Shown in pieces: positions 1-64,000 of a DNA stretch of 64,000 bases. The notes under the pieces are model-generated. The model did no database searches and was not told the DNA's origin. It saw nothing but the letters and a program-made list of their open reading frames with translations. A program made the translations under genes and the position numbers. The first letter of the stretch is position 1. Every line of letters starts with the position of its first letter. Origin of the DNA: Sabellastarte sp. h YS-2021 (taxonomy: Eukaryota; Annelida; Polychaeta; Sabellida; Sabellidae); NCBI GenBank assembly GCA_964017235.1, contig OZ024936.1:88200537-88264536 (forward strand), in the 5' to 3' direction.

Positions 1-1375
1 AGTCCAGACGACTACTAACCAAGGCATTTGCAGCAAGGACTGCCACTTCAGGAGTGAGATACTTTCTAATTCTACGGAGGTCACGCATCTGAAGGAAGCA
101 CGCTTTGCAAGTCCTCTTGATATGCTCAGAGAATGAAAAATCTGCATCAAACCACACACCTAGATTTCTAACAGAATCAACCGGATGAAGAAGGCTACCA
201 AGAATGCTAACAGGAAAGTGAGAGGAAATCTTCTGACGTTGAGGCTTGGAACCAAAGACAATAAACTCAGTTTTTTCAGGGTTGAGCTTCAATTTACTGA
301 GAGACATCCACTCTTGGACATCATGAAGCCAGGCATTTAGCTTGGGGAGAGCCGAAGAAGCATTCTTGTGGGAGAGATAGATGTACAACTGAGTATCATC
401 CGCATAAATATGGAATTTAATATGCGGGTGGAGGCGAATAATTTTACTAAGTGGTGTTGTATAGAGTGAAAACAGTAACGGACCCAGAACAGAACCTTGC
501 GGAACTCCATAGATGAGATTGCTTAATTCAGATAGTGTGGAGCCTATCTTAATGGCCTGGCAACGATTTCTTAGGAAACCAAAGGAAGCAAACCACCTTA
601 GAACTGTTCCACCAAGACCAAACCAGGATTTAAGGTAACCAAGGAGAATATTATGGTCTATAGTGTCAAATGCGGCTGATAAGTCAAGAAGTACTAGAGC
701 TATGGGTTCACTGCGTGCCAGAGAGAGATGAACCCCGTTTTTTATAGACAATAAAGCAGTTTCCGTGGAATGTCCTGGCTTATATGCTGACTGATGAGGA
801 TTGTCCAGTTTGTTGTTATTAATGTGTGACGTTACCTGCCTAGCAACGACTCGCTCAACCAACTTTGACAGGAAACAAAGACCAGACACTGGGCGATAAT
901 TCTTAAGGTTGTCTCTGGGAAGGGAAGCCTTTTTTATGAGGGGAGTGACAACCGCCTTCTCGAAAGAATTTGGGAAAGATCCTTCAATGAGAGAATGATT
1001 TACCAACTTGGTAATAGAAGAGAGGAGGATATCAAGACAATCCTTAAGGAGGAATGTTGGTATAGGGTCTAGTGAGCAAGATTTAGTGGGGGATTCACTA
1101 ATACACTTATAGACCTCATCTTCAGTGACAGGCATAAAGGCATTGAAAGCAGGAGGCAATGAATCGGGTGCATCATTGAAAGAGCCAGAAGTAGAGAAGG
1201 TGTCCCTGATTTTGCTTATTTTATTAGAGAAAAAAGAAGCAAACATGTCCGCGAGGCTTTTATCTGAGCTATGAGCAGGTAGGACAGTCTCAGAAGTGCG
1301 ATGCAAGACCTTCCTCAATGACTACCATAGCTTCTTGGGGTCACGACTATTTGCAGTTATGAGGTTTTGTATAGT
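1..1375 (-). pseudogene. CR1/L2-group LINE reverse transcriptase fragment
   Basis: Read on the minus strand, one frame is open from about 1321 to the window edge. It contains an ordered reverse transcriptase core: a DPIPT-type motif near 1060, KKASLPRDNLKNYRP near 915, KPGHSTETALL near 770, LLDLSAAFDTIDHNILL near 680, [11 protein letters not shown] near 495 and the catalytic YADDTQLY near 395, followed by KLKLNPEKTEF near 280. The order and wording fit ORF2 of the CR1/L2 group of non-LTR retrotransposons. An in-frame TAG at 1322-1324 interrupts the upstream part (DPKKLW then stop), and similarity ends near 1375, so the endonuclease domain is missing: a 5'-truncated insertion, as is usual for LINEs. 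The 3' end lies outside the window. It is related to, but not the same family as, the fragment at 3790-5190. Confidence 0.9.
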
Positions 1376-3332
1376 ATGAACCCTTGTGTACCAAGTAATT
1401 TAAAGGTATTGCCATGGAAACCAGATATACCCCAAAACCTAATCAGCTCTATTGACTGTTGGTTCAAGCATTTCATGAAATCCAGTGAAGAGCCATGTAT
1501 GAGTTTAGGCTGTGAAACACCAAATTTAAGCCCACTGACACTGAGACTGCCTTTATGAGCTAGGATTACATTCATTATATGCTTCTGGTCACTGGAATGT
1601 ACTGTCCTTGACATCTTTAATGTTTCCTCTGTTACATGACTTTTTATGAAAGTATTTAAAAGTCTACTTACTCAGCTGGGCTGTTCCACCTTAATTACCG
1701 AGGACAAGCAAATTGTAATTGCATCTGTCTGTCTGTCACACAACTGAAAAACTATGCATCTGTTGTCACATTTTCAAACAAGTTAAGGTATGTCTATGGC
1801 TTATCCTCCTTTCAAAATTATTCAGATCCAGAAACCCTGGTCATGTTTTAATAATATCCACAATGCATAAATAAAAAAACAATTGGTCAAACTGGAGTTA
1901 TATATTCACACCGAGTGGGGTCTACTTATGGCTCGACCCTCCTGAAACATGATCCGGAGTTTGAGTACAAATCCAGATTTCTCCAGCACTACCCACCAGC
2001 GAGTTTGTTTGGTTTCCTGGCCACTGCTTGACTTTAGTTCTGTGGTGTTTCTGGTTCACTTTGTCCAACGGCTAAGTCTCATAAATGGTCACCCTGAGAC
2101 TGTCTTTCAGCTAGGGTACTGTCAGCTAAATGAGAGGGTGGGCTACACTTGTACAGAGTGGATGGATCAAACAGTACTTTGGGTTCTGTAGAAATTTAAT
2201 CTAATGTGAACTTTCATAGTGCTTAATCTCCATCAATGACAGACTGTACGGCGCATCTGACCATAAAACAAGGCAATAGACGTTAATCCAACAACATGGC
2301 CAGGTCATACAGGAGACACAGGGGTGACAGGGGAGGCTATGGTGGATAGGCTTTTGCAAACAGGTAAGTTTTGAGAAAAAGGAGATATTTATACCAAGTA
2401 TAAATACACAAGGATGGAGATAAGCTAATTTGAATAGGGAAGCCATCAACTGTTGCCCAAACCCAGTGACACTGTGGAAAACAGGACAGAATACTTTAGG
2501 AAACCTGGACCGCGTTATTTTTAAAAAGATATTCTATAGTTGTTTTGAACAATGACTATATTTCATGAATGAAAGGTGAAAGATGGGGGGGGGGGGGGGG
2601 GGGGGGGGGTTATTGTCTGTTTAATAGCCAGCTTTGTTTGATGGGATGCCAGTGTAGATTTTTTCAATGGTGTTATGACTACATCTGGAGATACGTTTTA
2701 CTAAACCAACTTCTTTTGAATACACAATAATTGGAGGTTAAATCTTCTGCACAATATTAACAACATGGAAGACATCAATAAAAAAATAGAACACATTTAT
2801 TACAAACTTGAATAGGTATTTGGTTTCGAGTATAGTTCAATCACACAAATTATAAATTGTCTTTTATAAATTAAGTTGATTCAAAGACATTGTTTAATGT
2901 TTTATTCTTGAATAGGTTTATAAAGGAATTAAATCTTTGATCTTGCAATCCGAGTAGAATTTTAATGGGTCCTGAATATAGTCCAATGACATAATGCTGT
3001 CTTTGAAGTTAAATGTCAAAAAGTACACACAAGGGCATTATTTATTTATTCTTTTTTAAATTTGTAAATCCCGAATAGTTATACAACGGAATTACATTGC
3101 CCCACCTCAGAAGATTAAGAATATAACACAACCTCAGTGCCAGCAAGCCACTGAAGCCGATTCATTCCCATGACAACAGTATCCCCATATGACCAAAGTT
3201 CAAGGAACCCAATATGACCAAAGTTCAAATATGAGTTCAAAATGTTACACAAATTTTCCTGGACATGATCAGGCTGTAAATGAACCTTCTTAACCATGTC
3301 CAGGGTTACTCATTTTTACAAATTTTTTACAA
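1376..3332. other. no gene seen; AT-rich spacer with poly-G run
   Basis: No reading frame here has recognisable domains, splice structure or homology that I can name. It contains the 25-base G run listed separately. The short ORFs on either strand look like chance. Confidence 0.5.
2585..2609. repeat. homopolymer (G)25
   Basis: Uninterrupted run of 25 G. Such runs are unreliable in sequencing, so the length should be treated as approximate. Confidence 0.95.
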
Positions 3333-3765
3333 TCACTGGTACCATGAGAACTGACTTTGCCCTCTTGTGCAAAACAAGAAGTACAAATATGTCACCCCTT
3401 TTGTTTCATGGTGTTTGGTAAAAGTACAAGAATTGTCATTGAAGTACACATGCACATGGCATGGACTTGGTACATTTTTGTTGATTCTGGCCTTTTTTAA
3501 TTGTTGGCCCCCATTATTGGTCAAAGAACCTGATTCATGTCTCTGATCAGTTTCCTCTTCGGATCTGATCATTTTTTTTCAATTTCAGAAAAACTATAGC
3601 AATCTCGCCTTGCTCTATTCGACATAGCAACATCACATAGCTGGCTTTTGCTGCTTGCCATGAAAAGTCATTGCAATCGTCCAATAATGCAATAAGATAG
3701 TCAAGCATGTGATCTCTTGTTTGTTGCTTTCCCTCATCTCGCATAATTTGACAAAATCCAGCCAT
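3333..3765 (-). pseudogene. remnant of a mobile-element-type nucleic-acid-binding protein
   Basis: Two overlapping minus-strand frames (3547-3765 and 3333-3572) read like consecutive parts of one protein broken by a frameshift near 3560. The first has an amphipathic helical stretch with DFSWQAAKASYVMLLCRIEQGE. The second has a basic linker followed by a Cys/His cluster (PCHVHVYFND..C....HHETKG). I recall this combination, an RIRR-like helix then a C..C..H finger ending HETKG, from uncharacterised, probably transposon-borne, proteins of bivalves and cnidarians, but I cannot name the family. It could be a gag-like protein. No start codon or other domain is found nearby. Confidence 0.4.
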
Positions 3766-3789
3766 CCGCTGTGTTATGTTGATTTGGTT

Positions 3790-5190
3790 ATAATTCTAAT
3801 CTAATCTAATCTACTGCTTTGCAGGCGCAATATCTTCCCACTAAAGGGAACTCAGTGCACTAGTTAACAAAAATCATTTCTAATAAGGAGAGTCGAGGGG
3901 CGTTCAAGGTCAGTGTTCAGAGTTGTGGGTGAGACCAAGAGGCAAGGAGACTAAGTTGGAAACTAGAATTGAAAAGGTGGGTTTGAGGGGTTTCCTGAAA
4001 GATGAGACAGAGGGACTGTTTCTTATTTGGAAGGGGAAAGAGTTCCAAAGAACTGGGGCGTAGTGACTAAAAGAATTAGAGAAGTGTTTAGTTGATTTAT
4101 GAACTCTACGGTCAAAAGTGGGGGTATGAAGGAACTTGAGTTTAGGGGTACTACACCTAGTATTTCTGAAGGAAGTGTATGGGTGAATTAATTCTCTTAG
4201 GCAAACAGGCCGACCCTGGCCAAGGATTTTTATGTAATGAGGCCCATCTCGAACCACACCCGGCACCCGACCGGAAGCCAATGGAGTTTTTTGAATTGAG
4301 AGGTGATGTGAGAAAATTTTGAGGAACGGGCGACAACCCTGCAGTGAGTTTTGCACTAGTTGCAATCTCCTTAACTCAAAATCAGTGAGTGATAAGAACA
4401 GGGAAATGCAGTAGTCCAATCTGCTGCTCACCAAAGCATTGGCTAGAAGAACATGAACTCTAGTGGACTTCATGACCTGTGACACATGGTCAGAGAAGGT
4501 GAAATTGGAATCAAACATCTCTCCGAGGTTCTTGATACTTTGCGCTGGTGACCTGATTACCAAGAATATTGATTGGAAAGTGAGAAGAGTTGTTTACAGT
4601 TGTTTTTTGAACCTATCAAAATGAATTCGGTTTTGTCAGGGTTTAGTTTTAATTTATTTGTGAACATGAAATTTTGGATGTCGTTTAGGCAATTCTTTAG
4701 TTTTTGTATACAGTGCGAAAAATTTGCTGGAGAGAGTGAAATGTATAATTGGGTGTCATCGGCATAGAAATGGTAATTAATGCTACTGTGAGATTGAATG
4801 ATAGAGCTGATTGGGTTGGTATAGAGCAAAAAAAGAATTGGACCAAGGACGGAGCCCTGGGGGACCCCATATTGGAGGGCAACAGGATGTGACAGTGTGC
4901 TGCCTACCTTGACCGAGTGTCCTTCCCGACAGGTATGATTTGAACCAGCAAAGTGCCAGTTCACTGATTCCATAGTAACTATTAAGTCTGTCCAGGAGAA
5001 AGGTGTGGTCAACGGCACCGAACGCAGTGGAGAGATCTAGAAGGGCGAGGGCTTAACAGACCCTTTGGCCATATTGAGAATAATATCATTGTGAATATTA
5101 AGGAGGGCACTTTCAGTAGAATGGGGTTTTCTAGAAGCTGACTGGAAGGCAGTCATCAGGCCGGCTTCATCAAGGTGAGTTTGTAGCCAG
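3790..5190 (-). pseudogene. second CR1/L2-group LINE, 3' half, frameshifted
   Basis: Minus-strand LINE ORF2 3' half. From high to low coordinates it carries RKPHSTESALL (near 5125), [14 protein letters not shown] (near 5030), [14 protein letters not shown] (near 4865), [12 protein letters not shown] (near 4750), [11 protein letters not shown] (near 4625), LVSSRLDYC (near 4430), LVQNSLQG and APVLWNSFPFQIR near the C terminus, with a stop at 3910. At least three frameshifts break it (near 5053, near 4960 and around 4560). After the stop, about 100 bases of 3' UTR run to a short (GATTA)n tail at 3796-3812, which marks the 3' end of the insertion. 5'-truncated near 5190 next to a C13 run. Confidence 0.9.
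3796..3815 (-). repeat. (GATTA)n tail of the LINE copy
   Basis: About four copies of a five-base unit directly after the LINE 3' UTR on the minus strand. Short tandem tails instead of poly(A) are common in the CR1/L2 group. Confidence 0.6.
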
Positions 5191-5197
5191 GACGTCA

Positions 5198-5340
5198 CCC
5201 CCCCCCCCCCAAGTATCTTTGAAATAAAGTTTAGATTGGAGATAATTCAATCTATCTTTTGAAGTTCTGGCCAAGACGAATTCATGTGGCCATTTAACTC
5301 TTTGGTTCACATAAACATCAACCGACTCCCCCCCCCCCCC
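5198..5340. repeat. two C13 homopolymers
   Basis: Runs of 13 C at 5198-5210 and 5328-5340, 118 bases apart, each preceded by a GAC/GACT-type context. Length is error-prone. Confidence 0.8.
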
Positions 5341-8218
5341 ACCCACCCCAGGGACTTGATTTTTGAATCCATACCTTTCTTATTAAAGTCAGACAATTCT
5401 CAACCTGCTCTTGAATAAACCTATCATGGCACATTGTGTGTAAGTTTGGTATATTTTTTGCAAGTCATCCTACCCATGGGAAACAGAGAGATTTGAACTA
5501 TAGGTTTAAACACAGATTTTTTAACCTTAGACTGAGACCTATGCACAGAATTACTTTCAATGACATTCAAACACTTACCAATTGTGTCGAGTTGAGACAA
5601 ACTCTTTGCATTAATCAAAGCTTGATCCAAACTCGTCAAATCCGACATCCGTTTAACAGGTGGTGCCCTGTCAGATTTACTAACATCCATTCTATGTTTT
5701 GACACAACAGTCATGATCTGATCACTACTACTGTCATTAACTAGTGTGTCAATATCAAATTCAAGATCACTTTCAGAATCAGATTTTGAACCGGGGATGG
5801 CTGTGAAGAAAATTCATTCAAAAATGCACCATCATCTTGAACCTGTAATTCAACCGGAACCTCAACTTTTCTACGCAAATTGTCGGATGAGTTTCCACTC
5901 CAATCAATGTAGTGTGTAACCAGAGACAACAATATTACAATTACTAAAAGTTAATACAAAACTAATAAAAACTAAATAAATACTAAAATAATTTTTAAAA
6001 TATTTTTCAGTATCTTTTCATGTTGACTGCCAGTTCAGATCTGACCATTAAAGGGTCAAACTATTGACCGATCAGAAGCTGCCAAGTCAAATAACCGGTA
6101 AATTTAAAAAATATGTAGATCAATCGGTTATAGGGGGTTCAGGAATGATTACGGTTGACACCAAAATCTTTGGTCTTGTAATCCTCAGCAAGTATTAGAA
6201 TTAAAATTAAAGCAAGAGTACCTTTAATTTTTAAGTGGAGGAATTGTTTGTATTTGCCCTGTTATATTTTATTTTTCCTTTTAAATTGCATTGTGAAAGT
6301 TAAGATGAAGAATGATGTAAATACTAGAAAATTTTCCATTATCACTAGAAAAAAAACTTAAGAGAGGATAATTTTGCAACCCTACAAATTTGAGGGAGGG
6401 CAATTTTCTAGGAGGCCAGTTTTCTAGATCAATTTTCCCAGATTCATATATTTTCATCCAAGACGTCATGCAATAGGTATTAAATTATCTTTAATATGTT
6501 ATCACAGATATTGACTATGAAATGTTTATCTTTCTTGCAAGATGTAATGTAGCATACTTTCTTGCCAGGGATTCTAAAGTGACTAAGTGCATATATAAGT
6601 GGGCTCCTACCCCAATAGAGTTCTAGCTTATGGAGAGATTTGTACAACTTCAATTTCTAACATATTTAACTTCTGGAGATTTCTGTTGAACTCCGTCTGG
6701 TGAACACATCTATGCAACCCAAATTCAACTGTCACATCAAATGCTAGAAGTAAGAGTGTAGGAGAATTTTATGCTTGTGTATTTTGGCACTGTAACTTCA
6801 AATTGTGAGGCTAGTTTGACAAAAGTACTTCAAGTTAAGACTATTGTCTTAAACTTAAGCTACGTCTGTGGTCTTAGACTTAGCAGATTTCACAAAGCAG
6901 CACTCTTTAGCTAAGTCTTCGGCTTAAAGTTTCAGCACTTCAAACTTTGAATGGTTGTAAATAAAGTGTAAATAAATAGAATAACTCCAAAATGCAAACT
7001 TTGGAAAATTATGTGTAGTTACAGGTATTCCACTGCAACACAGCACTTTTGCTGACATAAAATGTGTCAAAGGATATACGTCATCAATATTTTATTTTGA
7101 ATACAAATAAAGGGTAACTTGACACAGGAATATGTCATGGTAATTTAATAAATCAGTCTGTGCTTAGTCTTGGCTAAATCACCTTTTGTAAAATCCATTT
7201 ACATCCGTGGACAGTAAATCGGACATGACAGTCCTGTCGGTCACCAAAATAAATCGTGTCTGATACATTTTTATTGAATATTTGTGTTGAAAAGAAAGAG
7301 ATATAAAACAACAATATTAAACACAACAAGTATGAATGTGTTCACATATGTATGCTGAGAAAAAGAGAAATCTAGTGCAACTTATATTGGTGTCTGACTC
7401 CAGTCTCCTGTCCGATTCACCGTCCACACGTGTAAGTCTCAGACATGACTAAGACCAACATCTTAGATTTAAGTCCCTGACTTAGCCAAATACTTGGCCC
7501 AGTCCAAGCCCCCTTGTGTCCCTTTAAACACTGAAATCCACATCATAACAGGCCTTCTCTGTATCCCACAAATGATCCTCCTCTTCAATTGTAACATATG
7601 CACGAGCAAGGAAAATTTTTTAGAGCAACAGGCAAGGCTAACTGAGTTTCTTCTCCAGAGCTTCTCTTCAAAGTCCAAATTTGGGGTTTATATTCCTTCC
7701 AAGTACAAAGTAAAAACTTGTAGTGAACTTGAGCCAGTATTTGATCATAACATTAACATTAATGCTGGACTAACGTCCATATTTATGGCAAATATAGATC
7801 TTCAAAGACTTATAATATTGACTTCTTCACATCCAACACCATTAACAATAAACTAGCTGTGTAATAAAGATATATGTCTTTTTCATTTTATTTATTGCAA
7901 AAATAAGGCTTTTGTCATAAAACAAATGTTTAACAAGCACGACTCATCTAACAACACATGTAAAGCAAATCATAATTGCATTAACATCACGGTTCCTGAA
8001 AGCAATTAAAGCTCCCTGGGGTTTCATTCACAAAATGATTGGCTAAAGATCAGGAATAAATTAGCTTAAGTAAGTATTCAAAACTTCACCCAAGCCCTTA
8101 TATGAATATAACCCATTTTAATATAGCAGATGTTTGGAAGAATCATTGCAACAGGAAATGCCCTTTTCCATTGAAAACAGCTATGCCAAAGAATAATTAA
8201 AGTACAATATAATGTACC
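5341..8218. other. no gene seen; AT-rich spacer with a MITE-like palindrome
   Basis: Several ORFs of 60-120 codons occur on both strands, but none shows a recognisable domain, consistent splice sites or conserved motif. The only structure I can support is the inverted repeat at 7207-7430. Confidence 0.45.
7207..7430. mobile_element. palindromic MITE-like inverted repeat
   Basis: Left arm near 7207-7233 (GTGGACAGTAAATCGGACA) pairs with the reverse complement of 7400-7429 (GTGGACGGTGAATCGGACA). Partial pairing continues inward to about 7250/7385. The short middle has no ORF. The shape fits a foldback MITE, but termini and target duplication are not resolved. Confidence 0.5.
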
Positions 8219-8439
8219 AACTAGAAATAGGACGCCCTGTTGATAGTAGATGCGAATAGAAACAGGATAGCATAGAAGAACACACATTATCATGTGTAAT
8301 GTCCACCGAATGAACCTTTTGCCAAAATTGTACAGTAGTCTTACAAGACCCTGTTTCATTTGTAAAATATATCAATGATGCTTAAATATTTCTTAGTGTA
8401 GATGTAAATTATTTCAGCTTCATGCCTTTTGGCATTGGT

Positions 8440-10710
8440 TGGGTCGAAAATTTTGACGAAATCACTCTATCTTGCACGGTTAAGGAGATAGAAGCAAATT
8501 CCTGTTTTTCTATTTTTGGCAAAAATTTGAAAATTCAAAATGGCCGCCATTTTTGGGAAAAGGAAAATATATTTTGAAAATTGGCAAGAGTACATTTCTT
8601 AGATACCCTGTGGGTCAAAAATTTCGACGAAACCGCTCTATCTCGCACGGTTAAGGAGATAGAAGCAAATTTGTGTTTTGCCATTTCTGGCAAAAATTCG
8701 AAAATTCAAAATGGCCGCCATTTTTGGGGAGGGGAAAATTTTTTGAAAATTGCAAAGATTACATTCCTTAGATACCCTGTGGGTCGAAAATTTCGACGAA
8801 ATCGCTCTATCTCGCACGGTTAAGGAGATAGAAGCAAATTTGTGTTTTGCCATTTCTGGCAAAAATTCGAAAATTCAAAATGGCCGCCATTTTTGGGGAG
8901 GGGAAAATTTTTTGAAAATTGCACAGAGTACACTCCTTAGATACCCTGTGGGTCGAAAATTTCGACGAAATCGCTCTATCTCGCACGGTTAAGGAGATAG
9001 AAGCAATTTTGTGTTTTGCCATTTTTGGCAAAAATTCGAAAAATCAAAATGGCCGCCATTTTTGGGGAGGGGAAAATTTTTTGAAAATTGCACAGAGTAC
9101 ATTGCTCAGATACCCTGCGGGTCGAAAATTTCGATGAAATCGCTCTATCTCGCACGGTTAAGGAGATAGAAGCAAATTTGTGTTTTGCCATTTTAGGAGA
9201 TAGAAGCAAATTTGTGTTTTGCCATTTTTGGCAAAAATTCGAAAATTCAAAATGGCCGCCATTTTTGGGGAGGGGAAAATTTTTTGGAAATTGCCTAGAC
9301 TGCAATGCTCAGATACCCTGTGGGCGAAAATTTTGACGAAACCGCTCTATCTCGCACGGTTAAGGAGATAGAAGCAAATTTGTGTTTTGCCATTTCTGGC
9401 AAAAATTCGAAAATTCAAAATGGCCGCCATTTTTGGGGAGGGGAAAATTTTTTGAAAATTGCACAGAGTACATTGCTCAGATACCCTGTGGGTCGAAAAT
9501 TTCGACGAAATCGCTCTATCTCGCACGGTTAAGGAGATAGAAGCAAATTTGTGTTTTGCCATTTCTGGCAAAAATTCGAAAATTCAAAATGGCCGCCATT
9601 TTTGGGGAGGGGAAAATTTTTTGAAAATTGCAAAGATTACATTCCTTAGATACCCTGGGGGTCGAAAATTTCGACGAAATCGCTCTATCTCGCACGGTTA
9701 AGGAGATAGAAGCAAATTTGTGTTTTGCCATTTTTGGCAAAAATTCGAAAATTCAAAATGGCCGCCATTTTTGGGGAGGGGAAAATTTTTTGAAAATTGC
9801 AAAGAGTACATTCCTTAGATACCCTGTGGGTCGAAAATTTCGACGAAATCGCTCTATCTCGCACGGTTAAGGAGATAGAAGCAAATTTGTGTTTTGCCAT
9901 TTTTGGCAAAAATTCGAAAATTCAAAATGGCGGCCATTTTTGGGGAGGGGAAAATTTTTTGGAAATTGCCTAGACTACAATGGTCAGATACCCTGTGGGC
10001 GAAAATTTTGACGAAATCGCTCTATCTCGCACGGTTAAGGAGATAGAAGCAAATTTGTGTTTTGCCATTTTTGGCAAAAATTCGAAAATTCAAAATGGCC
10101 GCCATTTTTGGGGAGGGGAAAATTTTTTGGAAATTGCCTAGACTACAATGGTCAGATACCCTGTGGGCGAAAATTTTGACGAAATCGCTCTATCTCGCAC
10201 GGTTAAGGAGATAGAAGCAAATTTGTGTTTTGCCATTTTTGGCAAAAATTCGAAAATTCAAAATGGCCGCCATTTTTGGGGAGGGGAAAATTTTTTGAAA
10301 ATTGCACAGAGTACATTCCTTAGATACCCTGTGGGTTGAAAATTTCGACGAAATCGCTCTATCTCGCACGGTTAAGGAGATAGAAGCAAATTTGTGTTTT
10401 GCCATTTCTGGCAAAAATTCGAAAATTCAAAATGGCCGCCATTTTTGGGGAGGGGAAAATTTTTTGAAAATTGCAAAGATTACATTCCTTAGATACCCTG
10501 TGGGTCGAAAATTTCGACGAAATCGCTCTATCTCGCACGGTTAAGGAGATAGAAGCAAATTTGTGTTTTGCCATTTTTGGCAAAAATTCGAAAATTCAAA
10601 ATGGCCGCCATTTTTGGGGAGGGGAAAATTTTTTGAAAATTGCAAAGAGTACATTCCTTAGATACCCTGTGGGTCGAAAATTTCAACGAAATCGCTCTAT
10701 CTCGCACGGT
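8440..10710 (+). repeat. 13 tandem units of about 169 bp (satellite A)
   Basis: The landmark AAAATGGCCGCCATTTTT recurs at about 8539, 8709, 8878, 9047, 9250, 9419, 9588, 9757, 9927, 10095, 10263, 10433 and 10602, a period of 169 bp. The 9047-9250 interval is 34 bp longer because AGGAGATAGAAGCAAATTTG and its downstream bases are duplicated in tandem. Outer units are more diverged than inner ones, which suggests homogenisation of the interior. The 74-80 codon ORFs that repeat on both strands follow from the satellite and are not genes. Confidence 0.95.
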
Positions 10711-11101
10711 TTAGGAGATATGAGCACATTTGCCTTTTTCAGTATTCAAAATAGCTAATTACTCATTTATTTAATTAATTACTCACTCATCTATGAAGCA
10801 ATTCCCCCCAAAAACAATCCCATACAAGCTATTAACCCAATGAACCTCCATACCAAATTTCAGAAAGCTAGGCTTAATAGCATTCCTTAAAATGTCTGGA
10901 AACCAAAGAGCTACTGAAAAGTAGCAAAGTAGCTATTACTCAGTTAGCTATAGAGCTATCATCACCAAAAGCAATCCCATACAAGCTATTAACCCAATAA
11001 ACCTGCATGCCAAATTTGGTAAAGATAGGATAAGAACTGTTGCCTAAAATGTCTGGAAACCAAGTGGGACGCCGGACGCCGGACGCCGGAAAAAGCAAAA
11101 A

Positions 11102-11133
11102 TAATATGTCCACCCCCCAGTGGGGTGGACATA
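11102..11133 (+). repeat. terminal hairpin of HINE-A copy 1
   Basis: Perfect 12-bp stem TATGTCCACCCC / GGGGTGGACATA with a five-base loop, at the right boundary shared with the copy at 42726-44053. Confidence 0.85.
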
Positions 11134-11136
11134 ATT

Positions 11137-11920
11137 ATGAAAGTCCAATATGAGTCTATACAACAAAAGGTGAAAAGCACCAAAACATTAACACCACTCA
11201 CAATAACTATTAAAACATGTGACTCTATATCTCTTATACACAAGTTGGGATTATATACAAATCATAACCTGCTACACAGATGCACCAGTTAATACTTAGT
11301 TTGATTGAACTTGTACAAGTTATAACTGGTACAACTCGGCTGTACAAAAATTTATCAACAATAAACATCAAAGTGTAAAAATATGTATAAGCCAACATAT
11401 TAGAGTCACCAAAGTGCAAGCAGGTGCCTTTTGCCAATGCTCCACTACTTGAGTTTTATTTACCAAAGATTTAAAAGATATTTGAATATTACTGCTGGTG
11501 AATCAACAACAAACATCTGAGACCTGGTATTTGTCATTAAGCCTTGCCATTAATAGTACATGTGAAGCAAATCATACACACAGCATAAACTTCACTGCTG
11601 TTACTATTGCTTTTCTTGGCACCATATTGCACCAACTACCCTTGTCCCGTAACATAAGTTCCTGCAAGTCTCCTCTTACCCGTTTTCTATGCTGCTGTGC
11701 ATGCATTATTCTATATACCAAAAATATACTTTATATAATATACTAAATTTCTGGTTAGTTATCAATGACCAAACTTCATAATTCTAATCCTTTAACAATC
11801 ATTTAACAACAACAACAATAATTTCTGTAAGTGTGCTAGTATCTTCTTAGAACAACCTTTTCAATAGAGAACTTGTACAATGCTCCACTTGATCCTGATT
11901 CCTTTACTCCTTCACTGTTT
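11137..11920. other. 3' flank and probable 3' UTR of the PhyH gene
   Basis: This is the minus-strand region just downstream of the PhyH stop codon (11921-11923). It is AT-rich with no other supported feature. A possible polyadenylation hexamer lies at 11455-11460. Confidence 0.4.
11455..11460 (-). promoter_or_regulatory. possible poly(A) signal AATAAA of the PhyH gene
   Basis: AATAAA on the minus strand about 460 nt after the stop codon. It would give a 3' UTR of about 480 nt. This rests on the hexamer alone. Confidence 0.3.
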
Positions 11921-12040
11921 TCAGTGGAAGTTGGAGGCCTTGAGCGTGGCCCTCACTGTCTTGTCTTGGCTTGGATCCATGAACGACTTGCCTGTGAAAT
12001 CTGTGAAGTTTGTACACGTCTTGATGGCCTTGTTATCAAC
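11921..12040 (-). CDS. PhyH exon 9 (terminal)
   Basis: 120 nt, residues 253-291 and TGA at 11923-11921. Acceptor ATTACAG. Encodes [20 protein letters not shown] and the hydrophilic C terminus ending ASNFH. Directly continues YTPLKK from exon 8, as in family members reading YTPLxKV. Confidence 0.93.
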   Translation of the reverse strand, partial: VDNKAIKTCTNFTDFTGKSFMDPSQDKTVRATLKASNFH

Positions 12041-15000
12041 CTGTAATGCAAGTGTGGGTGTAAAGAGAAGATTTAAACATTTTATAAATAGAACTCTTCA
12101 ATGTATCAAATGAATCATCATGCTTCCCAATTCATTAAAATTATGCAGGAAATTCAATAAATGGATCTAAAATGTCAAACTTACGACACAAAAATATAAA
12201 ACTCAGTAACATACTACCTCCATGATCTATGTACTGTAGGGGAGGAATAATACATCAATAATTCAATATTGATTGATATACTTGATATACTATTGATAAA
12301 CAATACCTGCACAGCCCTCAAGGGTTGTGGTGTAAAAACTAGGGCAGTTGTTCTCCAACATATCAACATGAAAGTCTTGAAAACTTCAGATTTCGATCTG
12401 TTTCCAATATTTTAGGTTTTCTGTACAGGATATATGCAAACAATTGCGATGCCGACTGTAAAGGTTACTTGTGGCATTTTGTTAAATTACTGTTGATACA
12501 TTGATACTAGTGTTACCAACTGATCCCTATCTCTTGAGGAGAGTACCTCTGGTGTGGATTATGGTCAGCATAATTCAGCTCTTACTTTTTTTGATGGCAT
12601 TACATCTGATGTGGTGATTAGCCAGTACAAGTTGAAGGACCTTACATTATAGGAGAAGCTGGTCAGTACAGTTACCATTTTCGGGCCAAATGTATCTGGT
12701 ATGATGATGGCCATTACACATGTAATTCAATCTTTAGTCTTATCTTTTTGAGGGCAGTGCATTTAGAATGATGAGAGGAGATTTTAAATAAAAGCCTTTG
12801 TTTTGCTAACGAGATTGCTAGCTTTTAGTTAATTCTAAGTAAACAAACTCTTGTGTAAAGCCAAACCTTAACTAGAGGATCGCTTGCAAAACAAAGGGAT
12901 TGTTTTTGCATAACAAAAACAAAGCGTCCCGAAAAGGAGAAATAATGGGAGCTTGATCATGTAAGAAAGTTCTGCTTATAGCTCAACAAAGCCAGAATAT
13001 AGGAAAAGTGGTTCTTCGGCAGGGTAGTTATCTTGGATACAGTGTGTTTCAAAAATTTGGATGAAATTGCTCTATCTTGCATGGTTAAGGAGACAATTAA
13101 GGTGTTTTGCACTTTTCGTCACAAATTTGAAAATTGGCAATGACCCGTATTTTTCGGAAGGGTAATTTTTGGGGGGAAAACTGGATAGAGTAGTTTGCTT
13201 ACATACCCAAAGAAAGTGCTCTATCTTGCATGGTTATCAAGCATTTTTGTGTTTATACATTTATGAAAAAAAATCGAAAATTCACAAAATGGGCGCTAGT
13301 TTTGGCCAGTGAGACATTCGTTGAAACTTGGAAGGCTAGTCTTCACAGAAACCCTGTGGGTCAACAATTTTGCCTTTCAAATCTCGCACAGTTTTTGAGA
13401 TACAAATATTTTTGTGCTTTGTGATTTTTGCGAAAAACTTGGAAGTTCAAAATGGCTGCCACTTTCGGTGAGTGACATATTTGTTGACACTTGGAGAGGC
13501 TAGTCTTCACAGATATCCTGTGGGTCAAACATTTTGCTGAAATCCCACTAGTAAATTTTTATTTTATGAAGAAAATGGTTTCAAAAAGTACTCGTACATC
13601 ACCTAGTTGTTCTGTATGTGTACTGTATGAGCCTATGTTTCCAATTTTGTGTTTTGCACTTTTTGTCAAAAATTCGAAAACTGAATATGACCCTGATTTT
13701 TGGAAAATTGGAGAGTGTAGTTTGCTCCGGTAATGTGTGTCGAAAATTTTGACGAAATCGCTCTATCTCACACAGTTAAGGAGATACAAGCAGTTTTGTG
13801 TTTTACTCGTTAAGAAAATTGTTAATGCTTAATTAATCATCAATAACTCAGTCATTTCTTAACCTATCCCTGCCAATATTTAATGTCGCCCAGACCTTTA
13901 TATGAGGAAGGTATTTGCTTAATTTCAGGTGGATAGATAAAATGCTTCGTAAATAATCATCCGGACAAGGACGCCCTTCCAAAAAACTCATTTTTGGTCA
14001 TGTAACCTCTCTGATTGGTGAAAATGTCATCGCAGCATATTCAGAAAAATTTACCAGAGCTACTGCATACACCTGCCAAATATGAAAAGAATCCGCCTTA
14101 TGGCTGCGAGGCTATTGCAAAAAGAAAATGCGGATCCGGCAGATCCAGCAGAGTCTCTTCTCCCATATACAAACAAGCATCTCTCGTGGGACGCTTAATT
14201 AGTTTACCGTTGGTTAATTTTTTTGTTAAAAACACGTCAAATTTATTGACAACAATCCAGTCCTTTCCTTTTCGAGGGGAGTGTACCAGGCATGGTGATA
14301 GTATAAGCCAGTCCTTACCTTTTTGAGGGGAGTGTATCTGGCATGATGATGGTCAAACATAGGGTCGTTGTCTGCCTTGTTATAAGACACAAGGAAAGCC
14401 CATCGTCTCATGTCACTGTCGTTGTTGTCACTTCTGTGCAGGACATTACAATGCAGAAACAGGGCATCACCTAAAACATAGAAGATGATCCAAAAATTGA
14501 AAGTTAATTTTTAATGAAATCATGGGGGGGTATCAAATCTATGAAATGCAAGTTTGCAGTATGATTGTATTAATTTATCTTCTCAATATATGTCCTCTAC
14601 TCTCCATGTAAAAGAAAAATAAGTCAATATTTAGTTTAAAATTGTAAACAAATCAGATTTAAAAATATTCATAACAAGGAGCATTCAAACATTTAAATTT
14701 ATATTTCTTCACTATTTTCATATGGAGTGAAACACCATAAAAGTCACCTGACACGCTGTAAAGATATGTTTTTAAAGGTGTACACAGCATATAAACTCAG
14801 CATCTCCTGATTGGTTGGTTGCTTGGTCAACTGACTGACTAATATATTGATTGATTGACTGATTGATTCATTGATTGACTTTGCTTTCAACACACTTTAT
14901 AGGTGCATGTCACAGCAGAAAGTTGAATTACCCAGTTTTTGAGCTATCACATCCCAAAGTGAATCTCTGTAGCAGCAACAGGTTTAACAAGCTCAAAAGG

Positions 15001-18000
15001 TATATATGTTACAGTGAATTTGTGTAATCAGTGAAATCACTAAGTGGACCAGGGAATTCGCGAATTCTCTAAAATGTCTGGGGAATTCACGAAATCCCTA
15101 AAACTTTAGTAAATTTTTTCACAAATTCACTGAATGTTACTTTAGGGAATTTGTGAAATTACATTTATGGTGCACTAGTCCATTACTGTGCATTTCAGTT
15201 AAGGTTTTGTATATATGCCCAGTTAATAAAAATAAATATTCAAACCTGGCTCCATTTCTCCATAAATCAGCGGGAACTCATCTTGTTCCAGAATCCAATC
15301 AATTCTCTCCTGGTTTGCAACTGTCTGCCCAGCCACCAGGTCGTGCTCAATACGGCCACACCGGTGGCTACCAGGAACCACCTGTAATAAAAGTTGTCGT
15401 TATTTTCATCTTTTTTTTTCTCTGCGGGAGGGGTGTGGATTATTTATACTTTTCTCAATGTTAATCAGAGATGCCCGTACCCCACAGCCTGGGGAAATAG
15501 CTTTTTCAACACCATGAAATATAGAAGTAGTGAAAAAGTACAAAGATCTGGATACTTTCAGAGCAGTGTCAATTATATAAATCTCCAAGTAATGTTTAAG
15601 TAGAGAAAATAACATCTAAAATAAAGAAAACGTATGTAAAGATAAATTATTAAATCAAGACATTTCAATAGCAAGATGAAAGCATTAATCAGTAAACTAA
15701 AAATTACAAAGCTGTAAATTTTATTAATTGGAGTATAGCTATTGATGGAAATAGCACAACTATACAAAAGTATATAAACTAATCAGTTGCAGCAATCTAT
15801 ATGTCTTTGTCACAAGAGAAACATGTCTCAAATCTTACAGGTGAACACAGAGCCAAAGTTAAAGGTCACACCATGATGCACACCTACACCCCCAAACCAA
15901 TGTCCCTACCAACCGTCAACCTTCTACACCTTACTGAATCAAATAAATAGCCCAGGCAAGATTTTCAAACTCATGGTCACTACAACTAGGTAATAGGTCA
16001 AATCAAGACTACACCATGATGATGCACACCTACCTACAACCCCCAACCAATACCCCTACCAAGTATCAACTTCCTATACTTTAGAGTTTCTGAGATATAG
16101 CCCGGACAAGATTTTATAGTTCAAGGTCACTTCAGCAAGGTCAAAGGTTAAATCAAGGTCACACCATGACGTTGCACACCTACAACTCCCAACCAATGTT
16201 CCTACTCAGTATCAACTTCCTACACCTTACGGTTTTTGAGATATAGCCCAGACAAGATTTTATAGGTCAAGGTCACTACAGCAAGGTCAAAGGTCCAATC
16301 AAGGTCAAACCATGACGTTGTACACCTACAACTCCTAACCAATGTTCCTACCAAGTATCAACTTCCTACACCTTACGGTTTCCGAGATACAGCCTGGAAA
16401 AGATTTTATAGGTTAAGGTCAAAGGTCAAATCAAGGTCAGACCATGACGTTGCACACCTACAACCCCTAACTAATGTCCCTACCAAGTATCAACTTCCTA
16501 CACCTTAAGGTGCTGAGATATAGCCCGCATAAGATTTTCAAACTCAAGGTCACTGCAGCAAGGTCAAAGGTCAAATCAATGTCAGACCATGACCTTGCAC
16601 ACTTCACCCCTAACCAATGTCCCTACCAAGTATGAACTGCCTACACCTTATGGTTTCTGAGATACAGCCCAGACATACTATTTCCCGCTGCCCGCCCACC
16701 CATCCGGACACCATGGGTGAAAACAATACCCTGACAGCCCTTAAGGGTTGTGGGGTAAAAAATCATCTTGGTGGACAAGTGTAACAAATTTTTTTAATTT
16801 TTTTACTAATTACTATTTTTTTTTTTCTTTTTACTAATTACTGATTTAATATTGTAATTGTTTCATCAGAAATAATACAATTATTCTATGACCGACTACT
16901 TTACCACATCTTTAATTCCCAACCATTTGTGGACAGATTATGTCATGGAAAAAAAAGAAAAACAGTTCAGTTCTGAATTTAGTTAAGTTTAGTCAGCTGT
17001 GAATTAAATAGGTTAGCAAAACTGTCCCAAATTTGATGATATTAAGTAGGGCTGCGAACGAGTATTCGAGCCTCGGTGTACGAGGCGATCCTGGCTTGTA
17101 CTCGAGTCCATTTTAAGTACGCGGTTACTCGCGAGGTATTGTAATATCGCCCACGTAATGAAACGTTTGGTAAAATATGCTGCATTTCAGCATTTCCGTC
17201 ATATAACATCAATTAAAGTTGTTGTTTTCGCTTGAAAACCTATAATTTACCCCATAATCTATAATATCTGGTTAAATAGGAGACGTTTTTCTTCAAAAGT
17301 TTCGTTTCCAGAATCGACTATTTGTTTACAGAAGACTTCTAATGGTGGGAACTAAATCTCGCAGTTACTCGAATTCGGGCCGGTTTTCAGAGAGCGAGTA
17401 CTCGATGCCGTTTTTTTGTACCCGTCACAGCCCTAATATTAAGTCATGCCATGTACTCTTCTTCACCAACTTTTTACTATTCAGCTAATTCTGATATTCA
17501 AATATGACATGAAAGGTTTCCCAGCTTGGCATTTAAATCTCTGACTCTCATCTCCATGGTCCTGGGTTTGAATCCAGCCATTTGATATACTGAGGGCCTG
17601 TCTTAATATGACCTTAGCTGTTGAAGTGGAGATAAAACCCCAGCTTTGACCTTTGACCTTTGTTTACCTGCAAGCATCCGTTCTTTTTGATGCATCTGTC
17701 TAAAGGTACGAATACAGTCAGGAGATCTGGCTTCAAAATGCCATTCTTATACCAGTACCTAAAACCACAAACAAAACATTAACTAGTTTTAAAATATAAC
17801 AATATTTGGTAAATACTTACTCATGAAGTATTAGACAGAATATTTAACTGAACCGTTTTGGTCACGATGTTAAAATCCAGGAAGCAGCTTAACTATACTG
17901 ATTTGACTGGTTCATGAGTTAATGTTTTCATAAGGACAAGTACTGGTATTTCACAATTGGATTGTTAAATTGCATACATTAATGTGTAATATTTTGAGGT

Positions 18001-21000
18001 ATATTGTTGAATGTTTTATATGTGTCTCACATTATCACCCATGCTCAAATGTTCTACTTTTTCATTCTTCTTCACTTATTGCATAGCGGGCTCTACTACA
18101 GATGATTAGGGCATATAAAAATTAGGTTGATAGATGTTGCCAATGTTGTTAACAGATGCAAGCAATATTTTAATAGTTTTTAAGATTACCCACAGCAATC
18201 ATTTAAACTCATTTTCGAGTACATAGGCAAGAGAACTGAAGCGATTATCATAATTTGCTAGTCAGTTAGTTGCTTGCATTAATCGTCCATGAACCGGTTT
18301 CCAACGTTTAGCAGGACATGTGTCCCGGATGTACACAAGCAATATGGAGGATCAATAGATGCTAGAAACGTAAGCAATTCATCCAAATCATTCTGCAACT
18401 AGTAAGTTATGTCATATTGCTGTATTACAAACATAAAGCACAGATAAAATGGTGTAATTTCAGACTTATTTTAGGTCTTAACTCGATATATATTAATGAT
18501 TCTAATGATCACGTCAAATCCTACATAAGGTAAAATATAGCAGAAAACAGTTCAACAATATCAAAGTTGATTATTGCTTTGGTAATCTAATAATCAGTTA
18601 GTACAGTTAATTGTAAGATGACAGCATTAATCAGTAAACTAAAATTCAACACTCTTTATCTACATCTGCATGGCCGAATTATGGTTTAGATGTTTTGAAT
18701 ATTACCATGCAGAAGTGGTAATAAATTTAATGAATGCTTATGTGTGGTGTTGGAGCAAAATCTGTGGCTCACTTGATGAAATTCTATCTCTTACAATGGG
18801 AAGTTATGAAAGTAAAATTCTTAATAAATTCTAATATGAATTAACAGTGCTTAATCTGCATCAAAAGACAGACCCAAAGGTGCAACAAGATTTTAAAGGT
18901 CAAGGTCACTACAACAAGGTTAAAGGTCAAATTAAGGTCACACCATGATAATCACACCATGATAATACACACCTATAGCCCCTAACCAATGTCCCTACCA
19001 AGTATCAACTTCCTACACCTTACAGTTTCTGAGGTATAGCCCGGACAAGATTTTATAGGTCAAGGTCACTACGGCAAGGTCAAAGGTCAAATCAAGGTCA
19101 CACCATGACGTTGCACACCTACACCCCCTAACCAATGTCCCTACCAAATATCAACTTCTTACACCTTACGGTTTCCGAGATATAGCCCGGACAAGATTTT
19201 ATAGGTCAAGGTCACTATGGCAAGGACAAAGGTCAAATCAAGGTCGGACCATGATGTTGCACAACTACACCCCCCTAACCAATGTCCCTACCAAGTATCA
19301 ACTTCCTACACCCTACGGTTTCTGAGATATAGCCCGGACAAGATTTTATAGGTCAAGGTCACTACGGCAAGGTCAAAGGTCAAATCAAGGTCACACCATG
19401 ACGTTGCACACCTACACCCCCTAACCAATATCCCTACGAAGTATCAACTTCCTACACCTTACAGTTTCCGAGATATAGCCCGGACAAGATTTTATAGGTC
19501 AAGGTCACTACGGCAAGGTCAAAGGTCAAATCAAGGTCAGACCATGACGTTGCACAACTACACCCCCTAACCAATGTCCCTACCAAGTATCAACTTCCTA
19601 CACCTTACGGTTTCTGAGATATAGCCCGGACAAGATTTTCAAACTCAAGGTCACTACGGCAAGGTCAAAGGTCAAATCAAGGTCAGACCATGACGTTGCA
19701 CACCTACACCCCCTAACCAATGTCCCTACCAAGTATCAACTTCCTACACCTTACGGTTTCTGAGATACAGCCCTGACAAACTTTTTCCCGCCGCCCACCC
19801 ACCCACCCACCAGGACGCCCGCCCGCCCACCCGCCCGCCTGCCCATCCGGACACCATGGGTGAAAACAATAAATGGAATTTCTGATAGTGTTTAGTTTGT
19901 TATTTCAACTCACAAGGAGGCCTGAGAAAGTCTGCTATACTCTAGTATATCCCATTATAGACACCCAAGTTACTCACCATGGAAAAAGTAGCTGAATAAC
20001 ATATTTTAACAAAATGCTCTAAATGCAATACTTTTCAAGTTATAAGTGATTTAGTGCATGATTTCATGAATTTTAATGCATTAACAATTGTTTTAAAAAT
20101 TCATAAAAAAATAATTAAGAAAGATCCAGGTCTGACACACATACAAGGGAATCTACTTGTGGCCTAGTACATATGTGCAAGATATGAGAGAAATCCCTGC
20201 AATAGTCACTGAGAAAATTGTGATAAAGTGTTAAAATTCTCATACTTATGGTGGGAGGTCCCTCACTTATAATGGCTCTAGCAAACAGATGAAGAAACAG
20301 ATCTGCATGCCTTGAACAAATTTCATGCTAGATAGATAAGCTATCTTTTTAAAAAAAACAGCATGTCTCTGGGCCTTGTAGTTTCGTCGGGGAAGTCGCT
20401 CACACGTATGTGTACGCGTACATCCACGCCGCAGAGTGACAACATTAAAACCAGTTACCCATAATCCTGATGCCACTGGTGTTTTCCTCCAAATCTAGCT
20501 TCCTTCATCATCAGTTTGGTGTGGTAGTGATACACCTCCCCTCCCAGCAACTGTCAAATATATTTGGAAAACTTTGTCAAATATATATACAGTCTAACCC
20601 ACTTATGCCGATCTTGGAAATATCGACTTCCTGTTTATCTCGAGGTTACACCCTCAGTCCCAACTTATTTAAACTAAAATATATAAGAAAATTAAAGGTT
20701 ATTTCGATGTGAAATGCTAGTATTTGCGTTTATATCGAGGCTACTTGCCATTTATACACCATGTTTTGTTTATATTTAGTCCGGTAGAAAGTGTTCATTT
20801 GTAAGAAAAACAAGAGGAGAGTGCCCGTGAACGGGCACTGTGTCAGCTGACTGAGTGTTTTTGATTTGTGAAGGTAATAATGATAGGAAAGCATAATTAT
20901 CAGGGAAAGTGCTGTACAGAAGTACAGTAAATGGTAATTGAACAGCATGTTCAAAAGAAATTCTGAAACTGACAGAAGAAAAGGACAAAAAAGTTTTGCC

Positions 21001-24000
21001 CTGCAAATGGTATTATGAAGGAAAGTAACAAGGTAACTGTGTAAGTGTAAAGAGTAGGTTAAAACATATTTAAAGAAATACTGCAAATGCAGTATCCTCG
21101 TACGACCTTGAAGAAGGGGTCCACGGTCAAATCCAACCACACAAAAACATTCCCAGCCCATGATTTCCTATAGGTTGGTTTACCATCCCAAACCTCTAGG
21201 ACCAATAATAAGCGAGTTATAAGCACTTTTAAGTTTGGCTGTCCTTATTTGACCTTGAAGGAGGGGTGCAAAGGTCAAATCTGACCACACCAAAAGATTC
21301 CCAGCCCATGATTTCCTATAGGATGGTTTACCATCCCAAACCTCTAGAACCAATGATAAGCGATTTATAGGCACTTTTAAGTTTGGCTATCTTTGACCTT
21401 GAAGGAGGGGTCCAAGGTCAAATCTGACCACACCAAATGATTCCCAGCCTATGATTTCCTGTAGGTTGGTTTACCATCCCAAACCTGTAGGACCAATAAC
21501 AAGCGAGTTATAAGCAATTTTAAGTTTGGCTATCCTCAACTGACCTTGAAGGAGGGGTCCGAGGTCAAATCTGACCACACCAAAAGAATCCCAGTCCATG
21601 ATTTCCTATACGTTGTTTTACCATCCCAAACCTCTAGGACCAATAATAAGTGAGTTATAAGCACTTTTAAGTTTGGCTATCCTCGTTTGACCTTGAAGAA
21701 GAGGTCCAAGGTGAAATCGGACCACATCAACAGATTCCAAGCCCATGATTTCCTATATGTCTGTTTACCATCCCAAACCTCTAGGACCAATAATAAGTGA
21801 GTTATAAGCACTTTTAAGTTTGGCTATCCTCATTTGACCTTGAAGGAGGGGTCAAAGGTCAAATCTGACCACACCAAAAGATTCCCAGCCCATGATTTCC
21901 TACAGGTTGGTTTACCACCCCAAACCTCTAGGACCAATAATAAGGGAGATATAAGCACTTTTCATGACTGACAAAGAAGCACCTGTGGTGGCCATCTTGT
22001 TTTTCAAAATGAGGCCAAAAATATTCCCAGTCAAGATTTTATAATGAGGAACATATCCTGCGAATTTGAGATCTGTACCTATAATACCCTTTCCTCTAGA
22101 GGGCCAACAAAAGTCCTTGTTTAAAGTCGAATAAACGTCCCTGGCAGCCATCTTGTTTTTCAAAAATATTCCCAGGCAACATTTTATGGTTATTAATATA
22201 TTCTGCAAACTTGAGAAGGCTAGCTATAATATTTTTTTCATTAGAGCGGTAATGGTGAAATCTCTACACACTGCGGCTATCCAGTGGATACAATGATTTA
22301 CTCAATAGTGAGAACCTGAAAGTAGCTATTGCTCAGCTATAGCATGACATAGAGGTCTGCAATTTCACTATGATATAACTGACCAAAAATTATGTGAATA
22401 ACATATTTAAACAAAATACTCTAAATGTAATAGTTTTCAAGTTACAACTGATTTTAACAAAATACTCCAAATGCAATATTTTTCAAGTTACAATTGATTT
22501 ACTCAACAGTCAGTACCTGAAAATAGCTATTGCTCAGTTGTGCCATGAGCTACAGGTCTGTAATTTCACTATGTTATAGCTGACCCAAAAGTGGCTGAAT
22601 AACATATTTACACAAATTTCTGTAAATGCAATAGTTTTCAAGTTATAAATGATTTACTCAACAGTGATAACCTCAAAGTAGCTATTACTCAGCTATGCCA
22701 TGAGCTACAGGTCTGAAATTTTACTATGTTATAGCTGACCCCAAAACAGGTGAATAACATATTGAAACAAAATACTGTAAGTGCAATAGTTTTCAAGTTA
22801 TAAGTGATTTACTCAACAGTGATAACCTAAAAGTAGCTATTACTCAGCTATGCCATGAGCTTCAGGTCTGAAATTTTACTATGTTATAGCTGACCCCAAA
22901 ATAGGTGAATAACATATTGAAACAAAATACTCCAAGTGCAATAATTTTCAAGTTATAAGTGATTTACTCAACAGTGATAACCTAAAAGTAGCTATTACTC
23001 AGCTATGCCATGAGCTACATGTCTGAAATTTTACTATGTTATAGCTGACCCAAAAGTAGGTGAACAACATATTTAAGCAAAATACTGTAAATGCAATATT
23101 TTTCAAGTTACAATTGATTTACTCAACAGTCAGTACCTGAAAATAGCTATTGCTCAGTTGTGCCATGAGCTACAGGTCTGTAATTTCACTATGTTATAGC
23201 TGACCCAAAAGTAGCTGAATAACGTATTGAAACAAAATACTCTAAATGCAATACTTTTCAAGTCATAAGTGATTTCCTCAACAGTGATAACCTAAAAGTA
23301 GCTATTACTCAGCTATGCCATGAGCTATAGGTCTGTAATTTCACTGTGTTATAGCTGACCCAAAAGTAGGTGAACAAAATATTTAAGGAAAATACTGTAA
23401 ATGCAATAGTTTTCAAGTTACAACTGATTTACTCAGTAGTGAGAACCTGAAAATAGTTATTGCTCAGCTATGCCATGAGCTATAGGTCTGTAATTTCACT
23501 ATGTTATAGCTGACCCAAAAGTAGGTGAACAACATATTTTAACAAAATACTCCAAATGCAATATTTTTCAAGTTACAACTGATTTACTCAACATACAGTA
23601 CCTGAAAATAGCTATTGCTCAGTTGTGCCATGAGCTACAGGTCTGTAATTTCACTATGTTATAGCTGATCCAAAAGTAGCTGAATAACATATTTACACAA
23701 ATTTCTATAAATGCAATAGTTTTCAAGCTATATGTGATTTACTCAACAGTGATAACCTCAAAGTAGCTATTACTCAGCTATGCCATGAGCTACAGATCTG
23801 AAATTTTACTATGTTATAGCTGACCCCAAAATAGGTGAATAACATATGAAACAAAATACTCCAAATGCAATAGTTTTCAAGTTATAAGTGATTTACTCAA
23901 CAGTGATAACCTCAAAGTAGCTATTACTCAGCTATGCCATGAGCTACAGGTCTGCAATTTCACTATGTTATAGCTGACCCCAAAATAGGTGAATAACTTA

Positions 24001-27000
24001 TTGAAACAAAATACTCTAAATGCAATAGTTTTCAAGTTATAAGTGATTTACTCAACAGTGATAACCTAAAAGTAGCTATTACTCAGCTATGCCATGAGCT
24101 ACAGGTCTGAAATTTTACTATGTTATACCTGACTCAAAAGTCATATTTATAAGAAATTCTCTAAATGCAATAGTTTTCATGTTACAAGTGATTTTACTCA
24201 AGATGGTAGTTACTGAAAAGCCCAAAAGTAGCTATTACTCACTTAGCTATTGAGACAGACACCCAAGTTACTCACCATGTTGTAGCTATGAAAAAAGTAG
24301 CTGAATAACATATTTTAACAAAATGCTCTAACTGCAACACTTTTCAAGTTATAAGTGATTTAGTGCATGATTTCATGAATTTTAATGCATTAAAAATTAT
24401 TAAAAAAATTTATTAAAAAAAAACTAAGACAGATCCAGGTCTCATACTCCCACAAGAGAATCTACCTCTGGCCTAGTACACATATGCAAGATATGAGAGA
24501 AATCCCTGCAATAGTCACTGAGAAAATTGTGATAAAGTGTTGAAATTTTCACACTTTTGGTGGGGGTACCTCCCTTGTAACGTCTCTAGCAAATAGACGA
24601 ACAGACAGATTTGAATGCCTTGAACACTTTTTCATCCTCGATAGATAAGGTATCTTTTAAAAAAAACAGCATGTCTCTAGGCCTTGTAGTTTTGGAGAAG
24701 AAGATGTTCGCGCGGACGTGTATGCCCACGCCGCAGAGTGACGACATAATGTCAGCTGACTGACAAGTCAGCTGACATAACAAACAAACGCATCTGGCGT
24801 GTGTTACAAAAGGCAATTTACCCAGTAAAGCTGAAAGTCAAACAATAATATGACCATCTCTGAAGATTACATCTACTAGCAATACTTTGAATGACAAGCC
24901 AAATTGTTTTTTTTCCTCCCCATTTCTCTCGGTACTGTAAACTTATTTACACAGAGATTATACGAGAGATTAGGTATCAACTACTGCACTTATTGTGATG
25001 CATGTTTTGTTGGATATTGAAGAAGGAATATATTAAACTAGAAATAGGACGCCCTGTTGATAGTAGCTGCGACATATGAATAGAAACAGGATAGCACAGA
25101 AGAACACACATTATCATGTGTAATGTCCACCCCATGAACCTTTGGCCAAAATTGTACAGTAGTCTTACAAGACCCTGTTTCATTTGTAAAATATATCAGT
25201 GACGCTTAAATATTTATTAGTGTACATGTAAATTATTTCAGCTTCATGCCTTTTTGCATTGGTTGGGTCGAAAATTTTGACGAAGTCACTCTATCTTGCA
25301 CGGTTAAGAAGATAGAAGCAAATTTCTGTTTTTCTATTTTTGGCAAAAATTTGAAAATTCAAAATGGCCGCCATTTTTGGGAAGAGGAAAATTTTTTGAA
25401 AATTGCCAAGAGTACATTTCTTAGATACCCTATGGGTCGAAAATTTCACCGAAATAACTCTATTTTGCACGGTTAAGGGAAATTTGTGTTTTTCCATTTT
25501 GGGCAAAAATTCGAAAATTCAAAATGGCTGCCACATGTGGGGAGGGGAAAATTTTTTGAAAATTGCCAAGAGTACATTCCTTAGATACCCTGTGGGTCGA
25601 AAATTTCGACGAAATCGCTCTATCTCGCACGGTTAAGGAGATAGAAGCAATTTTCTGTTTTGCCATTTTGGGCAAAAATTCGAAAATTCAAAATGGCCGC
25701 CACATGTGGGAAGAGGAAATTTTTTGAAAATTGCCAAGAGTACATTGCTCAGATACCCTGTGGGTCGAAAATTTTGACGAAATCCCTCTATCTCACACGG
25801 TTAAGGAGATAGAAGCAATTTTGTGTTTTGCCATTTTTGGGTAAAATTTGTAAATTCAAAGTGGCTGCCATTTTTGGGGAGGGGAAAATTTTTTAAAATT
25901 TGCCAGCACAATGGTCAGATACCCTGTGGGTCGAAAATTTCGACGAAATCGCTCTATCTCGCACAGTTAAGGAGATAGAAGCAAATTTGTGTTTTGCCAT
26001 TTTTGGCAAAATTCGAAAAATCAAGATGGCCATCATTTTTGGGGAGGGGAAAATTTTTTAAAAATTGCCAAGAGTACAATGCTCAGATACCCTGTGGGTC
26101 GAAAATTTCAACGAAACAGCTCTATCTCGCACGGTTAAGGAGATAGAAGCAAATTTGTGTTTTGCCATTTTGGGGAAAAATTCGAAAATTCAAAATGGCC
26201 ACCATTTTTGGGGAGGGGAAAATTTTTTGAAAATTGCAAGATTACATTCCTTAGATACCCTGTGGGTCGAAAATTTCGACGAAATCGCTCTATCTCGCAC
26301 GGTTAAGGAGATAGAAGCAAACTTGTGTTTTGCCATTTTTGGCAAAAATTCGAAAATTCAAAATGGCCGGCATTTTTGGGGAGGGGAAAATTTTTTGAAA
26401 ATTGCAAAGAGTACATTTTTTAGATACTATGTGGTGGGTCGAAAATTTCGACGAAATCGCTCTATCTCGCACGGTTAAGGAGATAGAAGCAAATTTGTGT
26501 TTTGCCATTTTTGGCAAAAATTCGAAAATTCAAAATGGCCGCCATTTTTGGGGAGGGGAAATTTCAAAGGTCAAATCAAGGTCACACCAATATCCCTGCC
26601 AAGTATCAACTCCCACACAAGACAGTCTCAAGCATATAGCCCAGACAAAATGTTAAATGTCAATGTCACTAGAGCAAGGTCAAAGCTCAAATCAAGCTCA
26701 CACAGCCTCGACAAGAAACTTTTCCTGCCACCCATCCCACCCAGCCATATTAAAGGTCAATGTAACTAAGACAAGGTCAAAGCTCAAATCAAGTTCACAC
26801 ATGCCAGACAAGAAATTTTTCGCACCACCAACCCACCCGGCCCAATGCCGTGAGTAACCGCACAGCTTTTAAAAGCTGTGGATTGAATAAAAGACGATAC
26901 AGACACACACCTCTTCACTCGTATTGGCCATCTTTTCACACCGAGCAACCATTCCTGTGATGTCACTTCCTGGCTGATTCCACAGCAACAAGCGAGATGC

Positions 27001-30000
27001 TCTCCCTTCTCCATCAGACAGCTACAACAGGAAAATAGAAACTAAGGAATAGAAAAGAATGATGCATTAACGTACACCCAGAGTATGACGATACAAAGGG
27101 TTTACCCTTTAATATAAAAATGATGGTAAATTTTGACAATTTTGAAAATTATCACCTCCCACTGACAGAAAGTCAGGGTCATGAGATGATGAAACACCTT
27201 CCGTATGTGCACGAGTGTGACCGTTCATGACATTTTTACATAATCCTTATATCTCACTTATGTATGAAGACATCTTCACCACATTTGCAGAGAATATTTA
27301 TGGCTATGGAGACATGCATCTGTAGTGGCGTTTTAGGGAGCACCCTCAATCCTCAGAGTTCATAGGTTCATTTCCTCACCGTGCCTCATTTGGTGCAGTA
27401 TCCTGACCAAACTAGCCACATTTGACCCGTATAGGGGATGTACAGACTGGGATATATTTTTTTGTACACAGCGGCGCCTCCGTCCCATAGACGTTTATCA
27501 TCAACAAGTGCCGATTTTCATTAATATCTCGGGAACTATACAACCTACAGATAAGAGTTACATGTCATCAGCACTTCTTATTTTTGTGGTCTAAAAATCC
27601 ATGCAGAAATTGCAACTAAAAGATTGAGGGTTCATATTCACTGGTATCCTTGTAGTATGGGACAGCAGTTTTCACATTCTATCTTAAATTATGAATTTAT
27701 TTAAGTTAGAAATCATACAAAATGGGGGATAATAAAAGTAAAACTTCCCGAACTTCATGAATGAAGATGACAATATTACACGAGTGTGCAGCATGAGTAT
27801 TATTTTGTCAATCTTCTTGAGTGATGATTTTTTTTTTGTATATGTCTAATGAGTCTCAATATTTTTCAGAAAAAAAATGGGAATTACTATTTTGTTAAAA
27901 AGCATTCTTCGTGGAACAAAGCAAGACTTCAACAGCAACTGACACTCACATTCAAATTAGGGTTTGATAACAATACTATTTCAATGACTACTAACAGCAG
28001 TAACTATTTCATGAGACCCATCACACTTACATCCCAGGCTTTGTCCAGAATTGGATTCCCTTCCAATGCCTTCAGGATCAGGCTGACCTCTTCTGAATCC
28101 ATCAGACCTCTACAAATAATCAACACAGATGTCACAAGACAAGTTTCCAACTAGGGATGGGTCAGTATCAAAAAATGTGTAGATAAGAAGATCGCCAAGA
28201 CAACACTGTTCCGATCTGGGGATTTCACACTCTAGTACACAGGCCACTAACAGGAAGCAAAACTCATGAAACCAAAACATGAACATTTCCTCTCGACGAA
28301 ATCCCCCAAAAAAACTCCACAAATGTACAGACATATGGGATAAAAGTTAAGAATTTCTTCAGATTAAATTTTGATGTTTCTTCCCAATATTTTAAGCTTT
28401 CCTTTCATTAAATGGGTTGACAAGCGAGATCGACGTTATAAACTGTGATCACTTATTTATCAAAACACGGTAGTTCTGCTCAACATAACTGCTATAAAAG
28501 CCACCAAATAGACAACAAAAAATGGGATTATGAAAGTTTTGTAATATCTTCATATTTAGGGTTTGTTTCCAGTTTTTTTAAGTTGAATCCATCTATTAAA
28601 TGCTGTCAAGCGAAATGGCAGCTGTAAAATCTCATCACCATATTTTAGTAAAATGCTCTCAATACCAACACACCATGGCTGCAAAGACTATAGAATTTGA
28701 TTTTCATTCAGAACATATCTTATTTAGGTTTCAAAGCCTAACTGCATTGCTTTATGAAACTTACAAAGATTTTTAAATATATTATACAACATCCCAGACT
28801 CTATGTCAACATATTCCGAAACAGGCCATCTGTGATGTCACAGGTGTTGATCGCCTATTTTTTTTTGTGGGACTCATTTTCTGTGTACCGCAACTATTAT
28901 GAAGCATTTGTCATTATTTCATTATTCTCTGAGAACAAATCACTACATATATATAATACACCAGTGTATATGTGAGAAAATACACGTCAGATGTATTACT
29001 GATAAAAAGGTGATACAGTACAGAAAGGGATTGTAGGGAGAGGGAAACACAAGAATTTTCAAGTCAATAGTAACTTAAGTCATTCCCAAGGAATATGCAT
29101 GCCAAATTTCAGTTTTACACTATTAATACTGTAGTAGATGCTGAAGAATGTGCCACAAAAAGCTGATATTTCTTACAGTACACAGGTTCTGTACTTGTTT
29201 AAATACCCCAATACTCAGAAAGTATTACAGCTAGACATTTGAACAAGTAATTTTTCTTTTTGTTCAGAAGTTGTCCCCCTTGACCCTGAAATGACACTGA
29301 AAACCTGAAGATGGTTATCCTGAACCGTTTTGCTGTAATGAGGAAAAGTAGAAAGTGAAGGGGGGAAAAAGGCAAAAAAAATAATTCTAACGAAAACTTA
29401 ATTCACTGCATATCCTAATTACAGGGCAAAATAGGTGAAAAATATTATGTAAAAAGTCCCCAGATGGAGTATTTATGGGCCTCAAACACAGTTTTGGCCT
29501 CAACTTAAATTCTGGATTTTTGGCGTATGTGAGAATATATTAATGTAAACTTTCAGCTAGATGAGTCGCCTGGTTTGTGACCTATAGGGTTTTAAGTGAC
29601 TAAAGGTCCATTTCTGACCTAAAAGTGACCATAAGTTCTTTATTATTTGGTGTTTCATATCATCTTAATACAGGGTTTCTCTCCTGGCCTAAATACTTGT
29701 GTGTGCCAAGTTTGAAAGAAATCTAATAAAGTGTTATGGCTTATAATGCATACAAGTCAGAGTGTACAGCGGCACGACATGGGAGAATCCACTATATCCT
29801 GGACTTTCACCTGGGACATAATTAAACACAAGCTTAATTGTACAGCAATGGATTATGTGACAAGAAAGAGTATTTCACTGTTGATTGACATGGCAAGCTA
29901 ATGTAAAGTTCCACATTCACATTTCAGTTCATTGAATCAATAACAACACAACTATCAACCCGTAAAACTCTAACTTGGCAGTAAAACATAAAGAACATAG

Positions 30001-33000
30001 AAAATGTTTATAACATTTTTTTAATATTTAATACCTCAGTATAAACACCCCATCTTGCTCAAAGACTTTCTTCATTTCATCCGTCACTTTGAAATCATCT
30101 CCAGTATACTGAAACTCTAAAATACCATATAAATACAACAAATAATTAGGCTCAAATTTAAAGTGGAACTCTTGCTTAGACTACACTATCTGGGTACATT
30201 TTGAACAAAAACATTGCCACTGGGATCTTGAGCTTTAAACTTTTTATCAAGAGCCAAATTTTGCAAGTGACCATTTTTTTTTTTTTGGAAACCAATTTCT
30301 AGGAAAAAGCAAAATATGTGTTGGGGAGGGCGGGTGGGGAATCTTAATCCTCAAAATGTGTTAATTGGTGCTGTGTACTGAGGTGCACTGAATTGAAAAA
30401 GATTTTTAACAAGAGGAGACTGCCCGTGAACAGGCACTGTGTCAGCTGACTGAGTGTTTTTGATTTGTGAAGGTGATTAGAGGACAGAATAATTATCAGG
30501 AAAAGGGCTGTACAGAAATACAGTAAATGGTAACTGAACAGCAAGTTCGAAAGAAATTCCGAAGCTGACAGAAGAAAAGGATAAAAAAGTTGTGCCCTGT
30601 AAATGGTATTATGAAGGAAAATAACAAGGTAATTGTTTAAGTGTAAAAAATAGGTTAAAACATATTTAAAGAAATACTACAAATGCAATATCCTCATTCG
30701 ACCTTGAAGAAGGGGTCCAAGGTCAAATCTAACCACACAAATACATTCCCAGCCCATGATTTCCTATGGTTTACCATTCCAAACCTCTAGGACCAATTAT
30801 AAATGAGTTATAAGCACTTTTAAGCTTGGCTGTCCTCATTTGACCTTGAAGGAGGGGTCCAAAGGTCAAATCTGACCATACCAAAAGATTCCGAGCCAAT
30901 GATTTCCTATGGGATGGTTTACCATCCCAAATCTCTGTCACCAATAATAAGCGAGTTGTAGGCACTTTCAATTTTCGCTATCCTCATTTGACCTTGAAGG
31001 AGGGTTCCAAGGTCAAATCGGACCATATCAACAGATTCACAGCCCATGATTTCCTGTCTGTTTACCATCCCAAACCTCTGGGACCAATAATAAGCGAGTT
31101 ATAAGCACTTTTAAGTTTGGCTATCCTTGTTTGACCTTGAAGGAGGGGTCATTGAAGGTCAAATCTGACCACACCAAAAGATTCCCACCCCATGATTTCC
31201 TACAGGTTGGTTTATCATCCCAAACCTCTAGGATCAATAATAAGGGAGATATAAGCACTTTTCATGACTGACAAAAAACACCTGTGGCGGCCATCTTGTT
31301 TCTCAAAATGAGGCCAAAAATATTCCCAGACAACATTTTATGGTTATTAATATATACTGCAAACTTAAGAAAGCTAGCTATAATATTTTTTTTCATCAGA
31401 GCAGTAATGGTGAAATCTCTCTCTACACACTGCGGCTATCCAGTGGATACAATGATTTACTCAACAGTGAGAACCTGAAAGTAGCTATTGCTCAGCTATG
31501 CCATGACATAGAGGTCTGCAATTTCACTATGTTATAGCTGACCAAAAATTCTGTGAATAACATATTTAACAAATTACTCTAAATGTAATAGTTTTCAAGT
31601 TACAACTGATTTACTCAACAGTGACAACCTCAAAGGAACTATTACTCAGCTATGCAATGAGCTACATGTCTGAAATTTTACTATGTTATAGCTAACCCAA
31701 AAGTAGATGAACAACATATTTAAGCAAACTACTGTAAATGCAATAGTTTTCAAGCTACAACTGATTTACTCAATAGTGAGAACCTGAAAATAGCTATTGC
31801 TCCGCTATGCCATGAGCTATAGGTCTGTAATTTCACTATGTTATAGCTGACCCAAAAGTAGGTGAACAATATATTTTAACAAAATACTCCAAATGCAATA
31901 TTTTTCAAGTTATAGCTGATTTACTCAACAGTCAGTACCTGAGAATAGCTATTGCTCAGTTGTGCCATGAGCTATAGGTCTATAATTTCACTATGTTATA
32001 GCTGACAAAAAAGTAGCTGAATAACATATTTGCACAAATTTCTGTAAATGCAATAGTTTTCCCATTATAACTGATTTACTCAACAGTGAGAACTTCAAAG
32101 TAGCTATTACTCAGCTATGAAATGAGCCACAGGTCTGAAACTTCACTATGTTATAGCTGACCCCAAAATAGGTGAATAACATATTGAAACAAAATACTCT
32201 AAATGCAATAGTTTTCAAGTTATAAGTGATTTACTCAACAGTGATAACCTAAAAGTAGCTATTACTCAGCTATGCCATGAGCTACAGGTCTGCAATTTTA
32301 CTATGTTATAGCTGGCCCAAAAGTAGCTGAATAACATATTTATACGAAATTCTCTAAATGCAATAGTTTTTAAGTTACAAGTGATTTTACTCATGATGGA
32401 AGTTACTGAAAAGCCCAAAAGTAGCTATTACTCACTTAGCTATTGAGACAGACACCCAACTTACTCACCATATTGTAGCTATGAAAAAAGTAGCTGAATA
32501 ACATATTTTAACAAAATGCTCTAAATGCAACACTTTTCAAGTTATAAGTGGTTTACTCAACAGTGATAACCTAAAAGTAGCTATTACTCAGCTATGCCAT
32601 GAGCTACAGGTCTGAAATTTTACTATGTTATAGCTGACCCAAAAGTAGCTGAATAACATATTTATACGAAATTCTCTAAATGCAATAGTTTTCAAGTTAT
32701 AAGCGATTTACTCAACAGTGATAACCTAAAAGTAGCTATTACTCAGCTATGCCATGAGCCACAGGTCTGAAATTTCACTATGTTATAGCTGGCCCAAAAG
32801 TAGCTGAATAACATATTTATACGAAATTCTCTAAATGCAATAGTTTTTAAGTTACAAGTGATTTTACTCATAATGGAAGTTACTGAAAAGCCCAAAAGTA
32901 GCTATTACTCACTTAGCTATTGAGACAGACACCCAACTTACTCACCATATTGTAGCTATGAAAAAAGTAGCTGAACAACATATTTTCACAAAATGCTGTA

Positions 33001-33675
33001 AATGCAACACTTTTGAAGTTATAAGTGATTTAGTGCATGATTTCATGAATTTTAATGCATTAAAAATTATTAAAAAAATTTATTAAAAAAAAACTAAGAC
33101 AGATCCAGGTCTCATACTCACACAAGAGAATCTACCTCTGGCCTAGTACATATATGCAAGATATGAGAGAAATCCCTGCAATAGTCACGGAGAAAATTGT
33201 GATAAAAAGTTGAAATTTTCACACTTTTGGTGGGGGTACCCCCCTTGTAATGTCTCTAGCAAACAGACGAACAGACAGATTTGCATGCCTTGAACAATTT
33301 TTCATCCTCGATAGATAAGGTATCTTTTAAAAAAAACAGCATGTCTCTAGGCCTTGTAGTTTTGGAGAAGAAGTTGTTCACGCGGACGCGGATGCGGACG
33401 CGGACGCACACGCCGCAGAGTGATGACATAATGTCAGCTGACTGACAAGTCAGCTGACATAAAAATTTATGTCTTAGACACTTAAGTGTTTTATTCAGAG
33501 ACAGGCTTAAATATTTTGACATAAGCAAACTTTTGCTTGTGAAAACAGTTTCTTTACAAGCAAATTTCTACAAATGGCTAGCCAATTGATTCTTGCCTCT
33601 GGTGAATGCTGGGCCCAATTTCACTTTCTGTATTTGTACAGATATCTCCTGGTAAACCTCACGTGGGATGGACAT
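11921..33675 (-). CDS. PhyH-family Fe(II)/2-oxoglutarate dioxygenase, nine exons, intact
   Basis: Joining nine GT-AG exons gives 876 nt, 291 residues plus TGA. The product belongs to the phytanoyl-CoA dioxygenase (PhyH) family: Fe(II)- and 2-oxoglutarate-dependent oxygenases of about 290 residues with a double-stranded beta-helix. Metal ligands are H122 and D124 (WHQDYG) and H213 (NVLH). R224, eleven residues after H213 in DMRRW, is placed to bind 2-oxoglutarate, the same H-to-R spacing as I recall for human PHYH. Other family landmarks are [10 protein letters not shown] (102-111), NGCLQV (153-157), PGSH (159-162) and HHARYTPL near 242-249. No signal peptide, peroxisomal PTS1 or membrane segment is visible (C terminus ASNFH), so it is probably cytosolic. 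The substrate is unknown; it resembles the broad animal/bacterial PhyH group rather than vertebrate PHYH or PHYHD1, so no symbol is given. Introns are 775-6360 bp and mostly repeats, yet frame and splice sites are undamaged, which implies selection. Confidence 0.92.
12300..12345 (+). repeat. HINE-B 3' hairpin remnant
   Basis: Inverted repeat GCACAGCCCT-CA-AGGGTTGTGG followed by TGTAAAA, the same terminal hairpin as at 16725-16760. No satellite units remain beside it. Confidence 0.55.
12526..12780 (-). repeat. degenerate copies of the exon 8 end plus splice donor
   Basis: On the minus strand, at least four segments ending near 12739, 12671, 12581 and 12530 align to the last about 35 bases of exon 8 and its donor. 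They read [31 protein letters not shown] and [11 protein letters not shown] where the exon reads [11 protein letters not shown]. Donor positions read ATAAGA, GTAACT, GTAAGA and ATAGGG. A possible fifth copy ends near 12641 with GTAAGG. Spacing is irregular, 33-90 bp. They sit 1.5 kb downstream of the true exon in intron 8. Confidence 0.65.
12960..14000 (+). mobile_element. old, diverged HINE-A copy
   Basis: Several units still show satellite-A landmarks (CGCTCTATCTC, GTTAAGGAGAT, GTGTTTTGC, AAAATGGCTGCCA), but with many substitutions and indels. The right flank resembles the HINE-A right domain (TTAATTAAT near 13830). It lies in intron 8 between the two groups of exon 8 duplicates. Confidence 0.65.
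14258..14308 (-). repeat. 51-bp tandem duplicate of the exon 8 end, donor inactivated
   Basis: Immediately downstream of exon 8 on the minus strand, 51 bases repeat the exon end and donor. It reads [10 protein letters not shown], and the donor GTAAGG has become GAAAGG. Splicing at the upstream true donor (14313-14318) is therefore unchallenged by this copy. Confidence 0.85.
14319..14470 (-). CDS. PhyH exon 8 with distal His and 2OG-binding Arg
   Basis: 152 nt, residues 202-252, out phase 0. Acceptor GTTTTAG, donor GTAAGG. Encodes [11 protein letters not shown] (H213), DMRRW (R224) and the conserved [11 protein letters not shown] end. The exon end and donor are duplicated 51 bp downstream in the intron. 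Confidence 0.95.
14843..14880. repeat. (TTGA)n-like microsatellite
   Basis: Imperfect GATTGATT/GACT repeats in intron 7. Confidence 0.6.
15246..15381 (-). CDS. PhyH exon 7
   Basis: 136 nt, residues 157-201 plus one base, out phase 1. Acceptor ATTACAG, donor GTTTGA. Encodes [13 protein letters not shown] and ends at GEMEPG, just before the distal histidine exon. Confidence 0.93.
15845..16762 (+). mobile_element. HINE-B copy 1: 146-bp satellite with terminal hairpin
   Basis: About six imperfect units rich in AAGGTCAAAGGTCAA and CCAACCAATGTCCCTACCAA, followed by a C-rich segment (CCCGCTGCCCGCCCACCC), CATCCGGACACCATGGGTG and the terminal hairpin CAGCCCTTAAGGGTTGTGG near 16728. Same module order as HINE-A, with unrelated sequence. 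Lies in intron 6 of the PhyH gene. Confidence 0.75.
17047..17435. mobile_element. hAT-type MITE with 8-bp TSD
   Basis: 389 bp, ends TAGGGCTG...CAGCCCTA, flanked by the exact 8-bp duplication ATATTAAG (17039-17046 and 17436-17443). Terminal CAGCCCTA-type repeats and an 8-bp target duplication are hallmarks of the hAT superfamily. No ORF, hence non-autonomous. In intron 6. Confidence 0.9.
17668..17758 (-). CDS. PhyH exon 6
   Basis: 91 nt, residues 126-156, out phase 0. Acceptor TTTTAG, donor GTAAAC. Encodes YWYKNG through CIKKNGCLQ, the barrel strands after the HxD motif. Confidence 0.94.
18885..19872 (+). mobile_element. HINE-B copy 2 array
   Basis: Units with the landmark ACCATGACG or ACCATGATG at 19102, 19248, 19395, 19541 and 19687 (period 146-147) plus less regular units on the left. 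The right side has the (CCCA)n/(CCCG)n stretch at 19785-19850 and CATCCGGACACCATGGGTG, but the terminal hairpin is missing. Lies in intron 5. Confidence 0.8.
19952..20447 (+). mobile_element. solo HINE-CD 3' end
   Basis: Matches the last about 500 bp of the element at 20809-24780 (GACACCCAAGTTACTCACCAT, AAGTAGCTGAATAACATATT, GATCCAGGTCTGA, ACAGCATGTCTCTGGGCC, CGCCGCAGAGTGAC) but lacks the final hairpin. Ends about 11 bp before the exon 5 donor. Confidence 0.8.
20459..20550 (-). CDS. PhyH exon 5 with the HxD metal motif
   Basis: 92 nt, residues 96-126, out phase 2. Acceptor TTGACAG, donor GTAACT. Encodes [12 protein letters not shown] and the iron-binding WHQDYG (H122, D124). A HINE-CD 3' end stops about 11 bp from the donor. 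Confidence 0.94.
21090..21960 (+). repeat. satellite C array (146-147 bp) of HINE-CD copy 1
   Basis: Six units carrying CCAAACCTCTAGGACCAATA and CACTTTTAAGTTTGGCTATC. Confidence 0.9.
22270..24240 (+). repeat. satellite D array (155 bp) of HINE-CD copy 1
   Basis: About 13 units carrying GTAGCTATTACTCAGCTATG, ATGCAATAGTTTTCAAGTTA and GATTTACTCAACAGTGATAA. Confidence 0.92.
24746..24780 (+). repeat. terminal hairpin of HINE-CD copy 1
   Basis: Near-perfect palindrome around GTCAGCTGACTGACAAGTCA. The same hairpin ends copy 2 at 33462. Confidence 0.88.
25036..26562 (+). mobile_element. HINE-A copy 2 with 8 units, right end replaced
   Basis: Starts AACTAGAAATAGGACGCCC, carries the standard leader and eight satellite-A units (near 25361, 25530, 25695, 25861, 26030, 26198, 26366, 26535). 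In the last unit, right after GGGGAGGGGAAA, the sequence changes abruptly into HINE-B units. The HINE-A right domain and its hairpin are absent. Confidence 0.85.
26563..26884 (+). mobile_element. HINE-B-type 3' part fused to HINE-A copy 2
   Basis: Begins AAAGGTCAAATCAAGGTCAC, two short B-like units separated by C-rich stretches (CCACCCATCCCACCCAG, CCACCAACCCACCCGG), then a terminal hairpin GCACAGCTTTTAAAAGCTGTG at 26860-26880. This hairpin sequence differs from that of HINE-B copy 1, so it is a separate subfamily. It ends about 30 bp from the exon 4 donor. Confidence 0.75.
26911..27021 (-). CDS. PhyH exon 4
   Basis: 111 nt, residues 59-95, phase 0 at both ends. Acceptor TTGTAG, donor GTGTGT. 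Encodes the segment with LLLWNQPG and MVARCEKM. The donor lies about 30 bp from the end of an inserted element. Confidence 0.93.
27022..28030. other. intron 3, no further feature seen
   Basis: AT-rich intronic DNA without array units, ORFs with domains or palindromes that I can recognise. Confidence 0.5.
28031..28109 (-). CDS. PhyH exon 3
   Basis: 79 nt, residues 32-58, out phase 0. Acceptor TTGTAG, donor GTAAGT (consensus). Encodes [17 protein letters not shown] and on to AWD. Confidence 0.92.
29380..29800 (-). repeat. interspersed repeat family E, copy 1 (intron 2)
   Basis: The reverse complement aligns with 55310-55700: shared blocks TTTCAAACTTGG, AATAAAGAACTTATGG, GAGGCCCATAAA and a TTT(A/T)GCCCTGTAAT-like block, plus GTCGTGCC at one end. 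No coding sign. Confidence 0.65.
30035..30116 (-). CDS. PhyH exon 2
   Basis: 82 nt, residues 5-32, phase 1 in, phase 2 out. Acceptor TTTTAG before 30116 and donor GTATTA after 30035. Encodes the N-terminal helix ([17 protein letters not shown]) that precedes the catalytic barrel in this family. Confidence 0.9.
30408..33462 (+). mobile_element. HINE-CD copy 2, fills most of intron 1
   Basis: Same left end (AACAAGAGGAG with GTGCCCGTGAAC hairpin) and same terminal TGTCAGCTGACT hairpin as copy 1, but only about four C units (30690-31260) and about eight to nine D units (31440-32900). The pre-terminal module (AGTTACTGAAAAGCCCAAAAG through GAAAAAAGTAGCTGA) appears twice, near 32400 and 32876. Occupies 3055 of the 3546 bp of intron 1. 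Confidence 0.8.
33663..33675 (-). CDS. PhyH exon 1 (coding part, 13 nt)
   Basis: ATG at 33675 with A at -3, coding MSIP plus one base, then a strong donor GTGAGG (33662-33657). The single leftover base joins exon 2 AG to make a Gln codon. This start was chosen because it alone gives the phase exon 2 needs and reads [13 protein letters not shown], a plausible PhyH N terminus. A short exon remains the least certain part of the model. Confidence 0.72.
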
Positions 33676-33679
33676 TTTA

Positions 33680-33689
33680 CGCATGCGTG
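33680..33689. promoter_or_regulatory. palindromic ACGCATGCGT just upstream of the PhyH ATG
   Basis: Ten-base palindrome about 5 bp upstream of the start codon. It resembles the NRF-1 core (GCATGC) but lacks flanking GC. Only a suggestion. Confidence 0.25.
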
Positions 33690-33866
33690 TTATGAACAGA
33701 GGTGAGTTGCTTCAAATGTGTATTTTTCTTTCAATAATTGCAGCTGACTATACCCTTATTAGTAAAATTTTACAATCCATGGATCGGGTTTAAATATATT
33801 TGTTTTGGTAGTGAAACTGTTAAAACTTGTGTGGTGGTAAACGACAGGAAATCCTTTCACATTGAA

Positions 33867-33876
33867 TTTATATAAA
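33867..33876 (-). promoter_or_regulatory. possible TATA box of the PhyH gene
   Basis: TTTATATAAA about 190 bp upstream of the start codon, in the 520-bp gap between two HINE-CD copies. It would predict a 5' UTR of roughly 160 nt. Motif-only evidence in AT-rich DNA. Confidence 0.25.
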
Positions 33877-33983
33877 AACAATGTCAGCTTCTGACAATGC
33901 AAATTTTAAGAAAAAGAAACTCGAAAAATCTCAAAATACAAATGAAGATTTGTAGTAATCTGGGACCAAATTATATTTTTTAC

Positions 33984-36518
33984 AACAAGCAAACAGTGCC
34001 CGTGAACAGGCTCTGTGTCAGCTGACTGTGTGATTTGGGTTTCAGAGTAGAAGTGAAAGAAGAAAAAGACACAAAAGTTGTACCTAGCAAATGTATTCAG
34101 AAGTAAATTATCAAGTTAACTGATAAGGAGAAAATATAAGGGGAAAAATATTTAAACAAAATAATGTAAATGCAACAGCTTTCAAGTTACAACTGATTTA
34201 CTCAGCAGTGAGAATTTCAAAGTAGCTTTTGCTCAGCTATGCAATAAATTAAAGAGCTGCAATTTTACTATGTTATAGCTGACCCCAAAGTAGGTGAATA
34301 ACACATTTATAGAAAATACTCTACAGGCAATATTTATCAAGTTACAACATATTTACTCAACAGTGATAACCTGAAAGTAGCTATTACTCTGCAATGCAAT
34401 GAGCTACAGGTCTGTAATTTCACAATGTTGCAGGTGACTGAAAAGTAGGTGAACAACATATTTAAACAAAATATTCTAAATGCAATAGTTTTGAAGTTAC
34501 AACTGGTTTACTAAACAGGGAGAAAAGTAGGTGAACAACGTATTTAAGGCAAATATTCTAAATACAATAGTTTTGAAGTTACAACTGATTTAAAGCTATA
34601 CCCTGAAAATAGCTATAGCTCAGCTGTGCAATGAGCTACAGGTCTGCAATTTCACTATATTACAGGTGACAGAAAAGTAGGTTAATAAGTTACAACTGAT
34701 TTACTCAACAGTGAGAACCTGAAAATAGCTATTGCTCAGCTATGCCATAAGCTACAGGTCTGCAATTTCACTATATTATAGCAGATTCAAAAGTACATGT
34801 CACTGATTAACATATTTAAACAAAATTTTCTAAATGCAACAGCTTTCAAGTTACAAGCAATTTACTCAACAGTGAAAACCTAAAAATTACTCACATAGCT
34901 ATTGGGATAGACACCCAAGTTACTCACCATGTTGTAGCTATGGCAAAAGTAGCTGAGTAACATATTTAAACACAATGCTCTAAATGCAATACTTTTCATG
35001 GATTTTATTGCATTCAAAATTATTTTAAAAATTCATAACAAGGGTGCAGTGGCTGGCTTTCTGCCAACCACAGAGTCGAATCTTAGGACAGCATTGGGTG
35101 TTGAAATCTGTAAACTCGGTTATTATCGCCCGCATTTGCAAACCGCTTCCATGTTGTTTTCGGATTTGTGTACTCAGTAGCGAGATGGGTATTTGTAGTG
35201 ACGTGATGTGAAAGGTTTACCAAATATAAAAGGTCTGTAGATGCGTACTTTGAAATTTGATTTTGAAGTGAGAAGACATTTTAATTTTGAAGCATGGTTA
35301 TTCGTCCTTTATTTGAGGTAATTTTTCGTGATTGAATCGCCAATAAAGTAGTTTATTTCTACAATTAATGTGTTATATGGATATTTTACAAAAGCAAACT
35401 GTAAGTATTTTGAATGTAGAACTACGGTGTTGTACTAGATATGGGATGATGCGCAGACAATGTTTTTACACGAACAGTGACTGCATGACACTTGGTGGTC
35501 ATACGACAATGGAATTCGTGACTCTAACATGACACGGATGTGTCCTCAATTTTGACTGGCTAAATGACGAAATACTTCCAAATAAAATACAGCGTAACCC
35601 TGCCACTCCCTTTTATCGCTCATTATGGCAGTCTTAAGTTAAATGAACGTTTTACAGTAAAATTTGGAATAATTATTCATCTTATTTCCATTTCTCAGAA
35701 AGATGACCTTAATACATGTACTTGCAAATATATTCCGTATACAGTGCCCCTCCAGTTTCAGAACCTGTTAGTTGTTAAGTCTTCTAACATCAGCCTTCAA
35801 AATGGATAGACAGAAAAATAAATGGATGTAATTTTACTACAGATTGATTCGTGGCAGAGACAATGAAAATATGCTCTACCGTGACGCCACTTCATTCATT
35901 AATTTCTTTGTGGTTTATTTGTTTGACAAATTAGTAAGGTTGTGACTACCTATTTTAAACCCAAGTATCTGTCAAGCGATGTGATTGGTTCATAGCAAAT
36001 ACTTTGTAAATTGTCATGCTTCGATGAATGAATGACATCATGTAGATGCGCAGACAACGATTTTACATTAACAGTGACTGCGTGATAAACCAGCAGACAA
36101 ATAAATATATGTACTTTAATTGGGCTTTCACATCTAGAAACCGGCAGACGAAACCGTTAAAAAAGACTCGTTCGAGTAGGCCATCACAATGGCAAACAAT
36201 AGTTTCTAGGGCATACGGGACCTTACAGAAAGCCAGACGTAGTGCTAGACAAGCTTCTTACTTTATAAAATATAACTTAATAAAAGCATTAAAAATGTTC
36301 AAAATTGGAGAGTGTATACTATACACCTTAATGTACAGATATGTGAACAAATATTATGCAGAATTTGATATTTAAGGACTTAAACGGCCGCTTTTAAAAT
36401 CGCGGCCACAACCCAGTACATAACTCAAATCAAAGATTCGACTAAAAACATAATGAAGAAAGATCCAGGCCTGATACTCATACAAAAGAATCTAATAGTG
36501 GCCTAGTACATATATGCA
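33984..36518 (+). mobile_element. HINE-CD copy 3, no C units, interrupted
   Basis: Left end AACAAGCAAACAGTGCCCGTGAAC and TGTCAGCTGACTG. No C array follows; diverged D units run 34140-34900, then the 3' domain to about 35040. It resumes at about 36455 (GAAAGATCCAGGCCTGATA) and fades at 36518 without the terminal hairpin. The gap is the insertion listed next. Confidence 0.7.
35039..36449. mobile_element. 1.4-kb insertion inside HINE-CD copy 3
   Basis: Flanking sequence is contiguous in other HINE-CD copies (ATTCATAA...GAAGAAAGATCC at 20100-20130), so about 1.41 kb was inserted. CATAA occurs on both sides and may be the target duplication. AGTCGAATCT near 35074 is inverted as AGATTCGACT at 36434-36443, so subterminal repeats are possible. 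Inside, GATGCGCAGACAA...AACAGTGACTGC occurs twice (35448 and 36046) as diverged direct repeats. No domain was recognised in its short ORFs. Confidence 0.55.
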
Positions 36519-36617
36519 AAATAATAAGGTTGACTTTAATTTTATTCAGTGAAAACAATCTCTCTTTATAATTCTACCCTAAGTGTTCGACTATACAATC
36601 ATCCACTGTAGGTACAA

Positions 36618-36780
36618 GGGTGGACACAAAGATAAACGGACATAAAGGATAAACGGTCTTCAGAATTTTTCAAATATGAGTGATGTAAACAACAAAATCA
36701 GACAAACTAAGTAACAGTCTAGAATAAACTTGAACAAAGCTTGTCAAGATATTTGTTATTTATTTTGTGCAATTTAATTG
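36618..36780. mobile_element. truncated copy of the 46727-46964 MITE
   Basis: Shares AAGATAAACGG, ATAAACGGTCTTCAGAAT and, downstream, TGTAAACAACAAAATCA with the intact palindromic element. Only one arm is preserved. Confidence 0.6.
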
Positions 36781-37038
36781 TTTTTATTGGTCAGCTACGC
36801 AAGTTTGTCACCTGCCTTAAAAATGTAAACAACATGCAATACTGAAAGGGGAACAAATGAAATTAGAAAATTTAATAGGTAAATTAAATTTTTATAAGTT
36901 AATACCTTACTTAACAGACTCCCGCTATATACTGGCGCGCGCCGGTCCGCCAAACGCCAGAAAAAGACGTCCTGGGTTTCACCCCCGCCCCGACCGGTGC
37001 TGCCCTCTACTCACTAGAGGGCTAATGCTTCCTGTACT

Positions 37039-37077
37039 CGCCAGATGGCCATGACGTCACGACCTCTTTTTCGGTTG
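37039..37077. repeat. DIRS inverted terminal repeat, left arm
   Basis: Complementary to 44133-44170 with two mismatches. Contains CATGACGTCA. Confidence 0.8.
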
Positions 37078-37249
37078 CAATAACCGTTGATGGTCCCTAG
37101 GCAGGTAGAAAAGCGGGGACGGTTGGGTGGGACTCCACCATCTGTTAGGTCCTTCATCCTTCAGGTAGAACTGAGTGAAGGTATTGTGTGACTTCTAATG
37201 GCATGCTGATAAAATTTGTTCCAAGGAGACCCCTCCCTGGAAGGCTTTG

Positions 37250-39730
37250 GAAGCCACGAAGGCCCTTACATCATGAGCTTTGACCTGATGAAGTGTCAGT
37301 GACTCCTGATCTGACAACTGATAACACAGGAGAACAGTTTGTTTTATCCAAGAAGAAATAGTGGAAGGAGAAATGTCTTTGTCAAATTCTTCTTAAAGGA
37401 GACAAAAACCAGTTCCTTCTTATCTCTAAGATTTTGTCCAGATAATAGCGTAGAGCTCTAACTGGGCAAAGGGACCTGTCCTCCTTGAGAGAGCTATCCA
37501 ATGTAGGAGCTAGGGCAGGAATAACCACTGGGGCGATGCTTCCAGGACCTTCTCGTGCCAGCTGGTTCTTAGAAAGAAAGCACGGAGAAGGGGAAAGAGA
37601 AACCTTGGACCAATCTGACTGATGACGTATGTTCCTGTTTACCCAGGCATGGATTTCACTCCTGCGTTTGCCTGAGCCTTGCAGATCCCTGTGAAGGTTG
37701 CCGTTGAATGGCTGAGACAGGAGATCTGGTCGCCTGGGAAGACAAACCGGAATTTGGGATGACATCTCCACCAGGTCCCAGAACCAGGGCATGTTCAGCC
37801 AGCCCGGGGCTACGATTATCATCCTTCTGTACTGATGGCTGAGAGCCTTCGTCAGCACGTTTCTCAGGAGGGCAACTGGAGGAAACACATACAGATCCAG
37901 ATCCTCCCAAGACAGGCTTAATGCATCCACGGCCCACGCCTTGGGATTGGGGACTGGGGACACAAACCGAGGCAGTTTGCAATTGTACCTCGTCGCAAAC
38001 AAGTCGACCTCGAGAAGATGCCATTTGTGGCAGATCTCAGTGAAGACATCCAGGTGAAGAAACCATTCCGTCTGAATGACCTGACGGTGACGAGATAGTT
38101 TGTCGGCTACCACATTGAGCTGGCCCGGAATGTGACGTGCTCTCAGACAAATTTCCCTGAGATTGCACCAGCACAGGAGTCTCCACAGGAGAGCACAAAC
38201 GGATCCTGAACACATGCCTCCTTCTTTGTTGATGTAAGCTACCACCGTAGTATTGTCTGTAGCAACCAGAACTACCCGACCCCGGCAGAGAGATTCGAAT
38301 GCTTTTAGGGCCAAAAAGACCGCTTTCAATTCCAGAAAATTGATATGCAGTTTGCTTACTGGCACAGACCAAACGCCTCTTGCGGTATAGTCTCCTAAAT
38401 GTGCGCCCCAACCTTCGTTTGATGCATCTGTAAAGATCTGAACCGTGTGACGAAGGGGGTGCAAGTGTTGTCCCGTCAGGATGTTTTCCTCCTTTAACCA
38501 CCACCGCAGGTGGGGATGAAGGGACTTGGGAATCGGAATGACCTTCTCCAAGGACTCCGGAATGTGCCAATGGCTCTTTAGGTGCCATTGGATGGGCCTC
38601 ATGTGGAGGCGACCCGATGGAACCTGTTTTTCCGCTGCGGTGAGCAGGTCTATTAGGGACATGAGTTGACGAACTGAACAACTGGTCCTTTCTAGTAGGG
38701 AATTGATCTTGGATTGAAGAGCCTCCCATCTTTCCGGGGTGGGTCTTACCACTCCCTGGACCAAATTGTACTGGTAGCCTACAAAATTGAAAATCTGCTT
38801 GAGCTCCAGTTCCGACTTCTTGAGGTTCACGACCCAACCCAGTTCCTGACACAAAGCAAGGAAGGTTTGGGCATCTTGAAAACATGTTTCTCTGTCCCTG
38901 GCTCGAATAAGCCAGTCGTCCAGATATTGGTGCATTCTGATGTTTCTTGCCTGAGCCATAAGCTTTACCTCCTAGACTACAATTGTGAACACCATAGGAG
39001 CTGTAGAGAGGCCAAATGGGAGAGCTCGAAACTGGAAGGTTTGACCCTGGTAATGGAATCGTAGAAACTTCCTTGAGTTTGGGCAGATAGGGATGTGAAA
39101 GTAGGCGTCGCTGAAATCGATCGACGTCACCCACTCCCCTGGTTGTAAGGATAGGCGAATTGACTCCGGGGTTTCCATTTTGAAGGTTTTGACCTTGTGA
39201 AACTGGTTGAGAGCACTGAGATCTAGCACTGGTCGCCATTATTGATTTGGTTTGGGGACAATGAATAGTCAGTTGTAAAACCCCAGAGAGGATTGAACCC
39301 TTACTTTTTCCACCGCTTTTTTCTGAAGGAGGGAATGCAATGCCTCCTGCAGGTAGCTGTTCCTGAGGGGATGGGTATATCCGCTCCTTATCAGAGGGAT
39401 TCTGGTGAGAGGAGGTTTGAGACTGAATGGAAGATTGTACCCCTCCTTCGGGATCGATACAACCCTTGGACTTGAACCCTTTTGGGCCCAGCCTTGCCAA
39501 AAATTTTGTAGTCTGGCCCCCACAGGCAGACCTTCTACAACACTAAGGACATTTGTCACAGGAGGGGCAGAAGGAGACAGATCTACAGAAAAACCATCTT
39601 TCACAGGCTTTATTAGGCCATTTTCTGAATTTACACAGGGACTTACACCTTTCTTTTGTGGTGGCCCGTTCAAAAACACAGAAGGTGCAGGAGTTGCAAC
39701 ATTTGTGTGACTTACATTTGGACTCCTCAC
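37250..39730 (-). pseudogene. DIRS pol: reverse transcriptase, RNase H, tyrosine recombinase
   Basis: One frame runs 39730 to 37382 with only nonsense breaks (near 39265, 39240 and 38970). RT motifs: DFSDAYFHI and ALPFGLSTAP (39100-38990), catalytic YLDDWL (near 38915). RNase H: TDASNEGWGAHL (near 38425), LELKAV, TDNTTVVAYINKEGG (near 38235), ARHIPGQLNVVADKLSR (near 38110). A frameshift at about 37385 then leads into the tyrosine recombinase: CPVRALRYYL before it, KAHDVRAF at 37264-37280 and the nucleophile context FTQFYLKD with Tyr at 37165-37167. A further TAG lies in SACH-stop-KSHNTF. The number of lesions shows it is inactive. In an active element the enzyme copies RNA into DNA and recombines circular DNA into the genome. 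Confidence 0.9.
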
Positions 39731-39769
39731 AAGAACATTTAGAACAAGCAGAACATTTAGAGTCTTTCA

Positions 39770-42699
39770 AACAAACTGAACAATGTATTAAAGGTCCTGG
39801 GTTTGAACAGAACTTGCACAGTAATTGTCATTTTTTGTTATTCCCTTTGAAGGCCTTGGGGTTACGACCTCCTGAAGAGGCACCTCTTCCCCTACCCCTG
39901 TTGCTGCGGTTCCTTCCAAAGGAGCGCCAAGCTGGGATGTCCGTGTCTTGGGAGTATGGTTCCAACCGCCCTGATAAGGTTGGAATCTGTTTTGCTTCCT
40001 TGAGCCATACCCGCCATGACCCGATCCGGGTTGGGTGGTACGACGTTCAGTTTCTGCTTTAGCAATCTCGTCCTCAGCCCTACGGACCATATCGTCAGGG
40101 AAAAGACCACAGGAATTGAGAGGGCTGTTGCGGAGAGCACACCACGTATCCAATTTTATCCCAGGCTTAAGGTGATCCAGGTGCGCGTCCCGCCTTAGTA
40201 AGGTGATGTTCCCCATTTGTAGTGTTAGGAATCAGTCTAAAAAATCAGAATCGATTAATCGGTAATTCTAGGCGATCGATTATAGATTATAATCGATTTT
40301 TCTGCTTGCTTTGTAAGAAAGACAGAATATTCTTTTTTTACCAAAAATAATAACAAAGACTTCTAATAGGTCAGTTGTTAAAAAAATCCAGGCTATTTAG
40401 TTACAGTTTGTGGTAGGGAAGGGGGTATGTTAGTAAATCAGTAGGTTAAAAGAGTCGACAAGTATGTGTATCATCAATAATTTAATAATCTATTAAGGTA
40501 GCCTTAACAGTTATATATTAATATTTATTTTCATCCTCCCTTTTCATCACCTAAAATCATTTACAGTGTTTGAATGTAACTTCAGCAGATTAGCAACCAA
40601 TCAGGCTTAAACAATATTCCCACCAATTTTGTTCACCCTCACTCTGTGTTACTGTTTTTATAACACATATGATCTTCTCTCTTTCTTAATTTTACTTCAA
40701 ACTGAAGGTATCTCCCAACAACTTCAACGAAGTCAGATAACCCGGCACTCTTTTTGTGTGTTTATGTTACTGTAAAGCATTTGTCTATTATTCTATAAAA
40801 TTTCTCTCATCCTGAAAAAAATATTCCACAAATTTCCTTTTTTAAGCAGATCTTCATGATCTATTCATTTCATATAATTATAATTTCATAGATACTGTAC
40901 AATTCTAAGTATGACAATGTAGTAAACATTTCAGTTTTCTTATTCAACAAAATTTGTCAAAAATATTCATGGCAGACTGATAACATTTTACAGTAGTGTG
41001 ATCTCTCTCCACTTGATTTATGGCCAAGGTTGTTATTCCCCATTTATATGGAGTATGCATGTTGTGTGTGAAGCAGTGAAAGTTAAATTTAATTTAGGTT
41101 GAACTTAGTTTATTATATTAAAAGATCTTCTTAATACGTACAGAAATTTCGAGTTTTAGTTGTATCCAACAGGAAGTAGATAACAGTGAAAGAAACATGG
41201 CAGATAATGTTAACAAATGTTACGAAAATAAAATGTTAAATATCTGTAGATAAAGGGGAAATTAGGTGATTTATTAATCTTACTTTCGATTCACAATCGA
41301 TTCTTAAAATGAGAATTGATTTTCTACATCGAAACTTTTAAATAGACGTCGAACCGATTTTCCGTCGAATCGTAGGACCACTACCCATTTGTACAAAAAT
41401 AATGTCAGCCAAATGCTGCATGGCCTTCCCCATACAAAAGCTAACGTTCTGGTTGAAGGCAGTAAGATCCCAAATTTCAGTAAGGGCCTTATCAGACTTC
41501 TGAGATGCTTTACCTTTCGAAAGTTCAGTTTCGAGGGACCTAACGTTCTCCCGAATGTCTGTCTGAAGCTTTGTAATACACCGGTTGAAACCGGCAGCCT
41601 GGTTGCAAACACATGTTCCTTCACATAAGGCCTTTTCCCATTTACTTAAAGTATCCTGGGCTACTGGTCGCGAAGGCGAAGGAGTGACTGTCAGACCTCA
41701 AGGCTTGGCAATACGGCTAAAGGAGCTGTTCAGGTGTGGAGCGTCATTAGACCAAAACTTAACCGCTCTGCCTGGACGGGTGTCCCGTGGATTGGGGGCA
41801 GGATGCAAGTTATACCACCTGTTCTGAGTCTTTGGTACTTTAAGAAATTGGTCAGTACGAAGCCAACCCCTTTCCCCATATCTTGATACATGTCCATCCA
41901 TAATGTACAAGTTCATTTGTTCAAATTTTCGGCAAAACCAATCCTCTGGGGGAAAGGCAACAGAGATCTTCCCAACCGGTTGGCTCCTGGAGCCGGTCCA
42001 AGGATTGTCCTGACTGAGCAGTATAGTCCCGGTCTGGGATGAAAGACCACTCCATATAGGCCCTGACACCTTGAATTGTTTCACGGTAACTTTGATCTTC
42101 AGATAAAATTCTGTCCTTCTCTTGAGGGGGGGAGGGGGGGGGGGGAGAGGAAACAGTGTGAGGCAAAAAAGGGGAAGAAGATATGACCCCAGCAGGTGGG
42201 GGATGAGTCACTTTAACTTTAACCGGGGAAAACACCGGTGCAATGTGTCCTACTGCAGAGATAGGTTGTGCAGAGATGGGGTTAGAACCCATGGTTAGAA
42301 GAGCTTCAATGCAAGCAAAGCGAGTAGACCACTCATCTTTTAAATTTCAGAGTTCTTTCTTAAAAGAAGACTCATCCTGAGAGACGTTAGTAGAAGAAGC
42401 AGCTGAGGCAGTAGATTGGTTTAAGTCCACGGGACCTACCACACTAACCTGTGATGGATCAATCAAAACGTCCAGTTTTACTGAAAGATTTCTTCTCTTT
42501 GCGGAGTTTATAAGTGGGCGTGGCCAACTGTTTCCGCTGCTCAGGGGTGAGAAGCAAACAAGCTGCGCAGTCATCCTTGCCTTGTACACAAGGGTCTGAT
42601 CCAGCACCTTTTTCATGACAACGGGCACAACGAACATGGGTGTCAAAGCTAGCCATTATGTGGCCGCATCCACCTTTCTTTTGTCCAGAAGACGCCATG
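39770..42699 (-). pseudogene. DIRS gag-like ORF1, interrupted by a hAT
   Basis: Begins near 42699 with MASSGQKKGGCGH. It carries a Cys-rich finger C..C......DPC......C..C (near 42620-42550) and then LTPEQRKQLATPTYKLRKEK, the N-terminal signature of DIRS ORF1. A Pro/Ser-rich section follows (42290-42100), then sections around 41700-42080 and 41385-41624, each in a different frame. After the hAT insert it resumes at 40219-39788 with NSCGLFPDDMVRRAEDEIAKAE and an RG/Q-rich tail. A short Cys-rich frame (39543-39770) overlaps the start of pol. Frameshifts and the insertion make it non-functional. Confidence 0.75.
40220..41383. mobile_element. hAT-type non-autonomous transposon inside DIRS gag
   Basis: Flanked by the 8-bp duplication CCCATTTG (40212-40219 and 41384-41391). 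Ends TAGTGTTAGGAATC and, reversed, TAGTGGTCCTACGATTC. Subterminal AATCGAT-like motifs are repeated near both ends. 1164 bp, no transposase frame. Confidence 0.85.
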
Positions 42700-42725
42700 A
42701 TATCCATACACAATATTTCCAATAA

Positions 42726-44053
42726 AACTAGAAATAGGACGCCCTGTTGATAGTAGCTGCGACATATGAATAGAAACAGGATAGCATAGAAGAACACACA
42801 TTATCATGTGAAATGTCCACCCCATGAACCTTTTGCCAAAATTGTACAGTAGTCTTGCAAGACCCCGTTTCATTTCTAAAATATATCAATGATGCTTAAA
42901 TATTTCTTAGCGTACATATAAATTATTTCAGCTTCATGCCTTTTTGCATTCGTTGGGTCGAAAACTTTGACGAAATCACTCTATCTTGCACGGTTAAGAA
43001 GATAGAAGCAAATTTCTGTTTTTGGCAAAAATCGAAAATTTAAAATGGCTGCCATTTTGGGGAAGAGGAAAATTTTTTGAAAATTGCCAAGAGTACATTC
43101 CTTAGATACCCTATGGGTCGTAAATTACAACAAAATAACTCTATCTCGCACGGTTAAGGAGTTAGAAGCAAATTTGTGTTTTGCCATTTTCGGCGAAAAT
43201 TCAAAATGGCTGCCATTTTTGGGGAGGGAAATTTTTTTTTAAATTACCACGAGTACGATGCTCAGATACCCTATGGGTTGAAACTTTCGACGAAATCGCT
43301 CTATCTCGCACGGTTAAGGAGATAGAAGCAAATTTATGTTTTGCCATTTTTGGAAAAAATTCGAAAATTCAAAATGGTCGCCATTTTTGGGGAGGGGAAA
43401 ATTTTTTGAAAATTGCCAAGATTACATTCCTTATATACCCTGTGGTCGAAAATTTCGACAAATCGCTCTATCTCGCACAGCTAAGGAGATAGAAGCAAAT
43501 TTGTGTTTTGCCATTTTTGGTAAAAATTCGAAAATTCAAAATGGCTGCCATTTTTGGGGAGGGGAACATTTTTTGAAAATTGCAAAGAGTACATTCTTTA
43601 GATACCCTGTGGGTCGAAAATTTCGACGAAATCGCTCTATGTTTAGGAGATATGAGCACATTTGCCTTTTTCAGTACTCAAAATAGCCAATTACTCATTT
43701 ATTTAATTAATTACTAACTCATCTATGAAGCAATTCTCCCTAAAAGCAATCCCATACAAGCTATTAACCCAATGAACCTCCATACCAAATTTCAGAAAGA
43801 TAGGCTTAATAGCATTCCTTAAAATGTCTGGAAACCAAAGAGATACTCAAAAGTAGCTATTACTCAGTTAGCTATAGAGCTATCATCACCAAAAGCAATC
43901 CCATACAAGCTATTAACCCAATAAACCTGCATGCCAAATTTGGTAAAGATAGGATAAGAACTGTTGCCTAAAATGTCTGGAAACCAAGTGTGACGCCGGA
44001 CGGCGGAAAAAGCAAAAATAATATGTCTACCCCAAAGTGGGGTGGACATAATA
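42726..44053 (+). mobile_element. HINE-A copy 3, nested in the DIRS 5' region
   Basis: Same left end (AACTAGAAATAGGACGCCC) and terminal hairpin (ATGTCTACCCC / GGGGTGGACAT at 44030-44050) as copy 1, with only four to five satellite-A units (42990-43640) and a shorter GACGCCGGACGG microrepeat. It separates DIRS gag (42699) from the right DIRS inverted repeat (44133), so it inserted after the DIRS. Confidence 0.85.
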
Positions 44054-44132
44054 ATCACAATCTCACACGAAATAGCATATATAAAACAAAAATATTCCTT
44101 TAGTGTAGAAACGCTTGTAAACAGTTTCACGC

Positions 44133-44170
44133 CAAACGAAAAAGAGGTTGTGACGTCATGGCCATCTGGC
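44133..44170. repeat. DIRS inverted terminal repeat, right arm
   Basis: Pairs with 37039-37077. Confidence 0.8.
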
Positions 44171-44597
44171 AATCTGGCGATAAATTCGGAGAGTAGATGA
44201 TTTATTCCAAAGCTTCCTTCTGGGATGTACTTCCCAAAGTTTAATGTACAATCCAACCCAATGACTGTTTTCCTGTGGTTCTTCATAGTCTGTCATGTCC
44301 TGCAGCGTATGAGTTGTCTAGAGAATGATGGTGTTGAATTTTTTTTTTTTTATTATTATTTTTTTTTTTTTTTTTTGTCATTTTTTCGTTTTTGTGACTT
44401 CCTGGGTCATGGGATGTAATAATCTAACTGAAATATCAGTAAAACAAGAAGTCACGGTAAGCTAAAGTCATTTTTAACAGGTCAATTAGAGTCTTCCGGT
44501 GCCAAAGGGGTCTTTGCGGTGTCCTTTGGGTGTTTGCGTCCTTGCTGTGTTCAGCCCTTCCTCCACAGTGGACAGCGTACTGTACTGATGAAGCTAG
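44171..44597. other. spacer with T-rich low-complexity tract, no gene seen
   Basis: Contains a T-rich tract at about 44339-44378 and no supported gene. Confidence 0.5.
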
Positions 44598-45691
44598 ACG
44601 TGGTTACCTTGGCTCTACTTTACTTGATGTGTAGAGCCGTGGCACGACCCCACATAAAACTTGAGATTTGCATAAAATCCTTTTCTGTTGAATAAAACTT
44701 GATGAAATGACTGGAAATGGTATAATGTAGTTAAAAACAATTGATATTATCACAGTTGCCAGGGACCGTTGTGTGTCGGCGATAATACAAGAACTCACCC
44801 ATGTATATATATAGAAAGAAAAAAGATATATATACATGGCCGAGTACTTGTATTATCGTCGACGCACAACGGCAACTGTTAAGCTAAGGACACAGTAAAT
44901 ACAGCATCTGTATAAAATACATGCTATTTTACACAACTTTTATAACAAAAGAACATTTTCAAATTTTAAGAGAAATGGTAAAAAAAACATTGAAAATGAG
45001 GAAATGTCTTTTATTTTTAGTTAACTATGTTTGCATGTTGACTGATTATTGAAGGAAATATAACAAAGTAATTGTGGGAACAGTTGTTTGTACACATTTA
45101 TATGGAAATTGTGTTTTATGCAAATCTCCAATTCTATGTGGGGTCGTGTCACGGCTCTACTAGTACACGCAAGTAAAGTACATTCTAACTGACACAGATG
45201 TGTCCGTCATTCTGATTGGTCTAGAGCGATTCCTCATCTAAATTTCTGAATCAACATGAAGGCTGTTAATCATCTTCCACATGCATTTCAAATAAACAGA
45301 AGAAAATGTTTCCGGTTTTGTTATTTACATTAGTAACGGTGCAAAATGTTTGTAAAAAGGATAATTTCTTTTAAAAGAAACAACTCTTTCAAACGTAAAA
45401 GAAAATAAATAGAAAAATTTTATTATATCTTACGTAGGGAAAAAAAATCATCCCTGTTCAATTGATGGAACAGCCAACATGGCAGCGCCCTATTATGTTC
45501 ACTTGGATAATTTTTGATAATCTTACAAGTGTTTTAGGTATTTTATTTTAAACAGTCATGTTAGAATAGGAATATATCACTCAAAAACGGTTCAAACACA
45601 GAATTTAAGCATGGGTAGCTTTATCAAAGCACTCAGGCGTTTGGACTTTTTTTTGTGACATATTCCTATAGTAGAGCCGAGGTAACCACGT
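44598..45691. repeat. outer inverted repeat around the MITE
   Basis: ACGTGGTTACCTTGGCTCTA at 44598-44617 is inverted at 45672-45691 with one mismatch. This could be the ends of an older element into which the inner MITE inserted. Confidence 0.6.
44618..45178. mobile_element. palindromic TA-flanked MITE, 561 bp
   Basis: Ends CTTTACTTG...CAAGTAAAG with TA on both sides. Long arms with AGAGCCGTG(G/A)CACGACCCCACATA (44633-44658 against 45135-45160) continue to an inner palindrome around 44800-44840 (CATGTATATATATAG). No ORF with a domain. A TA target and long foldback arms fit a Tc1/mariner-type MITE. Confidence 0.75.
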
Positions 45692-45709
45692 TGAATACCA
45701 GACGTTTCG

Positions 45710-46686
45710 CACCAAAACGGGTTCGCCCCATGCGATCGTCAGTTCATTCCCACCATAATTTATTGAAGGAAATATGAGGTCACGATTTTCTAACAATACT
45801 TTACAAACAAAAGTCCAGCCAACCAGCCTATTTTTCATCTGCAAACGTGATTAATTAATTAACCAATGAAAACAATTGTTACTGAAACCTCATTCGACAC
45901 AAATACTTTACTCATACTGCAACTACTATTGAGGTTTTCTAGCAATATTTTACAAACAGAATATCACATGCTGGTACTTGCACATACAAACTTAATGAAA
46001 TATTAGGCCACGAAGATAAGATACTATAAACTCTGGAACTCACGGCTGTAACACCAAATTCATTAATATTAATGAGGGAGGGACTGCAGAATCCCCCTGA
46101 CGGAAGTAGAAATATGCTAATTGATATTTACGTTTTAAAATTAGAAAACAATTATGCAAATGATCTTTAATTTTAAAATTATTTAGGTTGCCCGGTCGAC
46201 ACGTCGACAAAGTGGACATAAAGAAAAGAATACATTTAAGGATATGAATGATGGGTCGACAGGTCGACAAAGTTGACAAATGAGGTATCTGTTAAATATA
46301 TGGCGTTGTGTTGTTGAAGGTATCAGAGTAGGAAGGTCGACAAAATACTACAAATAGTAAGAAATTAGCAATGGCAGACAGGTGGAAGGTCGACAAGTCG
46401 ACAAATATTTTACAGATATCCAATTTGTCGACTTGTCGAGTCAATGTCGACCTTCTACTATTTATAGAATTTTGTCGACCTTGTCGACCCTCTGCCTTAC
46501 TAACAACATTTATTGTGTAATTTAAATATTCATTAATTTTATTTCAACTAAAATTACCATATTTTAACTTCCGTCAGGGGGATTCTGCAGTTCAGCCTTA
46601 ATGAGATAAAATTCATGAAATATGAAGTCACAGATTTCCGTAGGGCGAATGATCTCCTCTTACACTGGGGCGAACCCGTTTTGGTG
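45710..46686. repeat. 21-bp perfect inverted repeat pair
   Basis: CACCAAAACGGGTTCGCCCC at 45710-45729 matches, inverted, 46667-46686, and pairing extends one base. No target duplication seen. The MITE at 46077-46597 sits inside. Confidence 0.7.
46077..46597. mobile_element. MITE with 8-bp TSD and nested GTCGAC palindromes
   Basis: TIRs of 31 bp with three mismatches (shared ACTGCAGAATCCCCCTGACG), flanked by the exact duplication TTAATGAG (46069-46076 and 46598-46605). The interior has many GGTCGAC and GTCGACAA motifs, including a long imperfect hairpin around 46385-46460. An 8-bp duplication fits hAT or Merlin-type transposons. No ORF. Confidence 0.85.
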
Positions 46687-46726
46687 TGAACCATCTCCTG
46701 TATGCCACCACGTCTATGATGAAGTA

Positions 46727-46964
46727 CACGGGTGGTCACGAAGATAAACGGTCATAGAGATAAACGGTCTTCAGAATTCTTCAAATATAAGTAGTCTAAA
46801 GAGCAGCACAACACAAACCAAATACCAGATGTCTTGATAAGCTTTATTTGATTGTATTTCTTATTTAGTTTGTGTGATTTTGTTGTTTACACCACTTAGA
46901 TTTGAACAATTCTGAAGACCGTTTATCTCTATGACCGTTTACTGTATCTTCATGACCACCCGTG
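46727..46964. mobile_element. 238-bp foldback MITE flanked by TA
   Basis: The arms CACGGGTGGTCA(C/T)GAAGATA and ATAGAGATAAACGGTCTTCA pair almost perfectly with the right side. TA at 46725-46726 and 46965-46966. A related truncated copy lies at 36618-36780. Confidence 0.85.
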
Positions 46965-47191
46965 TAAACACTGGAGTTTTGGTTAAAACATTTATGACAA
47001 CTCTAGAATTTAAACCTGCAAGACTTCGTTTGGATTTCTTTGTTTGTCCGGCCATTTTACCACGCCGTGTGAATATTTATAATGCTAAAACATCGACACA
47101 AATAAAAAGTTACAAAGGTTTAAGTACAAGTACTACTAATTTACGGAGATCTGAGAAATCGACGAAAGCACCGAAAAGTAGTTTCGGGTAA

Positions 47192-47619
47192 TTTTCTGAA
47201 GAATTATAGTTTTGTTGCTTTTGTTATTTTTACGGTTAAGTCTTCTATTTATAGCAATTTACCAGTATACTATTATGGAGGAAAACAGTCCATGGGATGA
47301 GTAATGGTCGTTACCATAGAGACACTGGCTTAATAAGAGCATGAAGAACAAATATGACACAAGTTTTTTCCTTATGGAGGTGACAGAGATCGCTGAACAA
47401 ACATCATCAGACAATTCATCCCAGGTGGTAGAAGTATCAAAAGGGAAACTATGACCAAATAGTATCTATGATGTGTGAAATGATGACCATAGACTAGAGT
47501 GACAGGCCGTCATGAGCTTTCTATCCTGTCGTCCTCATCCAGCACATGTACCATACTTGCTACTACAGGGAATCATAAATGGTCTGAAGCAGCTACAGAG
47601 GAAAACGGCAGCAGCTAGG
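47192..47619. other. no gene seen
   Basis: AT-rich spacer, no supported feature. Confidence 0.5.
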
Positions 47620-49060
47620 TTCACCAAATTTGCAGGGTATCTTCATTGGGGGGTAAGCTTCTCTGGGAAGAAAAATAGCCTCATTCTGGAAAACAAGATG
47701 GCCGCCACGGGCATTTCTTTGAAAATAATCTACATTTTCCTACTGGCTGTTTCTAATTGGTAGAAGGTTGAATTTCTTCATACATGATATGTGTAACAGA
47801 TATACATGTCCTCCACAACCTTGCAGACATTTGACTTTGAAGCTCTTAATTCAAGGTCATCCACAGAGAGCCGAAGTAACCCACATAGCGGACTTTAAAA
47901 GTGCTTGTATCTCCCATATTATTGATTCTTGAGACTTGCAATGTGAAACAAACCTATAGGAAATCATGTGCTGCGAATCTTCTGATGTTGTCAGATTTGA
48001 CCTTGGACCCCTCCTTCAAGGTCAAATGAGGATAACCAAACTTAAAAGTGCTTATAACTTGCTTATTATCGATCCTAGAGGTTTGGGATGGTAAAACAAC
48101 ATATAGGAAATCATGTGCTGCGAATCTTCTGGTGTGGTCGGATTTGACATTGGGCTCCTCCTTTAAGGACAAATGAGGATAGCCAAACTTAAAAGTGCTT
48201 ATAAATCCCTTATTATTGGTACTAGAGGTTTGGGATGGTAAACCAACATAGAGGAAATCATGGGCTGGGAATCTTCTGGTGTGGTTGGATTTGACCTTAG
48301 ACCCCTCCTTCAAGGTCAAATGAAGATAACCAAACTTAAAACTGCTTATAACTCGCTCATTATTGGTCCTAGAGGTTTGGGATGGTAAACCAATCTATAG
48401 AAACTCATGGGCTCGGAATCTTTTGGTGTGGTCAGATTTGACGTTGGGCCCCTCATTCAAGGTCAAATGAGGAGAGCCAAACTTAAAATTACTGATAACT
48501 CGCTTATTATTGGTCCTAGAGGTTTGGAATGAACCTACAGGAAGTCATGGGCTGGGAATGTTTTCATATGGTCAGATTTGACCTTAGACCCCTCCTTCAA
48601 GGTCAAACGAGGATAGCCAAACTTAAAAGTGCTTATAACTCGCTTATTATTGGTCCTAGAGGTTTGGGATGGTAAACCAACCTATAGAAAATCATGGGCT
48701 GGGAATCTTTTTGTGTGGTCAGATTTAACCTTGGGCCCCTCGTTCAAGGTCAAATGAGGATAGCCAAACTTAAAAGTGCTTATAACTCGCTTATTATTGG
48801 TTCTAGAGGTTTGGGATAATAAACCAACCTATAGAAACTCATGGGCTGGGAATGTTTTTGTGTGGTCAGATTTAACCTTGGGCCCCTCGTTCAAGGTCAA
48901 ATGAGGATAGCCAAACTTAAAAGTGCTTATAACTCGCTTATTATTGGTCCTAGAGGTTTGGGATAATAAACCGACATATAGGAAATCATTGGCTGGGATT
49001 CTTCTGATGTTAGATTTGACCTTTGGCCCCTCTTTTAAGGTCAAATGATGGTTCACTGAC
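47620..49060 (-). mobile_element. inverted HINE-CD fragment: eight satellite C units
   Basis: Reverse orientation. The bridge segment (AACAAGATGGCCGCCAC near 47695) is followed by C units with AAGGTCAAATGAGG-type landmarks near 48019, 48167, 48313, 48459, 48600, 48746, 48894 and 49038 (146-148 bp). Neither D units nor terminal hairpins are present. Confidence 0.85.
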
Positions 49061-50229
49061 TTTGGTGAGTTGTCTTTCTGGTGGATACAAATTTGCATTG
49101 GTTCTTCGATGTGTAGGTCTAGTTATACTTGATCATACCCTTTAGGTTTGAATATTACACAGAAACTTGCTGTATTGTCTATTTTGAAAATAAATGTCCT
49201 TAACAATTGACAAAAATATATTTTTTGTATTATTATAAACACTGTTATGTACATTACTCTGCACAGTGCTTTTTCTAGAGTATATTTAGTTAATTTAGAA
49301 ACTTTTTGAAGAGAACAGCCAGTTGCTATACTGAGAGATAAAAGCACATAAACACACACACAGTGCATTTTCTCACTTGCCACATTTTAGGCGGGAGAAG
49401 TAGTGAGGAAATAAAACATCAGTTTTTTTTTTAAAAAGCTGTGATATATTGCCTGGTTTATATATCTAAACACCAAATATTTGAATTAAAAGCTCTATCT
49501 TCTTTAAAGTGATACCAAAATTGCAAAAATTATAAAGTAATGGAAGTTCTAAGATATCAAATTTTGTTGAAAGGGCAAGTCTAAGCAGGCAAGAAATAGA
49601 AGCATATTTCAATAAAATTTACCAGTAACTAAGCCTTTAATTTGCTTAAATATAACATGTTTCCTGATTTCTTACAGATAAAATACTTACATACACTGAA
49701 AGTTTATTGTCTATTCTATCAATACATGTAAAAAATATTTCTTGTGTATTTTTTCTACTCCAGTTTATCAGTGGTGAAAACTTTCCCAAATTGTAGATCA
49801 TGAAGCATGTCTTTGTAAAGTTTAATCTGCAGGAACAAGGATATATATACCTACTGCTCCTTGTCTGGGATACTATTAAACCTGTATTTTTACATGTTCT
49901 TATTCCAAATAAATAGATATATATGTTGATTATCCATATGAGTTTTCACAAAAAGATCCTAACCTACAGGAAAGTGGTAACACAAATACTGCATTTACAC
50001 AAATGTAAAAACTGTTATATGGTGTATATACACTGAAGTTTTGAAATCAAAATATTCCAAGGGTGTATCAGATTAAATATCCGCATACTTTTTTTTTGAA
50101 AATCACAATAATCAACAGGAAAACAGTGACACAAACACTGTTTTTCACAAATGTAATACTGTTTGGTGTAATAAAATTTGAGATATAAATATTCCAAGCA
50201 CTTATTATATTTCAGTTAATATCCAAGAT
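49061..50229. other. AT-rich, no gene seen
   Basis: No domain or repeat that I recognise. Probably the 3' flank of the transposase relic that follows on the minus strand. Confidence 0.4.
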
Positions 50230-52980
50230 CTTAAGATTGGGGAGTTTTCTTATTTGCTTTTTTGGTGTGTTCAGTTTGACTTGGGATTTTTGGATCAATT
50301 AGTGTGTGATGTTCTCTCATTATAAATCGAAGCTTTTGAGAGAGATTTGCCACACGCCACAAATTTCTTTCTATTCTGTTAAATTCCTTGTGAATGCATG
50401 GCCATGCCAAATCACCATTTCTCCATCCATTCCAGTTCATGGTCTTTTAAAATATGATGTTTTGGCAACAAAGCTCATGGAAATTTTGTCTGAAAAAAAT
50501 TCAAATATTTCTGAATCTTGTTCTCAATTTCGGCTATTTCCGTCTCAATTACACTTTCCATCTGTCCAACCTCACTGTGAACTCTTTCTAATAATGTATT
50601 TAACGTGTGAAATTTGTTGAGATTTTCTCAACTCTCTGGTGTAGTTCTATATTACCTGATAATTCACAATTTTTTTCTTGAATAGTGACTGAAATTTTGT
50701 CCTGTGCATTTTGTTTAATGCATTTTGAGCAGTGATTTCCAATGAATGATCTGGAGTGGAATGCCTGTTGAACAATATTTTGTTGTCTTGAAGTTTCTAA
50801 AATCACTGCAACAAGAGGGCCACTTTGCACTGAAAGTGTTGGTTTGCATTTATCCATCTTTTTCGCAGTACTGGCAATTTTCGACATTAATGTTTCTTTC
50901 TCCTCATTGATAAGATCACTGAACACTTTTGTTCTTTAAGAAACTCCAGGTGGTTTAGTAATTTCCTTTTGGTTCTTAAATCTGCAATATGGGTGTGAAA
51001 CAGTGAATTATCTAGTTTTGCTGAAGAAAGTGACACTCTTTCAGCCAATTCAACGTCTACTTGATGGAACTCCTGTTCAAACATATCATGATGCTTCTTC
51101 ACAATGCCCAGTAAATTGTGTAGGTATGACGGACAAGCATGTGACAAAGCAATGTTCCACAATAGTTTATGAATCACATTATTGAAGTTTCCTGCCAGAG
51201 CACAATATCTCTTTCATTGTTGACAAATGTTTCATTGTCTTCAATCATGTTTCTTAATTTCCGCTGTCTTGCTTTGCCTCTGATGCCCAAAGGAATTTGA
51301 ATGGCTTCATAATGGAAAGCAAAAATGTTTTCTCCTGGTGCCAGATATCCCTTACAAACTTGCTAGAATGCATATTCTCCAAATAAAAACACTTAACTTT
51401 TTGTTGGTCTAAATTTCATTGTGTTGCAATTTGAAGATTTTGTCAGCATATAAACTGGTCAGTGATTCCAAATTTGGATACAAATCTTGTGCTGAAATAC
51501 AACAAAAAGCAAAAGTATTTTCTGTGGAATTTGGTTTCTCCATATTGCACACTTTTAGGCAGAGCTTAAATGAACTGCCACCATGGTCACCTCCAATCTT
51601 TATCCACACTTTATATTCTGGCATACCCTCTTTCCAAACTGGTTCATGTTATTCTTCATAGTTGTTCAGTCATTCCTTAATAAATGAACATGTACAACAG
51701 GTAGATGCTTTTCAGCCAATCCACCAACACTGCCATGTGTCTTTTCATCCTTTTCTTTTACTTTTAGCATTTTCACTTTTAGATGATCACCTAGTGTTCT
51801 TTTCCTTTCAAACCCCTCTTTCTTTTCACCCTCACATTTAACACCTGCCTGCAAATTAAAGATATTGCTTCTACTTCCTGTGCTAGTTCCATGAAAGTCT
51901 TAAAACAGTTCAACATTCACTCTCTGCTTCTTCAATAAAATTTTCAATTATGATGATTGCTGGATGTGCTGTGAGTCTTCATTTGTACCAGCATTAGCAG
52001 ATAGGTTGCAACCTCTCTAGCTGTTTTTCATTTGAATGGAGATGCCACATCAAGACTTGATTTTATGGCTTTTACAAGTCGCTTCTATACAATGGGTTGA
52101 CCCCCTGTTTTGCACTTTATAATGGAATTGGTTTTTGAAAAATTTAATTTTCTTTTGGCTAAATGTGTATGAAGTCTTTCTTCTGTTTTTGTAAGTGGTT
52201 TTGCTAAAGATGAAGGAACAGATTTCTTCACTGATCGGATAGGTAACATTCTGTTAGATTAATCTGCATAGAAAAGTGCAGGGGATGTTTGTATTTCTAT
52301 GGTAATGCATGTTGCACTTTTATCCTTTGGTGTACTATGCATTTGAAAACCGCTTGTTGTATTGTCTGATATTGGTAGAAATTGACCTTCATCAATATTT
52401 AGATTTGAATGACAGTAGTGTAGATTAAATGTTTGTAAGGGGCCCAAGTAACTGCACTTCTTGCACTTGACAACAGTTGTTAAAAGCTGTGTCTGAAATC
52501 TTTCTTCAACTGGTTAGATTTGAGCATATAGGACAATTGACTCGATCTACCTGTCTATGTTTGAAGTAGTTTGACAAACAATCAGCACAGAAGTAGTGGT
52601 CACATGTTGTTTTCACTAATTTTACTGAATACATACCTTGACAAATTTGGCATATGTATGTACTGAGAAGTTCACTGGGTATTTTAGAGGAGTCAATTTT
52701 ATAATCACTTGAGATATCCCATGAAGTGCATAAATGGTCAAAAACATATCAATCATTTTTGCTAATAGCAGTTTCTTTTTTTTTTGCTGCCTCTTTTGGA
52801 GATTTTATTGGCTCTACCTTTACTCATCTGGCCAGTATAGAGCTTGCACACATTGCAGTCAATATGTTTGTGGGATTTTCACAATCGTGAAGCAGATCCT
52901 GCCTTTTCTTTTTCACCTAAATATTTGTCTCCGTCCATTTTCTTATTTTCTTTTTGTTTACACTGTGACTGTTTTGCAAG
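50230..52980 (-). pseudogene. RAG1-N-like (N-RAG-type) transposase relic
   Basis: Minus-strand protein broken by many frameshifts and stops. Its order from high coordinates: a DCNVCKLYTG segment (near 52850); IPSELLSTYICQICQG leading into a complete RING finger (52524-52652) with C..C, TTCDHYFCADCLSNYF and NCPIC; then VVKCKKCSYLGPLQ..NLHYCHSN, a C2H2-like finger placed like the one after the RING in vertebrate RAG1. Next come a charged section (51666-51854), WIKIGGDHGGSSFKLCL (51409-51624, likely first catalytic Asp region), VFIWRICILASL-type remains (51390-51300), a helical section (50887-51177) and HSRSFIGNHCSKC (50600-50926), and the C-terminal part to 50230. Panchin and Moroz described N-RAG-TP, an Aplysia transposon with a RAG1 N-terminal-like protein; this relic looks like the same kind of element. 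Terminal repeats were not found. Confidence 0.65.
52524..52652 (-). other. RING finger domain within the transposase relic
   Basis: All C3HC4 ligands present in one open frame: CQIC, then C and H in TTCDH, FCADC, and CPIC. A TGA follows five codons later. Confidence 0.85.
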
Positions 52981-52999
52981 TTTCAAAGAGATAAATAAT

Positions 53000-53814
53000 C
53001 ACTGGTCAGCAGGATATAAAAAGAATATTCTGCACCAGCATGACTCATGGCAATGAGCAGTGCATGTGTATAATGTATTAGGGTAAAGGCTAATTGATAT
53101 GATTAAGCTTGAATTATAAAGGACAAGTTTGTTTCATTGTAAAACTGGACGGAAATAATTGCCTTTTTTCCCACACATCATTCATGCTGATCTAAAAGGA
53201 TGTAGTGTACTATATACACATAACAAACATGCAACTGTATTTGGCTTACAATGTGAAAAGATATCTCTGTTTTAAACTTGTAATAAATCACAGAAACAAA
53301 AATACACAAAGAATATAAAGCATGCATTAAAAAGTATAACTTTTCTAGTTTGCATATATCTATTTTGTGTTCTATTAGTAAATCAGGAAACTTTTTTTAT
53401 CTTTAATTTAAAATGGTAAGTAATTCATCTTAGCTTCAACAGTTATCTTTATATATATTTTTGTATACTAATGGAATGTGCATAAAATCAATTCTATCTT
53501 TAGTAATATAAAACACAAAATTGTTTTCAATAGATTCTACAAAACTTGATCTTTTAATACATATAAATTTTACATTTGTACAATGATTCTAAATATTTTT
53601 ATCTTCACTTTTAAAATAATGACCTGCTTTGATAGACAGCTTTTTTCCTGAGAAAAGTTATATGTGTGTACAATACAGGATCTGTTGTCTACTCCGCCCC
53701 CACACACACAATGCATAACAGAAAATTTTTCTAATAAACATTCAGATTTTGCTTGAAAAAACCTCCATGTCTGGAAACTTTACTGAAAATACATAATCCT
53801 GGTTAATATAAAGC
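53000..53814. other. AT-rich, no gene seen
   Basis: No supported feature beyond a short CA-type repeat near 53700. Confidence 0.45.
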
Positions 53815-54032
53815 TTAAGGCCAAAATTGGTTTCGGTCTACTAGAGTGAGCCATAAAGCCATCAGAGAAATGAGTAGTGAACTAAGGCGACCATCCAATT
53901 ACTAACAAAGCCCATTGGTGCTAGCTTCAGTGATTAGACATGTACTCATCTTGCTACATCACAATACATGAAAGACAGAAAAATGAAAAGGAAAAAGTGA
54001 TCCCTAGAAGCACAGGCCTTGCTAGAGCTCAT
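53815..54032 (-). mobile_element. 5S-rRNA-derived SINE, diverged copy
   Basis: Minus strand holds a decayed 5S internal promoter region (reverse complement of GCGACCATCCAATTACTAAC and GCTAGCTTCAGTGATTAGAC). It shares a second block with the copy at 54860: CTAGAAG.AC...CTCATTCTTAAAAA against CTAGAAGGACGAGCTC...CGCTTAAAAA. Confidence 0.65.
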
Positions 54033-54318
54033 TCTTAAAAATACAGATAAACACCACATAAAATTCTTGTTCAGCATTAAAACCATACCACTATATAACC
54101 AATATACATGAAAAATTCACACAATAATTGAATTGCAATAATGTCAAAAAAACTTGCACCATCAACCATTGTCAAACAGAATTCAATTCAGACTTAATAA
54201 GTTAAATTCATAAATATAAATAAATTCTTATTATAATAATCGAATGAAGTTGACACAAGCTAAGTCGACTTGGAACTTATTTACAGTTCGTCACAAAGTC
54301 TCTCTATTTCTGGTTTCT
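54033..54318. other. no gene seen
   Basis: AT-rich, nothing recognised. Confidence 0.4.
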
Positions 54319-54600
54319 TCACCACACAGAGAGATGTTCTCCTTGGTCCATATCAACAGTGTTTGTATTTTTGATTGGTGTCCCGCTGACATCTGAACAC
54401 ACTACTTTCATGTTTGTCACTTCTGGATGAACTTTGTAAGAAGTGCAGTTACACAGGGTCACTACACAGTTTGACAAATAATTGATTTCTCCGATATTTA
54501 CCTCCATCCTTTGATTCAACATTGAAATCCTGCCCCTGCCCCTGTTGTTAATTATATATGATTCAGTTTCAAATCCTGGTTAAAATTGATCAACTCTCCT
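54319..54600 (-). pseudogene. unrecognised coding remnant
   Basis: A minus-strand frame reads GRISMLNQRMEVNIGEINYL, then CVVTLCNCTSYKVHPEVTN and MDQGEHLSVW, and similar-looking broken frames continue upstream to about 54800. Composition is protein-like (few simple repeats, mixed residues), but I do not recognise the family. It may belong to the transposon just downstream on the same strand, or to another element. Confidence 0.3.
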
Positions 54601-54859
54601 TGTTTTTCTTAATGAAATTGTATCCCCAGGTATACTAGTAGTGCATTGCTTGTTGCTGGTCCTCACCAACTGTACATGTTGGCTTTTAACTTGTCATCAA
54701 TTTTGTGACGGCCAGTCCTGGTCACATGTATCTTCGTCATACAAAACTTTTGCTTTCCTCAGTTGTAGAAATTTTGTTTTCAGTTCACAACTAAACCTCA
54801 TGAATGTTGCAGTTGCACCTGTAATTCACTGTAAAGTGTAGTTCAATATCCAAAAAATC

Positions 54860-55065
54860 ATGGCTCAAAGGTGCTACTGGAATCTACGAAAGTTTGGTGA
54901 TGTCTAAAACTCAGATGGTCACCCATCCAAGTACTAACATAGCCCATTGCTGCTTAACTTCAATGAACAGACAAATACTGTGCCACAATTCATGAAAGTC
55001 CAGAGACAAAAAAAGAGATCTCTAGAAGGACGAGCTCTCTCGAGGCTCGCGCTTAAAAATGGTAT
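54860..55065 (-). mobile_element. 5S-rRNA-derived SINE, well-preserved promoter
   Basis: On the minus strand, GAAGTTAAGCAGC and GTTAGTACTTGGATGGGTGA (54917-54965) are the near-exact internal control region of eukaryotic 5S rRNA. The 5' third of 5S is diverged and the downstream part is not 5S, which favours a 5S-derived SINE (SINE3 type) over a 5S gene. Confidence 0.75.
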
Positions 55066-55309
55066 GTTTTATCCTGCCATCGTTTTCTTTCAGTTTGGGA
55101 CACCTTAGTGATTTTAACACTATTCAATTCAATTCATGCATGATCTGATAAAAATTCATCAAAATCTTCAAATATAAACTGTGGTTCATTGTTTTCATAT
55201 AAAATGGATATCCATACCTGGAAAACATAGACACCAGGACATGTATAACAACTTTTGTAGTTTTATATCCCCAGAAGAATGTCAGAAATATATTGGTTTC
55301 AGGTTTGTC

Positions 55310-55720
55310 GTGCCACTGCTGTAGAAATTTCCTTGTGTACGCTATAACTCAAAAACAGATCTTTTTTTCAAACTTGGTACATATTTTAAGGTAGTAAAAG
55401 TAAGATTCCTATTTTAATATGACGTTAAACTCTTATTAATAAAGAACTTATGGCCACCTTAAGTCTGAAATGGATCTATGGCCACTTAAAGCCATCTAGG
55501 TCACATCTGTGAGTCCCACCTGACTTAAATTTTACCTGAGAACACAATAAAGGATTCCAATTGCATATGTAGAATATGAAGACTCTATATTGAAGATAAA
55601 ATTTCGTTTGAGGCCCATAAAGACCCACGTATACTGATTTTCTGCTACATTTTCACATATTTAGCCCTATAATCTGTATTAATTTTAAAGCTAATATTTT
55701 TTTTAAGCCCAGACCCTTGA
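55310..55720 (+). repeat. repeat family E, copy 2
   Basis: Inverted relative to 29380-29800 with the same block order: GTCGTGCC, TTTCAAACTTGG, AATAAAGAACTTATGGCCAC, GAGGCCCATAAAGACCC. Confidence 0.65.
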
Positions 55721-56109
55721 AATAATATTTCAAGATTGGAAAGAGTATTTAAGCTTTTTGAGTCTTTATATGTATATATCATTTACCATCATACATGATA
55801 GACCTAACAAATCGCAACTCACAAGATGGAGAGAAAGAGAGAGAGAGATTCTGATATATACATATTTAAAGATTATCTCTTATTATGTCAAAAGAGTGTT
55901 TTAAACACATAAGCATGATATAATTCACTGTGTTTAGTTTAGGGTATCATCATCGGGTTTCTTTGTATCACTTTATCATTTTTTCATTATTATTAATATT
56001 TTTTTATTTATTCCATTTTTTTAAGTCTATTATATTATCATTAACACATTTCATTTTTATCCTTAATATTAAATGTGCAGTCTGTTTCATGTGAAGAATA
56101 CAACTTACA
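55721..56109. other. low-complexity AT/GA-rich spacer
   Basis: Contains a GA-rich run (55828-55850). No gene seen. Confidence 0.45.
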
Positions 56110-57250
56110 AAAACAGATTACAAATCAAATTGCATACATATTCCATTCAGAAATAATTTGATAAATTTAACAATATCTATATAATTACATAACATATATG
56201 TATTAGCATATGCTTTTAGGTTTAACTTAACTCCATTTAAAAAGTTATACTTTGACACACTATTTTTATTATTGCTGTTGAGCCATTCTTTAAAAACACA
56301 ATACTGAACTACAGCTAGTGCCCAGTCAATATTTTTATTTTGACACCCCATGCAGTATATGAGCTTTTAGACTACATTCTATTGTAAGCATAAAATAAAT
56401 TCTCACCCACATAGTTTTCTTATATGGACACTGAAAAAGCAGATGCTCTACTGTTTCTATTTCTCCACACAGTTTGCACCTATCATCTGGTGCTTTCCCC
56501 CACTTGTACAGTTTTTTCTACAAGGTAGTATATTACTTAAAAGTTTGTAGTTATACTCACATATTGTTTGTCTGGGATACTTTTAACCTTTGAAATATAT
56601 AACGGTGAGTAATTATAGTTTTGTATGTTGAGAAGTTTATTGTAGTAGTCCCAAGATTTTGGTGGTACTAACTGTTTTTGTATTATCTTATGATAGTGAT
56701 CTTTGGTAGATATAAAATTAAGTTCAACCTTTTTAATACTTTGTATCTGACTGGTTGGATATGAAGAAAAGTTCTTCGTCAAGAGTTTTCTTATACCATA
56801 TGTAATCTGATATAATTCACTTAGATAGTTTGTCTTGTTTGACAATTTATTGAAAAGGAATGAATTACATATTTTGCCTTTAATAATCTTTAAGTTACTG
56901 TAATAATCCCACTTTCAATCCATTTTGGAAAATACAGTATCTCATTGTTTTTATTTAAGATCTGTTTATTTCCCCAAATACAAATTTCTTTTATATCAAT
57001 ATCATCAGCCTTAGCTTCATAAAAAGTTTATAAAAAGTGGGAATATGATTAAAACTCTGATACCTGCTAATTTTAGATTCAGAAAGGAGATCAATAATTT
57101 CCAGAACATGGAGTTTTTTAAAAATACAGGTTGGAATATAAGCACAAGTGTCATCCTTGTTTGCATTACATAAACGTTTACCCAGGAGGTTTTTAATGCA
57201 TGGAAATATAAAGCTAATATGTAATCTTTGTCTGTGAAAAGTTTCATGGT
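56110..57250 (-). pseudogene. LINE C-terminal remnant with Cys/His motif
   Basis: Minus-strand frames (57017-57247, 56537-56845, 56118-56351), joined by shifts, read like the end of a non-LTR retrotransposon ORF2. Key piece near 56420-56520: LYKWGKAPDDRCKLCGEIET, then VEHLLFQC, that is C..C...ET..H....C, the C-terminal zinc-knuckle-like motif of several LINE clades, followed by a basic helix (KFIKLFLNG). The RT core itself is absent. The clade cannot be set. Confidence 0.65.
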
Positions 57251-57259
57251 TGTAGCTTT

Positions 57260-57720
57260 AAGTATAAGGTCACCTTAAGGTCTCAAAATTTCCCACACAG
57301 ACCCAATTTATTGACATTTTCACGTTTAAAACCTATAACTTTCAAACTATGTCTCTAATCTAGGTGGAATATCATCTGGGAATATATTAATATGTTCTTG
57401 TTATATGTGCCAGAAATGAAGGCTTTAAATAGATATTTAACCTGTGTATGAGACCCATGAACAATCACCCGAGTGACCCTTTTTTGACATATCTTTACAT
57501 ATTTTGCCCTGTAGCTTGAAAATGGTAATTCTGAGAAGTCTCAGACTCTATAAATATAAATTTCATGAATAATCTTCATGTGTGTCCACATAAGGTCACA
57601 TTGAGGTCTCTAAAATGCCCACAGAGACCCAATATTTTGACTTTTTGCCACTTTAAAGCCCTGTAATTGTCGAGCTATGTGACTGATAGAGCTGAAATCT
57701 CATCTGGGAATATATTGTAA
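57260..57720 (+). repeat. repeat family E-like tandem units
   Basis: Two successive units (from about 57268 and about 57590; period about 325 bp) with AGGTCACCTTAAGGTCTC / AGGTCACATTGAGGTCTC, CACAGAGACCCAA and CATCTGGGAATATATT. The second unit stops in mid-repeat at about 57720. Confidence 0.7.
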
Positions 57721-60010
57721 TGGGCCAGACCTCAGATGAAGACCCTAGATCAGATAAGATAGAATTAGGACAGATTATAATTTACTTGAAATACTTAGGA
57801 CCAGGCCAATTTACCCTGTTAGACCCTACAGGTGTAACCAAAGTGCCAAACGACCAATGGAAGACAGCCCAAAATCCTTAAATCTCTTGTCACAAAAAGC
57901 CTAAGAGTATCAAAAATAAGTAATTTTGTATAATAAATGTTATTTCTTAAATTCGGACATTCTCTTTCAGGCAACTCGGCATATCCCAGTGTTAAAACGG
58001 TGTGCACAATGTACCGGTATTTAGTGCAGACCTAACTGTGCCTCAATTAGTGCCATATCCTGAGAACATGAACATATACCTCAGCATGTTTATCAGTAAT
58101 GTATACACCTAGGCTGCTTTCACAGCGCAAGCATCAATATGCCTCAATGGTATAAATTAACTTTTGTGCTTCAAACATAATCAACGGCTCACACTGGTAC
58201 CTCAGCATGATCTAGTGTTAAAATGGTGAGCACCACCATCCTGGTGCATGCAGCTAAAATGGAACTGAAATATCAGTGTAATTAGTAACAGGAAATTTAT
58301 TTAAAATGTTAAAAGTGCATAAAAGGGGTAAGAAACCACCAGCCAACTCTGTACAACTACATAGCAGTGAATTAATGACACATAAAAGCAATGCTATACA
58401 AAACAACTAAAAAAAACCAGCTATAAATTAAATAAATACAGTCAACTACAGTGCCAGGAAAACTACATGTTAAAACCACAAGTTAAACATGCAAAGAAGC
58501 CACACCCCTAAATAACATGTTCTATTGGATATACAAAAAAATGACACTCCTATTTAATTCAATAAAATTAGCCTTGACTTATGACCTGGCTGTTTACCAA
58601 CAAAGGAGCATGTCAAAACAAAAACATTAGAATTTTATTTAGAGCCTGGGGGTTTTATAATAAAATTGAAATCCCTATTTAAAAATAATAAATTAAATAC
58701 CTTTATACAATTGATCCTTCTACCGGACAAAAACTTTTTCTTCAATTGAAAAATGAGTCGGATATTTTTCTAAACTTTCCACAACAAGGGGGACATGGAG
58801 AACAGGTACCAGTGGGGAACAACTAAGGGGCAGAACCAAAACAAGGGGGACAAAAGAAGAGGGACAAGAGGAATTTTAAAAATATTAAAACACTTATCAG
58901 GTCACCATGGCTAACATTTTCATTCCAGTTGCCTATGTATTATAAATAATCATACTTTTCAGATTATATATCCTCCTGGAGAGTAATTTCCTTAGTTGAT
59001 CAATAACAATTATTTTCTCTGAATTCCTCCTTAGCAGGTTCACTTTCAGCAAGGGAACCCCCCTTCAATTGACGACAAGGTGTATTTATACACTTATTCA
59101 TAAATTACTACTCCGTGAAAAGGCTGACATGCTCAGTGGAGCATAACTATAAATCATTTCTAAAACATACATAAATGAGTCACTACACAAATAAATTGCT
59201 TTAAATCAACAATATATTCCTAAATCAGTACTTTTTAAATAAAAAATAACCCTAAAATACATAATTAAAACACCATTTACAAAGAACTATTTGCAGGTGC
59301 TCTGACCTCTAAAAATTACATATTCATAAATCCCTACACCTGACCCACTTCCTGACATGCTCAATGAGTCCAAATATAAAACATTTACAAAACTCGGGGG
59401 CCACGGTGGCAGAGTGGTAACACTCTCGCCTCCCACCTCTGCGGCCGGGGTTCGATCCCCGTCATGGCCGTAAGTGGGAAAGCTGGTAGTTGCTTGCCGT
59501 TGGTCGGCAGTTTACAGTACAGAACCCTAGCGAACTATATGTACTGGTTTCCTCTGCCCTTTCAACTACCCGTCGTGATATGACCTGTACAGTGTTGAAA
59601 GCGACGTTAAACCCCAAATAAATAAATAAATTTACAAAACTCACATGAGTAAACTCAATAATTAAATTCCCTGCCTAAAATAAATGTCCTGAATTATCAA
59701 TATCATTTCCAGCTAAAATACCCAAATATCCCAATAAAATTAATAAAAATCCTTGGAAACTATATCTTACAAGAAAATACCATAACAAGAGTGATGAATT
59801 CCCACCACACTTAATCTTCTGTCAAAATAAAATAAGGATCAATTATGTTAAAATAACGTGGTAATACAAAAAATAACTATGCCAAAACATGGATATATAA
59901 CACCAAATGACTTTAACCCCCAAATTTTGTAAGTATTACAAGTATTTAGTGTTAAATAAAGAATTTAATGGGCGATAATATAAGAAATTAGGCCCGCATA
60001 ATTCACCACA
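57721..60010. other. 2.3-kb insertion splitting a repeat unit
   Basis: The unit broken at GGAATATATT (57711-57720) continues at about 60011 (TATATGTGCC, ACCTGTGTATGAG). The inserted DNA starts TAATGGGCCAGACC and ends GGCCCGCATAATTCACCAC. A weak GGGCC-based inverted similarity exists at the two ends. No ORF with a domain. The intact SINE below lies inside it. Confidence 0.5.
59396..59629 (+). mobile_element. tRNA-derived SINE with 13-bp TSD
   Basis: tRNA-like head with A box (GTGGCAGAGTGG) and B box (GGTTCGATCCC), a body, and a 3' section ending GTTGAAAGCGACGTTAAACC and CCCAAATAAATAAATAAA. Flanked by exact duplications ATTTACAAAACTC (59383-59395 and 59630-59642). The 3' section resembles the V-SINE group widespread in molluscs (RUDI), but I cannot align it here. 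Confidence 0.88.
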
Positions 60011-60560
60011 ATATGATTATGTTGTTTTTATATGTGCCAAATATCAACACATTAAGTAGACATTTGACCTGTGTATGAGGAGAAAAGACACCCATTCAAG
60101 TGACATTTTTGACATTTTCATATATTTTTCCCTTAAGTTTAAAAATGGAAGTTCACTTTAAAGACTCTAAAATGCCCACAGAGGCCGGATTTGTGGACTT
60201 TTTCCCACTTTTAAGCCCTGTAAATGTCAAACAATATGGTTCAAAGACTTGTTGACATTTACCTTTCACAGGGTGATTTTTCTGATACAGTGTTTTACAT
60301 ATTTTGTCTTTTAAATAGAAAGGTATGTTCAAAAAAAGGAACGTAAGTTCAATGTAACTCCATCATTTGTCACAGACATTGAAATTTTTCAAAGGAAGGC
60401 CTGTTTATTAAAAATTTGAATAATAATGATGTTATGTCTGTCTTAAGCTTCAAGACATATTTTTGTATTTTTATCCCTCTGCTTGCCGAGTTTGTAACTT
60501 TTTAAAATCTAACTGGTTGCACAAAATAAAGTAGACAAAAGGGACATTGTAATTTTTTTC
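60011..60560 (+). repeat. repeat family E-like continuation
   Basis: Completes the split unit and adds a further diverged one (GACTCTAAAATGCCCACAGA, TTTTAAGCCCTGTAAATGTC). Confidence 0.6.
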
Positions 60561-62072
60561 TGGTGAGCTTTAAGTCCCATGCAAGATTAATAAAATTATG
60601 ACCTCCTTGTTGTAAATTCGGGGACATTTTTAGCCTTTAACTAGCCCAGTACTGTTCAAATTTACCTCAGTTCAGTCAACCACAGCTCCTGCAGTTATGG
60701 ACTTACTTCAGTTGATAACCACACATTTATAAATCCAAAGTTTAAGTACATTATACAACACTGTCTTTGGAGTTCCATTCCATGTCGAATTGCTATGTTT
60801 ATGGGTGGGTGAGAGTGGATTCCAGCAGTACTGATTGGTAGTTGTGGACAACCAGATCTCCACTATGTCCACTTCTGTCTGAACTTGCTTGGCTGTTTTT
60901 TATGAGAGGTCCAGGGTCACCACAACGACAGAAGCGGCACACATGATTACTCCTTTATAGTTTATTCTAGTTCAAAAAACACAAGTGACAATTACAATCC
61001 AACAATCTTGAGTCAGGAAGCCAACAAAGCTCCCCCCCTGTTCATACCATTTCATGTTCTTCTTTCTTATTCTCTCTCTTTCTTCAGCTCCAAGACTGAG
61101 GCTCTTATGCAAGCCACAGTACACTAACAAATATAACTTATCAACAATTACTGGGTTTATTTCTAAGATACTTATCTCAAAGAGACAGGGATTGGTTGTA
61201 GTTCTTATTAGAGGCGGTATGCTAAACGATTATTGATCTCTACTGCTAAGTCCAGTGAGAGCTAATTTACTGCCTACTTTGCCTGTATCTTATGGAATTC
61301 AAAGTTTATTAATAATTAAATAGTTTCATTTAAATTCTTCATCATTACCATCTGGGGCTTAAAGATGGCACATCCACGCTGCCACCAAAAGGAATTTAAT
61401 TCGCTTCATTAAAAATGCATGGTGTAAACTCTAAATGCTTAAATTATTCAATTTTCAACTTTGAAACATTGTTACATATTTATCCTTAAAGATAATAAGT
61501 TACATCACTCTATGTCAATGTTGGTAGTACTCGTCATAAAGCAATAACCGAGTAAATAAACAATATATTGTACAAGTAAATTCAAATTAACTTGAAAGAA
61601 ATATTTCATACAGCTGTACTAGTGGAAGACATTAAAAAATTAGCCTTTTTTCCAAACGTTTTCTCTATATTTGTCAACAATCTGACACCATCGTTTTCTG
61701 TTTCCTACAAATTACAAGGGTTAATAACGTATGGTTAATTTAAACTTGCTAGAAATAAACTAAAGAATCTTTGGAAGTATCAACTATTATATTTTGGAAA
61801 CAGAGTATTGTTGTTTTGACTCTCAACTGTATTCACCATTACACATTGGGGTAAGTATTTCGTTTTACTCTTGACTGAACAGGCCTTATGATTTTTCAAT
61901 AGTTTCTAACTGGTATTTGGAATCTAAATATTGAACTAGTATGTATAAGAAGGATACAAATATAGTGAAACTGTCATACCTGAAAACAACAGCCTATGAA
62001 AACATACAAGTAAGTGTGGGGTATACATGACTATTATATGACTATTATATGAACAACAAGATTACATCTATC
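60561..62072. other. no gene seen
   Basis: AT-rich DNA with a CT-rich stretch near 61050-61085. No domains, arrays or palindromes recognised. Confidence 0.45.
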
Positions 62073-62180
62073 AGAGAACCAACCAATTAAGGTAAGAGCT
62101 CTTCTCGGAGAGAACTAACCAATGAAGGTAAGAACTCTGGTATGAGAGAACCAACCAATTAACTTAAGAACTCTTTAAAT
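62073..62180 (+). repeat. three tandem 36-bp units
   Basis: GAGAACCAACCAATTAAGGT-type units start at 62073, 62109 and 62145. Confidence 0.85.
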
Positions 62181-62263
62181 AACATATTTAGGCAAATATA
62201 CTGAACTGCGGCCGAAAAAGGCAACATTTTGTTAACTGACCCTCGTATAGAGGGTGCAAATTT

Positions 62264-62489
62264 TTTTTTTTTATATATAATTTATTTTATTTGATAGATA
62301 TACACTGATGACAATTGACAAAAAACAAAATAGGACAGTTGAATAACACTAGACAGAAAAAAACACAAGTACAATAGACATTACATTTTCGACAATGATA
62401 GACTTTTAAATGGACCGGTGTGACAAGACACATGAATATAAACTAATTTTACTACTAAAGTGTGCACAAGACAGGCTACATTACACCAA
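62264..62489 (-). mobile_element. retroposed fragment with poly(A) and 15-bp TSD
   Basis: Flanked by exact duplications AGAGGGTGCAAATTT (62249-62263 and 62490-62504). On the minus strand it ends with AATAAAATAAAT followed by a poly(A)-like tail (T run at 62261-62272). This is target-primed reverse transcription of a polyadenylated RNA: either a 3' UTR-derived processed fragment or a short 5'-truncated retroelement. The source is unknown. Confidence 0.75.
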
Positions 62490-62504
62490 AGAGGGTGCAA
62501 ATTT

Positions 62505-64000
62505 AATAATTTAATTAACAAGGTACAAACTATATATCTATACATATTATATATATATTCATATGACACAAGTAATACTTAATACAAAATACACAAGCTG
62601 TCGTGCACACTAACAATACTCTGAATGTATAAATGAACATAGCATAATGTCATAAATTAATGAGACAACATTTACCTGTATACTTTCAATAAAGTAAGAC
62701 ACTGTGGTATAAATAGCAAGGGTGTATATTTCAAAGATGGCACAAGCTAGCTAAATGTATCTGCCTTTGCTAATATACCTAGCTGTACTTTATGTCATTT
62801 ATCAGTGATAATTGTGACACAAATATGGACTTGAAAGGTAGTCCTGCTGTATAAATACTGAAAGCAGAACATGCTACCATGTGTCCAATATTCAAGACAC
62901 ACATTTCACATTTTTTTAAAAAGGACAATTTTGAGCCTGTTATTCTAGAAATGTATCTAGGTTTCTGACAAAAATGAGCTCTACAGGTGTATGTGTTGAG
63001 GTAAGTAAGAATGGTACATATCTGTTCATGTAATTACATGGAATTTTATTGTATCATATCTTTTTTAGGTTCATTGTATTACTTTTTAAACAATATATGT
63101 ATGTTTTGCTTTGTCTTTTATTTATAATAGACCCATTTATATATGTATGTTTATTTATTTATTTATTCTTTATGCCACATTTGCGTTTCTGAATGATTAC
63201 ACAGCTAGGATTACATATTTCTCAAATGGATTCACTATAGCACATGTTTCCGAGAAGTTTAGTTAGTAGAATCCTCTCATATGGATATTGCCGACAGAGT
63301 CAATTTATGTACTGTTAAACTATGACAAGTTATCACTCACACATACAACAGCTCAAGGTGTTCATGCAAATATATTTTTGAAACCTGCAGGCTATCGTAC
63401 TAAGAGGTTATTCCACCAAGGCCTATAGATAACACAGTCTGAGAACAGTAATTCCTGCTTTTCAAACAATTTTGCTTGGTGTTAAAAGTTTGTGAACCAT
63501 TTTCCTTTTATCTGCGTCAGTTTAATATTAGATTTACTCACTACTCCTGCACCGACATGTCTGTTGTTAAGAGTATTATACTGTAGAAGTAATAGCCATT
63601 TGGTGTAAGAGAATTAATAATATCACTTTCATCTTGGTTCTCAGAAAGCCAGGTTTTTGTTACAGCCAACAAGACTACCTTAATATCCTACTACTTACAT
63701 AAAATCTTACATAATGATATCCACTATGTGCTTAAAATAGTGTAACTTATATAATAACACCTATGTTACTATGATGTAACCTATGTTACGATGTTACTTT
63801 TCATAGTTTTACAAAAAAACCTTACACTTTGGTGCTTCTTAAATGCTAAACAAAAGAGGCAATTCCATTGCCAATCGGACAAATAGTGACAATGTTAATT
63901 TTAAGTAAGAAGTAGTGGAGGTATTTTGTCATAGTCCAAGCTAAGCGGTGATAGTGGCCATGGAGGGGGGGGGATTGTAAAAAAACCCATTCGGGGCTTC
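62505..64000. other. AT-rich, no gene seen
   Basis: Contains (TATT)n at about 63148-63170 and a G-run near the window end (63966-63973). No supported coding or RNA gene. Confidence 0.5.

Follow-up and report, generated by a model that had tools for sequence, protein, structure and literature searches.

The window copy and its relatives

The stretch of DNA analysed here (the window; 64,000 nucleotides on contig C14 of the 1.79-Gb genome of Sabellastarte sp.) contains on its minus strand a dead transposon of 4,508 bp. Its boundaries were set by the sharp ends that became apparent on comparison with sixteen relatives, which were fetched with their flanks from the same genome. Listed from the 5′ to the 3′ side of the element, the features are as follows (window positions):

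49262..53769, minus strand: the whole element, a decayed DNA transposon, very probably of Chapaev type, subfamily A, 4,508 bp, delimited by alignment with other copies
53770..53773, minus strand: target-site duplication on the 5′ side, CAGA on the minus strand (TCTG on the plus strand)
53731..53769, minus strand: 5′ terminal repeat, decayed, with CATGGAG at the heptamer position and a second block that is also mutated
52509..52748, minus strand: frame with IPSELLS and a C3HC4 RING (CQIC..CDH..FCADC..CPIC); Pfam RING E 1.2e-8, over the cut-off
52262..52513, minus strand: frame encoding the finger behind the RING, which is of C2HC type in relatives
51412..51648, minus strand: frame with GGDHGGSSFK, holding the probable first catalytic Asp; DUF1280 E 1.4e-10, 41.6 bits; 78% identity to L031
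50890..51213, minus strand: core frame, from its helical portion; 81% identity to the intact relative L031
50603..50935, minus strand: core frame, from its helical portion; 78% identity to L031
50234..50446, minus strand: C-terminal frame, IHKEFNRIERN..., in which GEQGGES (with the probable catalytic Glu) is unreadable
49262..49291, minus strand: 3′ terminal repeat, CACAGTG, 16-bp spacer and TTTAGTT
49258..49261, minus strand: target-site duplication on the 3′ side, CAGA on the minus strand

The initial annotation of this DNA had rightly placed a real element in the interval 50230..52980, but the true unit is wider and extends from 49,262 to 53,769 on the minus strand. The RING and the preceding IPSELLS that it described were recovered in the frame at 52509-52748. 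A finger does follow the RING, though not of the C..C..H..H type that had been proposed, since the relatives show C-x2-C-x11-H-x-C (C2HC).

At the DNA level, the element is 87.4% (49262-51910), 89.2% (51913-52951) and 87.0% (52951-53761) identical to L031, and with 87-89% identity over most of its length this likeness is not due to chance. The copy is dead, as the initial annotation had stated: the RING, the finger and the GGDHGG stretch lie in separate open frames with a broken reading, and 328 bp present in L031, comprising the start of the open reading frame and the first ~83 codons, are absent. The RAG1-like region in front of the RING is consequently visible in relatives only. When read against the alignment of the relatives, neither the CLWC nor the GEQGGES motif was found in the frames of the window copy. 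A reading of the locus as a host gene was ruled out by the terminal repeats, the duplications and the copy number.

The existence of intact relatives, which had been suspected, was confirmed. With the RING peptide as query at least 149 matches at E ≤ 1 were obtained in the same genome (150 of 219 candidates scored), the best one besides the query itself sharing 90% identity over 78 aa; the weakest matches at the tail of the list are probably unrelated RINGs. Seven of the 149 lie in open frames of at least 900 aa. The core query gave 93 matches at E ≤ 0.001. Frames of at least 900 aa were found in seven of the 16 fetched loci, six with a full-length ATG frame of 1,023-1,081 aa and one (L032) with a late start. 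Young copies within a subfamily are 97-99% identical and, accordingly, the relatives of the window copy have apparently been mobile recently, and between subfamilies, intact proteins from B, C and D share 47-54% identity with A. The dN/dS ratio was below 1 in nine of ten pairs of relatives (L031/L040 0.24, L036/L035 0.24, L036/L044 0.26, L031/L041 0.36; the other six 0.40, 0.47, 0.48, 0.56, 0.91 and 2.9, the last value resulting from one synonymous change), and it ranged from 0.41 to 0.82 for five pieces of the window copy compared with L031. Despite their wide scatter, these ratios suggest that the protein was under selection during the spread of the family.

Subfamily C includes two short derivatives of 1.93 and 1.95 kb that retained ~0.7-1 kb of each end. 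In the short deletion derivative L053, frames of the RAG1-like pre-RING region are kept (L053:742-1247) and the catalytic core is lost; if expressed, it could yield a DNA- or partner-binding fragment. Directly next to one subfamily-C element we observed a frame of 437 aa that encodes a NADAR domain (L036:39-1352, minus strand; E 5.9e-16), the 5′ end of which overlaps the start of the element by ~20 bp.

Terminal repeats, spacers and duplications

The search for terminal repeats in the same genome that the initial annotation had recommended was successful, and 4-bp duplications were found along with them. The ends of the elements consist of two parts, CACAGTR...TTTAGTT. In six subfamilies the spacer between them measures 25 bp on the 5′ side and 16 bp on the 3′ side, and each end carries the TTTAGTT block, in opposite orientations. 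The heptamer CACAGTG is identical to the RSS consensus quoted in an excerpt of PMC8289069, and it reads CACAGTA in subfamilies C-F. In the window copy, the RSS-like heptamer at the 3′ end is intact, and the adjoining spacer differs from that of L031 in its first and last base.

A pattern scan of 17 sequences located both ends in 12 of them. All 12 copies carried an exact 4-bp duplication and a 3′ spacer of 16 bp, and the 5′ spacer measured 25 bp in 11 of them and 26 bp in one; a 5-bp duplication, as is typical of RAGL/TransibSU and Transib elements, was present in none of the 12. One or both ends were missing by pattern in the remaining five (L035, L037, L045, L046 and the window copy), of which the window copy and L045 were read by hand. 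The two short derivatives of subfamily C both had 4-bp duplications, and in older copies of subfamilies E and F the duplication was recognised by eye with four of four bases in L045 and L057 and three of four in L055 and L056. Spacers of 25 and 16 bp were also seen in three copies of subfamily E and one of F, where the 5′ spacing of L055-L058 is not independent evidence because these loci came from a pattern list in which TTTAGTT had to stand at 25 bp at the 5′ end; no such condition applied to their 3′ spacing, nor to the ends of subfamilies A-D and of L045. L058 was dropped, as it lacked a 3′ end and its 5′ heptamer was damaged. Subfamily F was defined by its end sequences together with a nearby RING match (42%). 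On comparing one sequence from each of the six subfamilies, identity amounted to 92% in the heptamer, 100% in TTTAGTT and 34% in between, where 26-29% would be expected from composition.

Genome-wide, the 16-type pattern occurred 65 times versus 0 times for the reversed control, and the looser 25-type pattern 126 times versus 74. Every facing pair within 12 kb (36 of 36) joined a 25-type with a 16-type end, in a count that takes in these two spacings alone and to which other spacings are invisible. Pairs of 16/16 or 25/25 or facing outward were absent among the places covered (65 of 65 for the 16-type and 100 of 126 for the 25-type). At G000:C11:65004312-65004589, two equally oriented ends of the 16-type are separated by 248 bp, possibly owing to a nested or tandem insertion.

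We infer that a transposase dimer would pair two unlike ends, one having the 25-bp and the other the 16-bp spacer. Alternatively, the 25/16 asymmetry may be inherited baggage without any role in pairing, the second block then binding another factor or being part of a promoter. All copies stem from one ancestor, so their pairings are not independent trials, and invertebrate RAGL enzymes have been argued to be rather insensitive to end asymmetry (excerpt of PMC7204232); nevertheless, the blocks and their spacings persisted in six subfamilies while the sequence between them is close to composition level, the block is found at both ends in opposite orientation, and assays of ProtoRAG, which is related by fold, showed a preference for unequal ends (excerpt of PMC8289069). 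We therefore regard baggage as possible, albeit on balance unlikely.

Composition of the element protein

Intact proteins of the family comprise, in this order, a pre-RING region with conserved Cys/His, a GRP motif, a C3HC4 RING, a C2HC finger, a basic linker and a DUF1280 core, and this order is common to the subfamilies that were aligned. DUF1280 (PF06918) was detected in all four proteins given, at E 2.5e-16 to 1.4e-21 and 60-78 bits against a curated cut-off of 25. The frame with GGDHGGSSFK in the window copy matches it as well, in line with the earlier suggestion that this stretch may hold the first Asp of a DDE triad, which we consider probable. A model of the core built from 19 rows was modest in quality (mean pLDDT 63, pTM 0.45; 43 was the pLDDT of a whole-protein model). 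Its predicted order is a strand with D567, two further strands, a helix, a strand followed by D637, a helical insert and a helix with E975 (D567, D637, E971, E975, C656, C659, H949 and H954 are numbered according to the L031 protein). When the predicted core was compared with 350,542 PDB chains using Foldseek, ranks 1-10 were taken by RAG1 (E 2.8e-7 to 8e-5) and ranks 11-15 by HzTransib (E 1.8e-4 to 7.4e-3), the next match being unrelated (E 0.093). Thus, all 15 matches below E 0.01 were RAG1 or Transib, at low TM-scores of 0.19-0.33. The core model therefore suggests a RAG1/Transib-type DDE fold.

Individual residues were compared with mouse RAG1. The spacing D637-x18-C-x2-C (C656-C659) and the spacing H949-x4-H954 are those of mouse RAG1; H949 is replaced by Q in L037, the other residues being conserved in the alignment. 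E975, in GGES, aligns by eye with the E of GNES in RAG1, and a Q stands there in three of five alignments shown. Among 19 copies, obtained with a search pattern that required E971, E975 is replaced by D in L047 and by K in L044, while E971 is kept in all 10 alignment rows covering that position. Either of the two, E975 or E971, could serve as the third catalytic residue. With a transposase that brings together unequal ends, cleavage would occur just outside CACAGTR through D567, D637 and the glutamate of GEQGGE (E975 or E971), and insertion would proceed with a 4-bp stagger.

The profile comparison with RAG1 proposed in the initial annotation gave a divided outcome, as the pre-RING region matches RAG1 and the core resembles it in fold only. 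The core profile found no RAG1 match up to E 10, hhalign of the core against a single mouse RAG1 sequence gave a probability of 0.2 on the percent scale, and the element proteins had no match to the RAG1 Pfam family. By comparison, a mouse RAG1 query detected the RAG1L structure 6b40 at E 5.7e-68 and the HzTransib transposase 6pqn at E 0.0028. The RAG1 family and the mouse RAG1 core found no match in the genome studied here, a search that was run without a positive control, and an NCBIfam search returned nothing above the cut-off.

A RAG2-like gene was not seen in the 12 copies with both ends, where short exons would escape this search. The opposite strand of these copies has no frame of at least 150 aa, and all same-strand frames of that size belong to the transposase region, except that L034 has one of 155 aa close to its 5′ end. 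A 373-aa frame of a DDE_Tnp_4 transposase (L037:6881-7999, minus strand; E 1.9e-32) lies between subfamily-D ends that are 7.8 kb apart, which marks it as a nested insertion of one transposon inside another. The domain order of RAG1 (Chapa, RING, finger, DDE core), the RSS-identical heptamer and RAG1 as best fold match could suggest a RAGL or TransibSU element, that is, one directly related to the RAG1-RAG2 transposon but secondarily without RAG2. We consider this very unlikely and rejected membership in RAGL or Transib, since the duplications measure 4 bp in 12 of 12 copies and in two of two short derivatives, as opposed to 5 bp in RAGL, Transib and RAG (excerpt of PMC7204232), and since the core lacks the sequence similarity through which mouse RAG1 does detect RAG1L and HzTransib; the frames of the 12 copies likewise argue against it. 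Together, the 4-bp duplications, the lack of a RAG2-like frame and the undetectable core similarity to RAG1 assign the family to the Chapaev type rather than to RAGL or Transib.

In the N-terminal part, a pre-RING profile of eight sequences had four matches in the PDB up to E 10. The best was the RAG1 N-terminal domain 21wb, with a whole-sequence E of 3.5e-4 (its two stretches, at 0.074 and 7.2, are not significant singly); the others were an affitin at 0.68, which is unrelated, and two RAG1 entries of full length (5.2 and 5.3). The RAG1 words matched by the profile are HQARLRHFCRICGNR and IDVKADVDSIHPTEFCHDC. Full-length mouse RAG1 was colinear through the pre-RING region and the RING, albeit weakly (whole-sequence E 0.0066, stretch 0.92). 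Based on its similarity to the RAG1 N-terminal domain, and not on a Chapaev profile, the pre-RING region would correspond to Chapa. The RAG1-type N-terminal arrangement that had been proposed is hence borne out by the relatives. In a wider profile, RNF4 and BRCA1 matched the RING region better than did the RAG1 RING-finger unit 1rmd (3.3e-6), and TRIM RINGs likewise outscored the RING of RAG1. A best RING match outside RAG1, which the initial annotation had named as grounds for refutation, did therefore occur, but a RING alone is generic, and the pre-RING region points to RAG1. Capture of the RING and finger block from a TRIM/RNF-like host E3 ligase with convergence on RAG1, which these RING scores would allow, is extremely unlikely and was dismissed on the pre-RING evidence, since RAG1 was the sole significant PDB match of that region and TRIM/RNF gave none, mouse RAG1 is colinear through both regions, and the domain order is common to the aligned subfamilies. 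By analogy with RAG1, the RING might act as an E3 ligase or as a dimerisation unit that regulates the protein.

Residues 128-139 of the L031 protein, between the pre-RING region and the RING, comprise a conserved GR pair and the conserved GRP motif. The latter resembles an AT-hook, which would fit the AT-rich ends of the elements. The GGRPR of RAG1 is its nonamer-binding motif, and a GGQP/KxRK stretch that follows the finger in the element proteins appears GGRPR-like by eye. We do not claim it as a nonamer-binding counterpart, as in the full profile search the RAG1 rows among the best 60 of 121 aligned with nothing but the N-terminal region or the RING.

Relation to known systems and neighbouring sequence

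Chapaev elements generate target-site duplications of 4 bp. The element family agrees with them in this respect and in its DUF1280 core, its Chapa-like zinc region followed by a RING and its CA..TG ends; it differs in the fixed 25/16 spacers and the exact RSS heptamer, for which limited searches of open-licence literature turned up no description in Chapaev. No description of a spacer rule for Chapa-RING Chapaevs was found there either (Repbase entries were outside the search), and the excerpts of PMC3630058 and PMC7642931 contain nothing on Chapaev duplications or ends. DUF1280 represents Chapaev transposases, which form one clade with RAG1 in the RNase H-like superfamily (excerpt of PMC3985635). 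A Chapa zinc region followed by a RING has been described in two Chapaev subgroups, and a common ancestor of Chapaev, Transib and RAG has been proposed in which the core was joined to Chapa and RING from the outset (Kapitonov and Koonin 2015, excerpt of PMC4411706); a Chapa-RING N terminus shared by RAG1 and Chapaev transposons is thus an existing proposal. The CMCT clade is characterised by C(2)C and H(3-4)H between the second D and the last E, mostly CA..TG ends and duplications of 2-5 bp (excerpt of PMC12730594), features which C656-C659, H949-x4-H954, the CA..TG ends and the 4-bp duplication of our family fit.

RAGL and ProtoRAG resemble the family in their RAG1-type N terminus, core fold and ends starting with CAC, and the ends of ProtoRAG are also two-part and asymmetric (27/31, most active as unequal pairs in assays; excerpt of PMC8289069). 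They differ by 5-bp duplications, a RAG2L gene, a detectable RAG1 core similarity and, in ProtoRAG, the heptamer CACTATG; the C-terminal Cx2Cx3GHx4C motif of RAGL was absent from the aligned C termini on inspection. In the ends of invertebrate RAGL elements CAC agrees with the RSS, whereas the rest of the heptamer differs: CACTATG in ProtoRAG (excerpt of PMC8289069) and CACTWMC, within CACTWMCAAAC, in protostomes (excerpt of PMC7204232). Transib has in common with the element family the DDE fold, including C(2)C and H(3-4)H, and ends starting with CAC. It is distinguished by 5-bp duplications and by the lack of a RAG1-like N terminus (excerpt of PMC8355894), neither of which the element family shows, and by mostly symmetric ends (excerpt of PMC8289069). 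Vertebrate RAG1 and its RSSs have in common with our family the domain order, the heptamer CACAGTG and the pairing of a long-spacer with a short-spacer signal; the vertebrate nonamer is ACAAAAACC with spacers of 12/23, as compared with TTTAGTT and 16/25 in the elements, in which no RAG2 was seen.

We conclude that the window copy is, with high probability, a dead cut-and-paste transposon of the Chapaev kind with recently mobile-looking relatives, whose ~1,030-aa protein consists of Chapa, RING and C2HC units and a RAG1/Transib-type DDE core. Its domain order, terminal repeats, duplications, near-identical copies and deletion derivatives were observed directly. The family is new, though of a kind already known, namely Chapaev with a RAG1-like N terminus, and it was placed by its features. 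Panchin and Moroz reportedly noted in 2008 that N-RAG-TP has RSS-like ends. N-RAG-TP of Aplysia is a transposon composed wholly of RAG1 N-terminal-like sequence (excerpt of the review PMC8355894); our elements likewise encode a RAG1 N-terminus-like protein and differ in having a full DDE-type core. Compared by description alone, the two could be the same family.

A broader interpretation, rather improbable as a whole, is that of a RAG2-less Chapaev transposase with a 12/23-like rule (16/25) and two-part ends bearing the exact RSS heptamer, where the Chapa-RING unit and unequal pairing would both derive from a Chapaev-RAG ancestor that predated RAG2. If this were true, unequal paired signals would reach beyond the RAG transposons, for which they have been argued to be ancestral (excerpt of PMC8289069). 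An apparently recently mobile non-RAGL family that combines the RAG1-type N terminus with the exact heptamer of the RSS and, in six subfamilies, with spacers of fixed but unequal length touches on two questions, the origin of the RING-bearing N terminus of RAG1 and the rise of the 12/23 rule. It offers material for asking directly, by biochemistry, if unequal pairing predates RAG2, and strictly paired end signals of two lengths may help to date the origin of immune gene shuffling.

Elsewhere in the window, a fragment of the tail of a LINE-type reverse transcriptase was present at 56338-56517 (minus strand; zf-RVT E 4.3e-8). Tandem arrays, grouped by reading their consensus units, consist of 160-169-bp units with the same start (8440-10732, 25264-26561 and 42954-43640), 143-147-bp units (21093-21962, 30689-31262 and 47895-49048), 155-bp units (22456-24141 and 31448-33032) and 146-bp units (15862-16675 and 18952-19779). 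As the units recur as separate arrays across the window, the satellites seemingly spread block by block, perhaps with mobile elements as carriers.
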